Position numbers and translations under genes: made by a program. Positions 1 through 39,783 of a stretch of 39,783 bases of DNA are shown here, one piece after another. Each line of letters opens with the position of its first letter. The stretch's first letter is position 1. Under the pieces are notes generated by a model. The model was not told where the DNA came from and did no database searches. It saw only the letters and a list, made by a program, of their open reading frames with translations. The stretch comes from a virus, in IMG/VR virus record IMGVR_UViG_3300042878_000226, positions 1-39,783 of that record. One strand, 5' to 3'.

Positions 1-39
1 ATCTGGGTTACCCCATACACTAGTATGAACTGAATACAT
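1..39 (-). CDS. start of an unidentified gene (cut by window edge)
   Basis: An ATG at 39-37 opens a frame that stays open for 13 codons to the window edge (it begins MYSVHTSVWGNPD). On the minus strand it is preceded by an AAAGG ribosome-binding sequence at a good distance, and it starts one base after the stop of the upstream 192-codon gene, as usual in this tightly packed region. Too little is visible to suggest a function. Confidence 0.5.
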   Translation of the reverse strand, partial: MYSVHTSVWGNPD

Positions 40-40
40 A

Positions 41-619
41 TCACAAACCTTTCTCTACCCAAGTGGGCAGTCTTGCCATTATAAACAGGGATAGTTCGCT
101 ACCTCTGTCGAAGTTATACATACCACATACCACTGCCGTCCACATAGCAGGGTTAATAAAGATATCTTTAGCATCAGGTTTATACTTACGACGAATATGG
201 TTAACCCAATCTTGTAAGTCCATCAGTCTACGATACTCATCAAAGAATTCAGAGATCATATACTGTTGTACTGATAACCATACTGGATCAATGCTGTCCT
301 TATAGAAAGCATTACCAAACCCTGCTATCTTGTTACCCTCAAGTATATCCCTGTTAATCATATCTTCATCATAGAACTCGTATACATCACGAGCCTTTTC
401 TATAGGGGCGTGTAACCCATTAAGGGTTAGCACAGCAGAGGCTATAGCACTAGGCATACTGCCTGTTGCCTTGTAGCAATTGATGAATGCAACTGTACTG
501 AGACAGTTATCATTCATACTCAATAGCCTATGAGCCTCTAGCACTAGGTCTAATAGATGCTTGGTTCTAAAGTCCCCAGCATACCGTGCATAGGGGAGAT
601 CAATGTTTATTTGTGTCAT
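41..619 (-). CDS. hypothetical phage protein, 192 aa
   Basis: I do not recognise this protein. It is a soluble, mixed alpha/beta-looking 192-residue product with no signal peptide or membrane segment. Visible features are a run of aromatic and acidic residues (EFFDEYRRL) near residue 125 and a basic patch (HIRRKYK) near 142. The start is supported by an AAGGAA ribosome-binding sequence upstream of the ATG. It is the largest gene of the left-end accessory cluster apart from the Cys-rich 240-residue protein, and lies downstream of three small genes in the same direction. It uses a TGA stop, directly followed by the next gene. Confidence 0.75.
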   Translation of the reverse strand: MTQINIDLPYARYAGDFRTKHLLDLVLEAHRLLSMNDNCLSTVAFINCYKATGSMPSAIASAVLTLNGLHAPIEKARDVYEFYDEDMINRDILEGNKIAGFGNAFYKDSIDPVWLSVQQYMISEFFDEYRRLMDLQDWVNHIRRKYKPDAKDIFINPAMWTAVVCGMYNFDRGSELSLFIMARLPTWVEKGL

Positions 620-664
620 TATATTCCTTTTATATATGAACTTTAGTACTGAATTAAAACACTA

Positions 665-1024
665 CTACCACCACGAGGTGTAGTATACTGTGTTACCTCT
701 TTGTACCAATCGTTTAATCTTGTATGCTACATCTCTGTACTCAGATAACAATTGGCTATCTACATCCTTAAATTCATCAGAAGATATGTCGTTAAGGAAA
801 TCATCCATATCAAGGTCATCTAATACCACATAACTCTCTGTATTAAAAGGTAATGCAGGGTCTCCACCCTTATGCACAAATAATTTCTGCATCCAGTTAT
901 GGATCTCCCATTCCTTACGACCATACCACAATTCAATTGGATTATCTAATATGTGATCTTCGTTAAGTGGGAGATTATAAGGGTGAGATGCACCCTTACA
1001 GTTAATATACTGATCAAGACCCAT
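665..1024 (-). CDS. MGLD-family small phage protein, 119 aa
   Basis: The N-terminus MGLDQYINCK followed by a segment with WYGRKEWEIHNWMQKLFV (about residues 33-50) matches a family very common in phages and prophages. Members begin MGLDMYL or similar and carry a conserved 'W-R-K-x-x-x-I-H-x-W' element. I recall this family from many phage genomes; its function is not established. The C-terminal half is acidic (DDLDMDDFLNDI), as is usual for the family. A strong AAGGAGG site precedes the ATG. The start overlaps the end of the upstream 70-codon gene by 11 bases, which suggests coupled translation. The stop is TAG, so TAG is a normal stop codon in this genome. Confidence 0.8.
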   Translation of the reverse strand: MGLDQYINCKGASHPYNLPLNEDHILDNPIELWYGRKEWEIHNWMQKLFVHKGGDPALPFNTESYVVLDDLDMDDFLNDISSDEFKDVDSQLLSEYRDVAYKIKRLVQRGNTVYYTSWW

Positions 1025-1226
1025 TGGTCTCCTCCTTTAGTAGGCGTAGCCACACCAACAGGTTACCATATGCAACCCTCTTATCAATGTGTTGTTCTGT
1101 TTCATATGCAGTCTTTACTGCATCTATCAAAGGCATCCTGTTATGCAGTAACTGTGACAGTACAGTAGCCTGTCTTGTTTGTTTGATTATATCTTCTACA
1201 AACATATCTTCTTTGAATGTATTCAT
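1014..1226 (-). CDS. hypothetical small protein, 70 aa
   Basis: A short, mostly helical-looking protein (MNTFKEDMFVEDIIKQTRQA...) with no recognisable domain, signal peptide or membrane segment. An AAAGGAGA ribosome-binding sequence lies just upstream of the ATG. Its start overlaps the stop of the 78-codon gene upstream (ATGA at 1223-1226) and its end overlaps the start of the MGLD-family gene, so the three are probably one translationally coupled unit. Function unknown. Confidence 0.65.
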   Translation of the reverse strand: MNTFKEDMFVEDIIKQTRQATVLSQLLHNRMPLIDAVKTAYETEQHIDKRVAYGNLLVWLRLLKEETNGS

Positions 1227-1459
1227 ACTGTCTCCTTTAGTTTACTTGTTGACTCTCCAGTGAATGGACATATACTTTGTCCAACATATACTAAACAACC
1301 TGCTCTAGTTAAGTTACAGAACTTTTCATATGATACTTTTATTTTACCACCCTCATAGTCATCTAGTATATTTATATATGCGTGTGCATATGTAAATGCT
1401 AGGTCTCCTGTTGGGAATCCCCGTGCTATTACTGAACGATCATCGTGTACTAGATACAT
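1223..1459 (-). CDS. hypothetical small protein, 78 aa
   Basis: An unrecognised 78-residue protein beginning MYLVHDDRSVIARGFPTG. Its start has the ribosome-binding sequence AGGAGAATCAA immediately before the ATG, inside a leader of about 30 bases that recurs before two other small genes further right (starts at 4063 and 4539). That shared leader is the best sign the gene is real and co-regulated with them. It sits directly downstream of the tRNA pair and ends in an ATGA overlap with the next gene. Three cysteines (residues 48, 55, 63) are present without an obvious metal-binding spacing. Confidence 0.7.
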   Translation of the reverse strand: MYLVHDDRSVIARGFPTGDLAFTYAHAYINILDDYEGGKIKVSYEKFCNLTRAGCLVYVGQSICPFTGESTSKLKETV

Positions 1460-1490
1460 TTGATTCTCCTATAAAAGTTACCGAACAATG
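1460..1490 (-). promoter_or_regulatory. shared 5' leader with ribosome-binding site, copy 1
   Basis: On the minus strand a TGTTCGGTAACTTTTAT element leads into AGGAGAATCAA and the ATG at 1459. Nearly the same sequence precedes the gene starting at 4063, and the AGGAGAATCAA part precedes the gene starting at 4539. The core is an excellent ribosome-binding site; the upstream part could be an RNA leader or promoter element. Confidence 0.55.
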
Positions 1491-1501
1491 ATACACAATA
1501 G

Positions 1502-1576
1502 TAGGGCAGGTAGGAATCGAACCCACGTGAGGTCGGTTATATGCCGACACCTTTTACCAACATCAGGCACTACCCC
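1502..1576 (-). tRNA. tRNA, anticodon position reads TAT (Ile-like), atypical loop
   Basis: The minus strand folds into a standard cloverleaf of 75 nt. The acceptor GGGGTAG pairs with CTGCCCT (with G-U pairs at both ends of the helix region). The D stem is CCT/AGG, the anticodon stem GTCGG/CCGAC, the variable loop 5 nt, and the T stem GTGGG/CCTAC with loop TTCGATT; the discriminator is A. The anticodon loop is CATATAA, so positions 34-36 read TAT, which would decode AUA isoleucine. Position 33 is A instead of the almost universal U, so the identity is uncertain and the gene may be degenerate. CCA is not encoded. It lies 3 nt downstream of the second tRNA. Confidence 0.8.
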
Positions 1577-1579
1577 AAA

Positions 1580-1653
1580 CATCCCTAGTAGGACTTGAAC
1601 CTACAACCTACAGATTAGAAATCTATTGATCTATCCAGTTGATCTATAGGGAT
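1580..1653 (-). tRNA. tRNA-Arg(TCT)
   Basis: A clean 74-nt cloverleaf on the minus strand. Acceptor ATCCCTA pairs perfectly with TAGGGAT. The D stem is GATC/GATC, the anticodon stem ATAGA/TCTGT with loop TTTCTAA, and the T stem GTAGG/CCTAC with loop TTCAAGT; the discriminator is G. U33 is present and the anticodon is TCT, reading AGA/AGG arginine codons. Phages often carry this tRNA when AGA is rarer in the host than in the phage. It is probably co-transcribed with the adjacent tRNA. Confidence 0.93.
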
Positions 1654-1707
1654 TTAATATACATATCAGTATGAATATGTATAGAAATGTGTATTTATGT
1701 ATACACA

Positions 1708-2430
1708 TTATCCTTTCGATATAGAAAATCTTATGTCAGTTTTATTATCAACACACAATCTACATACCCCACAGGCACTGCCTAGTGTAGAGATTAGGGG
1801 TATAACACCCTTGTTTTCAGGACACATAGCACCTACCTTACCAGTGATAACCTTTAGTCGGATACCACTAGTCTCAAATGTATCCTCTAGGTATGCAAGT
1901 TTAATACCTATTGCTCGTAGACCGATACCAATAGACTCATTATCTCTATCGGTAGAGTAGTACAAGGATAGGTTATCAATACCTTGCAATATTCTGGCAC
2001 TAGATTCTACTCTAGTATATACCCAGAACTGTACTGTAGGGTGACGCTGTATTACTGTAGCCCACGCTGTGGTATACTCATCACTAAAGAAGTCACCATC
2101 CCAGTGGATGCGGAATATTTTATCTACACTAGGGTACTTGGCACAGTCCTTATTGAATGACTGTATCATAGCATCTAACAATGAGACCATAGTATTATAG
2201 TCGGCATCCTTTAGTAACAGCCAGTTATGTAACAGCAATGCCCTTACATTAGGGTACATCTTCTCTAGTCTACCAGCATAACACACTCTCTTACAAGTAG
2301 GAGTCTCACCCCTACAAGAGTATGCTGTACCACTAGGTAGACCAAAGGTATTCTGCGTAGCGGACTGCTCACCATTAGCAGTGACCCTATTAGTTACCTT
2401 CCTATCGTTTGATCTCTTTAGTTTATTCAT
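1708..2430 (-). CDS. Cys-rich phage protein, possibly GP88-like, 240 aa
   Basis: A 240-residue protein with an N-terminal cluster spaced C-x6-C-x3-C followed by YAGR (about residues 38-53, SCRGETPTCKRVCYAGR) and a C-terminal C-x2-C-x2-C cluster (CGVCRLC, about 219-225). Between them lie a W-D-G-D-F-F motif near residue 111 and a Y-S-T-D-R-D motif near 172. From memory this resembles the phage 'gene product 88' (GP88) family, which also begins with a leucine-proline segment followed by clustered cysteines and 'CYA'; no function is established. The cysteines suggest a metal or iron-sulfur site, which is inference. AAAGGAGAT precedes the ATG. It is the largest gene in this cluster and lies upstream of the tRNAs. 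Confidence 0.7.
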   Translation of the reverse strand: MNKLKRSNDRKVTNRVTANGEQSATQNTFGLPSGTAYSCRGETPTCKRVCYAGRLEKMYPNVRALLLHNWLLLKDADYNTMVSLLDAMIQSFNKDCAKYPSVDKIFRIHWDGDFFSDEYTTAWATVIQRHPTVQFWVYTRVESSARILQGIDNLSLYYSTDRDNESIGIGLRAIGIKLAYLEDTFETSGIRLKVITGKVGAMCPENKGVIPLISTLGSACGVCRLCVDNKTDIRFSISKG

Positions 2431-2449
2431 AGGTTACTTATCTCCTTTG

Positions 2450-2668
2450 CTATACGACTGCACCTTCAGCACTACATAGTAGGTCTTGTACTTGACTCAA
2501 CTTATTTGTAATATAAGATAGTTGATGTTGTAAATGTACAATCTTTTCTTCTAACCTAGCATTATCTATCTTCAATAGTTCTATAATGCTATCGTTAGTA
2601 GCATTCAACTCATCCTGAATAGTAATGATACTGCGTTGTGTTGCTATGATACTATCTTCTACACTCAT
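2450..2668 (-). CDS. small coiled-coil protein, 72 aa
   Basis: A 72-residue protein with heptad-like spacing of isoleucine and leucine through most of its length (IITIQDELNATNDSIIELLK, then ARLEEKIVHLQHQL), so a coiled coil is likely. No membrane segment or known domain is visible. The start overlaps the stop of the upstream 63-codon gene (ATGA at 2665-2668). The stop is TAG. Both this protein and its upstream neighbour look like small helical partners and may act together; this is inference. Confidence 0.65.
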   Translation of the reverse strand: MSVEDSIIATQRSIITIQDELNATNDSIIELLKIDNARLEEKIVHLQHQLSYITNKLSQVQDLLCSAEGAVV

Positions 2669-2856
2669 TGTTGTCCTGCTTTCATTATCTTTTCTTCTAA
2701 CAAGGTATTGACATACAATACCCCATTAAACACAGTAGCGTATGAATGAAACACATTAGCGTATGCCCTACTTAACTCTTGTTCTCTAGCAAGTTCTTTC
2801 TTACACTCGGCTAATAGGTCATTAGCCCTCTCTTGTGGTGTTCTATATTCTTCCAT
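2665..2856 (-). CDS. small helical protein, 63 aa
   Basis: I place the start at the ATG at 2856 (MEEYRTPQERAND...) because AAGGAGAATACA lies just before it; a longer frame beginning 11 codons upstream has no ribosome-binding sequence of its own. The product is charged and helical (LLAECKKELAREQELSRAYANVF), probably coiled coil, with no recognised domain. It is the first gene after a non-coding stretch of about 1 kb, so its promoter should lie to the right. A hairpin with 7-bp arms (GGTATTG/CAATACC, 2704-2722) sits within it. Confidence 0.65.
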   Translation of the reverse strand: MEEYRTPQERANDLLAECKKELAREQELSRAYANVFHSYATVFNGVLYVNTLLEEKIMKAGQQ

Positions 2857-2900
2857 TGTATTCTCCTTAAGAATTTTTCTACCGTTCATTAGGATATTGT

Positions 2901-2983
2901 TATCCCATAGGGTACACCTCTACAGTGTAACCTATGGGATACCCTAGTTTATAGATTAGTTATAACATAATCATCTAGGGTAT
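2901..2983. repeat. double-hairpin element, copy 1
   Basis: Hairpin A (2901-2941) has 17-nt arms, starting TATCCCATAGGGTACAC, around the loop CTCTACA with one mismatch. Its right arm runs into a second inverted repeat, ATACCCTAG (2939-2947) with CTAGGGTAT (2975-2983). The two hairpins share the GATA junction, so full formation of one competes with the other. Copies 2 and 3 lie at 3050-3116 and 4104-4167. Confidence 0.85.
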
Positions 2984-3049
2984 ACACCATTGAATATTGT
3001 AGAGTAGGGGATCAATCGTCATTGATCTAGTAATATCTCCCACTCTATA

Positions 3050-3116
3050 TATCCCATAGGGTACACCTCTACAGTGTAACCTATGGGATACCCTCGGTGT
3101 ACACCAAGGGTATCCC
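3050..3116. repeat. double-hairpin element, copy 2
   Basis: Hairpin A (3050-3090) is identical over all 41 bases to copy 1. It runs into hairpin B, GGGATACCC (3085-3093) with GGGTATCCC (3108-3116). The centre of B is the palindrome GGTGTACACC. The outer arms of B match copies 1 and 3 but the centre differs, so pairing is kept while sequence changes. Confidence 0.85.
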
Positions 3117-3289
3117 CTTACATAGCCACAATAATAATAACCCGTTTGCAAATCGCTGTTATTATATCGTTGACTGTATAGTATTGTAAGATACCACGCC
3201 ACTGATTAAGGACAGTATGCCACCCTATCTATTCTTGTTGGTATAGATACCAATTGTGAACTTTACCCTGCTATAGGTGAGCATAAGTT

Positions 3290-3441
3290 CAACGTACACA
3301 TACATACTTTCTTAACACCTATGTTAGTAAGGTAGTATGAAACAAACATAACAATACTTTTTTATAGAGATGTATAGAACAATACTCTTTACACTTTCTC
3401 ATACCTTTGTTAATGGAGATAGTGTGAAACCCTCATAACTA
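3290..3441. repeat. diverged tandem duplication in non-coding DNA
   Basis: Two adjacent segments of about 65 nt (roughly 3290-3352 and 3375-3441) align: each has ACTTTCT, then ACCTATGTTAGT or ACCTTTGTTAAT, then TAGTATGAAAC or TAGTGTGAAAC, then CATAAC. They have diverged but keep the same order and spacing. They may be paired promoter or protein-binding sites; no function is visible. Confidence 0.5.
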
Positions 3442-3886
3442 CACCCTATTTACGGGAGGATATAGGAACACCGTACTGTAGCAGGGAGAAGGAGATATGT
3501 ATGCATCCACAAATCCTTGTATACTACAGTATGTCCCTATCGTATACCCCGTAGGATATACGATAGACGCACTATGCTTAAGCATCTGTTTATACTGGCA
3601 TAGTCCAGTGTACTTATGGTAGCACAACCACAGTTATCCACACCCAAAGGTATGGACTAGCCGAAGCATTACTGTATTAGTTTTTTACTTGCTGATCTAA
3701 TAAGCAAGACTCTTTAGGAGAAAGTATTAAGGTATCCTATAGAATACATTACATAATAAGAGTGTTACTCTTAATAGGTAGTAGCACCTTTGTCTCACTA
3801 ATTATATTGTGAGAAGCGGACAAGAGGTTACCTAGCCTAGTGTATACATACACTATGGAATGTATCCTATAGGATACCTATGTTTT

Positions 3887-4063
3887 CTACAATTGATTCA
3901 CTACAACTTGAAGACTAGTTTTCATTCGTTTATGCAATTCAATTGCATTTAACACACTTTCATCAGGTGTTTCAATGCGTTGTAATCTAACAATAAATTC
4001 TTCATCTGTAATGTTACCATCATTGTAATCCCTAATTGCATTAACAAGAACAATATTATCCAT
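3887..4063 (-). CDS. small hypothetical protein, 58 aa
   Basis: A short gene of 58 codons (MDNIVLVNAIRDYNDGNITD... ending QVVVNQL) with a TAG stop. It is supported by a perfect AGGAGAATCAA ribosome-binding sequence and by a leader of about 30 bases shared with the gene starting at 1459. The product is acidic in its first half and helical-looking; no known domain. A hairpin with 8-bp arms and a one-base loop (ATGCAATT/AATTGCAT, 3932-3948) lies inside it. One copy of the double-hairpin element (4104-4167) sits just upstream, between this gene and the 51-codon gene, where it could control read-through. Confidence 0.7.
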   Translation of the reverse strand: MDNIVLVNAIRDYNDGNITDEEFIVRLQRIETPDESVLNAIELHKRMKTSLQVVVNQL

Positions 4064-4094
4064 TTGATTCTCCTAATAAAATTACTGAACATTG
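4064..4094 (-). promoter_or_regulatory. shared 5' leader with ribosome-binding site, copy 2
   Basis: The minus strand reads CAATGTTCAGTAATTTTATT then AGGAGAATCAA before the ATG at 4063. It matches copy 1 at about 26 of 31 positions. The double-hairpin element begins only ten bases further upstream, so a transcript from the right passes through that structure immediately before this leader. Confidence 0.55.
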
Positions 4095-4103
4095 GGATAG
4101 AGT

Positions 4104-4167
4104 TATCCCATAGGGTACACCTCTATAGTGTAACCTATGGGATACCCTAGGTAAACCTAGGGTATCC
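4104..4167. repeat. double-hairpin element, copy 3
   Basis: Hairpin A (4104-4144) differs from copies 1 and 2 by one loop base (CTCTATA). It is followed by the most perfect hairpin B: GGATACCCTAGGT (4140-4152), a 2-nt loop, then ACCTAGGGTATCC (4155-4167), 13 bp with no mismatch. It separates the 51-codon and 58-codon genes. No U-run follows it on either strand, so a simple intrinsic terminator is not the obvious reading. Confidence 0.85.
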
Positions 4168-4171
4168 TTGT

Positions 4172-4327
4172 TCACCTTAATCGGTAGTAAGGTGCAAACA
4201 TTTTTAATAGAACATTTTGATCTCTATTAGAGATACCATTCCTCCGCATCATTGCTTTAGTTTTAACTACTCTATCAGGAGTAGTAGTATTAAGCAACTG
4301 TCTCTTGATAGACTCAAAGTCTATCAA
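4172..4327 (-). CDS. possible small protein with TTG start, 51 aa
   Basis: A 51-codon frame (MIDFESIKRQLLNTTTPDRV..., ending YYRLR) starts at a TTG that overlaps the TGA stop of the 71-codon gene upstream as TTGA, mirroring the ATGA overlaps used elsewhere in the window. A GAGGTG ribosome-binding sequence lies 4 bases before the TTG. The product is basic, with a helix-turn-like, Arg/Lys-rich centre (VVKTKAMMRRNGIS). The TTG lies in the arm of a perfect 10-bp hairpin with a CAA loop (4305-4327), which could hide the start. No homology is recognised, so it may be a chance frame, although the coupling and ribosome-binding site argue for a gene. Confidence 0.45.
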   Translation of the reverse strand: MIDFESIKRQLLNTTTPDRVVKTKAMMRRNGISNRDQNVLLKMFAPYYRLR

Positions 4328-4539
4328 AGTTCACCTCTATTAAAGTGTTCAATTTGTTCTCTAACAAATTCATTCCAAGCGATGTAATGAATGCCACTTT
4401 GTTCCTTGGCTTCTGCCAAGGATGCAAAGTAATAAGTTTCATTATCACCATCGTGTGTGAATGACCAACGACCATCACCTTCATTGGTGATGGGGAACAT
4501 CTTAACATTATCAACAGTTGAAACTGAATAATTAAACAT
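4324..4539 (-). CDS. small hypothetical protein, 71 aa
   Basis: A 71-residue protein (MFNYSVSTVDNVKMFPITNE...) with a compact, acidic, beta-then-alpha appearance: a strand-rich first half (GRWSFTHDGDNETYYF) and a helical C-terminal half (WNEFVREQIEHFN). The start has the AGGAGAATCAA leader shared with the genes starting at 1459 and 4063. Three perfect hairpins lie in the coding sequence: 4351-4370 (AATTTGTT/AACAAATT), 4403-4422 (TCCTTGGC/GCCAAGGA) and 4472-4493 (CCATCACC/GGTGATGG). No function is recognised. It follows a terminator, so it probably has its own promoter between 4540 and 4612. Confidence 0.7.
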   Translation of the reverse strand: MFNYSVSTVDNVKMFPITNEGDGRWSFTHDGDNETYYFASLAEAKEQSGIHYIAWNEFVREQIEHFNRGEL

Positions 4540-4560
4540 TTGATTCTCCTAATAGAATAA
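4540..4560 (-). promoter_or_regulatory. shared ribosome-binding leader, copy 3
   Basis: The minus strand reads TTATTCTATTAGGAGAATCAA immediately before the ATG at 4539. Only the 3' half of the leader seen in copies 1 and 2 is kept here, which marks ATTAGGAGAATCAA as the conserved core. Confidence 0.5.
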
Positions 4561-4612
4561 ATACTAAACTAAACACAAACCACATTACCATCAAACAATG
4601 ATAATAATGTAT

Positions 4613-4653
4613 AAAAAAAGAAAAAAGCAAGGGCGAGTGTGCAGTCCTCGCCC
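4613..4653 (-). terminator. rho-independent terminator
   Basis: On the minus strand GGGCGAG (4653-4647) pairs with CTCGCCC (4637-4631) around a 9-nt loop. After a TTGC spacer comes a T-rich tract of 14 bases with a single C (4626-4613). This is a textbook intrinsic terminator just after the 116-codon gene, and it ends transcription coming from the structural genes or from that gene. Confidence 0.85.
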
Positions 4654-4657
4654 CGCT

Positions 4658-4943
4658 GTGATCCCTATGGGATCACTTGAACAGATCAGCAAGTGAGGTT
4701 GCTTTAGCAACCTTAGTCACTTTCACTTCCTTGCGGGGCGTTGCTTTAGCAACGGCTTGTATAACTGGAACAGTTATAGATCCCGTGAAGTGAGGTGCTT
4801 TCTCACTACTTCGCTCTTTGGCAAGCCAAAGAGCAAAGCCAACACTAATTTCACTTTCACTTGGGTTCTGTTCAAACAGTTTGAACAGAACAGAAACATC
4901 GTGCTTGGTTATCTTAAGATAACCACCGACCGCAGGAGCGGTC
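4658..4943. repeat. chain of hairpins inside a coding gene
   Basis: Nine hairpins follow one another with little space between. They are 4658-4676 (GTGATCCC/GGGATCAC), 4691-4722 (AAGTGA/TCACTT around GGTTGC/GCAACC), 4739-4754 (CGTTGC/GCAACG), 4760-4778 (TATAACTG/CAGTTATA) and 4787-4812 (GAAGTGAG/CTCACTACTTC, one bulge). The rest are 4813-4834 (GCTCTTTGGC/GCCAAAGAGC), 4865-4891 (GTTCTGTTCAAA/TTTGAACAGAAC, 12 bp), 4906-4925 (a perfect 20-base palindrome centred on CTTAAG) and 4928-4943 (GACCGC/GCGGTC). Arm sequences are mostly unrelated, so this is not a dispersed repeat family. Confidence 0.9.
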
Positions 4944-5023
4944 TCCTTTGCGTCTTCCTTGCGCAACCAACCTGCGATACTTGAGCGAGTTGTTTTCTTA
5001 AACGATGAGAAAGGTGATAACAT
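4673..5023 (-). CDS. hypothetical basic protein encoded by a hairpin-dense gene, 116 aa
   Basis: A 116-residue protein (MLSPFSSFKKTTRSSIAGWL...) with a TAGGAGA ribosome-binding sequence before the ATG and an intrinsic terminator just after its stop, so the gene looks real. The N-terminal 90 residues could be one small fold. The C-terminal 30 residues are a Lys/Ala/Val-rich tail with two VAKAT copies (about residues 93 and 105) ending in SLADLFK, like the flexible tail plus tip of some nucleic-acid-binding proteins (inference). I do not recognise the family. The oddity is at nucleotide level: nearly every few codons fall in a perfect inverted repeat, including the one spanning the stop codon, with hairpins in different codon phases. 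Confidence 0.75.
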   Translation of the reverse strand: MLSPFSSFKKTTRSSIAGWLRKEDAKETAPAVGGYLKITKHDVSVLFKLFEQNPSESEISVGFALWLAKERSSEKAPHFTGSITVPVIQAVAKATPRKEVKVTKVAKATSLADLFK

Positions 5024-5118
5024 TGTGCGAGTCTCCTAGAAAGTGTGAATGCAGAAGCCACAATGGCAACTGCTATAACCATATCGCCGAGCAGAAAATC
5101 GGTGGAAAAGCCGAATAG

Positions 5119-5142
5119 TTCCCCTAAAGGGGAAGATTTTTT
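5119..5142 (+). terminator. terminator-like hairpin facing the plus strand
   Basis: On the plus strand TTCCCC (5119-5124), loop TAAA, GGGGAA (5129-5134), then GATTTTTTG. This has the form of an intrinsic terminator for rightward transcription, although every gene in the window runs leftward. No U-run follows on the minus strand. It may stop antisense or early rightward transcripts, or belong to the surrounding GC-rich structure. Confidence 0.5.
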
Positions 5143-5293
5143 GCCGACCGCCGAGACCCCCCCCCCCCTCTTACCCGTGTGTGCGTGTGTGACTGCGTGA
5201 TGCGCCTAGGCGGGCACGGGGGGGCGGGCGCACACGAAGCGGGAGCGTACCCCCTCGTAAATCTTTGACCCCTAAGTCGATTTATAAGTCAAG
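5143..5293. other. GC-rich non-coding island with C12 and G7 runs
   Basis: This stretch between the 93-codon and 116-codon genes has no gene that I can support and is far richer in G and C than its surroundings. It contains 12 consecutive C (5157-5168), GT-rich DNA (GTGTGTGCGTGTGTG), the palindrome CGCCTAGGCG (5203-5212), 7 consecutive G (5218-5224) and CCCGTG/CACGGG arms. It could be a control or processing site, or contain a G-quadruplex on the minus strand. The homopolymer lengths could also be sequencing errors. Confidence 0.6.
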
Positions 5294-5575
5294 TTACCAT
5301 TTAACCTTATCAGCCCAATAGGCAGCACTTAGCTTCCCCTTGGCAATGTTCTGGGCATGCCGTGCCTTGAAGGATTTTCTCTTAGCCTTCATACGGTCAG
5401 ACTCTCCAGCCTTGGGAGCACCCGCAGTGGATGCACCTTGTTCGCCAAAGCGGATTGTTTTGATTGTAGTACCTGACTTAGCAACTACGACATGAGACTT
5501 CTTAGGATGGCTGGGGGTCTTCTTAGGTTGATTGAAACCTTTGACACCAGCCCGACTGAGACGTGAATCTTTCAT
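5294..5575 (-). CDS. small basic phage protein resembling DUF6321, 93 aa
   Basis: The pattern SRAGVKGFNQPKKTP near the start, the central VVVAKSGTTIKTIRFGEQG, and the end KRKSFKARHAQNIAKGKLSA followed by AYWADKVKW match a family of short basic phage proteins that I recall as DUF6321. Members share the 'SRAG..GFN.PK.TP.HP.KSHVV', 'TIRFGQQG' and 'SFKARH..NI.KGK.SAAYWA..VKW' blocks. The function is unknown. The high Lys/Arg content suggests contact with nucleic acid or a packaged role (inference). Length agrees with the family. It is the first gene after the giant 3888-codon gene, behind a terminator-like repeat cluster. Confidence 0.75.
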   Translation of the reverse strand: MKDSRLSRAGVKGFNQPKKTPSHPKKSHVVVAKSGTTIKTIRFGEQGASTAGAPKAGESDRMKAKRKSFKARHAQNIAKGKLSAAYWADKVKW

Positions 5576-5703
5576 TTGATATCCTCATTATTTTGCAATG
5601 GATGACCGAGCAGGGAGTACCTAGATTAATACCTAGGGGACCCCAAAGAGTATGCCTGTGTGTTTATGTGTTGTTGTATTTACCATGGCGATCGACTAGG
5701 GAG

Positions 5704-5796
5704 AACTATAGGTTAACTTAAGGTTAACCTAAGGGTAACTTAAACAACAACAACTTACAAAAACCTATAGGTTAACCTAAGGTATAACCTATAGTT
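5704..5796. repeat. interleaved GGTTAACC/CCTATAGG repeat cluster
   Basis: The cluster has long-range 12-bp arms, AACTATAGGTTA (5704-5715) and TAACCTATAGTT (5785-5796). Between them lie repeated CTATAGGTTAAC, AAGGTTAACCTAAGG and AACCTATAGGTT palindromes separated by an unstructured CAACAACAA spacer. Several mutually exclusive hairpins are possible. It lies directly downstream of the giant gene, and its right half works as a terminator candidate (next entry). Confidence 0.75.
5757..5796 (-). terminator. candidate terminator after the giant virion gene
   Basis: On the minus strand CTATAGGTTA (5794-5785) pairs with TAACCTATAG (5774-5765) around a 10-base loop. It is followed by GTTTTTG (T run at 5763-5759). 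It lies 58 bases past the stop of the 3888-codon gene. The stem is AT-rich and the T run short, so termination may be only partial, letting some transcripts reach the 93-codon gene. Confidence 0.55.
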
Positions 5797-5853
5797 TATC
5801 TATAGCCCCAACTATGGGTAATCTACTATATTGGTCATTTCCTATTTGTGGTC

Positions 5854-8800
5854 TTACATTGGGGGTGTGGGTGTGTAACTTGGATTGTCCAACAGTTTCC
5901 CAAGTCTTTCACTGACCCCACTGTTTGGCTTAGAAGGTGTCACAGGTGGAACATATTGTTTTACCTGACGACCCATCTCTGGTCTCTGGGCTGCCTTGAG
6001 AGCTGCTGACTGAGGCATGGTCTGTGTTGTTACAGGTGCTGCCACAGGTGACTGAGGAGCTGCTTTGCTGCCTCCACGGAAACCACCACTACCACCACGT
6101 TGCTGACTGAGGTACCGATAAGGCTTCTTCTGTAATCCATCAATGATGAACTGAGCTGTGTGTTTATCATCAAGGTCCATTTGTTCTTCTAAGATTCTAA
6201 CAGGCAACATCTGAGGTGATTTATTAATAAAATGTCCTGGAACTTTTAATAGTCCTTTAGCTACAAGTTTACTGTCACCCTCCATACTACCATCAATAAT
6301 ATCTCCCGAAGCATCTTTAACTGTATTTAACAAACTTGCAACAGAGTTGATACCAACATTAGGTGAACCACCACCTAGGCTTGTTAAAGATTTAATTAAC
6401 TGATCACTTCCTCGTTGCGCTCCTCCTGTCATGTACTTAATTTCTCTTAAGCTACCTTCAAAAACTGGTGACAAAGAACCCATCACAGGCATTCTTGTTG
6501 CAATACGTAAAACAAATTCGGATGGATCATTCTCTAACTCAGCCATAATATCTTCCATCTCTCGACCAGACATCCATTCCCGTAGGAGACTGATAACTGT
6601 TTCAAGGACAGCTACAGAAATAATACCACCAAACATTAAACCAACTGCACCACGTTCAGGTGCGTTCAACATAACATCATCAAACCAAGAACGCATATAA
6701 CTAGTTAGAGAACCTAGTAACTTACCAACCTCGCTAGAATGAAATGCACTTAGTGTTTGGTTTAATCCAAAGCCATGTGTAACTGTTCTCTTACGAACAA
6801 GACCTTCAATACCATACTGGAAATCTGAAGCTGCTGCTCTATATAGCTCAGGATCAATTGGGGGATCCTTCATGTTCTTAAGATCTCGGTAGACCATATG
6901 AAGATCCCTGAAGTCCAGAACACCATCTAAGGCATTGGCTGCATTCATACCATACATCATTGCCTCTAGCTTAGCAGGACTGTCAAGACCAACCTTGATT
7001 GCTTTGAGAGCCAGTAATGAATCAAGTCCTCCAGCTTGTCGAGCAAGACTTTTGTGCATCTTCCAAAGCTTACGTTCTTCTGCTGCGGACTTAAAGCTAC
7101 CTTCCAACAATGCTTGCATAGCAGCACGGTTCTCAGGCAATGCCCGTAAACGCAGGAACTCTTTTAGTTTTCCGTCTCTCATCATTGCAGTCAGGTCTCT
7201 AACGTGCCTTGCCTTTCCATAGTATCGAGCAAGGTTTGTTCCGTCAGTCACTCCACCCGCCAGCACAACTGTCTGTCCTGTCTTTTCTAAAAAGTCTGCA
7301 GTATTTCCAGTCAGTCCAGTGCTGTTGCGCCCACTGTTCCAGATCGCTCGATATGGTTTACTTGTATCTGAATCAAAATCAACATCACCAGTTCCTTCAT
7401 TAAAATGGGTTGAGTGATCTTTAGAGTATTCTTCTAAACTTGTAATAAGATCTCCAACTTCAAGCCGTGTAGCAGAATCTCCTCTATCCCAGAATTTAAG
7501 TAAATTATTTAAATACTTAAACATACCAACAGGAACACTGAGTCCTTTTGTACTTGGAATATTTTTAAGAATTTCCATTACAGTTTCTGGTGCTTGAGAT
7601 AGTCCCCAACCTAAACCACTAGATGTTGAAACTAAATTTCTTGTAGCACGTGAAACATTAGCAATGATTCTAGATTCCGCTCCAAGTCTTGGTATTGATC
7701 CATTATACTGAGCATACTGCCAGATCAACCTAGAAAAACCAGAGGCAACATCGTCGTGGTTTGCTTTTTTATCTACGGCTTTAATACTATCGAAATCCTC
7801 AATATGTTTATGTACCTTAGCTTCTAAAAGCCTAAAGAAATCTTTAGGTCTTAGTCCAGTTGATCCTGCTAGTTGATCTATGCTTTCTTGAAAGATAAGA
7901 TCAAACATTCGGTATTTTGCAAAGTTCTGATATGCTGAATGGAGATCTGTTCTAGCAATATTAAACAACTCAGAGTCAGATAATAGCTCCTCTACTGAAA
8001 AATTTCTAACAGTAGAAAAATAATCATCATGGTGATTTCTATCTAGGACAGGTCTATTATCAACCATAGTTGTTTTACTGTAGTGATATTTTCCTTGTTT
8101 TGTTTTAAAGTCCAACAGTTCTTTCATCTCAACTTCAATTAAAGATTTACCATTAAACTCTTGTTTCCATTGAGAAGTAACATGTTGTTGTTCTCCTTTA
8201 ACAGTATCACGATACTTTACAAGGTCTGCTTCAGAAAGATCTTCTATTGTTTTAGGAATTCTATAAATCTTTGCTTCATTTCCTTTTTCAATTAAAAACC
8301 AATCCTTACCTTTAATTCCAAGTTGTTTAGAAAAATCAAGGTTAGCATTACTAGCGACAGAGTATTCATAAAGTTTTGATAGACTATCTGAATCTAACAT
8401 AGAACCTGATGTAAGTGCAAACTTTCGATTCTTAGTATAGAATGTATTTTGTTTTTCAATATTAAGAATACCCATAGTAATCAATGTATTTACATCAAGC
8501 ATATCATCAGCAAGTTTAGATTCTTTTCTTGTATTAACTATACTTGCCATTAATGTTTTATATCTTTGATTATCTGATAGTATAGACATTAACTTTTCAA
8601 CATGAACTTGAATTGGAAGATAATCTTCTGCTTCAACTAGATCACCATTCTTATCTACAACGGTTCTCCATTGTGTTTTTTCTTCTAATTTAAGAACCTC
8701 TGTATTTAAATGAATCAATTCTAATCTATAGTTCTTTAGAATACTTTCTAACTTAGAGAAATCTTTTTCACCAAATGCAGCAGTAAGTTCAGAACTAGTT

Positions 8801-11800
8801 GGAGATGTTTTATTTTTCCAAGCTTGAATTTGAATCTTTTGTAATAACTTTTTTTCTTCTGGAGTCATCTTTAAAGCAATAGCTTCTGCAGACAATGTAT
8901 GATGGATTCGTGTTAGGTTTGCTGTAAACATAACCGCATCTTGCTTTGCCTTAGCTGCTGACTTAATAGGAATTCCTTCTGGTGATACTAGTTGACCTGT
9001 CATTGCCCTAGAGTCATCCATGAACATTGAAAGAAAGCGCACAGTTAAGTGCATACTACGAAGAGTTGATCCCATATTAGATCCCATCTGTATAAAGTTT
9101 ACAGCCTTTGACATAAACAAACGCCATCTATTTCTATTACTTCGTTCACTACCACCAAAGATTAAAGAAATAAAGTTGTTCTGTCTTAACAACATATTAG
9201 AAGAGTTATTTACTTTACTAGCTATAGTATCAATACGATCACTATTTGTTAATTCTACTTCAGGAACTAATTCTTCTTCGGGTGCCCTAGTTATCTTTGA
9301 ATTTGCAACTCCAGGAAGTGGTGTATCTTTTGGTTTAACTTGCTCTCTACTACGAAGCTCTTCAGCTGTATAAGGTATTAAAGGATTTCCAGATGTATCT
9401 CTAGCATCTAATACACTCTTTACTTCCTTACTAACAGTGCCTAAAGAAAATTTACCATTACGCATAATTACAGAATCATGTGTTACTGGTGGAATAAATT
9501 TAGTATTATTAATTGATACCATATCAGCAGCAATTGCATAAATCTCTTTCATTGATTTACGAACTCTAAGTTGGTTCTTTATAGTAAGCCCATCTTCTAC
9601 CGCTAAAAGAATATCTACTTGTTTCCAGAATTTTTGTATTATTTTTTCTGACCCAAAGATTGTTCTATTGTGGTGCATTATTGATGCATTCAATTCTACA
9701 AAGTCTATAAACACAGACTTGAAACTTTCTGGGATACCTGTGCCAAGTTTTTTTCTAGCGTCTTTTGATAAAGACCTAACAAACTTTTTAAACAAAGCTG
9801 TGAAAGAAGTTGCATCAACTCCACCATCTCGTAAAGATTCATTACTTTCAATTAAACCATTAGCTATTCTATCGTGCTCACTAATGATAGGAATATGTGA
9901 TCCTTCAGGCAAGTCAGTAACCTCTACAGCTTTTGGTTGAATTACAGGAACAGTAGTTCCATCTGGTGCAGTTCCCTTACCTGCAGGTTTAGGTTTACTT
10001 GAAGGTGCAACTGCTGCAGCAGTCGTGGGTGTAGTAACAGTAGGTGTTGTAGTTTTAGCAGGAGCAGCTTTAGGTTTTGCTTTAGCTTCTGTTTTAGGTG
10101 CAACCTTAGCTTCTGTCTTAGGTGCAACCTTAGGTTCAACAAACCGACTGATACCCCCATAAGACCATTGGTGTTGATCAAAGATAAAGTTCATTACTGT
10201 ACGTCCATCTTTTGGATCAATTAACTTGACACCTTCTATATCTAAATGTTCCATTAAAGACATAAATTGTTTGATTGCTTCTTTTTCTTTTCCCTCTTCA
10301 AATAAACGTGTTAAAATATCTACAGCTTGTGCAACATTTATTTTCTTTAACGAGTCTTTAGGTAAGCTTAATAAGATACCTTCCATTGTTTTAAAGGATG
10401 CAAAGAATAGTTTTCCTGCTACCCCTGTAGCTTTTCCCCATGCTCTAAAGTCACCAGTAATAAATTTAATAGCTCTCTTAGGGGTTGAAGAAGTAAATTG
10501 TCCGTTTGGATTTCTTCCTTGTTGAACAACACGCTCAGCTACAACAGGAGTAACATGTGGTGTTAAGCCTGTTACAGGAGTTGTTTTTCCATCCACTTGA
10601 ATAACAGCTGTGACAGGTTCTTCTGATTCCTTAGGAGAAATAACTGGTTGAGACGTTTCTTCTGCAGGATCTGTAGTATCAATGTGTTGTTCTAGTTCAT
10701 CAGTATTGTTTTGTTCTTCTGTTGCTCTTTGAGAATCCTGTAGAATTTCGTTTTCTGTTTTAGTTTTAAAAGCTAGATCACTATCTAGTTCAGTTTTCTT
10801 ACGCATGTTTTCTACAACCATAGAAGCAAGAACTTGATTGCCATCTAAATCATCTATAGTCAATCCTTCTGGTAAGAATAACTCAGTAAATTTTTTAACA
10901 TTTTCTTTAAAGAATCTATGAGCATCTTTAACATTGTTTACAGTTTTATTGTACCCAACATCACGACCAAGAGTAACAATCTCAGCATATTCTTTTCCTT
11001 CAATAATATTACGAACAACAAATTCCATCCAACCTTTGTCTTTTTTATCAAATAAAGAGTATTTATTTTCTTCTGCTAAGTCTATAATAAAACGAAACGC
11101 TTTAGATTTTCTATCTAACTTTGCAGAATACTCTTTATCTTCTCCTCTAATAGTACTAACTAACTGAGGAGGCTCCCCTTCTACATTACTAGCTTCACCC
11201 TTTAAGTCATATTTTGTACCATAAGCTTTTACAAATTGTTGGTATAACATGGATCCACGTTTCTTTTCGGATTCCATCCACTGTTCATTTGTTCCATCAT
11301 ACGTTAATTCCTTAACGTCTGTATAGTAAGAAGAGTTAATAATTTCATTTTCTGTTTCTATAAATAAACCCCAATTAGATCCTGTAAGACCAGCTCTAGT
11401 TTCTTGTGGTGTAAGTTCTTTAATAATAATCTGCCATGCACTGTTTGCAAGATAGTTTAATAAATGATTACGTGTTCTAATTGTTCCATCTTTCCGTACT
11501 AAAGTAGCATCACCAAGGGCTTGTGCTGTATTCATAGCTGTTAAAATAGCATCAAGAGATGTCTGAGAGTTTTTAAAACCAAGAGATGAAAACTTTTTCT
11601 TTAAACGAGATCCAATTTGTCTAGCAACATCAAACCTTTCTTTCCAAAACCTATTAAGAGATTCACCAGTTAAAGGATCATTTGGACGTAGTTTAGAGTT
11701 ATTTAAATCATCGTCTTCTCTTGCGTTTATCAACTCGTTTATTTTTGATAAGTCAGATGGTTCAAACTTTGCATCTGCTATCTCTAAGTCATTTACTAAT

Positions 11801-14800
11801 TGAGCGTGTTCATGCACATCTAATATAGCTAACTTTCTTTCTACTAAGTTTAATCTACGAATTCCATTAACACCGACAGTTAATTTACCACTATCAAGAG
11901 CTTTAACAATACGCCTGATAATTGTTTGGTGGTAGTTAACAAGCTCTCCCGTACCAGTTCCTCTAATAGTTTCATCTGTAGTTCCAATTAAACTTGGATC
12001 AGTTATTATGTTTTCGTCTGGTACTGTACTGTATAATGCTTTCTGTTCCTGTGCTTTAATTTGTTCTGGCGTTAAGGGTACCACAGGTTCTTCTTTAACC
12101 ACAGGAATTTTTCTTGTGGTAGTAATAGATACCTCAGGCTTTTTAATGTTACTCAGTAAAGCTGTAAATAACTTATCATCAACTCCAAACATTGTTTGAA
12201 TGTTGTTTTTAAATTCAGCATTTGTTTGTGGAGAATCTGAAATCTCATTACTAAGAGTAGCTAATCGTCTAACTGCTGTAGTTTTAGTGTATGCAACTGG
12301 TAGTTTAGCTTTAGGGGCAAACATTAAACCTGTTGCAGTTTCATTAAAAGAAACATTGTTTATGGATCGTGCTTGTTTTGGATCTAAGATTACATAATGA
12401 TCATTATTAGTAACAGTAACTTGACCAGAATAATCATTGTATTGAAAACTAGGAGCAAAGATACCATCATATCCCATACGCTGTAATAATCTATGAGCTA
12501 TGATTCTAGCCTCTGCTTGAACTGGAACAGTGATAGATGCTCTACTACTGTGTTCTCGCATGATATCATTTAATTTGTATGGATCATTTCCAGCACTGTC
12601 TAGTAGTTCCTGTGATATTAAATTTAATTTTTGTTCTTCCCATATGCCAATTTTTTCATATGATTTTTGCCATGTTCCGTCTTGTAACTCTAAAGCTTCT
12701 TTTAAATTATCAGGTAAGTCTCTTACTGCGTGTAATCTATTATTTTGTAGGTTTTTTAACCAAGTAGGATCAATTTCTATTTTATTTTCAGTAATAAACT
12801 TTTCAAGTAAATAAGAAATTTGATAATTAAATACATGCCGTGTACTAGAGAAAGGAACTGATATTCTCCTTGGATCAGTCTTTAATTTTTTAAGATACCC
12901 TAACGTATCTACAATAAAAGGTTTTTTTATATTTACATAAACATCTGTATTATAGTTTCCGTATTTAGAACCATCCTTACCATTATTAGTGAAATAAACA
13001 CCAGCTCCTAAAGCTTCATCACCACCAGTTAATCCAATTTTAAATCTAATATCAGATGGAAAATCTTCATAAGGTATTGGCAATGGTGAGCTATGGCGAA
13101 GAGCCATTGGTTCAGTAGAGTTTGGATAAGTAACAACTGTATCTTTAAACATCTTATCAAACTTAGTTTCTTTATTTAAAAGAAGTTCTTTAACCTTTTT
13201 TAATCTCTTACCTTGTCCTTGTGACTCCATAGCTTTCATTAAATCTGTTAATAAAAGTAATGGCATATCTTTATTATCTTCAATACTACCCCTATCAAGT
13301 ACAGTTATTACTCCACCAACGTTATCTGTATTAGGAATAAAACCAACGTTTTCTTTAGGATCTTTTACAACCCGAACAGTAAACTTATTAATATCAATAC
13401 TAGTAGCTGATTTCAAAAGATTAGTTGCTTCACGAACTCGTTGTGGTAATCTGGGTAATTCGTTTGTGTTTGTACTTGTTAATAAACTATCCAAAGTATC
13501 TCTAACTGTATCCATAACAATATAGTTACCAACATTTGTTGGTTTTCGTTGAGGTGCAAATAAATCCCCCATTTCTAACCTATATTCTGCAGCGTCTTGA
13601 TCAGCTGCAGTTTCTAATAAGAAATTTATTGATTGAATTCCTTGGAAGCTGCCAAAAGATATATCTAAATAAGATGGTGTAACTACCAGTTGTTCTGGTG
13701 TTAAGTTCTTATGGTATTCTCGTAAAGCAATGATCTGATCTTTTCTATTAAGAGATGAGTCCATAATAATTGGATTGTTTGGTACAGCCCTATACCCATT
13801 TTCTTTCATAGATTGTATGTGAATATCTACAGTAGATGCTAGATAGCGTTTGTTAATTTCCATATAAGATTGAAATATCTGGGCAAACTTTGCTCTGTTC
13901 TTTACAGTAATACCATCTCGTTTAACATTAAGATAAGCATCAAGTCGGATTGGATCTACAGTCCCATCGGCATGAACTGTTAATGCATGTAAAGATTGTA
14001 CTTCATCTTTAGTAAACAACATATCCTTTAGGGATGGTTCTGTTTTTGTTAGCTTAGCAGAAATCTTGTCATTCAATACTTTAGTAAATGCAACTTTTTC
14101 AGCTGGTGACAATTTCTTTCCAGTTGCAGGGAATTGTTTTAATGCTGCAGTAACTCGGTTCTGATAAGTAATGCGTGTCATCAAAGGACCTGAGTTTTTC
14201 TCAAGCTGACTGAGGACATTTTTTACAGCCGTGTACATCTCATCTTCAGCATCAACCTTACTTAGCTTGAGAGAATTAAACACCTCAACCAAGGTTGTAC
14301 CTACACTGAGGAAACGGTGAAGTAGGGTCTTCTCTACAGCATTTGAATTAGCGGTCTTAAGGAAGACTGCAAGCTTGACCTCATCAATCATCATCTTGGC
14401 TTTGACTTGAGCCATTAGTTCTTGAGTATTACCTGCAAGATAGTACTTGTTAAAGTTATCAGTACCAAGGACTTGTTGAGCTGCATCTAAAAACGCCTGT
14501 TCTGATGTAAACAGTTTACGCATATCCATTAAAGATGAACCATAAGCATGAAGTTCCTCAACATGACCAATCTCATGGAGAACATTCTCTACTCTAGTAT
14601 TACCTGCAACTGAGGTATCCAACTTACCAATCTTAATATCCCCAGCTAGTGAGGTACTTGCACGATCATCTGCTCTAGTTCCCATGTCGCTGATCTTGGC
14701 AGCTACGTTAGAGGTAAAGGATGTATTGACAGTAGAGGCTAGGATGATACGCCGATCAACATCCGTAATGTGACCTAGTGTAACCAACTGATCCAAACGG

Positions 14801-17520
14801 TTAAAGAAGTTTTTAATGTATGTCTTGTTACCAGTTGCATTCTTTAAGAATGACCTAGGGTTATCTAAGGAAGCGTTAATGTTCTTCTGTTGATCAGGTG
14901 TTAATTTTCTAGCCTTAGCCAATCCTCGACTTAAGCTGCGGAGGGTGTGTTCTTTTTCTTCACCAAACAGTTGTCGGTTGATGTTCCGCTCAATAGCTCC
15001 TGTGACCTTTGGATCTTCCATTTCAGCATCAGTAAGCAAGGACATATCCTCAGCTGTATCCTGAGTGATCTCGTCCACTTTCTTTTGGGTTGGCAACGCT
15101 GGGGCTGTGGTGCCCTGTGCTGCGTTCTCTCCCTCTGCGGTAGCTGGTGGTTCTACCTTTGGTCCTGTTGCTTCTGATGGGTTATGGCGACCTTCAGAGG
15201 CATTCTCCATGATTCCCCTGACATTAGAGGTGGCTTTGTCCACAGCTGAAGAGATCGTCCTAGGGGCAAGCTCTGTGCCATTCTTGTGGGCAAGCCTAGC
15301 TTCTGCTTGGTCTTCCTTGCTGATGGTCTTCTCTAGGATTGACCTAGCTTCGTCAAGCTCACCGTACAGCTTAGCTACGTTATTTGCGGGGCTAGAGCTT
15401 CGTCCTGTTACAGGATCAATTATACGCATCTGCTCTGGTTGTCCTGCAGCCTTGTTTGTGAGATCCGTTTCAATATCGGTCATCGCTGAGAAATCACGCA
15501 TATGGTCTTCTGTTCTCAACAGGGTCAGGTATTGTTCTCTTGGCGTGAGCAGAGAGAACCGACCACCCGCACTGTCAGCATCTAATAGATCAGTTACTGA
15601 GGTAACAAACTTACCTAAGACTGCTCGGATGGTAAAGGCTCGCATAGGCTCATTAGGCTGTCGTCTATTTAGAGAATGATCAGGTAGGTTGGCTGCATCC
15701 TTAGGGTTTGATGCCACACTTGCAGCGTCAATAGCTGTAGAGGTGGTTCGGGCTGCTGCATTGATGTCCACAACCGTAGGGTCAACACCCTTGGATACTG
15801 CGGTTTGAATAGCTCCTGCAATAGGATCTTGAATAGTAACTGCTTTGCGGTTCCTAAAAGCAGCAATGTTATCCTTAGTTCTCTGGAAAGGATTGCGTTG
15901 TTGTGGTGCAAAAGCTGGATCTATTCCCTGTTGAGCAAATGCGTTACGGGCTGCAGCGTTGTTTCCTCTAACTGCAACTGTACTGATGACATGACCAACC
16001 ATACCTAAACTAGCACCAAACAATGCTCCTGCTGCTGCAGCTCCCACTACTTCGTCCATACTAAAGACTGATTGCATATCTGGGTTGTAAAAGTACAATG
16101 AGTTAGCAAGGGCAATGTTTTCTTTCTGTCCCACATAATCAATTAGGGAGTTAGAGGTTGCTCCGACCAAAGCACTTGCTCCTGTTGTGCGGAGAACACC
16201 CCACTGCATAGCTAACCGTGGAAGTTTGCCATAGCCCGTCAAGTACCAAGCACTTGACATGACCTGCTTAGCTGCAGATAATGTTTTGTAAAGAATCTGG
16301 AGACCTCGACCTACTCCTACGGCTGCGCCTACTACGGCTCCAACTGGAGCTGCTCCACCAGCCGTAGGTGCTCCAAAGAAAGCTGCACCAATAGCTGTAT
16401 CTACAGCAATAGTACCACCAATTTCTACAGCAATTTCTGCTGCGGTATCAAGACTGCCTACGAAACCATCTTTGAACGATGCAGCAAAGCCATAGATAGA
16501 CTGGTAGGTGGTTGGTACATAGTTACTAAGGCGGCGTTGGATATCACTGACATTCATCTTACTCATCAGCGTCATCAAAGCATGAGTGCTGTTACGGGAT
16601 TGTATAAACAAATCCTCAGTCACACCGTAGTTCAATAACCCATCCCGCACTGTAGGATCCAAAGCAATTTTTTCATTGAACCATGTCTTATAGTCAAAGT
16701 TACGATCAAAGGATTCAACAAGGGCAACCATGTCAGCTGTGCTGGTTGAAGGCAGTTCACCAGTTTCTTTCTCAAGGTCTGTTAACAACTCAGTGTTATC
16801 AAAGCCCATGCTTCGGAGAACCCGAAGACCATCTCCACCCATACGTTGTAAAGCAGGTACAACTGTAGGAGATAAAACTGATGGTGCTGCAGGATTATAA
16901 TCCATTGCAGTATCATAAACTGTCATTGCCATATCAGCAATACCACCAACAATGTTACCAAACCAACCCTGTCCTCGGTAATAGTTAGCGATGTTGGTGT
17001 CTGGAACTACCAAGGTATTATTATGTCGTGCCTTCATGTATGCAATCTTAGACATAGACTGGGTAATTAAATCACCCATTCCTTCTTGTTGCAAGCGTTC
17101 TTCAGGTTGCATCATCAAGTCATTCAACTTAGTTTGCTCACGGGCAATCCCTGCGTCATTGATATCTTCATCAGCAACTGCTACAGGTTGCATAGCAGCT
17201 TGACCAATAAGTTGTCTTAGAAACAGTCCCTGTGAGGGATCTTTACCAAGGGTAACCAACGAGTTGTTCAGCACATTAGCAAAGGCAAGAGACTGGATCT
17301 GATTCAAGGTTCGTGATTCTGCTTCAGTAGGTTCACCTGTAAACCTAGGTTTTACTCCCCAGTTTATAGGATCAGATATACCCTTTGGATCAAACAACAG
17401 GTTTTCTTCAGTACCTTGGTTAGGTGCAAAGTATGTATTCTGTTGATAATCCTGATAGAACGGGAATGCCTTAGGACGTTCATTACGATCATAACTTGAT
17501 TCGGTATAAAGGTTCTTCAT
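5854..17520 (-). CDS. giant virion/polyvalent protein, 3888 aa
   Basis: At 3888 residues this is about 2.7 times the length of T7 gp16 and occupies the matching last place of the internal virion cluster. It is probably packaged and ejected with the DNA (inference). Visible parts, in order, are: Gly/Ala-rich hydrophobic stretches near 360-410 and 488-515; a zincin motif HEIGH at 982-986; and an ADP-ribosyltransferase-like domain at about 1470-1720 with H1476 (HSS), Y1509 (GAGVYFTN) and Q1716 (YVILDPKQ), like the ART-PolyVal family. Then come a helix-turn-helix-like segment near 2165-2205, an Ala/Pro/Lys linker with repeated APKTEAK near 2460-2520, and a membrane-like helix near 3625-3650. The ART and zincin calls rest on motifs I recognise. 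The start shares its A with the upstream stop (TAATG). The gene's middle is markedly more AT-rich than its ends. Confidence 0.9.
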   Translation of the reverse strand: MKNLYTESSYDRNERPKAFPFYQDYQQNTYFAPNQGTEENLLFDPKGISDPINWGVKPRFTGEPTEAESRTLNQIQSLAFANVLNNSLVTLGKDPSQGLFLRQLIGQAAMQPVAVADEDINDAGIAREQTKLNDLMMQPEERLQQEGMGDLITQSMSKIAYMKARHNNTLVVPDTNIANYYRGQGWFGNIVGGIADMAMTVYDTAMDYNPAAPSVLSPTVVPALQRMGGDGLRVLRSMGFDNTELLTDLEKETGELPSTSTADMVALVESFDRNFDYKTWFNEKIALDPTVRDGLLNYGVTEDLFIQSRNSTHALMTLMSKMNVSDIQRRLSNYVPTTYQSIYGFAASFKDGFVGSLDTAAEIAVEIGGTIAVDTAIGAAFFGAPTAGGAAPVGAVVGAAVGVGRGLQILYKTLSAAKQVMSSAWYLTGYGKLPRLAMQWGVLRTTGASALVGATSNSLIDYVGQKENIALANSLYFYNPDMQSVFSMDEVVGAAAAGALFGASLGMVGHVISTVAVRGNNAAARNAFAQQGIDPAFAPQQRNPFQRTKDNIAAFRNRKAVTIQDPIAGAIQTAVSKGVDPTVVDINAAARTTSTAIDAASVASNPKDAANLPDHSLNRRQPNEPMRAFTIRAVLGKFVTSVTDLLDADSAGGRFSLLTPREQYLTLLRTEDHMRDFSAMTDIETDLTNKAAGQPEQMRIIDPVTGRSSSPANNVAKLYGELDEARSILEKTISKEDQAEARLAHKNGTELAPRTISSAVDKATSNVRGIMENASEGRHNPSEATGPKVEPPATAEGENAAQGTTAPALPTQKKVDEITQDTAEDMSLLTDAEMEDPKVTGAIERNINRQLFGEEKEHTLRSLSRGLAKARKLTPDQQKNINASLDNPRSFLKNATGNKTYIKNFFNRLDQLVTLGHITDVDRRIILASTVNTSFTSNVAAKISDMGTRADDRASTSLAGDIKIGKLDTSVAGNTRVENVLHEIGHVEELHAYGSSLMDMRKLFTSEQAFLDAAQQVLGTDNFNKYYLAGNTQELMAQVKAKMMIDEVKLAVFLKTANSNAVEKTLLHRFLSVGTTLVEVFNSLKLSKVDAEDEMYTAVKNVLSQLEKNSGPLMTRITYQNRVTAALKQFPATGKKLSPAEKVAFTKVLNDKISAKLTKTEPSLKDMLFTKDEVQSLHALTVHADGTVDPIRLDAYLNVKRDGITVKNRAKFAQIFQSYMEINKRYLASTVDIHIQSMKENGYRAVPNNPIIMDSSLNRKDQIIALREYHKNLTPEQLVVTPSYLDISFGSFQGIQSINFLLETAADQDAAEYRLEMGDLFAPQRKPTNVGNYIVMDTVRDTLDSLLTSTNTNELPRLPQRVREATNLLKSATSIDINKFTVRVVKDPKENVGFIPNTDNVGGVITVLDRGSIEDNKDMPLLLLTDLMKAMESQGQGKRLKKVKELLLNKETKFDKMFKDTVVTYPNSTEPMALRHSSPLPIPYEDFPSDIRFKIGLTGGDEALGAGVYFTNNGKDGSKYGNYNTDVYVNIKKPFIVDTLGYLKKLKTDPRRISVPFSSTRHVFNYQISYLLEKFITENKIEIDPTWLKNLQNNRLHAVRDLPDNLKEALELQDGTWQKSYEKIGIWEEQKLNLISQELLDSAGNDPYKLNDIMREHSSRASITVPVQAEARIIAHRLLQRMGYDGIFAPSFQYNDYSGQVTVTNNDHYVILDPKQARSINNVSFNETATGLMFAPKAKLPVAYTKTTAVRRLATLSNEISDSPQTNAEFKNNIQTMFGVDDKLFTALLSNIKKPEVSITTTRKIPVVKEEPVVPLTPEQIKAQEQKALYSTVPDENIITDPSLIGTTDETIRGTGTGELVNYHQTIIRRIVKALDSGKLTVGVNGIRRLNLVERKLAILDVHEHAQLVNDLEIADAKFEPSDLSKINELINAREDDDLNNSKLRPNDPLTGESLNRFWKERFDVARQIGSRLKKKFSSLGFKNSQTSLDAILTAMNTAQALGDATLVRKDGTIRTRNHLLNYLANSAWQIIIKELTPQETRAGLTGSNWGLFIETENEIINSSYYTDVKELTYDGTNEQWMESEKKRGSMLYQQFVKAYGTKYDLKGEASNVEGEPPQLVSTIRGEDKEYSAKLDRKSKAFRFIIDLAEENKYSLFDKKDKGWMEFVVRNIIEGKEYAEIVTLGRDVGYNKTVNNVKDAHRFFKENVKKFTELFLPEGLTIDDLDGNQVLASMVVENMRKKTELDSDLAFKTKTENEILQDSQRATEEQNNTDELEQHIDTTDPAEETSQPVISPKESEEPVTAVIQVDGKTTPVTGLTPHVTPVVAERVVQQGRNPNGQFTSSTPKRAIKFITGDFRAWGKATGVAGKLFFASFKTMEGILLSLPKDSLKKINVAQAVDILTRLFEEGKEKEAIKQFMSLMEHLDIEGVKLIDPKDGRTVMNFIFDQHQWSYGGISRFVEPKVAPKTEAKVAPKTEAKAKPKAAPAKTTTPTVTTPTTAAAVAPSSKPKPAGKGTAPDGTTVPVIQPKAVEVTDLPEGSHIPIISEHDRIANGLIESNESLRDGGVDATSFTALFKKFVRSLSKDARKKLGTGIPESFKSVFIDFVELNASIMHHNRTIFGSEKIIQKFWKQVDILLAVEDGLTIKNQLRVRKSMKEIYAIAADMVSINNTKFIPPVTHDSVIMRNGKFSLGTVSKEVKSVLDARDTSGNPLIPYTAEELRSREQVKPKDTPLPGVANSKITRAPEEELVPEVELTNSDRIDTIASKVNNSSNMLLRQNNFISLIFGGSERSNRNRWRLFMSKAVNFIQMGSNMGSTLRSMHLTVRFLSMFMDDSRAMTGQLVSPEGIPIKSAAKAKQDAVMFTANLTRIHHTLSAEAIALKMTPEEKKLLQKIQIQAWKNKTSPTSSELTAAFGEKDFSKLESILKNYRLELIHLNTEVLKLEEKTQWRTVVDKNGDLVEAEDYLPIQVHVEKLMSILSDNQRYKTLMASIVNTRKESKLADDMLDVNTLITMGILNIEKQNTFYTKNRKFALTSGSMLDSDSLSKLYEYSVASNANLDFSKQLGIKGKDWFLIEKGNEAKIYRIPKTIEDLSEADLVKYRDTVKGEQQHVTSQWKQEFNGKSLIEVEMKELLDFKTKQGKYHYSKTTMVDNRPVLDRNHHDDYFSTVRNFSVEELLSDSELFNIARTDLHSAYQNFAKYRMFDLIFQESIDQLAGSTGLRPKDFFRLLEAKVHKHIEDFDSIKAVDKKANHDDVASGFSRLIWQYAQYNGSIPRLGAESRIIANVSRATRNLVSTSSGLGWGLSQAPETVMEILKNIPSTKGLSVPVGMFKYLNNLLKFWDRGDSATRLEVGDLITSLEEYSKDHSTHFNEGTGDVDFDSDTSKPYRAIWNSGRNSTGLTGNTADFLEKTGQTVVLAGGVTDGTNLARYYGKARHVRDLTAMMRDGKLKEFLRLRALPENRAAMQALLEGSFKSAAEERKLWKMHKSLARQAGGLDSLLALKAIKVGLDSPAKLEAMMYGMNAANALDGVLDFRDLHMVYRDLKNMKDPPIDPELYRAAASDFQYGIEGLVRKRTVTHGFGLNQTLSAFHSSEVGKLLGSLTSYMRSWFDDVMLNAPERGAVGLMFGGIISVAVLETVISLLREWMSGREMEDIMAELENDPSEFVLRIATRMPVMGSLSPVFEGSLREIKYMTGGAQRGSDQLIKSLTSLGGGSPNVGINSVASLLNTVKDASGDIIDGSMEGDSKLVAKGLLKVPGHFINKSPQMLPVRILEEQMDLDDKHTAQFIIDGLQKKPYRYLSQQRGGSGGFRGGSKAAPQSPVAAPVTTQTMPQSAALKAAQRPEMGRQVKQYVPPVTPSKPNSGVSERLGKLLDNPSYTPTPPM

Positions 17521-20500
17521 TATTTAGTTTGATTCCAAAGGTTTGCTTCTGTTTTTCTGCGCTTGACCAATCCTTGTAGGACAACTAACTTACCGCTTGT
17601 TTGTGAAGTGGCTTTGTTGTACAAGGGCAGGATTGCTGGTATTTTGTACCAAGTGAGTGGACTCTTTAGGGCTGCAGTAATTGTTTCTCGGTTCTTTGCT
17701 CCATAGAAGTTAGGACCCATATTATAAGCAAATGAGATCAATGCTGCTTGTTGATTAGCATTCATCTTATCCCACTTAGGGATTGTATTACGTAGAGTTG
17801 GGATGACGGTGTTGTAGGTGTAATGACGGACGTACATATCAGCTTTAGTTGCATCAATAACATCTCCTTTTTTAACAGGAGTACCATCTGGGTGTGTTGT
17901 TGATCCTGCTCCAACAGTCCACTTTCCATCTTTGTTATATGCTTTGGCTTCAAACCCTTCGTAGGTTTTGATGACATCAAACCAAAGCTTCTCACGGGTT
18001 TTGATAGATGTTGTTTGTTCTACCTCCAGTGCTTTAGCATAGGTAGTTGCTTTCTCTACCGTACTGAAGATACCAAAGTGTTGACCTGTCTTAGTGTATT
18101 CAGCCACAGCTGCTTTAGAGTCCATAGGCTTACCATTTTTAACTGTAGGAATAAGAACTGTAGGACCACCCTTTGTCTGATAGGGCATCATAGCTACTGA
18201 TAACAAGCTACCGTTAGCTTGTACAGAGACTGGGTAGGTGACGGTTGAAACCTGAACCGTTGGTTCTTCAACATCAGGTCTGTTCTTAGGTTCACCTACA
18301 GCAGCAGGAGCAATTGTAACAAAGTCTTTAGCTGGTGCGGCAATTGCTGCGGGGATTGCTGACTGTGCTTCAGCAGCCATATGTTCCTTATGCAACAACT
18401 CTACAGCTGTCAGAGTAATGTTCTTGATCTTACCTGCAGGAGCTGCTTCGATGGTCTTCTGCAATTCCAGTGTTTGATCGTGACTCAGGTTGTTTACAAC
18501 ATCCTCATCCATACCAAAGAAACTGTAGAAGGCAGCACGTAGGGCAATACCTGCAGCTCGTGCTGATTTACTAAGATCAATGTCATTATCTCCACCAAAC
18601 TCCTTGTATACAGCTAGCTCAGCTGCAACTATAGGATCTTTTATCTTGTTTTTAATATCATCTCCGCTTACACCAAAGAAATCAGAGGCATAAGCACCTA
18701 ATGCAACACCTGCAGCTCGGGCTGAAGTAGTACGATCAATATTACCGTCTCGACCAAACTCTTTGTATACAGCCATCTGAGCTGCAAACATAGGTTCCAT
18801 CATTTTGCTTCGTACCCACAAACCAAAATCATTAGCTGACTGTCTCTTTTCATTTTCCATAGCACCAACAGGAGTATTTTGTTTCCAGTTTTCCATTTCA
18901 GTAATAATATTACCCATCTTAGCTGGAGTTTCTCCTACTACTTCAGCAACCCTAGCTGGAATTTCTTTAATTGTTTTTAAGTCAGCTGCAAGAACCCTAG
19001 AGATATCACTTTGGATTGCAACCATTTGTTTCTCAGCTACGTATGCATCTGTAGAGACACTAGGTATGACTTTATTTGACTGTGCTGCAGAAATAAAGAG
19101 ACGGTGTAAGCGGTTCTGCTCGAATGCCTTCGTCAAGTCTGTAGACTTGCCCGTAGCAGCTTGTGCTGGCGTACCCTTGGTTCCTGTGGTCTTGGTGACG
19201 TTATCATAGCGAGGACCCCACCCATTCCATCCACCCTGTGGTGCTGGTGCAAGGGTTCGTTCTGTGGTTGTGACCATCGTATCTGGAATAGCTTCTACGG
19301 CTGGTGTGATTTGATCAGCTGCTGAGTGATACAGTACGTAGTCAGGGGATGAAGGTGCAGTCATAAAGGCATAGTACTCGGATGTACCTTTCTTTGTGTA
19401 GATACTGTTACCTGCTTCAATCAGTCCTTCCATCTTGGGGATAAACTCAGAAGAGTTCTCGTTATAGAGAATCATGCCAAACTTAGGACCCATAGGGATT
19501 GTGTCGGGAAAGATTTCCTGAAGTTGGTTGGTATCATCTTCTGTTACATTGGGAGTTGTACTAGGCTTATAGCCCTTGAACAGCGGTGCAGTTGATGCTC
19601 GATATTCCTTCATGTTGTAGCCCAAGTCAAACTCACTGTTACTACGGTAGCTGTGGGCGACTTCAAACAACAACGCCAAGTGATCACTGACGGTCTCAAG
19701 ACCAAGACCCTTAGCCTTTGCCATAACTACTTCCATCATGGCTGGGGTAAACAAAGCATCATTAAACTTACCTTCACCAGAACCAGTACGCAACTCACCT
19801 GTGTTAGGCTGAGTTGCTCGTCGGTAATCTGTAGTAATTGTATCAAGCACATTAGTTCCTGCAGCATCATCCTTAAAATCAGGATCAAGCTTCTGGAAGA
19901 ATACTCGAGCTGCTTTATTTTCTGGGAGATCTAGTTGGATCATGAGATCAACATCTGAAAGAACCTTAGGATTCTTAAGACCCCGTGATGCATAGTACTC
20001 TCTAAAATTAACTTTATTTTTGGCAACAGCACCAGCTGGGATTGCATCAATAGCTCGAACATCATCAGTAGCTCCTGTGTCTGTTCGACTAGGAAATCCC
20101 GCTCCCCTAATGACAGTCTCACGGTTACTAAAGGAACCTTCAGCCCGTGCTTCAATTATGTCTTGTATGTTTAAGTTTAGGTTTCGTTCTGTGTTTTCAA
20201 CAAGTTGATTCTTATCATTCAGGATACGTTGACCAATGCGAACTATAGGGGTGTTATTGTTGTCACGTTGACGGGGCATCCAGCCACCTTTTGAATCTAG
20301 GTTATCCCTAGAGGTCACATAATCAACAAGGTTCACGTTAGTTCCATCAACAGTCTGAGCAGAAATTACTCTAAAAGACACAGGGATGCCTGAATTGTTT
20401 CCTTCTAGTTGAGATATGTCTGAGATATCTAGTTCCATCTCCCAGTACTCAGCTGGAGGGATCATCTGCCAAGCCTCACCAGCAAGTTGGACCTGCTCCT

Positions 20501-22628
20501 CTATGGGCAAAGCACGAACCTTGGCTGCTGCGTCTGGGGTGTTAGGTACAAGACCCATAGGTCCGTAGAATTCTGGATTAGCTGCGAACGCAGCACGAGC
20601 TAACTCACCATCACTGAGACCGTTCTTAGCTATAGTAGTTCCTCTGCGGGTTACGCTGGTTTGACCAACACCGCCAAGCACAGCACGAATGACTTGCTTG
20701 TCAGCGGAAGGATTCCACAGTCCTATGTAAGTAATTTGTTTAGCAATAACCTGTTCTTCTGTATCTGTATGAAGAACTTTGCAGCCGTTGGTTCCACGTA
20801 GTTCAGCCTGAGCTATAATTTTACTCTTCTCTCCCTTATTAAGATCCATGTATTCTTTTTTCTGGAGATCAGTAAGCTTAGCAGAATTAATGATGCTATT
20901 CAAGCCTTCAACTGATCTATCAACTGACTTCAAAGACTTAGAGCTAATGACCACACCATCAATAACACTCAGGTCAGCTGCTTCAAACTCAGCAGGAACA
21001 AAAGAAGTTTTCATAAACTCATTGATCTCTTCACTGCGTAGTTTGTCTGTAGCTTCTGTACCACCTCGGGTAATAGTTGGGTTCGACATGACAGCAAGGT
21101 AAGCACGAACAATCATAATCTTCATCTGAGGATTCCTGTACAAGAAATCAACAATAGATTCATTACTAGTTCCTTCGCCAGCTACTCTGACATCCTTATT
21201 GTTTTCATCCGTAGTGTAAGTATCAAGGTTTACCCCAGAATATTGAGCTGCAAAGCGAACAACTGCATTAGTGATGGTTGCCAAAGCTGTTTGGTCTTGA
21301 CCTGTACCGAAGATGGTTTCTTCATTACCTAAGAAATCATTACGACCTTCCATTACCAACCCCTTAGCACCACGTTTTACACTGTTTAGATACTTATAGG
21401 CAATCTCTAATGCCTTAGGATTGTTAAAGTCATTAACTTGAAACTTTTTTAGCATCTCTAACGTAGCAGAACTACGAGACATGCTGCTCATTACACTGAG
21501 GCGCATAACTTGGTCTGCTGAGAAAGCTGGACTGCCATCAGCATTTTGTAATGCAGCAATTGCCCGAACATCAACATAGCGCAATTGGTTCATTGCTATC
21601 AATGCATCACTATCAGAGAGTCTATCTGTGATAAGATCCTTGTATGCCCTCTGGGCTGCAGGAAGGATGTTCTTACCTGTAGCACTGGTCTGGTTACCAC
21701 CCTCAGCTTCTACTTGGGAAATAGTGCGTAAGTGGTCTTCGCCTAAGACTGCTAGGTCTGCTTGTTTGTTGATGTATAATTCTTTATCTTTACCTTCAAC
21801 TAACACAGGCTGTCCAAATTCATCCTTTAAGATCTGCCCTGCAGCATCTCGACCAAACGCAGTACCATCCTTACCCACAGGCAGTATAGACTTGCCACCG
21901 TTTGTTGTGACAGGGTTCATACCATTGATCATTGGGTTATAGGGAATATTTGCCATCTCTTCCCTTGTCAGGGAAGGTTGTCTGCTGCCCGTTGGTCCGT
22001 TGCCAGCAGCAAACCTAGCCCTGTTTTCGTTCTTCTCAATTAAATTTTGTTGAGCTTCTGCCATATTATACATGATCTTTGTGATATTGTTCTCAATATC
22101 ATAGTAACTTTTACGGGTCTGTAGGGCTAGGCGACGATACTTGCTGCCAATATCACTGAGGTCAGGATTGCCCTGAGTGAACCGATCATAATCTTCATCA
22201 CCAAGAACACTTCTAGCCTGTTCATCATACTTTACCTTGAGATCTTCATATCCCTTATTCAGTATCACTTGATCCTCTTGGGTCAAGTCAGTACCTGCAA
22301 TCTCTGCTTGCTTGAGTCGAATCTGAAAGTTCTGATACAAATCATCAGTCTTGTCCTGTAGATCATAACCAATAGCTTGGATAGATGCATCTTTACCTTC
22401 AATAACATTATCCAAGGTTTCCGTATACAACTTACCTGCAACATTAAAAGCTTCAGCACCTAAAGCATACCACGCAACTCCATTATCTAAAGCAAGAGCT
22501 GGGTTAATAGGGTTTACTATTACGGTTGGATCTTCCCTGTAGTCTACAATAGGAGATGCTCCCATGCCGACAGATGATTGTGGACCTTGTTCAAAGATTG
22601 TTTGTTGAAGAGGCTGAAGTGGAGGCAT
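17520..22628 (-). CDS. internal virion protein with C-terminal lysozyme domain, 1702 aa
   Basis: The C-terminal 150 residues form a GH24 (T4-type) lysozyme domain: YEGFEAKAYNKDGKWTVGAG holds the expected E1557, D1567 and T1571, followed by AALISFAYNMG and a Lys/Arg-rich end. The E-to-D and D-to-T spacings (9 and 3 intervening residues) differ slightly from T4 lysozyme (8 and 5). Just before it, about 1465-1533, is a module with VLIPTVKNGKPM and YTKTGQHFGIFSTVEKATTYA that recurs in many phage virion proteins. A duplicated segment of about 45 residues (AVYKEFG...SARAAG...FFG) lies near 1280-1370. The rest is unrecognised. By position it matches T7 gp15/gp16, and the lysozyme would open peptidoglycan during DNA entry (inference). 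TAATG overlaps join it to both neighbours. Confidence 0.88.
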   Translation of the reverse strand: MPPLQPLQQTIFEQGPQSSVGMGASPIVDYREDPTVIVNPINPALALDNGVAWYALGAEAFNVAGKLYTETLDNVIEGKDASIQAIGYDLQDKTDDLYQNFQIRLKQAEIAGTDLTQEDQVILNKGYEDLKVKYDEQARSVLGDEDYDRFTQGNPDLSDIGSKYRRLALQTRKSYYDIENNITKIMYNMAEAQQNLIEKNENRARFAAGNGPTGSRQPSLTREEMANIPYNPMINGMNPVTTNGGKSILPVGKDGTAFGRDAAGQILKDEFGQPVLVEGKDKELYINKQADLAVLGEDHLRTISQVEAEGGNQTSATGKNILPAAQRAYKDLITDRLSDSDALIAMNQLRYVDVRAIAALQNADGSPAFSADQVMRLSVMSSMSRSSATLEMLKKFQVNDFNNPKALEIAYKYLNSVKRGAKGLVMEGRNDFLGNEETIFGTGQDQTALATITNAVVRFAAQYSGVNLDTYTTDENNKDVRVAGEGTSNESIVDFLYRNPQMKIMIVRAYLAVMSNPTITRGGTEATDKLRSEEINEFMKTSFVPAEFEAADLSVIDGVVISSKSLKSVDRSVEGLNSIINSAKLTDLQKKEYMDLNKGEKSKIIAQAELRGTNGCKVLHTDTEEQVIAKQITYIGLWNPSADKQVIRAVLGGVGQTSVTRRGTTIAKNGLSDGELARAAFAANPEFYGPMGLVPNTPDAAAKVRALPIEEQVQLAGEAWQMIPPAEYWEMELDISDISQLEGNNSGIPVSFRVISAQTVDGTNVNLVDYVTSRDNLDSKGGWMPRQRDNNNTPIVRIGQRILNDKNQLVENTERNLNLNIQDIIEARAEGSFSNRETVIRGAGFPSRTDTGATDDVRAIDAIPAGAVAKNKVNFREYYASRGLKNPKVLSDVDLMIQLDLPENKAARVFFQKLDPDFKDDAAGTNVLDTITTDYRRATQPNTGELRTGSGEGKFNDALFTPAMMEVVMAKAKGLGLETVSDHLALLFEVAHSYRSNSEFDLGYNMKEYRASTAPLFKGYKPSTTPNVTEDDTNQLQEIFPDTIPMGPKFGMILYNENSSEFIPKMEGLIEAGNSIYTKKGTSEYYAFMTAPSSPDYVLYHSAADQITPAVEAIPDTMVTTTERTLAPAPQGGWNGWGPRYDNVTKTTGTKGTPAQAATGKSTDLTKAFEQNRLHRLFISAAQSNKVIPSVSTDAYVAEKQMVAIQSDISRVLAADLKTIKEIPARVAEVVGETPAKMGNIITEMENWKQNTPVGAMENEKRQSANDFGLWVRSKMMEPMFAAQMAVYKEFGRDGNIDRTTSARAAGVALGAYASDFFGVSGDDIKNKIKDPIVAAELAVYKEFGGDNDIDLSKSARAAGIALRAAFYSFFGMDEDVVNNLSHDQTLELQKTIEAAPAGKIKNITLTAVELLHKEHMAAEAQSAIPAAIAAPAKDFVTIAPAAVGEPKNRPDVEEPTVQVSTVTYPVSVQANGSLLSVAMMPYQTKGGPTVLIPTVKNGKPMDSKAAVAEYTKTGQHFGIFSTVEKATTYAKALEVEQTTSIKTREKLWFDVIKTYEGFEAKAYNKDGKWTVGAGSTTHPDGTPVKKGDVIDATKADMYVRHYTYNTVIPTLRNTIPKWDKMNANQQAALISFAYNMGPNFYGAKNRETITAALKSPLTWYKIPAILPLYNKATSQTSGKLVVLQGLVKRRKTEANLWNQTK

Positions 22629-23689
22629 TATTTCTGTTCCTTATTTTTTTCAAATAGATGACCATAAGTGACCATAGATTGATAGATTGTTCTTATTAAA
22701 TCTTTTTCAGAGGTTATTCTGCCAGAAGAAATCTCTCCTTGAATACCTTGTTTTAGTTTATCATAATTAGTAACGTTAGGTAACATAGCAAAGGCTGTAT
22801 TCCATTTATCAATACCAAAAGCACCAGTTGTTAAATACTCAGTAGCGACTGCTTCTCCTGTGCGTTCTTGTGCTTGAATCTTGTTTCGGTTTAACGCAAG
22901 ATTTCCTTCAACAGCTCTTCGGATAATGTTAGGAGCAATACCACGAACAACACTTTGTTCTTCCAAAGAAGGAGATGCGTCAATATCTTTTTTAAAAATC
23001 TCAGTTCTATCTTTAATACCAAAGGCTGGGTAGAATTGACCATCTTCATTATAAACACCTATACGACCTTGAACAACTGTACCCAATTCTAAAAGATTTA
23101 GTTGTTCCAATTTAACAGCATCTTCTGTATGGGTATCTATAGACACATCAGGATCTAACTGAGCCTTAGCAGCAAAGTGAGAAGCCCTGAGATCTAAATC
23201 TTTCATATAGACTTGTTGTGATTTAGAGTAGTTTGAGTTAGCAACGTTTGCACTAAGTTCACCTAAAATAGGATCTAATTCTTTACGTGCCCATGCTGGT
23301 GTATTCACCAACCTATCCCTTAGGAAATACTCCTTACCAACATTACTACCAATAACATCTAACTCTCTCTTAGTAACATCTACGAAATCTCTTTTAGCCC
23401 CAACAATACCTTCAGGATGCATCTGTTCATAAGTCTTCCAATAGATGTCCTTTGTTGCTGGATCCATGTTCTCAGGTTTGTTTTGTTTCTTCCAGAAATC
23501 AAATCTTTCTCCTGCTTCTGATGGATACATTTGCATTGCAAGATCAGTTGATTCTTTTAGTCTAGCTGTAGCTTGTTTTGATAAACCTTCTTCAATGTTT
23601 GTTGGGTTTGTGTTTGTAGTTGTAACTGGCATAGATGCAGAAGCAATATTCTGCAGTTCATTGTAAAAGTTATTGTTTAGTTGTGACAT
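22628..23689 (-). CDS. putative internal virion protein, 353 aa
   Basis: A 353-residue soluble protein, highly charged and Gln/Asn-rich, without membrane segments or a domain I recognise. It lies between the gp14-like gene and the lysozyme-bearing giant, where T7 has gp15, so a role in the ejected tube or core is likely by position only. AAGGATAAAAT precedes the ATG. Its TAA stop shares bases with the start of the 1702-codon gene (TAATG), so the two are probably made in linked amounts. The pair could represent a split or extended gp15-like protein. Confidence 0.7.
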   Translation of the reverse strand: MSQLNNNFYNELQNIASASMPVTTTNTNPTNIEEGLSKQATARLKESTDLAMQMYPSEAGERFDFWKKQNKPENMDPATKDIYWKTYEQMHPEGIVGAKRDFVDVTKRELDVIGSNVGKEYFLRDRLVNTPAWARKELDPILGELSANVANSNYSKSQQVYMKDLDLRASHFAAKAQLDPDVSIDTHTEDAVKLEQLNLLELGTVVQGRIGVYNEDGQFYPAFGIKDRTEIFKKDIDASPSLEEQSVVRGIAPNIIRRAVEGNLALNRNKIQAQERTGEAVATEYLTTGAFGIDKWNTAFAMLPNVTNYDKLKQGIQGEISSGRITSEKDLIRTIYQSMVTYGHLFEKNKEQK

Positions 23690-23698
23690 ATTTTATCC

Positions 23699-24394
23699 TT
23701 ATTGTCGTGGTCCAACAAAATATGGAGACGCTGTATAATCACCATCACCACCACCACCACCACCATACTGTAGGTTTGCTGAGTAACCAGCAGCAACACC
23801 TTGGATGCCCGCACTAATAAGACCTGTGGTTAATGCACTTGATGATGAATCTGCAATACCCCCAGTAACTGGTAGAAAGACTGATTGTTCTTGAAAAGAA
23901 AATTGTCTTTGCCCCAGCTTTTGGCTTTGTTGATTTTCAATATCCTTATAGGATTGCCTATAGTTTGTCTTAAGTGCAATCATGTTTGCACTGACTGCTG
24001 ACATGTTTTGTCGTAACAATGCTCTTGCTGTACCTGAGGTTGACCCCATACCACGTGCTTGCATTGTTCCAAGAAACTGAGCATTGGTTGCTGCAGTTTG
24101 CTTTGATAAGGTTCCCTTTGCATTCTGAAAGTTCTTATCTAAATACAATTCAGCTAGTGCTCGATCTGTATTAGCACCACGTTCAATCAGTGCATTTCTT
24201 TCTAGGTTTGCTTGGAACTGACGCATCTGATTTCGTTGCTCAGCTGCATGTGCCCATTCATTCTTAAAATTAGCTTGTTGTTGTTGTAGTTTTTGTGCTT
24301 GTGCTTGCGCTGATGCTGCTGAGCTTGCTGAAAAAGCACCCATTACTCCTTGCGCTAAAGCAAGCCCACCCATTACTCCTGCTGCTACTCCCAT
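23699..24394 (-). CDS. internal virion protein, T7 gp14-like, 231 aa
   Basis: The N-terminal hydrophobic Gly/Ala segment (GVAAGVMGGLALAQGVMGAF), the long Gln-rich helix (about residues 30-65), the conserved-looking ARGMGSTSGTARALLRQNMSA segment (split near residue 120) and a second hydrophobic Ala/Gly stretch near 185-205 match the usual design of T7 gp14-type internal virion proteins. Those proteins insert in the outer membrane at infection. Length (231) is close to T7 gp14 (196). The six-glycine run near 213-219 is encoded by a GGT repeat (plus strand CAC repeats, near 23743-23765). AGGAGG precedes the ATG, which overlaps the previous stop as TAATG. Confidence 0.75.
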   Translation of the reverse strand: MGVAAGVMGGLALAQGVMGAFSASSAASAQAQAQKLQQQQANFKNEWAHAAEQRNQMRQFQANLERNALIERGANTDRALAELYLDKNFQNAKGTLSKQTAATNAQFLGTMQARGMGSTSGTARALLRQNMSAVSANMIALKTNYRQSYKDIENQQSQKLGQRQFSFQEQSVFLPVTGGIADSSSSALTTGLISAGIQGVAAGYSANLQYGGGGGGDGDYTASPYFVGPRQ

Positions 24395-24873
24395 TAGTTA
24401 TCCTCCTGTAAGAATTTAATTATATTGTCTATTTCGTTATTTAGATTCTCAGTATAAACTATCATAGTCTTTTCTAAGTCTCTTGTTGTTAGCCATTCAT
24501 TCATTGCTGTAATGTACATTGATAAGACTGCTTTAGATGTCCATTCAGGTTTCCACAGTGATGCACATTTCGGCAGCAGTAACTCATCTTTTAAAACTTT
24601 ATCCATTGACTTTAGTTGTGCTTTGGTATCAGCTCGTTCTAACACCACAACCTTATTGACATTTGTGTTATGCCAGATACCCCATAACTTACTGATGCCT
24701 GTGGTTGGCATTGGTTCATCAGGGTCTAACTCCCAGTAACCTTGTGGGTTATGTTTGGGCACTAATAGGTCAGGTAGGAATTTATGACCATTGACCTTAA
24801 GCCCTGCTTCTTGCAGTTTGCCCATGACCCACGATGTCCCTGTGCGGGGACCGATGCCTGTGACTGCATTCAT
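24394..24873 (-). CDS. P-loop sulfotransferase-like protein, 159 aa
   Basis: The N-terminus VTGIGPRTGTSWVMGKLQEAG is the 5' phosphosulfate-binding P-loop pattern of sulfotransferase-fold proteins (G-x-x-R-T/S-G-T-S followed by a helix). It is followed by a strand (KVVVLERAD, about residues 72-80) in the place of the second nucleotide-binding strand. At 159 residues it is shorter than a full sulfotransferase (usually over 200), so it may be a minimal or non-catalytic version. The start overlaps the terminase stop (ATGA), and its stop overlaps the gp14-like start, placing it inside the late operon. Its role and any substrate are unknown; capsule or virion modification would be a guess. Confidence 0.65.
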   Translation of the reverse strand: MNAVTGIGPRTGTSWVMGKLQEAGLKVNGHKFLPDLLVPKHNPQGYWELDPDEPMPTTGISKLWGIWHNTNVNKVVVLERADTKAQLKSMDKVLKDELLLPKCASLWKPEWTSKAVLSMYITAMNEWLTTRDLEKTMIVYTENLNNEIDNIIKFLQEDN

Positions 24874-26558
24874 TGTCTCCTCTTTAGTATTGAAGTACCA
24901 AACTTAGATTTTTTCTTTCCAACTTCTTGACCATTCAATAACACAGCTCCACTGATGCGCTCTCCAAGTAAACCTAATGATCTTTTATTGGACATCCAGT
25001 CTTTAGTGATCTTTTTTTGTTCATCAGATTGATTCTTTTTAATAGCGGTATCAGGATCAATTGCAATGGCATCAGCCCAATAAGACACAGCAGCAGATAA
25101 TACGTCAATTCTATCGTCATGTTTTAATGACCCCCGTCTTTCTGTTATTCTCGTTATTTGTATTTGATTTTCTTTGTCTTGAATTGCTTTCGTATCAAAC
25201 ACTAAACGATGCTGAGCAAACACAGGCTCCAGTGTCCGCAAGATACGACTCTCCTTATTCCCAGTTACTTTGTATTCCTTGATGGCAACTTGCCCACAAG
25301 AAGATGCAACGACTGGTTTCAGTATCTGACCAAACATACCATCACCATAGTTTGATTCATAACTGATCTTCTTTATCTTGTATTGGATAACTAACTTACA
25401 TATCTTTTGTAAAGTAATATTATCATATCCTCCTTGAAGACCAAACAACTCATGTACCACAATGTAACCATTGACAAAGGATGCCACACATAAAGCTGTC
25501 TCATCTTCTCCTCGACCTGATGGATCAATAAACAATACTGTTTCCATATAATCAGTATGATCCGAAGATACCCACATGGGTTCATAACAGATATCACCAC
25601 GCATACCAAAGGATGCAACTCTTTTATTCTGTGTTGAGTTTGACCAAGTTACTTTAGTAGGAAAGATATCAACATCAACATCTAATACTAACAAGTCTGC
25701 AAGATGAAGTGGATATCGTTTACTGTCGGATGAACTTGTATCAAGCTTATAGTGCAATGCAAATAAGCTGGGACCAATCTTTGCTTCAATCTCCAACAGT
25801 CTTTCATCAGAGAATCTTTCTACTTGAGTTGATTGACCCGCTTCTAATTCTAAACCAAGGATATACTTATGAACATTCTCACAATCCTGAGGAGATGTTA
25901 TATCAGGCATAACAGCAGGAAACTTAACAACTGTATATAGACTTGCAAGTTTATTGTATATAGAGTCTTTTGTTTGAGGTGTCCCTAGGAATCTGATAGT
26001 TGCATCATCTATTTTGTTTCTTACATTCTCTAACTCCATACACCTATCCCATAACTTTTCACGGGATGCAGGGCTATCGGAGTTCTCAGGTACTTCTATA
26101 TCATCACACAAGATATCATCTGCATGGGATCCTGTGATCTGACTGGTGATACCTTTTGCGGATACCGAAAGATCTTGGCTGATTCTAGTACGACCATGTA
26201 CATTAAACCCGAATGCCGAATCCTTCTCAAACTCCTGAGGAATCAAATGTTGCATATACGGAACTAAAGCTAGGGTCTGACGAACCTGAGATACAAACTT
26301 AATAGCCTTATCCCCAGCAGCTGAAAGAACAAGTTGAGTTCTGTTAATATCTTTAAGAATCTTCCAAGACACAAAGCAAGCATTGATAACAGACTTACCA
26401 TCCCCACGACCAGCTTGCATTAAAAAGTCATTACTGCCGTTCTGAAGAACCTCTGCCATAGCATACTGCTTTGGGGTAGGTAACCCAAGACCTAAATACT
26501 TGAAACAAAAATATAGATGATTTCTAAAGTCATCTAACACCTCTTGAGGTACATTCAT
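24870..26558 (-). CDS. terL: terminase large subunit, T7 gp19-like, 562 aa
   Basis: This is the ATPase-nuclease motor that packages phage DNA. Walker A is AGRGDGKS (49-56) and Walker B is ILCDDIEVPENS (149-160), very like the T7 gp19 'DDVEVP' segment. The C-terminal RNase H-type nuclease has FIDPSGRGEDET (343-354), GLQGGYDN (373-380), SYESNYGDG (399-407) and HDDRIDVLSAA (480-490), supplying acidic residues D345, E401, D481 and D485. Length is close to T7 gp19 (586). AAAGGATAC precedes the ATG. It follows the small terminase gene after a gap of about 100 bases and overlaps the next gene by ATGA. Confidence 0.96.
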   Translation of the reverse strand: MNVPQEVLDDFRNHLYFCFKYLGLGLPTPKQYAMAEVLQNGSNDFLMQAGRGDGKSVINACFVSWKILKDINRTQLVLSAAGDKAIKFVSQVRQTLALVPYMQHLIPQEFEKDSAFGFNVHGRTRISQDLSVSAKGITSQITGSHADDILCDDIEVPENSDSPASREKLWDRCMELENVRNKIDDATIRFLGTPQTKDSIYNKLASLYTVVKFPAVMPDITSPQDCENVHKYILGLELEAGQSTQVERFSDERLLEIEAKIGPSLFALHYKLDTSSSDSKRYPLHLADLLVLDVDVDIFPTKVTWSNSTQNKRVASFGMRGDICYEPMWVSSDHTDYMETVLFIDPSGRGEDETALCVASFVNGYIVVHELFGLQGGYDNITLQKICKLVIQYKIKKISYESNYGDGMFGQILKPVVASSCGQVAIKEYKVTGNKESRILRTLEPVFAQHRLVFDTKAIQDKENQIQITRITERRGSLKHDDRIDVLSAAVSYWADAIAIDPDTAIKKNQSDEQKKITKDWMSNKRSLGLLGERISGAVLLNGQEVGKKKSKFGTSILKRRQ

Positions 26559-26655
26559 TAGTATCCTTTCTAGGATCTCCTGTGTTGCGTTTCTTATGTT
26601 ACCCTAAGAAGCTGTAGCCCCTACAGGAACAAACGCACCACAGGTCACCTCAGCC

Positions 26656-26895
26656 TTACTGAAGGGGTGCTGGGTTTGTAGAGGCAAACTTAAAGGGAAC
26701 AGAAGCAGCCATCTTCCGCTCAACCGCTTCCATTGAATCACTTGGAATACTGTCCAATAACTCTCTATTGTCCTGCATGACTCCACGGATTACTTGATAT
26801 AATCCAGGACCACACTTAGAACTGTCGGATAGATCCTCCAGTAATGCGTTCAGCAGCTTATCATAAATCCTATTAACTGTTTGTTTACGACTCAT
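26656..26895 (-). CDS. terS: terminase small subunit, T7 gp18-like, 79 aa
   Basis: A 79-residue helical protein just upstream of the large terminase. The segment LLNALLEDLSDSSKCGPGLY, then QVIRGVMQDNRE (about 14-45), resembles the gp18-type pattern of T7-like phages, where a short helix pair with '(S/P)xLYNxIxKLLxDN' is typical. It would recognise viral DNA and load the large subunit. Length is close to T7 gp18 (89). The start overlaps the upstream lipoprotein-like gene (ATGA), as in other coupled pairs here. Position plus motif make the call likely; a different small helical protein cannot be ruled out. Confidence 0.72.
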   Translation of the reverse strand: MSRKQTVNRIYDKLLNALLEDLSDSSKCGPGLYQVIRGVMQDNRELLDSIPSDSMEAVERKMAASVPFKFASTNPAPLQ

Positions 26896-27104
26896 TCTTT
26901 AGTGCCTTTCTTAATGAAGGTGACATAGGACCAACCCAATACAACAACTAATACAGGTACATACCACAACACCCAGTAGTAACTAGGCTTATCAATCCCA
27001 TGGGTAATAACGGTTTCCATGACCGATGGTCGAGATGCATCAGGGACAAGAATAGGGACTGTGGAACAGCCAACTAAACACATTAAAGATAGAATATATT
27101 TCAT
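26892..27104 (-). CDS. small lipoprotein-like membrane protein, possible spanin, 70 aa
   Basis: The N-terminus MKYILSLMCLVGCSTVPIL is a lipoprotein signal peptide with lipobox LVGC (Cys13). A C-terminal hydrophobic helix follows at about residues 42-62 (YYWVLWYVPVLVVVLGWSYV), then a basic end (FIKKGTKE). A lipid anchor at one end and a membrane helix at the other is the plan of a unimolecular spanin, but only about 30 residues would lie between them, far shorter than in T1-type u-spanins. It could instead be a Rz1-like or holin-accessory protein. Position fits lysis: it lies between two other small membrane proteins and the terminase genes. ATGA overlap on both sides. Confidence 0.65.
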   Translation of the reverse strand: MKYILSLMCLVGCSTVPILVPDASRPSVMETVITHGIDKPSYYWVLWYVPVLVVVLGWSYVTFIKKGTKE

Positions 27105-27535
27105 GATTTATTTCCTGCTGCTGCGGTTCCAAAGTAAAAGCCCACTAGGGATACCAAGATTTGACGATTCTCAGACGTGTAAAGAAACCCATTTACCTCA
27201 ACAAAAACCTTACGGCTGTATTGGGGAATGATACCAAACAAACCTTCTGGGTTAACTGTATCGACTTCTACAAAGGTAGGGACCCCAAAGAAAGGCAATA
27301 CAAATGGAGCCACAATGGTTCCAAACAACACAACCAACACAATGGTCTGACGGACAACCTTACCAACATCTAATGGAACCCTGAGGGCTGCCTTGTCTTG
27401 GTTCTCGGTTGTTTGTTTATTGACTGCAAGTAGTTGAACAAACATTTCCTTTTGATCTGATGCTCGTTGAGCAAGGTATCGAAAGACAAACCCAGCTAAA
27501 CCACCACCTAACAAACTGATTAACTCTAATGGCAT
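27101..27535 (-). CDS. membrane protein, holin candidate, 144 aa
   Basis: Three hydrophobic segments are visible: about 5-20 (LISLLGGGLAGFVFRYLAQ), 60-85 (VVRQTIVLVVLFGTIVAPFVLPFFG) and 124-140 (ILVSLVGFYFGTAAAG). A charged Gln/Lys helix lies between the first two. The pattern 'PLELI.LLGGGLAGF.FR..AQ' followed by an internal 'ETT.P.(W)LFG' type segment recurs in membrane proteins beside phage lysis genes, and I read it as a holin candidate, not a proven one. It overlaps neighbours by TAATG upstream and ATGA downstream. No endolysin gene lies beside it; the only lysozyme domain in the window is in the 1702-codon virion protein. Confidence 0.65.
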   Translation of the reverse strand: MPLELISLLGGGLAGFVFRYLAQRASDQKEMFVQLLAVNKQTTENQDKAALRVPLDVGKVVRQTIVLVVLFGTIVAPFVLPFFGVPTFVEVDTVNPEGLFGIIPQYSRKVFVEVNGFLYTSENRQILVSLVGFYFGTAAAGNKS

Positions 27536-27816
27536 TATCGAATACTCCTTTTCTCTAAATCAAACACTCTTATACGAAGATCATCTAACATTTCTTGATG
27601 TCTTCCATCATTCACAGCAAATGTAATTTGACTTTTTACAAGATCTTGCACAATGTTTTTTAGTTCACTGAGGTCTGATGTTGTTCTATTTATTGTTTCA
27701 TTTTTACTGCCTAATACGGTAAAGAATCCAGCTACTCCTATTGTTAATACAAATAGTTGTAACCATTGCAGAGCTATAGATGGAGAGAAGGGCTTTTTTT
27801 CTTCTGTAGATGTCAT
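27535..27816 (-). CDS. small membrane protein with coiled coil, 93 aa
   Basis: One membrane helix is visible at about 17-37 (LQWLQLFVLTIGVAGFFTVLG) after a charged N-terminus. It is followed by a coiled-coil-like region to the end (SDLSELKNIVQDLVKSQITF, then MLDDLRIRVFDLEKR). One inner-membrane helix with a periplasmic coiled coil is the plan of an i-spanin (Rz-like), but it could also be a holin or antiholin with a cytoplasmic coil; topology cannot be decided from sequence. T7 keeps its holin (gp17.5) and Rz/Rz1 at this position between fibre and terminase. ATGA overlap with the glycosyltransferase gene upstream. Confidence 0.62.
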   Translation of the reverse strand: MTSTEEKKPFSPSIALQWLQLFVLTIGVAGFFTVLGSKNETINRTTSDLSELKNIVQDLVKSQITFAVNDGRHQEMLDDLRIRVFDLEKRSIR

Positions 27817-28475
27817 TTTACTTCCTTTGTTACTGAGTTAAAAATATTAATAAAACTACCAGCCCATGTTTTTAATCCAATATGATTGCAAGTCATAGTT
27901 GAATCAACAAACACTTGACCTCCAAGTTTACGCCACTTGCGACAGAACACATTATCTTCACTGACGAGATCACCATCAATAATTTCAATATCAAATACCA
28001 TTTTGCAAGACTTGTTGCTGTTTGTGTATTCTTTGCTTACATCCGATACAGCAATCATTGCTGCTTTACTGACTCGCAAAAAGCCAGTTCCCAATGATTC
28101 TACTTCCATCAATCCAGTTGATTCATCAACCGATGATGTCGGAAGTATCTTGACATTGAACATGGGGGTGTCACATTTCTTTACAACGGCTCCTCCAACA
28201 ACATCTGCTGGATGATCAAGAAGTTTAAATATCCATTCTGGATTCCATTGTTGATCCGAATCAATAAAAATAATGTCATCGCAATTGGTTTCAATAGCCA
28301 TTGCAATTAAATCGTTTCTTGCTCTTTGAATTAATGCGTCACCACATATTTGTATGGGATAGATATCTATCTTTCGATCAATAGACATACGAATAGTTTC
28401 AATTAATGACCCCATAAACTCAACATGAACTGTTCCGTTGTGGGCTGGTGTACCAATAATTACTTTTCTGTTCAT
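27813..28475 (-). CDS. glycosyltransferase-like protein (GT-A fold), 220 aa
   Basis: The N-terminus VIIGTPAHNG, the helix GDALIQRARNDLIAMAIE, the strand DDIIFIDSDQQW with D72-x-D74, and the later segment ESLGTGFLRVSKAAMIAV form the GT-A nucleotide-sugar-binding pattern seen in a class of phage glycosyltransferases. The DxD pair would bind metal and sugar nucleotide. Such genes are common beside fibre and lysis genes and may modify a virion protein or a host sugar; the target is unknown. Length (220) is normal for the phage class. It overlaps the fibre gene by ATGA and lies directly downstream of it, so a role in decorating the fibre is plausible but unproven. Confidence 0.75.
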   Translation of the reverse strand: MNRKVIIGTPAHNGTVHVEFMGSLIETIRMSIDRKIDIYPIQICGDALIQRARNDLIAMAIETNCDDIIFIDSDQQWNPEWIFKLLDHPADVVGGAVVKKCDTPMFNVKILPTSSVDESTGLMEVESLGTGFLRVSKAAMIAVSDVSKEYTNSNKSCKMVFDIEIIDGDLVSEDNVFCRKWRKLGGQVFVDSTMTCNHIGLKTWAGSFINIFNSVTKEVK

Positions 28476-31036
28476 GGGTGTGTTGCCACATACGCTTCAA
28501 ACTTTGCGTTGAGTTCTTGAATTGCTTTGACAAGTACTGGAATAAGTTGTGACGCGCTTACTCCAAGTTGTTCTGGGTTTTCGTCGCCTACTAAATGAGG
28601 AACTTCAATCCCAACTTCTGTTTGAGCGGTTTGCAATTGCTGTGCAGTAAATCCAAATTCTTTTCTTCCAACTCTGTTTCCATCTCTTTGATTCCAATCA
28701 AAAGAAACTGGGCGTATTTTAGAAATTAAATTTAAACCAACTGGAATTTCAACGATATTAGTTTTATCTCTTTCATCAGAAACTACAGTAAGGACTACTT
28801 GGCAACGAAGCGAAGTAATAGAGCCGTTTCCAAGTTGAATTTGATTACTTGTTGTTGCAGTAGCAGGCTGTGCGTTATACCCAATGCAAACTACATTTGA
28901 ACCAGTAGTAATGGTGTTTCCTGCTGCATATCCAAGTGCACTGTTTTGAATGCCTGTAGTATTTGCGTTTAATGCTGCATATCCAAATGCACTGTTACTG
29001 CTGCCTGTGGTGTTAGAATCTAATGCTGTATATCCAAATGCACTGTTATAGTTACCTGTGGTATTTACTTGTAATGCTGCATAACCAAATGCGCTGTTAC
29101 TAGCACTTGTGGTATTTGCTCCCAATGCTGTATATCCAAATGCGCTGTTATAGTTACCTGTGGTATTTACTTGTAATGCTGCATAACCAAATGCGCTGTT
29201 ACCAACACTTGTGGTATTTGCTTGCAATGCTGTAGTGCCAAATGCACTGTTATAGTTACCTGTGGTATTTACTTGTAATGCTGCATTACCAAAGGCACTA
29301 TTGTAAATACCTATGGTATTTGCTTGCAATGCTGACTGACCAAAGGCGCAGTTTTCAACACCTGTGGTGTTTGATTGTAATGCTAAACTACCAAAGGCAT
29401 TATTGTAAGTACCTGTGGTGTTTGCGGTTAATGCTTGATATCCAAAAGCATTGTTATTAACGCCTGTGGTGTTTAAATATAATGCTGCCTGACCAAAGGC
29501 GCAGTTTTCAACACCTGTGGTGTTTGAATATAATGCTGAATGACCAAAGGCATTATTGAAAGTACCTATAGTGTTTGCTTGTAATGCGTTTGAGCCAAGA
29601 GCATTGTTATTAATGCCTGTTGTGTTTGCGCTTAATGTTGCATATCCAAAAGCATTATTATTGTTACCTGTGGTGTTAGAATCTAATGCTGAATATCCAA
29701 ATGCATTATTATTATTTCCTGCGGTGTTTGAGTATAATGCTTGTGTTCCAAAGGCATTATTATTATTGCCTGTAGTGTTTGAGTCTAATGCTTGTGTTCC
29801 AAAGGCATTGTTATAAACACCTGTGGTGTTTGAGTATAATGCGTAATATCCAAAGGCATTATTATGAGTACCTGTGGTGTTTGAGTATAATGCATTTGTT
29901 CCAAAGGCATTGTTATAATTACCTATGGTGTTTGAGTATAATGCTGAAGTACCAAATGCATTGTTATTAACACCTGTGGTGTTTGAGGTTAATGCTGCAT
30001 ATCCAAAGGCATTGTTGCTATTGCCTGTAGTGTTTAGGTTTAATGCGTAACTTCCAAAAGCATTGTTTTGAACGCCTGTAGTATTTAAATTTAATGCTTG
30101 TGTTCCAAAGGCATTGTTGTTATTGCCTGTAGTGTTTGCGGCTAATGCTGTATATCCAAAGGCATTATTATTAGTACCTATGGTGTTTGAGGTTAATGTG
30201 GCATATCCAAAGGCATTGTTGTTATTGCCTGTAGTGTTTGCGGCTAATGCTGTATATCCAAAGGCATTATTAGCAGTACCTGCGGTGTTTGCAAATAATG
30301 CTGATAAACCAAAAGCACCGTTAGTTGCGATACTGCTACCACCCTTACCAACTGTTAATCCTTGAATAGTAATTATTGACCCAAGTTTAGCAGAGGTTAC
30401 ATTACCATCTGCAATCTTAGCTGTTGTCACAGCATTGCTTGCAATAGCAGAAGTTGTTACAGAATTATCTGATAGACTGGCAGCTGTAATCTGTGTTGTT
30501 TCAATTGTTACAGATGTACCAATCTTTTCTAAAGCTTCTTGTATAAGATATAAAGATTGAGTTGTTGCTAAGTTTAACTGTTTACTGGTAAGACGACTTC
30601 CTGCAACCCAGTTTACAAAAGGTTCATTTGATACGGTTTTACGACGCACTGTAACTGTAGAGCTGCTTAAAGCTGGTATCTTTATAGTATAAGTAGTAGG
30701 GGTTGGGGTTGTTACTACATAATCATAAACAGTAGCTCCTCCTGCAGCAGGTAGGTCGATTGCTGTAATGTTACTTGTAGTAGAATTCAAAGTACAACGA
30801 CTGATGGGGATAAGAAACACAGCTTTCTTTTGAGCAGTAGTAACAGCTGGGTCTGCTAAGAAAGCCAATAGAGTTGTTGTACTTCCATCTCTATCTTGTG
30901 TAAAAATTCTTTCAACCTCTAGTTGAGCTGCGTGTGGAATACTTGGAATTAAAACAATACTGGAGTATGGAATGTTTCCAGAAGTATAACCAGTGGTTTG
31001 TTGACTGACTACTATAGGTGTGTTTGTATATGTCAT
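28472..31036 (-). CDS. T7-type tail fibre with 17-residue repeats and S74 chaperone, 854 aa
   Basis: There are three parts. Residues 1-180 resemble the T7 gp17 N-terminal adaptor that docks to the tail: VTVRRKTVSNEPFVNWVAGS, then LTSKQLNLATTQSLYLIQEA (about 125-168). Residues 241-716 hold 28 repeats of 17 residues, consensus AFGYxALxxNTTGxxNN, which probably form a trimeric beta-roll like YadA-type adhesin heads. The C-terminus from about 750 is a Peptidase_S74 intramolecular chaperone starting VVSDERDKTNI, with catalytic-type S753-D754, that guides trimerisation and cuts itself off. The protein should bind the host surface. The repeats are also near-identical DNA units of 51 bp, so repeat number can change by recombination. 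TGA stop, with ATGA overlap to the next gene. Confidence 0.9.
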   Translation of the reverse strand: MTYTNTPIVVSQQTTGYTSGNIPYSSIVLIPSIPHAAQLEVERIFTQDRDGSTTTLLAFLADPAVTTAQKKAVFLIPISRCTLNSTTSNITAIDLPAAGGATVYDYVVTTPTPTTYTIKIPALSSSTVTVRRKTVSNEPFVNWVAGSRLTSKQLNLATTQSLYLIQEALEKIGTSVTIETTQITAASLSDNSVTTSAIASNAVTTAKIADGNVTSAKLGSIITIQGLTVGKGGSSIATNGAFGLSALFANTAGTANNAFGYTALAANTTGNNNNAFGYATLTSNTIGTNNNAFGYTALAANTTGNNNNAFGTQALNLNTTGVQNNAFGSYALNLNTTGNSNNAFGYAALTSNTTGVNNNAFGTSALYSNTIGNYNNAFGTNALYSNTTGTHNNAFGYYALYSNTTGVYNNAFGTQALDSNTTGNNNNAFGTQALYSNTAGNNNNAFGYSALDSNTTGNNNNAFGYATLSANTTGINNNALGSNALQANTIGTFNNAFGHSALYSNTTGVENCAFGQAALYLNTTGVNNNAFGYQALTANTTGTYNNAFGSLALQSNTTGVENCAFGQSALQANTIGIYNSAFGNAALQVNTTGNYNSAFGTTALQANTTSVGNSAFGYAALQVNTTGNYNSAFGYTALGANTTSASNSAFGYAALQVNTTGNYNSAFGYTALDSNTTGSSNSAFGYAALNANTTGIQNSALGYAAGNTITTGSNVVCIGYNAQPATATTSNQIQLGNGSITSLRCQVVLTVVSDERDKTNIVEIPVGLNLISKIRPVSFDWNQRDGNRVGRKEFGFTAQQLQTAQTEVGIEVPHLVGDENPEQLGVSASQLIPVLVKAIQELNAKFEAYVATHP
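28889..30316 (-). repeat. 28 tandem 51-bp coding repeats in the fibre gene
   Basis: The units encode AFG(Y/T/S)xALxxNTTGxxN(N/S). Some pairs are identical in protein (units 2 and 4; units 23 and 25). Units 1-20 mostly end in NN (or NC), and units 20-27 end in NS, so the array looks like two sub-families that each expanded. Two units (16 and 19) carry VENC, placing a cysteine in the array. The last unit (ALGYAAGNTITTGSNVV) is diverged and leads to the chaperone. Confidence 0.9.
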
Positions 31037-31055
31037 TTTATTTTATTTTCTTGTG

Positions 31056-31229
31056 TTAGTTGTTAATTAAAAAAGTATCGCCATTCATAATCATATCACC
31101 CACATCTGTAAAAGAGCAAGCAATCGCTGTGGTAGCAGGACTGCCTGTGCCTGTCTACTGCATACCTACCACAACACCCGTTGTGCTTGCGACTGTAATG
31201 ATGGTTGATCTGGCTGCTTGAATTGGCAT
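31056..31229 (-). pseudogene. short fibre-associated ORF interrupted by an in-frame TAG
   Basis: Starting at the ATG at 31229, the frame reads 24 codons (MPIQAARSTIITVASTTGVV, then VGMQ), a TAG (31157-31155), then 32 further codons (TGTGSPATTAIACSFTDVGD...) to a TAA at 31056. The sequence across the TAG fits a recurring phage structural motif, 'VASTTGVVVGM-x-(V/S)TGTG-P-xx-TT', so the part after the TAG seems to be the continuation of one gene. TAG serves as an ordinary stop in other genes here, so this is a nonsense mutation, a sequencing error or a read-through site. It lies between the 96-codon gene and the long fibre gene. Confidence 0.65.
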
Positions 31230-31235
31230 TGTCGT

Positions 31236-31526
31236 TTATCCTACGGCTGTTTGAACCCAAGCCTCGCCGAGTATTGCAGCGTCTGCGAATGCGATTTTGT
31301 CTGCGGTCGTTGCGTTGTCCATGATGTGTTGCAGCGTGAGGTAACTCCGAAGGTGTCGCACATTGCGATCCACGGTGTCGTGAATCTCGTTGCTGTGTTG
31401 ATTGTCCGCAACGATCTGATTGATGAGGTCAACAGAGTCGTGCGATGCCTTGATGTCTTGTGCGATTTGCTCGGGTGTTCGGATGATTGGTTCGAGTGTT
31501 GGAGGAATAATTGGTTCAGTAGTCAT
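31236..31526 (-). CDS. small tail-fibre-cluster protein, 96 aa
   Basis: A 96-residue protein (MTTEPIIPPTLEPIIRTPEQ...) with a Pro-rich N-terminus and a long helical body (SHDSVDLINQIVADNQHSNEI). It ends in a small Ala-rich segment (ADKIAFADAAILGEAWVQTAVG). No known domain is recognised. It sits 7 bases after the 1098-codon fibre gene and is GC-richer than the genes on either side. It may be a chaperone or capping protein for the fibre, but that is position-based only. A weak ribosome-binding sequence (TTGAGAAAACT) precedes the ATG. Confidence 0.65.
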   Translation of the reverse strand: MTTEPIIPPTLEPIIRTPEQIAQDIKASHDSVDLINQIVADNQHSNEIHDTVDRNVRHLRSYLTLQHIMDNATTADKIAFADAAILGEAWVQTAVG

Positions 31527-31533
31527 AGTTTTC

Positions 31534-34500
31534 TCAATAGGATGGATACCACTTTGTGGTTGTTGCGTCGTACGTCATGATGAGGGCACGAGAGACAACT
31601 GCAGTGGATGCGAGTGCGATGTTGCCTGCCGTGGTCGTAGTAAAGATGCCCGTTGGAATGATGGTGATCTGTCCTCCTGTTGTTGCAATTCCAGTCGGTG
31701 CGGTGATCGTGTCGATTGCGGTTGTGCCTGAAACAAACACGATCTGCGTTGTCGGTGCGATGGTGGCTGCACTTGCAACGGTTGGCGCAACTTGTCCTGT
31801 TGCTGTCACACCAAATAACTTAGTGACAAGGGTAGTGGTTGTTCCAATTACAGTGGTATTTGTGCCTAACCCAGTAGTTGATTTTCCAATTACAATTGAA
31901 TTAGAATCTCCAGCTGCTAGTGAATTACTACTGTCCCCAATAAAGATGTTGTTAGATCCTGTGGTTATAGTACCACCTGCACCTGACCCAATACCAACAC
32001 AAGATGCGCCTGTTGTTAATGCTCCTAGTGCATTTGCTCCCCATGCAGCATTCAAAGTTCCACTACTACAAGCATCCATAGACTGAAGACCGCCTGCTGT
32101 ATTATTTATACCAGAACTTACGGCAGGAGTGTATAGTGCGTTATATCCAATTGACGTATTACCTGCTGCACCATTATTACGCAATGCTTGTGCTCCGATG
32201 CCTGTAGAATTAGCACCTGCATTACTAAGCATGGCTTGATAGCCCATTGCTGTGCAGCTAGCCCCTGTATTGACAGTTAGCGCATTATAACCAACTGCTG
32301 TGCAACTATTAACTGTATTGGTTTTTAAGGCAGACCAACCAAGACCTGTACAAGAGGCACCTGTATTACTTAATAGTGCGTCTTTCCCTACCGCTGTAAC
32401 ATTACCACCTGTGTTACCTGAAGCTGCACTATTTCCTACTGCTGTAACTTCTGTACCTGTGTTATTGAGCCCTGCGCTTGCTCCTATTGCAGTAAGAGAT
32501 GATGCTGAATTGGCAGATCCTGCGAAAACACCCACTGCTGTATTGTTTGAATTAGAACCCGTAACACTACTAAGGGCACTGTAGCCAAATGCTGTACCAC
32601 CTGTAGCTACGGTTCCACTTAATGCCAAGTTTCCAACAACTGTAGATGTACTGCCTCCGTTCCGTCTTCCAATAAGAATGGTATTGATATACGCATCACC
32701 TACAACTCCCAGTCCTCCTGCAATTTTTACTGCACCTGTTGTAGAGGATGTCGATGCGGTTGTACTTGGAACACTTAATGCTCCGTAGACAGTTGCTGCT
32801 GTGGTTGACGATGTGCCAATGACGGTTGTATTAGCACCAAGCCCAACTGCAAGTGCACCAATAACAATTGAGTTACTGTCGGAATTATTTAAGCCTTTTG
32901 AGTTGTATCCGATATAGACAGAACTGCCTGCAGTTGTTAGTGCGGTTGTTCCGTTCGCGTGGAAGTTTCCTGCTTCACGACCAATACCAACATTAAGTGA
33001 ACCTGTCGTAATGTTTCCAAGTGCCGCAATTCCAACTGCCGTGTTGTTGCTTGCCGTTGTTTTTTCAAGAGCACCGTAGCCCATTGCCGTGTTGTAATTT
33101 CCAACAGTATTTTGATTTAGCGATGCGAATCCTATTGAGCAATTTCCCGCACCTGTCGTCACAAGCGTCCCGACTGCATAGCCGAGCAAAGTATTCTGAC
33201 TGCCAGTCGTGATGCCACTTCCGCATCCTGAGCCAATCGCAGTATTGTTTATACCGCCTGCGATTGTCGAAACAAGAGTATTTGCACCGACCGCTAGGTT
33301 TGTCGTGTTCGCCAAAAGACCTACGCCGATGCGCTGACTGTTGATATGCGAATCTTTGGCAATGCCTACGCCACCTGCGATGATGACCGCACCTGTCGTC
33401 GATGATGTCGATGCAGTTGTGTCCGTTCCTGTGATGACTCCGCTGGTGTTTACGGCGGTCAGCGTTCCGACCGAGGTCAAACTTGACGAAACGACATTTG
33501 AGGCAAGTGTCGTGCCTGTCAAAGTGCCAGCGTCCACAGGTCCACCTCCACCGCCGCCTGCATTGCCGTTGAGTTTCTGTATTGCCTGCAATATCGTGTC
33601 AGTCGCAGCAACCGTTCCCGCACCGCTGACATATCCCGTGAGCACCTTGCCGATCACTGCGCTGTTTGTCACGGTCGCAGTCAATCCGCTTGTCGTGACT
33701 TCGCCTGTCAGGTTCGGATTCGTAACTGTGCCTGAACTACCAGTGACAGATCCCGTTATTGCTGCGGTGACAGTCAACCCTGTCAGTGTTCCGACTGATG
33801 TGATGTTTGGTTGTGCAGCGGTCGTCACCGTGCCTGCAGTTGTGGAACTTGTTGCGGTCGTTGCACTTGTTGCCGTTGCTGCGTTTCCTGTCGTGTTCTG
33901 ATCCCAAGTCGGCACAGTCCCTGTCAATCCAGAGTACGCAACATTTGTCGCCGTTGCTGCGTTGCCAGTCACACTTCCAGCGATTGGATTCGTGACAGTC
34001 AAGCCTGTCAATGTGCCGACCGAGGTAATTGCAGGCTGCGCTGCAGTTGTCACAGTCCCTGCGGTTGTTGCCGATGTTGCAGATGTAGCAGTTGCTGCAT
34101 TACCGTTAATGCTGCCTGCGATAGTTGAACTGACAGTCAGTCCTGTCAGTGTCCCAACTGATGTGATTGCAGGCTGTGCTGCAGTTGTTACTGTTCCTGC
34201 GGTTGTCGCACTTGTCGCCGTTGCTGCGCTTCCGCTGACGCTGCCTGTGATCGTATTTGTCACAGTCAAGTTCGCAAGCGTTCCGACCGATGTCAGGCTT
34301 GATGCGAGAACATTTGAGGCAAGCGTTGCGCCTGTCAAAGTGCCAGCGTCTGCTGGTCCACCACCGCCTGCGTTGCCGTTCAATTTCTGAATTGCCTGAA
34401 GGATGGTGTCGGTTGCCGCAACTGTTCCTGCGCCGCTGACATAACCAGTGAGAACTTTTCCTATCACCGCGCTGTTTGCAACCGTTGCAGTCAGACCACT

Positions 34501-34830
34501 CGTCGTCACCTCTCCTGTCAAGTTTGGATTCGTAACTGTGCCCGAACTACCAGTAACAGATCCTGCGATCGCCGCACTTACTGTCAAGCCTGTCAGCGTT
34601 CCAACAGATGTGAGACTCGATGTAACAACATTCGCAGCAAGCGTTGTTCCTGTGAGAGTTCCAGCGTCTGCTATGCTTCCTGCGCCAATCTGAACAATCG
34701 AATTGTCGTCTTTTTTTAAAAACAACTTACCGTCTGCGGTATTGATTGCAAGTTCTCCTGTTGATAAAGAACCACTTGTTGGTATAGCTGAAGCAGTTGA
34801 ACTTCTTTTATGTCGAATTGTATTTGCCAT
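31534..34830 (-). CDS. tail fibre/appendage protein with internal duplications, 1098 aa
   Basis: The N-terminus MANTIRHKRSSTASAIPTSG, then LSTGELAINTADGKLFLKKD, is the common start of phage fibre and appendage proteins. The first half is a low-complexity array of TSVGTLTGLTV and SATTAGTVTTAAQP units with a roughly 100-residue block (GSSGTVTNPNLTGEVTTSGL... GNAGGG) present twice. The second half has NNTAIGSG/NTAVG/GASCTGLG-type repeats like YadA-head adhesins, and a conserved phage fibre C-terminus ending in MTYDATTTKWYPSY. It lacks an S74 domain. It is one of four neighbouring fibre genes and, with the 854-residue fibre, probably makes up the host-range module. GC is high in the duplicated block and near the gene's end, lower between. 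Confidence 0.85.
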   Translation of the reverse strand: MANTIRHKRSSTASAIPTSGSLSTGELAINTADGKLFLKKDDNSIVQIGAGSIADAGTLTGTTLAANVVTSSLTSVGTLTGLTVSAAIAGSVTGSSGTVTNPNLTGEVTTSGLTATVANSAVIGKVLTGYVSGAGTVAATDTILQAIQKLNGNAGGGGPADAGTLTGATLASNVLASSLTSVGTLANLTVTNTITGSVSGSAATATSATTAGTVTTAAQPAITSVGTLTGLTVSSTIAGSINGNAATATSATSATTAGTVTTAAQPAITSVGTLTGLTVTNPIAGSVTGNAATATNVAYSGLTGTVPTWDQNTTGNAATATSATTATSSTTAGTVTTAAQPNITSVGTLTGLTVTAAITGSVTGSSGTVTNPNLTGEVTTSGLTATVTNSAVIGKVLTGYVSGAGTVAATDTILQAIQKLNGNAGGGGGGPVDAGTLTGTTLASNVVSSSLTSVGTLTAVNTSGVITGTDTTASTSSTTGAVIIAGGVGIAKDSHINSQRIGVGLLANTTNLAVGANTLVSTIAGGINNTAIGSGCGSGITTGSQNTLLGYAVGTLVTTGAGNCSIGFASLNQNTVGNYNTAMGYGALEKTTASNNTAVGIAALGNITTGSLNVGIGREAGNFHANGTTALTTAGSSVYIGYNSKGLNNSDSNSIVIGALAVGLGANTTVIGTSSTTAATVYGALSVPSTTASTSSTTGAVKIAGGLGVVGDAYINTILIGRRNGGSTSTVVGNLALSGTVATGGTAFGYSALSSVTGSNSNNTAVGVFAGSANSASSLTAIGASAGLNNTGTEVTAVGNSAASGNTGGNVTAVGKDALLSNTGASCTGLGWSALKTNTVNSCTAVGYNALTVNTGASCTAMGYQAMLSNAGANSTGIGAQALRNNGAAGNTSIGYNALYTPAVSSGINNTAGGLQSMDACSSGTLNAAWGANALGALTTGASCVGIGSGAGGTITTGSNNIFIGDSSNSLAAGDSNSIVIGKSTTGLGTNTTVIGTTTTLVTKLFGVTATGQVAPTVASAATIAPTTQIVFVSGTTAIDTITAPTGIATTGGQITIIPTGIFTTTTAGNIALASTAVVSRALIMTYDATTTKWYPSY
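33461..33800 (-). repeat. intragenic direct repeat, copy A
   Basis: About 340 bp aligning with 34277-34617 at an offset of about 810-816 bp and encoding the same GSSGTVTNPNLTGEV...AIQKLNGNAGGG block. It has six Gly codons in the poly-Gly stretch where copy B has four, so the copies differ by a 6-base insertion as well as many substitutions, mostly silent or conservative. Confidence 0.8.
34277..34617 (-). repeat. intragenic direct repeat, copy B
   Basis: Partner of 33461-33800. Between the two copies (about 33800-34260) are further shorter repeats of the TTAAQPAITSVGTLTGLTV unit, about four copies. The arrangement suggests growth of the fibre stalk by repeated duplication. Confidence 0.8.
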
Positions 34831-34838
34831 AGGTTATC

Positions 34839-35744
34839 TCAATAAGATCCACCATCAATGGTACTGGTTGTATATAGACCATCTGTAACACTAGAAGCAT
34901 TACCAATCAAAGCACCACGGAAATTGGTTGCTTCAATATCTCCCTTAGTCCCAGTAAAAACTTCGCTTGTATTTGTTGCGTCAGGAATAAAAGTAAAGTA
35001 TCCAGTTGAATCATCATAGCCAAAGAAACCAACCTTTGCAACAGCTCCAGTATGATATCTAAACTCAACACCACGATCTTTATCATCATCACCTGCAGGA
35101 GCGGTATCACCACCAAGAGTAATAATAGGATCATCAAGAGTAGTTGTTGTTGAGTTAATTGTAGTTGTAGTACCATTAACAGTTAGATTACCACCAACAA
35201 TAATATTTCCAGAAGACGTAAGTGCTGCACAATTCAATGTTCCCGTAAATGTAGGGGTTGCTGATAGAACAGTTGATCCAGTTCCTGTGCTTGTGGAAAC
35301 TCCTGTACCACCTTGGTTAACTGCAAGCATTGTAGTTAACCCTGTAATAGATGTGATATCAGAGTTAGCTCCCTTAAGAGCAAAGCCTGTAGCAGCAATT
35401 GTACTGAAACCAGTACCACCATTAGCAACAGGAAGAATTCCAGTTACACCCGCTGTTAATGAGATGCCTGTGCAATTCGATAGAGTTCCAGATCCTGGAG
35501 TTCCAAGAACAGTAGCACCAGTAAATGTTTTCACACCAGTAATAGTTTGCGCTGTTCCTAAAGTAGTAAACGCACCTGCGCCACCAATGGCTTCGACAGT
35601 GGTTGCAGATCCTCCTGAGCCACCCGTGCCAATACCGTAGTACAGAATTTTTGTTGTTTCTGTAAACGCCAATTCTGCGTTTGCAAGGGTTGTTGGAGCG
35701 GATGATCCCGATGTACTTCTTTTAATTCTAATTGTGTTTGCCAT
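34839..35744 (-). CDS. fibre/appendage protein, 301 aa
   Basis: The start MANTIRIKRSTSGSSAPTTL is closely related to that of the downstream 1098-residue protein (MANTIR-KRS). The centre has VANGGTG and VNQGGTG motifs typical of phage fibre stalks. The C-terminal third, GNLTVNGTTTTINSTTTTLDD then PIITLGGDTAPAGDDDKDRG, and later VGFFGYDDSTGYFTFIPDAT, matches a virion structural protein segment I recall from many cyanophages and other aquatic phages. The end STIDGGSY resembles the LLDGGNY end of the 158-residue neighbour. Likely an appendage subunit. It follows the 158-codon gene by 13 bases. Confidence 0.78.
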   Translation of the reverse strand: MANTIRIKRSTSGSSAPTTLANAELAFTETTKILYYGIGTGGSGGSATTVEAIGGAGAFTTLGTAQTITGVKTFTGATVLGTPGSGTLSNCTGISLTAGVTGILPVANGGTGFSTIAATGFALKGANSDITSITGLTTMLAVNQGGTGVSTSTGTGSTVLSATPTFTGTLNCAALTSSGNIIVGGNLTVNGTTTTINSTTTTLDDPIITLGGDTAPAGDDDKDRGVEFRYHTGAVAKVGFFGYDDSTGYFTFIPDATNTSEVFTGTKGDIEATNFRGALIGNASSVTDGLYTTSTIDGGSY

Positions 35745-35757
35745 AGTTTTTTATCCT

Positions 35758-36234
35758 TTAGTAGTTTCCACCATCTAGCAATGGAATTATTGTTGTGATT
35801 GTTACATTACTTGCACCATTAAAACTAGTACTGCCAGATGCTTCACCATCAAGAGTAATTGTTCTTGAACTTGCTAATTGTGTAGCTGTACCAGCATTAC
35901 CTGTAACACTTGTCAGTCCTGTTAGATTAGTAACTGTCAGTGTACTGGTTGTTTTATTATATGTTAACCCAGCATGTGCTCCAATTACACCACCATCATT
36001 AAACTGTATCTGTGTGTTACTGCCTTGTGCTGATGGTGTTGTTGCTGAGTTGATTAATAACACGGGAGTATTTAATGTATTCCCAACCCACAGTTTTTTA
36101 TCAATTATATTAACAGCTATCTCTCCCTCAGCAAGCCAAGTAGGAACATTATTTGTTAAGGTAAAGTTCTTAATAGTTTTAGTTGCTGAGGAAAGTCCAG
36201 CTAATACTTGCTTTGTATATTCAGTTTTATCCAT
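35758..36234 (-). CDS. short fibre/appendage protein, 158 aa
   Basis: A 158-residue protein with the WLAEGEIAVNIIDKKLWVGN segment (about 33-52), the usual N-terminal attachment motif of phage fibres, then QIQFNDGG and a beta-stalk with GSTSFNGASNVTI ending LLDGGNY. It has no receptor-binding-sized head, so it is probably an adaptor or short fibre. It is the first of four consecutive fibre-type genes after tail tubular protein B. No unusual start features; the stop is TAA and the gap to the next gene is short. Confidence 0.75.
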   Translation of the reverse strand: MDKTEYTKQVLAGLSSATKTIKNFTLTNNVPTWLAEGEIAVNIIDKKLWVGNTLNTPVLLINSATTPSAQGSNTQIQFNDGGVIGAHAGLTYNKTTSTLTVTNLTGLTSVTGNAGTATQLASSRTITLDGEASGSTSFNGASNVTITTIIPLLDGGNY

Positions 36235-36248
36235 AAATAAATATATCC

Positions 36249-39224
36249 TTAATGGTCAATAACATTTGATTTTTGTTTGAACTTACCTTTAAAATCTACC
36301 CCAACAATATTTACAGGAGTCACACTAGAATCAATAATAGAAATTACAGTAATTTCAGAATAACCAAAGACTTTAAATGTAAACTCACCTTGATTATCTG
36401 TGGTAGACAAAGGAAGACTTCCTTCATCTAAAACCAAATCGGCATAGTTAGGATAAAATATTGATTCTAATGCTGTGCGAAAACGAGAGGATACACTGAT
36501 AGTATAGGGACCTGATTTATTGTGACGAATGATACCCGTCTTAATATTTAAAGTACCATCAACTACTTGGTTGTTTACATCTCTTATAAATAAACTACCA
36601 AGTGTGATATTCATTTCAAAAGGATTACCAATATAAACAGTATAATCATTAGAACTATAATTACCTAAAACTGTTAAGGCTGTATGATTGCCAACAGTAG
36701 CTACACCACACAAAACAACAATCCCTAGTGTTTCTAATGAACCATCATCCCATGAGTTTGTTGAGCCGTCCTTTGGTCCAAAAACCAACAAGGACTGTTC
36801 TGTTACATAGGGAAGACTAGTTGGTACTTTGAATGTGGTTAAATCAGTAGTAGAATCATAGGATGTATTAGGATTTGTACCACCAACTTTAGTTCTAAAA
36901 ATAAACATATCATCGAGCCTAGGGATATCTACAGCAACGGTAGACATATCTGTTTTTTGTAAATAAAAAACATTTTTACTTAGGTTTTTAATGATAACAT
37001 ACAAAGAATCTTCATATGCTTGAATAGTTTGAATAGCTGAATCAGTATCTAAAACAAAACGATAGAAGGAACTCTGAACAACTCGGTCACCTGAGAAACG
37101 TACAGTAAAGACGTAAATGTGATTCAAATTATCAGCATCAACACAAATAATACTGTCTTGAGAAGGAGCTGTACAGGCAACCTTGTAATTCCTAGGTAAA
37201 TATCCTGGAATACTGGCAGAAACATCAACTGCTTTTGCTAGTCCTAGTTTATCTTTACCCAAGTACAAGTATAAACGACCTGCATCAAAGAAGTAAAGCT
37301 GAGACCCGATGGTCTGAGGTTCAATAATAGGTGTTGTTGAGTAGTAAGTAACTGGAGATACAATAACATTTGTTGGTGACAGGATAGAGATATCACTCCC
37401 TGCTGTAAGTTGAAACTGAATGTTTGCTTTGGTGTCTACAAACAAATAATCTTCAAACGGACTCATGCTAACAATTTCAGCATATGTATTAGAAGATGCT
37501 CGGATATCAATTGGATCAGTATCTACAATGTTTGCTGGATCATCAATAAATAAACTTTCATACTCTCCTAACTGAGAAGAGAAAATAATGTCCTCAGCTG
37601 ATAACCATAGTCTATCTTTAAATATAGATAATGATTTAATTCTAACTTGTTTTAAAGCTTTACCACTGATAGTTTTAAAGATACTAGGTCCAGGATTTGT
37701 ATCCTTGGTACCAGACTCACGTGGCTTCCATTTCATAGACTCAACTGCAACTGTAGGGGTTGTACCCACAATGGTTACAACTAATCGCTGAGGCATTCTA
37801 CGGGGGTCAATGTACGAGTGTTCATCAGGAGTTCGGATCTTTTGAAGGTATGGATAACCAACTCCAGCATAAGCATCTGTAACAGTACCAGTACCAGTAC
37901 CAACAGCAGTTGCGGTAAACGTACTGTTTACAGCAGCAGCACCAGATAGACCAACGTTTGCCCAATTAGTATCACCTACTACAAGAATTTTATAAGATTG
38001 CCCTACCACTAAAGCAGTTACAGCAATTGATGTAGTGGAAAAACCATATATTTCTGACTCGGAGAAAGAGATAACTCTATAGTATCCTGAAGATAGGTTT
38101 AAAAAAGGATATAGAGTTTGGTAAATTTTACCTCTACCAGCAACAACAGTACTGAAGGGATGCGTAGAGTCATATAACAAAGCTAACATAGCACTTGCTT
38201 TTGTATCTCCCAGTGTTACGTTTGTATTGGTAGAATACCAATCATCTGATTGAGGAGGCAGTTTAATTGCACTGACATCATTTACCTTTTGACCAAGGTA
38301 TGATAACCCAGCCTTGTAATACGTATAGTCTGATACATCTATATATTTACCATTAGCTGTATCAGGAACATAACCAAGGAAGACATCATCTGTTGTGTTT
38401 GCTGCGTTATCAGCTCCTACATCATAGACCTTACTCGCTTTTGCAGCTGAGTAATACGTTAGCTTACGTCCTGCAGTATCTACAGTACCTGTGGCTACAC
38501 CATCTAAACCAAACTGAAAGCCAGCAACATCAGAGGAGAACCCTGCATAGACATTAGTGTTCAGGATGATTACATTAGAGCCTAGGGTAACTGCCTTTAG
38601 TGATTCTCTTGGTGTTTTACTAGATGGGTTGTATGTAATGTAGTTCCTAGAGTCCCGCTTGAGAGTCCCGTGAGTTAGAGCAGTAGCATAGCTGTAAGAG
38701 TTAGCCGTAGCATAAGCCTGAACAACTGTACTGTTATTTGCATTACCTACAGATGAGTTAGCAATAGTTGAATCTGTAGGATCCCATTGGGTGCTAGAGG
38801 ATACGTTCTTCCATTGACCCGTAGTAAGTAACTGATACATATAAAAGAGTTGACTGTCCTTGATGGATGCACTAAAATCAACAACAATTAAAAACCTAGT
38901 GTCTTCATTTATATTATACCAGTAGTACCATAAATTAGCTGGAGTTAAACTACTGAGTTGAAACAGTTCTGGCTTGGTGTTGTTAGAACTAAAGTCCCAT
39001 CCTCCTGTATAAGTTGCTGTTCCAATAGTATCTTGAGGGATAATGGTAAATCCAGCTCTCTTCTCTACATTACGCTCAAGGGATATAAGAACATTATCCA
39101 ATTCCTCAACTTCATACGGCTGACGTTTAACAGGAGCTAATCTACTGACTGATAAGATGTTAGGTATAGATATCTTGGTTGAGATATTGGCACCTTTAGG
39201 TTGTCGTCTTCGTATATTAGCCAT
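36249..39224 (-). CDS. tail tubular protein B, T7 gp12-like, 991 aa
   Basis: The N-terminal pattern, basic MANIRRRQPKGANISTKISI, then EELDNVLISLERNVEKRAGF (about residues 40-60), is the usual start of gp12-type nozzle proteins, in which a '(V/E)N...xxEKRPG' segment follows a short strand. The rest is a mostly beta protein with repeated Tyr/Thr-rich strands and a KESRxLxxxEPVF-free propeller-like body; no enzyme motif is visible. At 991 residues it is longer than T7 gp12 (794). Order supports the call: it directly follows the gp11-like gene by 5 bases and precedes the fibres. It forms the tail nozzle with gp11-like protein. Confidence 0.85.
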   Translation of the reverse strand: MANIRRRQPKGANISTKISIPNILSVSRLAPVKRQPYEVEELDNVLISLERNVEKRAGFTIIPQDTIGTATYTGGWDFSSNNTKPELFQLSSLTPANLWYYWYNINEDTRFLIVVDFSASIKDSQLFYMYQLLTTGQWKNVSSSTQWDPTDSTIANSSVGNANNSTVVQAYATANSYSYATALTHGTLKRDSRNYITYNPSSKTPRESLKAVTLGSNVIILNTNVYAGFSSDVAGFQFGLDGVATGTVDTAGRKLTYYSAAKASKVYDVGADNAANTTDDVFLGYVPDTANGKYIDVSDYTYYKAGLSYLGQKVNDVSAIKLPPQSDDWYSTNTNVTLGDTKASAMLALLYDSTHPFSTVVAGRGKIYQTLYPFLNLSSGYYRVISFSESEIYGFSTTSIAVTALVVGQSYKILVVGDTNWANVGLSGAAAVNSTFTATAVGTGTGTVTDAYAGVGYPYLQKIRTPDEHSYIDPRRMPQRLVVTIVGTTPTVAVESMKWKPRESGTKDTNPGPSIFKTISGKALKQVRIKSLSIFKDRLWLSAEDIIFSSQLGEYESLFIDDPANIVDTDPIDIRASSNTYAEIVSMSPFEDYLFVDTKANIQFQLTAGSDISILSPTNVIVSPVTYYSTTPIIEPQTIGSQLYFFDAGRLYLYLGKDKLGLAKAVDVSASIPGYLPRNYKVACTAPSQDSIICVDADNLNHIYVFTVRFSGDRVVQSSFYRFVLDTDSAIQTIQAYEDSLYVIIKNLSKNVFYLQKTDMSTVAVDIPRLDDMFIFRTKVGGTNPNTSYDSTTDLTTFKVPTSLPYVTEQSLLVFGPKDGSTNSWDDGSLETLGIVVLCGVATVGNHTALTVLGNYSSNDYTVYIGNPFEMNITLGSLFIRDVNNQVVDGTLNIKTGIIRHNKSGPYTISVSSRFRTALESIFYPNYADLVLDEGSLPLSTTDNQGEFTFKVFGYSEITVISIIDSSVTPVNIVGVDFKGKFKQKSNVIDH

Positions 39225-39229
39225 ATTAT

Positions 39230-39783
39230 TTATCCTATTGTTCGCCAGAATCTAAATCGACTTGGGTCATTTAAGTATGGGTTTCGATTAACAGCTGAAC
39301 GCAAGCTAGGGTCACCAGTCATGAAGATGTTGCGTTTCTTATCATTAACATCTGCAGCTCGACCTTTCGCATTAAAAATCTGTTCTTGTTGGTTCAAGTA
39401 GGCATCAGCCTCACCATCACCTTGAGTCATGATCTGATAGGTACGCATAGCAGAGCTAAGAATAGCTCGTTGAACAGATGTATCAAGATTCTCCCACAGT
39501 AACTTCATAATAAACTCAACATAGTAATCAGCTTCTACAAACACATCAGTATCATCTGTAATATTCCACAGTCTACTGGGGGATGCACTTAACATTCTAA
39601 TTTTAATTTGATCACCATCTGAGTTTTGATGGTAGCTAATTAATTCTGTGGCTATAACACCCTCTTCATCTCCATCACCACTAGGCAGCAATAAATAACC
39701 ACTACTGTTAATTAACATCTTACGGATACATTTATTGTTTGCCATACCACGCATCTGAAAGTCCAATGAGCATTGCTCAAGAA
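39230..39783 (-). CDS. tail tubular protein A, T7 gp11-like (N-terminus outside window)
   Basis: The frame is open to the right edge of the window, so the true start is not seen; the TTG at 39766 is probably internal. The visible part has LDFQMRGMANNK (where T7 gp11 has IQSRGW), GYLLLPSGDGDEEGVIATEL, then RLWNITDDTDVFVEADYYVE, a helical stretch (AILSSAMRTYQIMTQGDGEA) and an Arg-rich end. That is the strand-then-helix plan of gp11-type gatekeeper proteins. With perhaps 40 residues missing, total length would be near T7 gp11 (196) or slightly above. It lies just upstream of the gp12-like gene, as in T7. Confidence 0.8.
   Translation of the reverse strand, partial: LEQCSLDFQMRGMANNKCIRKMLINSSGYLLLPSGDGDEEGVIATELISYHQNSDGDQIKIRMLSASPSRLWNITDDTDVFVEADYYVEFIMKLLWENLDTSVQRAILSSAMRTYQIMTQGDGEADAYLNQQEQIFNAKGRAADVNDKKRNIFMTGDPSLRSAVNRNPYLNDPSRFRFWRTIG

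Follow-up and report, generated by a model that had tools for sequence, protein, structure and literature searches.

A hairpin-rich island in the predicted left-end early region of a T7-like phage

Introduction

Perfect hairpins are normally in conflict with protein coding. What, then, is to be made of a phage region described, in a sequence-only reading, as packed with perfect hairpins across genes and non-coding DNA alike? The window studied here is the whole 39,783-nucleotide stretch of IMG/VR record IMGVR_UViG_3300042878_000226, and the island lies at 2890–5150. Hairpins in nearly every early gene, together with compensating synonymous changes, imply either some gain to the phage or an unusual replication or mutation process. 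A search of the open-licence literature found nothing close on hairpin-rich phage coding regions or on guide-resistant palindromes.

Results

Hairpin density

Perfect inverted repeats with arms of at least 7 and loops of at most 10 were counted, and the island as a whole was compared with dinucleotide shuffles. It contains 27, compared to a mean of 1.98 and a maximum of 7 in 100 shuffles, about 13-fold over chance, which bears out the original description. The excess grows with arm length (15 versus 0.48 for arms of at least 8; 6 versus 0.06 for at least 10). The structural blocks have 0.7–1.1 per kb, near the shuffle level, in agreement with the impression that the structural genes lack comparable density. 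The reading had named a density no higher than in shuffles or the rest of the genome as the outcome that would count against it; the island is far above both its shuffles and the structural blocks. The stretch 1–2889 has 9 inverted repeats versus 2.45 in shuffles. Peaks comparable to the island occur in other phages, so its density is rare, not unique.

Within genes, the controls were codon-permuted and synonymous-resampled sequences, and in several genes the excess survives these codon-preserving controls as well. Most of the hairpins located by eye are exact to 1–2 nt; the one at 3790–3823 is imperfect rather than perfect. Hairpins do fall in both coding and non-coding DNA, but they are packed more tightly in the former: 17 after merging over the 1150 bp of the coding half, against 6 over the 991 bp of the non-coding half. 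Regular spacing, as a sign of tiling, is absent in the window.

Genomic setting

The island is a composite of a candidate ribozyme, 41-nt dyads, a terminator-like hairpin and unique hairpins inside orphan early genes (Table 1). Comparison with G001, a near-complete relative of 60.9 kb, places it in the early region at the left end of a T7-like genome. The ends of G001 are near-identical over 227 bp and carry a poly-G tract, and window 5247–5284 matches G001 60707–60744. The relative encodes a T7-type RNA polymerase (RNAP), with another promoter motif than the N4 type; the motif predicted for the genome is GTTGGGGCTAWAGA. G001 lacks a comparable in-gene hairpin density in its early genes.

Table 1. 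Features in and around the hairpin island (window coordinates).
Feature	Position	Strand	Basis or remark
Hairpin island, predicted first-transcribed end	2890–5150	all genes minus	inverted-repeat count; comparison with G001
Non-coding interval, ~1 kb, with hairpins, ribozyme candidate and dyads	2857–3886	-	coding score; partly collinear with G001 1841–2963
41-nt dyad (beta), copy 1	2901–2941	-	45 nt before start of gene 2665–2856
41-nt dyad, copy 2	3050–3090	-	sequence family
41-nt dyad, copy 3	4104–4144	-	41 nt before start of gene 3887–4063
Module: dyad, 107-nt spacer, dyad	2901–3083	-	near-identical in G001
Alpha hairpin before dyad 3050–3090	3085–3116	-	similar G001 hairpin at 2857–2882
Alpha hairpin GGATACCCTAGGT/ACCTAGGGTATCC, overlapping 5' arm of dyad	4140–4167	-	sequence
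Candidate pistol self-cleaving ribozyme	3537–3609	-	Rfam RF02679 match at 3546–3609(-)
Early ORF, 58 aa; single hairpin 3932–3948	3887–4063	-	SD AGGAGAATCAA; coding score
Early ORF, 51 aa; TTG start within hairpin 4305–4327	4172–4327	-	positive in-frame coding score
Early ORF, 71 aa; hairpins 4351–4370, 4403–4422, 4472–4493	4324–4539	-	SD AGGAGAATCAA; coding score
Terminator-like hairpin GGGCGAG..CTCGCCC, then T-rich tract, just 3' of first gene	4620–4653	-	sequence reading
First early gene, orphan, 116 aa	4673–5023	-	SD and ATG; coding score positive in this frame only
Probable genome-end (direct terminal repeat) region, poly-C/G tract	5050–5270		comparison with G001
GTTAACC palindrome cluster, 3' of last late gene	5709–5797	-	sequence
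Putative phage-RNAP promoter GTTGGGGCTATAGA	5799–5812	-	also present at gene starts of G001 and L184

Early genes and their hairpins

The first early gene holds nine hairpins with arms of at least 6 between 4673 and 4943, versus 2.2 in codon-permuted and 1.9 in synonymous-resampled sequences (p 0.002), and another at 4658–4676 spans its stop codon. The 71-aa frame has three with arms of at least 8 versus 0.66 when codons are permuted (p 0.012). The 51-aa frame, with further hairpins at 4266–4285, 4220–4234 and 4173–4194, has four with arms of at least 7 versus 0.66 in codon controls (p 0.002). The excess in the 58-aa frame is not significant over codon controls. Searches for relatives of the 116-aa and 71-aa products found none, and viral contigs, annotated phages and bacterial genomes yielded no homologues of the proteins with in-gene hairpins by which covariation could be tested in the window itself. 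Downstream of the first gene, the hairpin part of the terminator-like element is at 4631–4653; a consensus scan with a loop limit of 8 did not return it.

Folding z-scores are strong across most of the coding half and over the dyads, and the folding excess is equal on the sense and antisense strands. No strand-specific tetraloops or G.U stems were found in the island. Its single-mismatch stems include four with G.U and one with A.C, a sample too small to separate DNA from RNA. The loop spectrum is broad, without a sharp peak at 3–5 nt, and C-G exceeds G-C as the loop-closing pair by only 3 to 1.

A candidate pistol ribozyme

The covariance-model score of the RF02679 match is 39.3 bits versus a gathering threshold of 34.5, and the fold has a z-score of -5.8. 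Besides this score, the candidate shares with the pistol ribozyme a P1 (ACUGG/CCAGU), a pseudoknot between the P1 loop and the P2–P3 junction (ACUAUG/CAUAGU), the AUAAA/UUAAGC/GCGU core and a long P3, as read from its sequence (PMC4604425). The P3 is the hairpin at 3537–3566 lengthened to 14 pairs, with a UACG cap and a G.U pair. The candidate appears to differ in a P2 of about three pairs (AUG/CAU only) and in a cleavage junction that reads GG or GA instead of the usual GU; that junction is fixed at 2 nt in length and variable in identity (PMC4604425). Matches above gathering occur also in two RNAP relatives, L187 and L191. Early transcript processing in T7 relies on host RNase III. If active, the candidates, which lie in the early regions of this phage and the two relatives, would constitute a ribozyme route to the same end.

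The dyads and the non-coding interval

The coding score is negative in all six frames over 2890–3880. The 41-nt dyad has 17-bp arms, a 7-nt loop and one conserved Y.C mismatch, and two copies of the alpha and dyad double hairpin are found 41–45 nt upstream of the start of an early gene. The words TATCCC/GGGATA occur again in several other non-coding hairpins. The arms had been described as mostly unrelated and so not a mobile repeat family. Both statements hold for the in-gene hairpins, whose arms are mostly unique. The arms are not all unrelated, since the three dyads form one family and the words are reused, and the statement on mobility does not hold for the dyad module. This module is 99.5% identical over 193 bp to one in G001, where it is at the opposite end of the non-coding interval; it has been moved or transferred between the two phages. 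A REP- or MITE-like family, with one sequence in many copies, was not found; only the dyad repeats, in three copies. Between the alpha-type hairpin at 3085–3116 and its G001 counterpart, two pairs are exchanged, and the changes are G.U-compatible. The dyad was considered as an SP6-like promoter until the phage's own probable promoter motif emerged; as a T7-type RNAP promoter, it shares only CTATAGA with the predicted motif.

A second phage group

An in-gene hairpin layer recurs, enriched 5–11-fold, in the early genes of a second phage group that shares a GP88 gene, and hairpin enrichment is found in many independent contigs. In G002, 10 of 12 early genes have a codon-controlled excess, about 10-fold when pooled. 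Loop lengths peak at 3–5 nt, and such loops are enriched 5–11-fold. The loop-closing pair is C-G in 151 cases versus G-C in 45, where inner stem pairs run 190:221. GNRA and UNCG tetraloops are essentially absent. In the window, 12 of 21 short-loop stems close through the loop (p 0.002), unlike the stems of this group (115 of 419). In three related members only, there is a hint of regular hairpin spacing. T7 and two other podophages tested have fewer hairpins than chance, and among the T7-like phages tested most, T7 included, show depletion or a value close to neutral.

The alignment of relatives proposed for the island could be made in this group, where the arms do covary; for the window genes themselves the searches above found no homologues. 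Compensatory changes are 2.6–2.8 times those of slid controls at every divergence, and the signal is greatest for pairs made of two third-position bases (83 versus 14). The G.U tolerance on the transcribed strand expected of GORS-like selection was not seen in this group, G.U being not preferred over A.C (62 versus 90 cells; 1162 versus 1275). Taken together, the covariation, the 3–5 nt loops, the C-G closing and the lack of G.U preference suggest that selection favours hairpins formed by single strands and that these are of a DNA rather than an RNA type. The arms evolve only slightly slower than their surroundings (ratio 0.80, CI 0.64–1.02), so any selection is weak at best, and many hairpins are lost between relatives.

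Discussion

Since a different phage group shows the same pattern with co-evolving arms, hairpin saturation seems to be a genuine trait of the early genes of some phages, and one that has hardly been described. The density, the location, the codon-controlled excess in the large early gene, the ribozyme match and the covariation in the second group are results of the analysis; we infer, by analogy, that the in-gene hairpins of the window share a cause with those of the second group. Our preferred but tentative reading of the island is a T7-like left-end early region in which discrete RNA elements are joined by in-gene hairpins kept by selection for self-folding. The layer of RNA elements is fairly well supported: the pistol-type ribozyme would cleave the early transcript, the first gene is followed by a terminator-like hairpin, and the repeated double hairpin probably acts in early transcript processing or translation. 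In the other layer, the unique in-gene hairpins would be retained because short single strands of the region must self-fold. Selection would act on DNA-type hairpins (Watson–Crick pairs only, 3–5 nt loops, C-G closing, cGNAg-type triloops) within the limits of the encoded protein. Their use, we speculate, might be strand-independent self-folding of early DNA when single-stranded or negatively supercoiled, possibly hiding it from, or presenting it to, host or phage factors. Several observations weigh against this reading: the broad loop spectrum of the island and its small C-G excess, the frequency of window stems that close through the loop, the small size of the DNA-versus-RNA tests in the window, the lack of a comparable in-gene density in G001 and, in the second group, the weak constraint on the arms and the loss of many hairpins between relatives.

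A contending account, which we consider rather unlikely, needs no function: when transient hairpins are replicated or repaired, one arm is overwritten with a copy of its partner, and early genes that are dispensable absorb the change. The Watson–Crick-only, strand-symmetric arms of the second group agree with it, as do the mostly unrelated arm sequences, their turnover between relatives and the weak constraint. The mechanism is documented for yeast genes and rRNA genes (PMC8604942, PMC8794818) and has been proposed for nematomorph coding palindromes (PMC6649704). A palindrome-perfecting replication process, already raised as a possibility for the island, predicts bursts of change in one arm. 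In the second group such bursts are not more frequent than at randomly chosen positions (fractions 0.63/0.38/0.21 versus 0.56/0.30/0.22), and the multi-base signature of template switching, clusters of changes that match one arm to the other, has no support there. Single-base arm correction may be the remaining form of the process. The C-G closing preference and third-position compensation would require extra assumptions, and the denser coding half of the window also tells against it.

Selection on RNA, in which heavy structure would make early mRNAs stable or nuclease-resistant or would control their translation, is less probable still as a general account. The suggestion of structured transcripts or translational control looks right for part of the island, namely the ribozyme match, the terminator-like hairpin and the double hairpin ahead of two early genes, and the folding z-scores, the G.U pair and UACG loop of P3, the G.U-compatible alpha changes and the 4 to 1 mismatches all lean the same way. 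It extends poorly to the rest: the antisense strand folds as well as the sense strand, and in the second group G.U is not favoured and RNA tetraloops are absent. That the island is an assembly or amplification artefact or an accident of composition is very improbable. Its in-gene hairpins are found in no other record, but the excess survives dinucleotide, codon-permuted and synonymous controls, the frames have good coding scores, the dyad module is independently present in G001 and the enrichment recurs in independent contigs.

More broadly, and with considerable doubt, some double-stranded DNA phages may keep early genes saturated with DNA-type hairpins as a selected, strand-independent folding layer in coding DNA. 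Such a layer could, for example, resist nucleic-acid-guided or single-strand-binding host factors, or form cruciforms on supercoiling. The second group provides aligned genomes for testing either answer, gain or process.

Comparison with known systems

RNA viruses with genome-scale ordered RNA structure have pervasive hairpins in coding sequence; here the setting is a double-stranded DNA phage, the hairpins are confined to the early region, and the second group has no G.U preference. The promoter hairpins of the N4 virion RNAP are likewise left-end DNA hairpins of a podovirus, and the CGAAG and CGTAG triloops, among the commonest in the second group, fit the cGNAg-type loop rule for N4 hairpin extrusion (PMC4496689). 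N4 has three near-identical hairpins read by its virion RNAP (PMC4496689), whereas here the hairpins are inside genes and their mostly unique arms provide no common sequence. An N4-type RNAP was sought at the sequence level in the 3888-aa virion protein; PHROGs, Pfam and PDB sequences gave no match to an RNAP, and the protein has no T7-type motif B pattern.

The dyad resembles the extended start-associated sequences of cluster K mycobacteriophages, which are 17-bp imperfect inverted repeats with a short spacer that recur ahead of non-structural genes (PMC3203893). It differs in sequence, overlaps a second hairpin and lies 41–45 nt before the start, and the starts that follow read TTAAGGAGAATACAATG and TTAGGAGAATCAAATG rather than the 13-bp GGGATAGGAGCCC. 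Template-switch homogenisation likewise involves short inverted repeats with co-changing arms, but the multi-base one-arm changes it predicts are not in excess here (PMC8604942, PMC8794818). Nematomorph mitochondrial genes also carry perfect inverted repeats, with few imperfect copies, within functional coding sequence, at positions partly common between species (PMC6649704). Their arms average 43 bp, whereas those described here are 7–13 bp with short loops and belong mostly to early genes of double-stranded DNA phages.

Hairpin Density in the Early Region

The sequence-only reading had described 2890-5150 as an island of perfect hairpins at a density not seen in the structural genes, and counting bears this out. 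With perfect inverted repeats counted at arms of at least 7 and loops of at most 10, the island has 27, where dinucleotide-preserving shuffles give 1.98 (sd 1.3); at arms of at least 8 and at least 10, there are 15 against 0.48 and 6 against 0.06. The structural blocks hold 0.7-1.1 per kb, which is about the shuffle level. The early genes were also compared to controls in which codons were shuffled among identical amino acids or synonymous codons were resampled (see the table). For each of the four early ORFs, the annotated frame is the only one scoring as coding; across 2890-3880, none of the six frames does.

Genomic Position

The window terminase is of the T7 type (phrog_38). A near-complete relative, IMGVR_UViG_3300034168_000130 (G001; 60,949 bp), has the same late genes, up to 97% identical, extends beyond the other side of the window, and encodes a T7-type RNA polymerase (RNAP), primase-helicase, DNA polymerase and ssDNA-binding protein. 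Its ends are a near-identical 227 bp with a poly-G tract. In G001 coordinates, the island falls at the left end, immediately inside the genome terminus, in the region that is transcribed first. The motif GTTGGGGCTAWAGA, repeated at gene starts in G001, locus L184 and the window, is probably the promoter of the phage RNAP.

Features of the window and of compared loci
Feature	Position	Detail
41-nt dyad	window 2901-2941, 3050-3090, 4104-4144	
ORF	window 3887-4063	hairpin excess not significant in codon-level controls
ORF	window 4172-4327	4 hairpins vs 0.66 (arm ≥7); excess persists
ORF	window 4324-4539	3 vs 0.66 (arm ≥8), p 0.012
ORF	window 4673-5023	9 vs 2.2 (arm ≥6); excess persists
Terminator-like hairpin	window 4631-4653	with T-rich tract, after first early gene
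Pistol match	window 3546-3609(-)	39.3 bits (gathering 34.5)
Pistol matches	L187 6239-6300; L191 6607-6668	42.9 bits; tRNA-like 3' end comes next
GTTGGGGCTAWAGA	window 5799-5812(-); G001 6285, 11880, 19328, 60178	
Terminal repeats	G001 1-227 / 60723-60949	differ only in poly-G length, 14 vs 15
Poly-C tract	window ~5158	corresponds to poly-G of G001 repeats
GTTAACC palindromes	window 5709-5797	cluster that separates ORF 5294-5575 from giant late gene; G001 has it too
3888-aa virion protein	window 5854-17520(-)	only ART-PolyVal matched, weakly (E 2e-4, below family cut-off)
Its neighbour	window 17520-22628	phage lysozyme domain
Perfect palindrome, 15-bp arms	G001 (L178) 8152-8202	overlaps third complementary arm, immediately before RNAP start; alternative hairpins resembling an attenuator
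Intergenic hairpin, 17-bp arms, then T-rich stretch	L178 13115-13153; L192 3141-3179 (close relatives)	differ in loop region only; probable terminator or processing site
AGTCT..AGACT / ACTCT..AGAGT hairpin series	L159 1933-2891; L147 61-816	related series, another phage lineage; probably repeated regulatory element

Discrete Elements of the Island

Two of the three copies of the 41-nt dyad sit 41-45 nt before early gene starts, and ahead of each copy lies a second inverted repeat, in two cases a tight hairpin overlapping the 5' arm of the dyad. The Y.C mismatch of the dyad is kept in all six full copies of the window phage and G001, unlike a palindrome undergoing perfection. The module bounded by two copies is 99.5% identical to G001 over 193 bp, but there it lies at the opposite end of the non-coding interval. 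Most other non-coding stretches that match show 75-95% identity; the module was thus moved or exchanged recently.

The Rfam pistol ribozyme model also matches in the island. P3 of this candidate is a hairpin already noticed by eye (3538-3565) plus a U.G pair, with a UACG cap. With a short P2 and, at the cleavage site, a junction other than the usual GU, it may or may not be active; in pistol ribozymes the length of the junction is fixed and its identity varies (PMC4604425). Two loci with related RNAPs (L187 and L191; 49% identity) have a match too, in an early gap that is likewise non-coding and about as long (1 kb).

Hairpins in a Second Phage Group

No homologues of the window early proteins were found, so covariation was assessed in other phages. 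A comparison of about 160 loci, taken from around two conserved neighbouring genes, showed a conspicuous hairpin excess in those nearest the window's GP88 gene (PF17338): 78 vs 10 expected (L019), 65 vs 6.9 (L014) and 56 vs 6.2 (L006). These belong to another phage group (G002 and relatives), also with a phrog_38 terminase; the GP88 gene and a DUF932-type gene are common to it and G001. Hairpins of G002 peak at 8-11 per kb at 10.5-16.8 kb over a block of small genes, and 12 genes have 43 against about 4.2 in codon-permuted controls. That its genes are small and non-structural suggests an early block. Reference podophages are hairpin-depleted or near neutral (observed vs expected: T7, 7 vs 20; Limnohabitans phage, 13 vs 35; ICBM2, 15 vs 25; SP6, 33 vs 24; HTVC025P, 53 vs 46). 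Two actinobacteriophage ends with a GP88 gene (L211, L212) have about 3 times the hairpins of shuffles. One contig (G004, of L009; 82688 bp) has two different terminase genes ~41 kb apart and is likely two phage genomes joined.

In a seven-genome alignment of the second group, 68 of the 144 hairpin centres persist in four or more genomes. Pairing-preserving double changes are 2.6-2.8 times slid controls, whatever the divergence, and those with both bases at third codon positions number 83 against 14 in controls. Stems peak at loops of 3, 4 and 5 nt (271, 213 and 263); long loops have about 20-30 and loops of 0-1 nt have 32-54. The loop-closing pair is C-G in 151 and G-C in 45 (17 vs 19 in control regions), the other stem pairs being balanced. 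CAAAG and CGAAG are the commonest triloops, tetraloops of the GNRA and UNCG types are virtually missing, and G.U states are no commoner than A.C. Given the covariation, loop sizes, C-G closing and lack of G.U preference, they behave like genuine hairpins optimised for stability as single strands, of DNA rather than RNA character. In N4, promoter hairpins extrude at physiological supercoiling when C-G closes a loop whose end bases are G and A (PMC4496689).

Origin of the Hairpins

The arms in the second group change just a little more slowly than the flanking sequence (ratio 0.80, CI 0.64-1.02). Changes are confined to one arm no more often than at random positions, so the main source is not multi-base template switching; single-base arm correction may still operate. 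The island resembles the second group in its location, hairpin density and coding setting. In detail it differs: its loop spectrum is broad where the other peaks at 3-5 nt, and 12 of its 21 short-loop stems close through the loop (p 0.002), unlike the second group. Because of these differences, the selection for DNA-type hairpins suggested by the second group carries over to the window by analogy only, and we propose tentatively that its in-gene hairpins may share this cause. A mutational origin is a serious rival, slightly less probable, and RNA-level selection is another, less probable again. In the window, folding is in equal excess on the two strands. Its single-mismatch stems have G.U in 4 and A.C in 1, numbers too small to separate the two.

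In the open-licence literature searched, we found no description of a dsDNA phage early region full of short, covarying, DNA-type hairpins. Hairpins in coding DNA as such have precedents in coding palindromes (PMC6649704) and in the products of template switching (PMC8604942, PMC8794818).

Follow-up and report, generated by a model that had tools for sequence, protein, structure and literature searches.

The early region of phage T7 offers the closest described setting for the gene considered here. In both cases, small variable genes follow the late/early junction, a single-subunit RNA polymerase is encoded downstream (here in the relative G003), and RNA structure has been proposed to matter in the early transcripts. 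T7 early transcripts made by the host polymerase are cut by RNase III, and the stems described below look too short for typical RNase III sites. Unlike in T7, these stems (6–14 bp) are located inside coding sequence, and searches linked the 116-aa protein that they encode to no known family. The second comparison is template-switch mutagenesis, which likewise leaves short, perfect inverted repeats separated by small spacers within genes (PMC8604942, PMC7202029). Quasipalindrome template switching, as reported for genes of yeast and for reporters in E. coli, yields perfect arms and alters adjacent codons (PMC8604942, PMC7202029, PMC3820800). That literature describes individual events per gene, whereas a chain of eight hairpins is found here in one 351-base gene.

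The window, that is, the whole 39.8-kb stretch analysed, is a piece of an uncultured phage in which every assigned gene lies on the minus strand. Its terminase matches phrog_38 and PF22530, is of the T7 type, and is 100% identical to that of the nearest complete-looking relative, G003 (IMGVR_UViG_3300034168_000130, 60.9 kb). As read from its sequence, G003 encodes a primase-helicase, a DNA polymerase and a single-subunit RNA polymerase, the last an 846-aa protein in which T7-type motifs are recognisable; the window fragment does not include the gene corresponding to the RNA polymerase. The T7-type terminase in the window and the single-subunit phage RNA polymerase in G003 mark the phage as T7-like (autographiviral). 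The labels "early" and "late" follow gene order by analogy with T7, not expression.

Gene 4673–5023 and its hairpin chain

The 116-codon ORF at 4673–5023 (minus strand) looks like a genuine, rapidly evolving protein gene, since it combines a ribosome-binding site, a terminator and a syntenic homologue with 29% identity. The original prediction had described a good ribosome-binding site and a terminator flanking the frame, and both were located: a Shine-Dalgarno AGGAG (5033–5037, minus strand) precedes the ATG at 5023 by 9 nt, and an intrinsic terminator (4611–4653, minus strand), in which a 7-bp GC stem (GGGCGAG...CTCGCCC) is followed by the TTGCTTTTTTCTTTTTTT T run, lies just downstream of the gene. 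The terminator tail TTGCTTTTTT is near-identical in G003 and G014 and similar in G012. The homologue, a 137-aa protein of G012 (IMGVR_UViG_3300016472_000180), occupies the syntenic slot with its own ribosome-binding site and matches the N-terminal and central part of the 116-aa protein (29% identity over 90 residues, BLASTP E 3e-5). Searches of viral contigs, genomes and phage records with the single sequence and a two-row alignment returned no relatives beyond G012. The protein matched nothing in Pfam, PHROGs or PADLOC, AlphaFold modelling of it was not informative (mean pLDDT 38.7), and an Rfam search of 4658–5023 gave no significant match to a known RNA family. A conserved small gene (5294–5575) and ~0.3 kb of non-coding DNA separate gene 4673–5023 from the giant late ORF, and by analogy with T7 it would be the first early gene past the late block and correspond in position to gene 0.3 of T7. 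The giant late ORF (5854–17520, minus strand) encodes a 3888-aa protein that has no PHROG match and in which a HEIGH metallopeptidase-like motif and an ADP-ribosyltransferase-like stretch were seen by eye.

The hairpins all lie on the minus strand and are numbered in the direction of the gene. Hairpin 1 (4928–4943; 6 bp, loop 4) encodes ETAPAV, and hairpin 2 (4906–4925), the 20-base perfect palindrome TGGTTATCTTAAGATAACCA, encodes GGYLKITK. Hairpin 3 (4865–4891) has 13 bp and a loop of 1, which as RNA become ~12 bp closed by a triloop, and encodes VLFKLFEQN; hairpin 4 (4813–4834) has 10 bp, lengthened to 14 bp by RNA folding, and encodes ALWLAKER. They are followed by hairpins 5 (4789–4807; 6 bp; SEKAPHF), 6 (4760–4778; 8 bp; SITVPVI), 7 (4739–4754; 7 bp; AVAKAT) and 8 (4696–4713; 8 bp; KVAKATS), and hairpin 9 (4658–4676; 8 bp) spans the stop codon. 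Together, these nine perfect inverted repeats, with arms of 6–13 bp and eight of the nine within the frame, total ~176 of the 286 bases of 4658–4943. The original prediction of nine hairpins over about two thirds of this stretch is thus borne out at ~62%, in a minus-strand gene that extends to 5023; it had also named the 20-base palindrome, and the longest arm reaches 13 bp rather than 12. The observation was right, and stronger than stated.

Of the 74 pairs in the gene and immediately after it, one is GU and the rest are Watson-Crick. The arms occupy all three codon registers. The opening 80 nt of the gene carry no hairpins, and stems begin only past codon 26, in line with the sparing of the initiation region from structure in dsDNA viruses (PMC3072339). 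Inserted mobile palindromes were dropped as an origin: the hairpins sit inside the stretch aligned with the homologue, and their sequences mostly differ.

Folding of both strands gave z-scores of −8.4 and −8.3 against dinucleotide shuffles, and the gene folds equally well on either strand. When the protein and the exact codons were kept in synonymous shuffles, the gene had 136 bases in perfect stems (arm of at least 6, loop of at most 8) against 25.3 expected (sd 15.8), and its MFE z was −5.5. No shuffle out of 500 reached 136 stem bases (highest, 92), which argues against chance. The perfect-stem share of 38.7% ranks first among the 1812 ORFs of the window and related loci (mean 3.5%, 99th percentile 16%). 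A single assembled copy of the gene was found, and no close relative of it is present in genome or viral collections, as might be expected of an assembly artefact. However, amplification or assembly does not produce nine independent short palindromes together with an intact frame and a protein that has a homologue, and we regard chance or artefact as hardly credible.

Codon choice in the gene is bent toward pairing. After recoding with phage codon usage, the 116-aa protein still ranked sixth among 489 similar-sized ORFs for stem content, and the amino-acid sequence itself is therefore palindrome-prone. Identity to the G012 homologue is 11/50 inside stems and 15/35 outside (p = 0.056). Some amino-acid choice is probably also bent toward pairing.

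Several of these properties would be expected if the hairpins had a mutational origin, in which template switching (quasipalindrome correction) at imperfect inverted repeats perfected near-palindromes in an early region under weak constraint, without any function being selected. This process fits the strand symmetry, the very small loops and the nearly perfect Watson-Crick pairing of the arms, as well as the use of all three codon registers. The palindrome-prone amino acids and the lower in-stem identity are also expected if mutation altered the codons together with the protein. Template switching of this kind is an established process, and homogenisation of arms has been documented within coding DNA (PMC8604942, PMC7202029, PMC3820800).

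The same slot in relatives and the late/early junction

The mRNA of the G012 homologue folds no better than its shuffles (z about +0.4). Gene 4673–5023 is absent from G003 and G014, where the unique element, a G run and a similar terminator tail again delimit the slot, and the slot shows mild structure (z −2.2 and −2.1). Comparison of the slot RNAs among the relatives revealed no similarity outside the flanking elements. Since the homologue lacks excess structure and the gene is missing from the G003 and G014 slot, the hairpins are not a conserved RNA, nor does the protein require them; they are lineage-specific, and the protein is the older feature. A fold conserved across homologues was likewise contradicted by G012, which keeps the protein without excess structure, an outcome that the original prediction had named as refuting, in the one homologue found and at 29% identity, so that a conserved structured RNA overlapping the gene is not indicated.

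The suggestion that the protein is a by-product of a structured RNA finds no support in G012, where the protein persists without excess structure. Under this explanation, the slot encodes a structured non-coding RNA. While the slot of G003 and G014 does lack a related ORF and would give a moderately structured RNA with a similar terminator at its end, the G012 homologue is syntenic, has its own ribosome-binding site and shows no excess fold, and the slot RNAs are dissimilar apart from the flanking elements. We therefore consider a non-coding RNA quite improbable. The other suggestion, that protein and fold are both under selection, fares better: codon choice and probably some amino acids favour pairing, and the protein has a syntenic homologue, but the part that concerns selection on the RNA is unproven. 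Joint selection on protein and RNA is plausible.

The late/early junction is marked by a unique element at 5247–5284 (minus strand), after gene 5294–5575; its 38 bases recur unchanged in G003, and G012 and G014 have recognisable versions. This 38-bp element may be a genome end or packaging site. A repeated phage promoter was dropped as an explanation for it, with one copy per genome. A G/C homopolymer at 5157–5168 has counterparts 9–16 long at the matching place in G003, G012 and G014, and thus forms a G tract of variable length at the junction (L192, 100–113; L195, about 822–836). The contig ends of G003 share an overlap of ~220 bases that differs in this one homopolymer; both ends cover the G tract, with 14 and 15 G, which suggests that assemblies break there. 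Between the giant late ORF and gene 5294–5575, a cluster of TTAGGTTAACCTA-type palindromes (5703–5830) is a possible origin or regulatory site, and clusters of this type occur in relatives (L195, about 190–300; L197, 15880–16000).

The palindromes might instead act as DNA, as extruded hairpins at a genome junction with a role in packaging ends, concatemer processing or replication start. The unique conserved element and the G/C homopolymer lie no more than 0.3 kb from the gene, at the late/early boundary that in T7 is occupied by terminal repeats, and the stems of the gene are strand-symmetric. On the other hand, G012, G003 and G014 share the junction and yet show no or only mild excess in the slot, and the junction element itself is not within hairpins. 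A DNA-level role is thus unlikely, though less so than a non-coding RNA. N4-type hairpin promoters were dropped from consideration, given that the polymerase of G003 is of the T7 type and that no PHROG family was matched by the giant late protein.

The hairpin-rich early region and its Pistol ribozyme

The original prediction overlooked that the hairpins of gene 4673–5023 belong to an early region rich in hairpins, of which they form one dense portion. At 4–5 kb of the window, the density of hairpins with arms of 7 bp or more rises to 16 per kb, against ~1–3 per kb across most of the window. The next early gene (4324–4539, minus strand; 71 aa) is hairpin-dense, with 22% of its bases in perfect stems, and the rest of the island (2890–4323, minus strand) is mostly non-coding and hairpin-rich. 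Family stem counts were made in 4-kb bins, the first one starting directly after the giant late ORF. In every one of the nine family genomes, the sense stems in this first bin number 1.7–2.4 times the expectation; of the eight long relatives, seven have their highest count there, and in G003 the bin ranks second. No comparable stem peak was found in Limnohabitans phage YIMV22061, in Roseobacter phage CRP-5 or, in a further difference from the present family, in T7, which has 14 stems versus 9 expected in its first 4 kb. Gene 4673–5023 is the extreme case of a family-wide hairpin-rich early region. A ~45-nt hairpin-forming element, GGGTATCCCATAGGTTACACTGTAGAGGTGTACCCTATGGGATA, occurs three times in the window (2901–2944, 3050–3094 and 4104–4150) and several times in G003 (L192, about 1919–2287). 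In the GP88-family gene (PF17338; 1708–2430, minus strand), mRNA folding beats codon shuffles with a sense z of −5.0 versus −1.6 for antisense.

Stems that contain GU pairs exist on one strand only and were used to compare sense with antisense. Across the nine early regions, sense GU stems number 309 versus 174 expected (1.77-fold, z 11), and antisense ones 171 versus 118 expected (1.44-fold, z 5). The early region of the window itself has 23 sense GU stems versus 19.1 expected and 26 antisense versus 15.8, together with 21 perfect Watson-Crick stems versus 1.8 expected. Between the window and G003, pairing-preserving single changes in alignable early genes amount to 86/249 in sense and 60/234 in antisense, a weak sense bias.

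A predicted self-cleaving Pistol ribozyme (RF02679) lies at 3546–3609 on the minus strand, in the same sense as the genes. It is a separate element, outside the hairpin gene and 0.7 kb downstream of the next gene. Its covariance-model score of 39.3 bits exceeds the gathering threshold of 34.5, and its sequence contains the conserved core and pseudoknot arms expected of the class. Counterparts in G012, G050 and G032 score 38.9–50 bits (L197 13694–13767, minus; L205 13583–13653, plus; L201 12923–12994, minus), and in G050 the pseudoknot arms have changed together. Four family members thus have sense-oriented predicted Pistol ribozymes within the early region. To our knowledge, the biological role of this ribozyme class is still open.

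Selection on early RNA versus mutation

The family-wide peak, the sense-biased GU excess and the sense Pistol ribozymes in four members point to RNA. The stem content that no synonymous shuffle reached and the hairpin-free start of gene 4673–5023 also speak for a selected RNA structure. We consider RNA-level selection on early transcripts the best, though unproven, explanation of the hairpin chain, and we hold it with somewhat less than even confidence. Gene 4673–5023 would be transcribed as early RNA, and its mRNA would form a chain of stable local hairpins because the early transcripts of the family are, as we propose, selected to be hairpin-rich. Such hairpins may protect the early RNA, cause pausing or assist in its processing; in four members, that RNA would also bear the self-cleaving ribozyme. 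If density rather than sequence matters, each lineage and gene would solve the demand for hairpins anew. In its full form, this proposal is that a T7-like family keeps its early transcripts as dense hairpin chains with a self-cleaving ribozyme, under a pressure on density and not on a particular fold, which in gene 4673–5023 dictates the codons and partly the amino acids; we offer it more tentatively still.

Evidence against selection on RNA comes from the window, whose stems are nearly all Watson-Crick and strand-symmetric with no sense-strand GU excess, and from the sole homologue found (G012), which has no excess structure. No close homologue suited to counting compensatory changes was found. 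Template switching would also give such perfect, strand-symmetric stems, but as a general process it should not spare gene 5294–5575, which has no stems, and most of the remaining genome, nor does mutation alone explain why the same region is enriched in nine of nine genomes with a sense-biased GU component. A purely mutational origin is accordingly doubtful in our view, though a more serious contender than a role of the DNA at the junction. The two processes may also act together, mutation supplying palindromes and selection on early RNA retaining them.

If the hairpins are mutational, gene 4673–5023 would hold an unusually dense record of template switching within one gene. If hairpin density is selected, as we favour, the gene would be a clear case of RNA structure shaping the coding sequence of a DNA virus, linked to the Pistol ribozyme.
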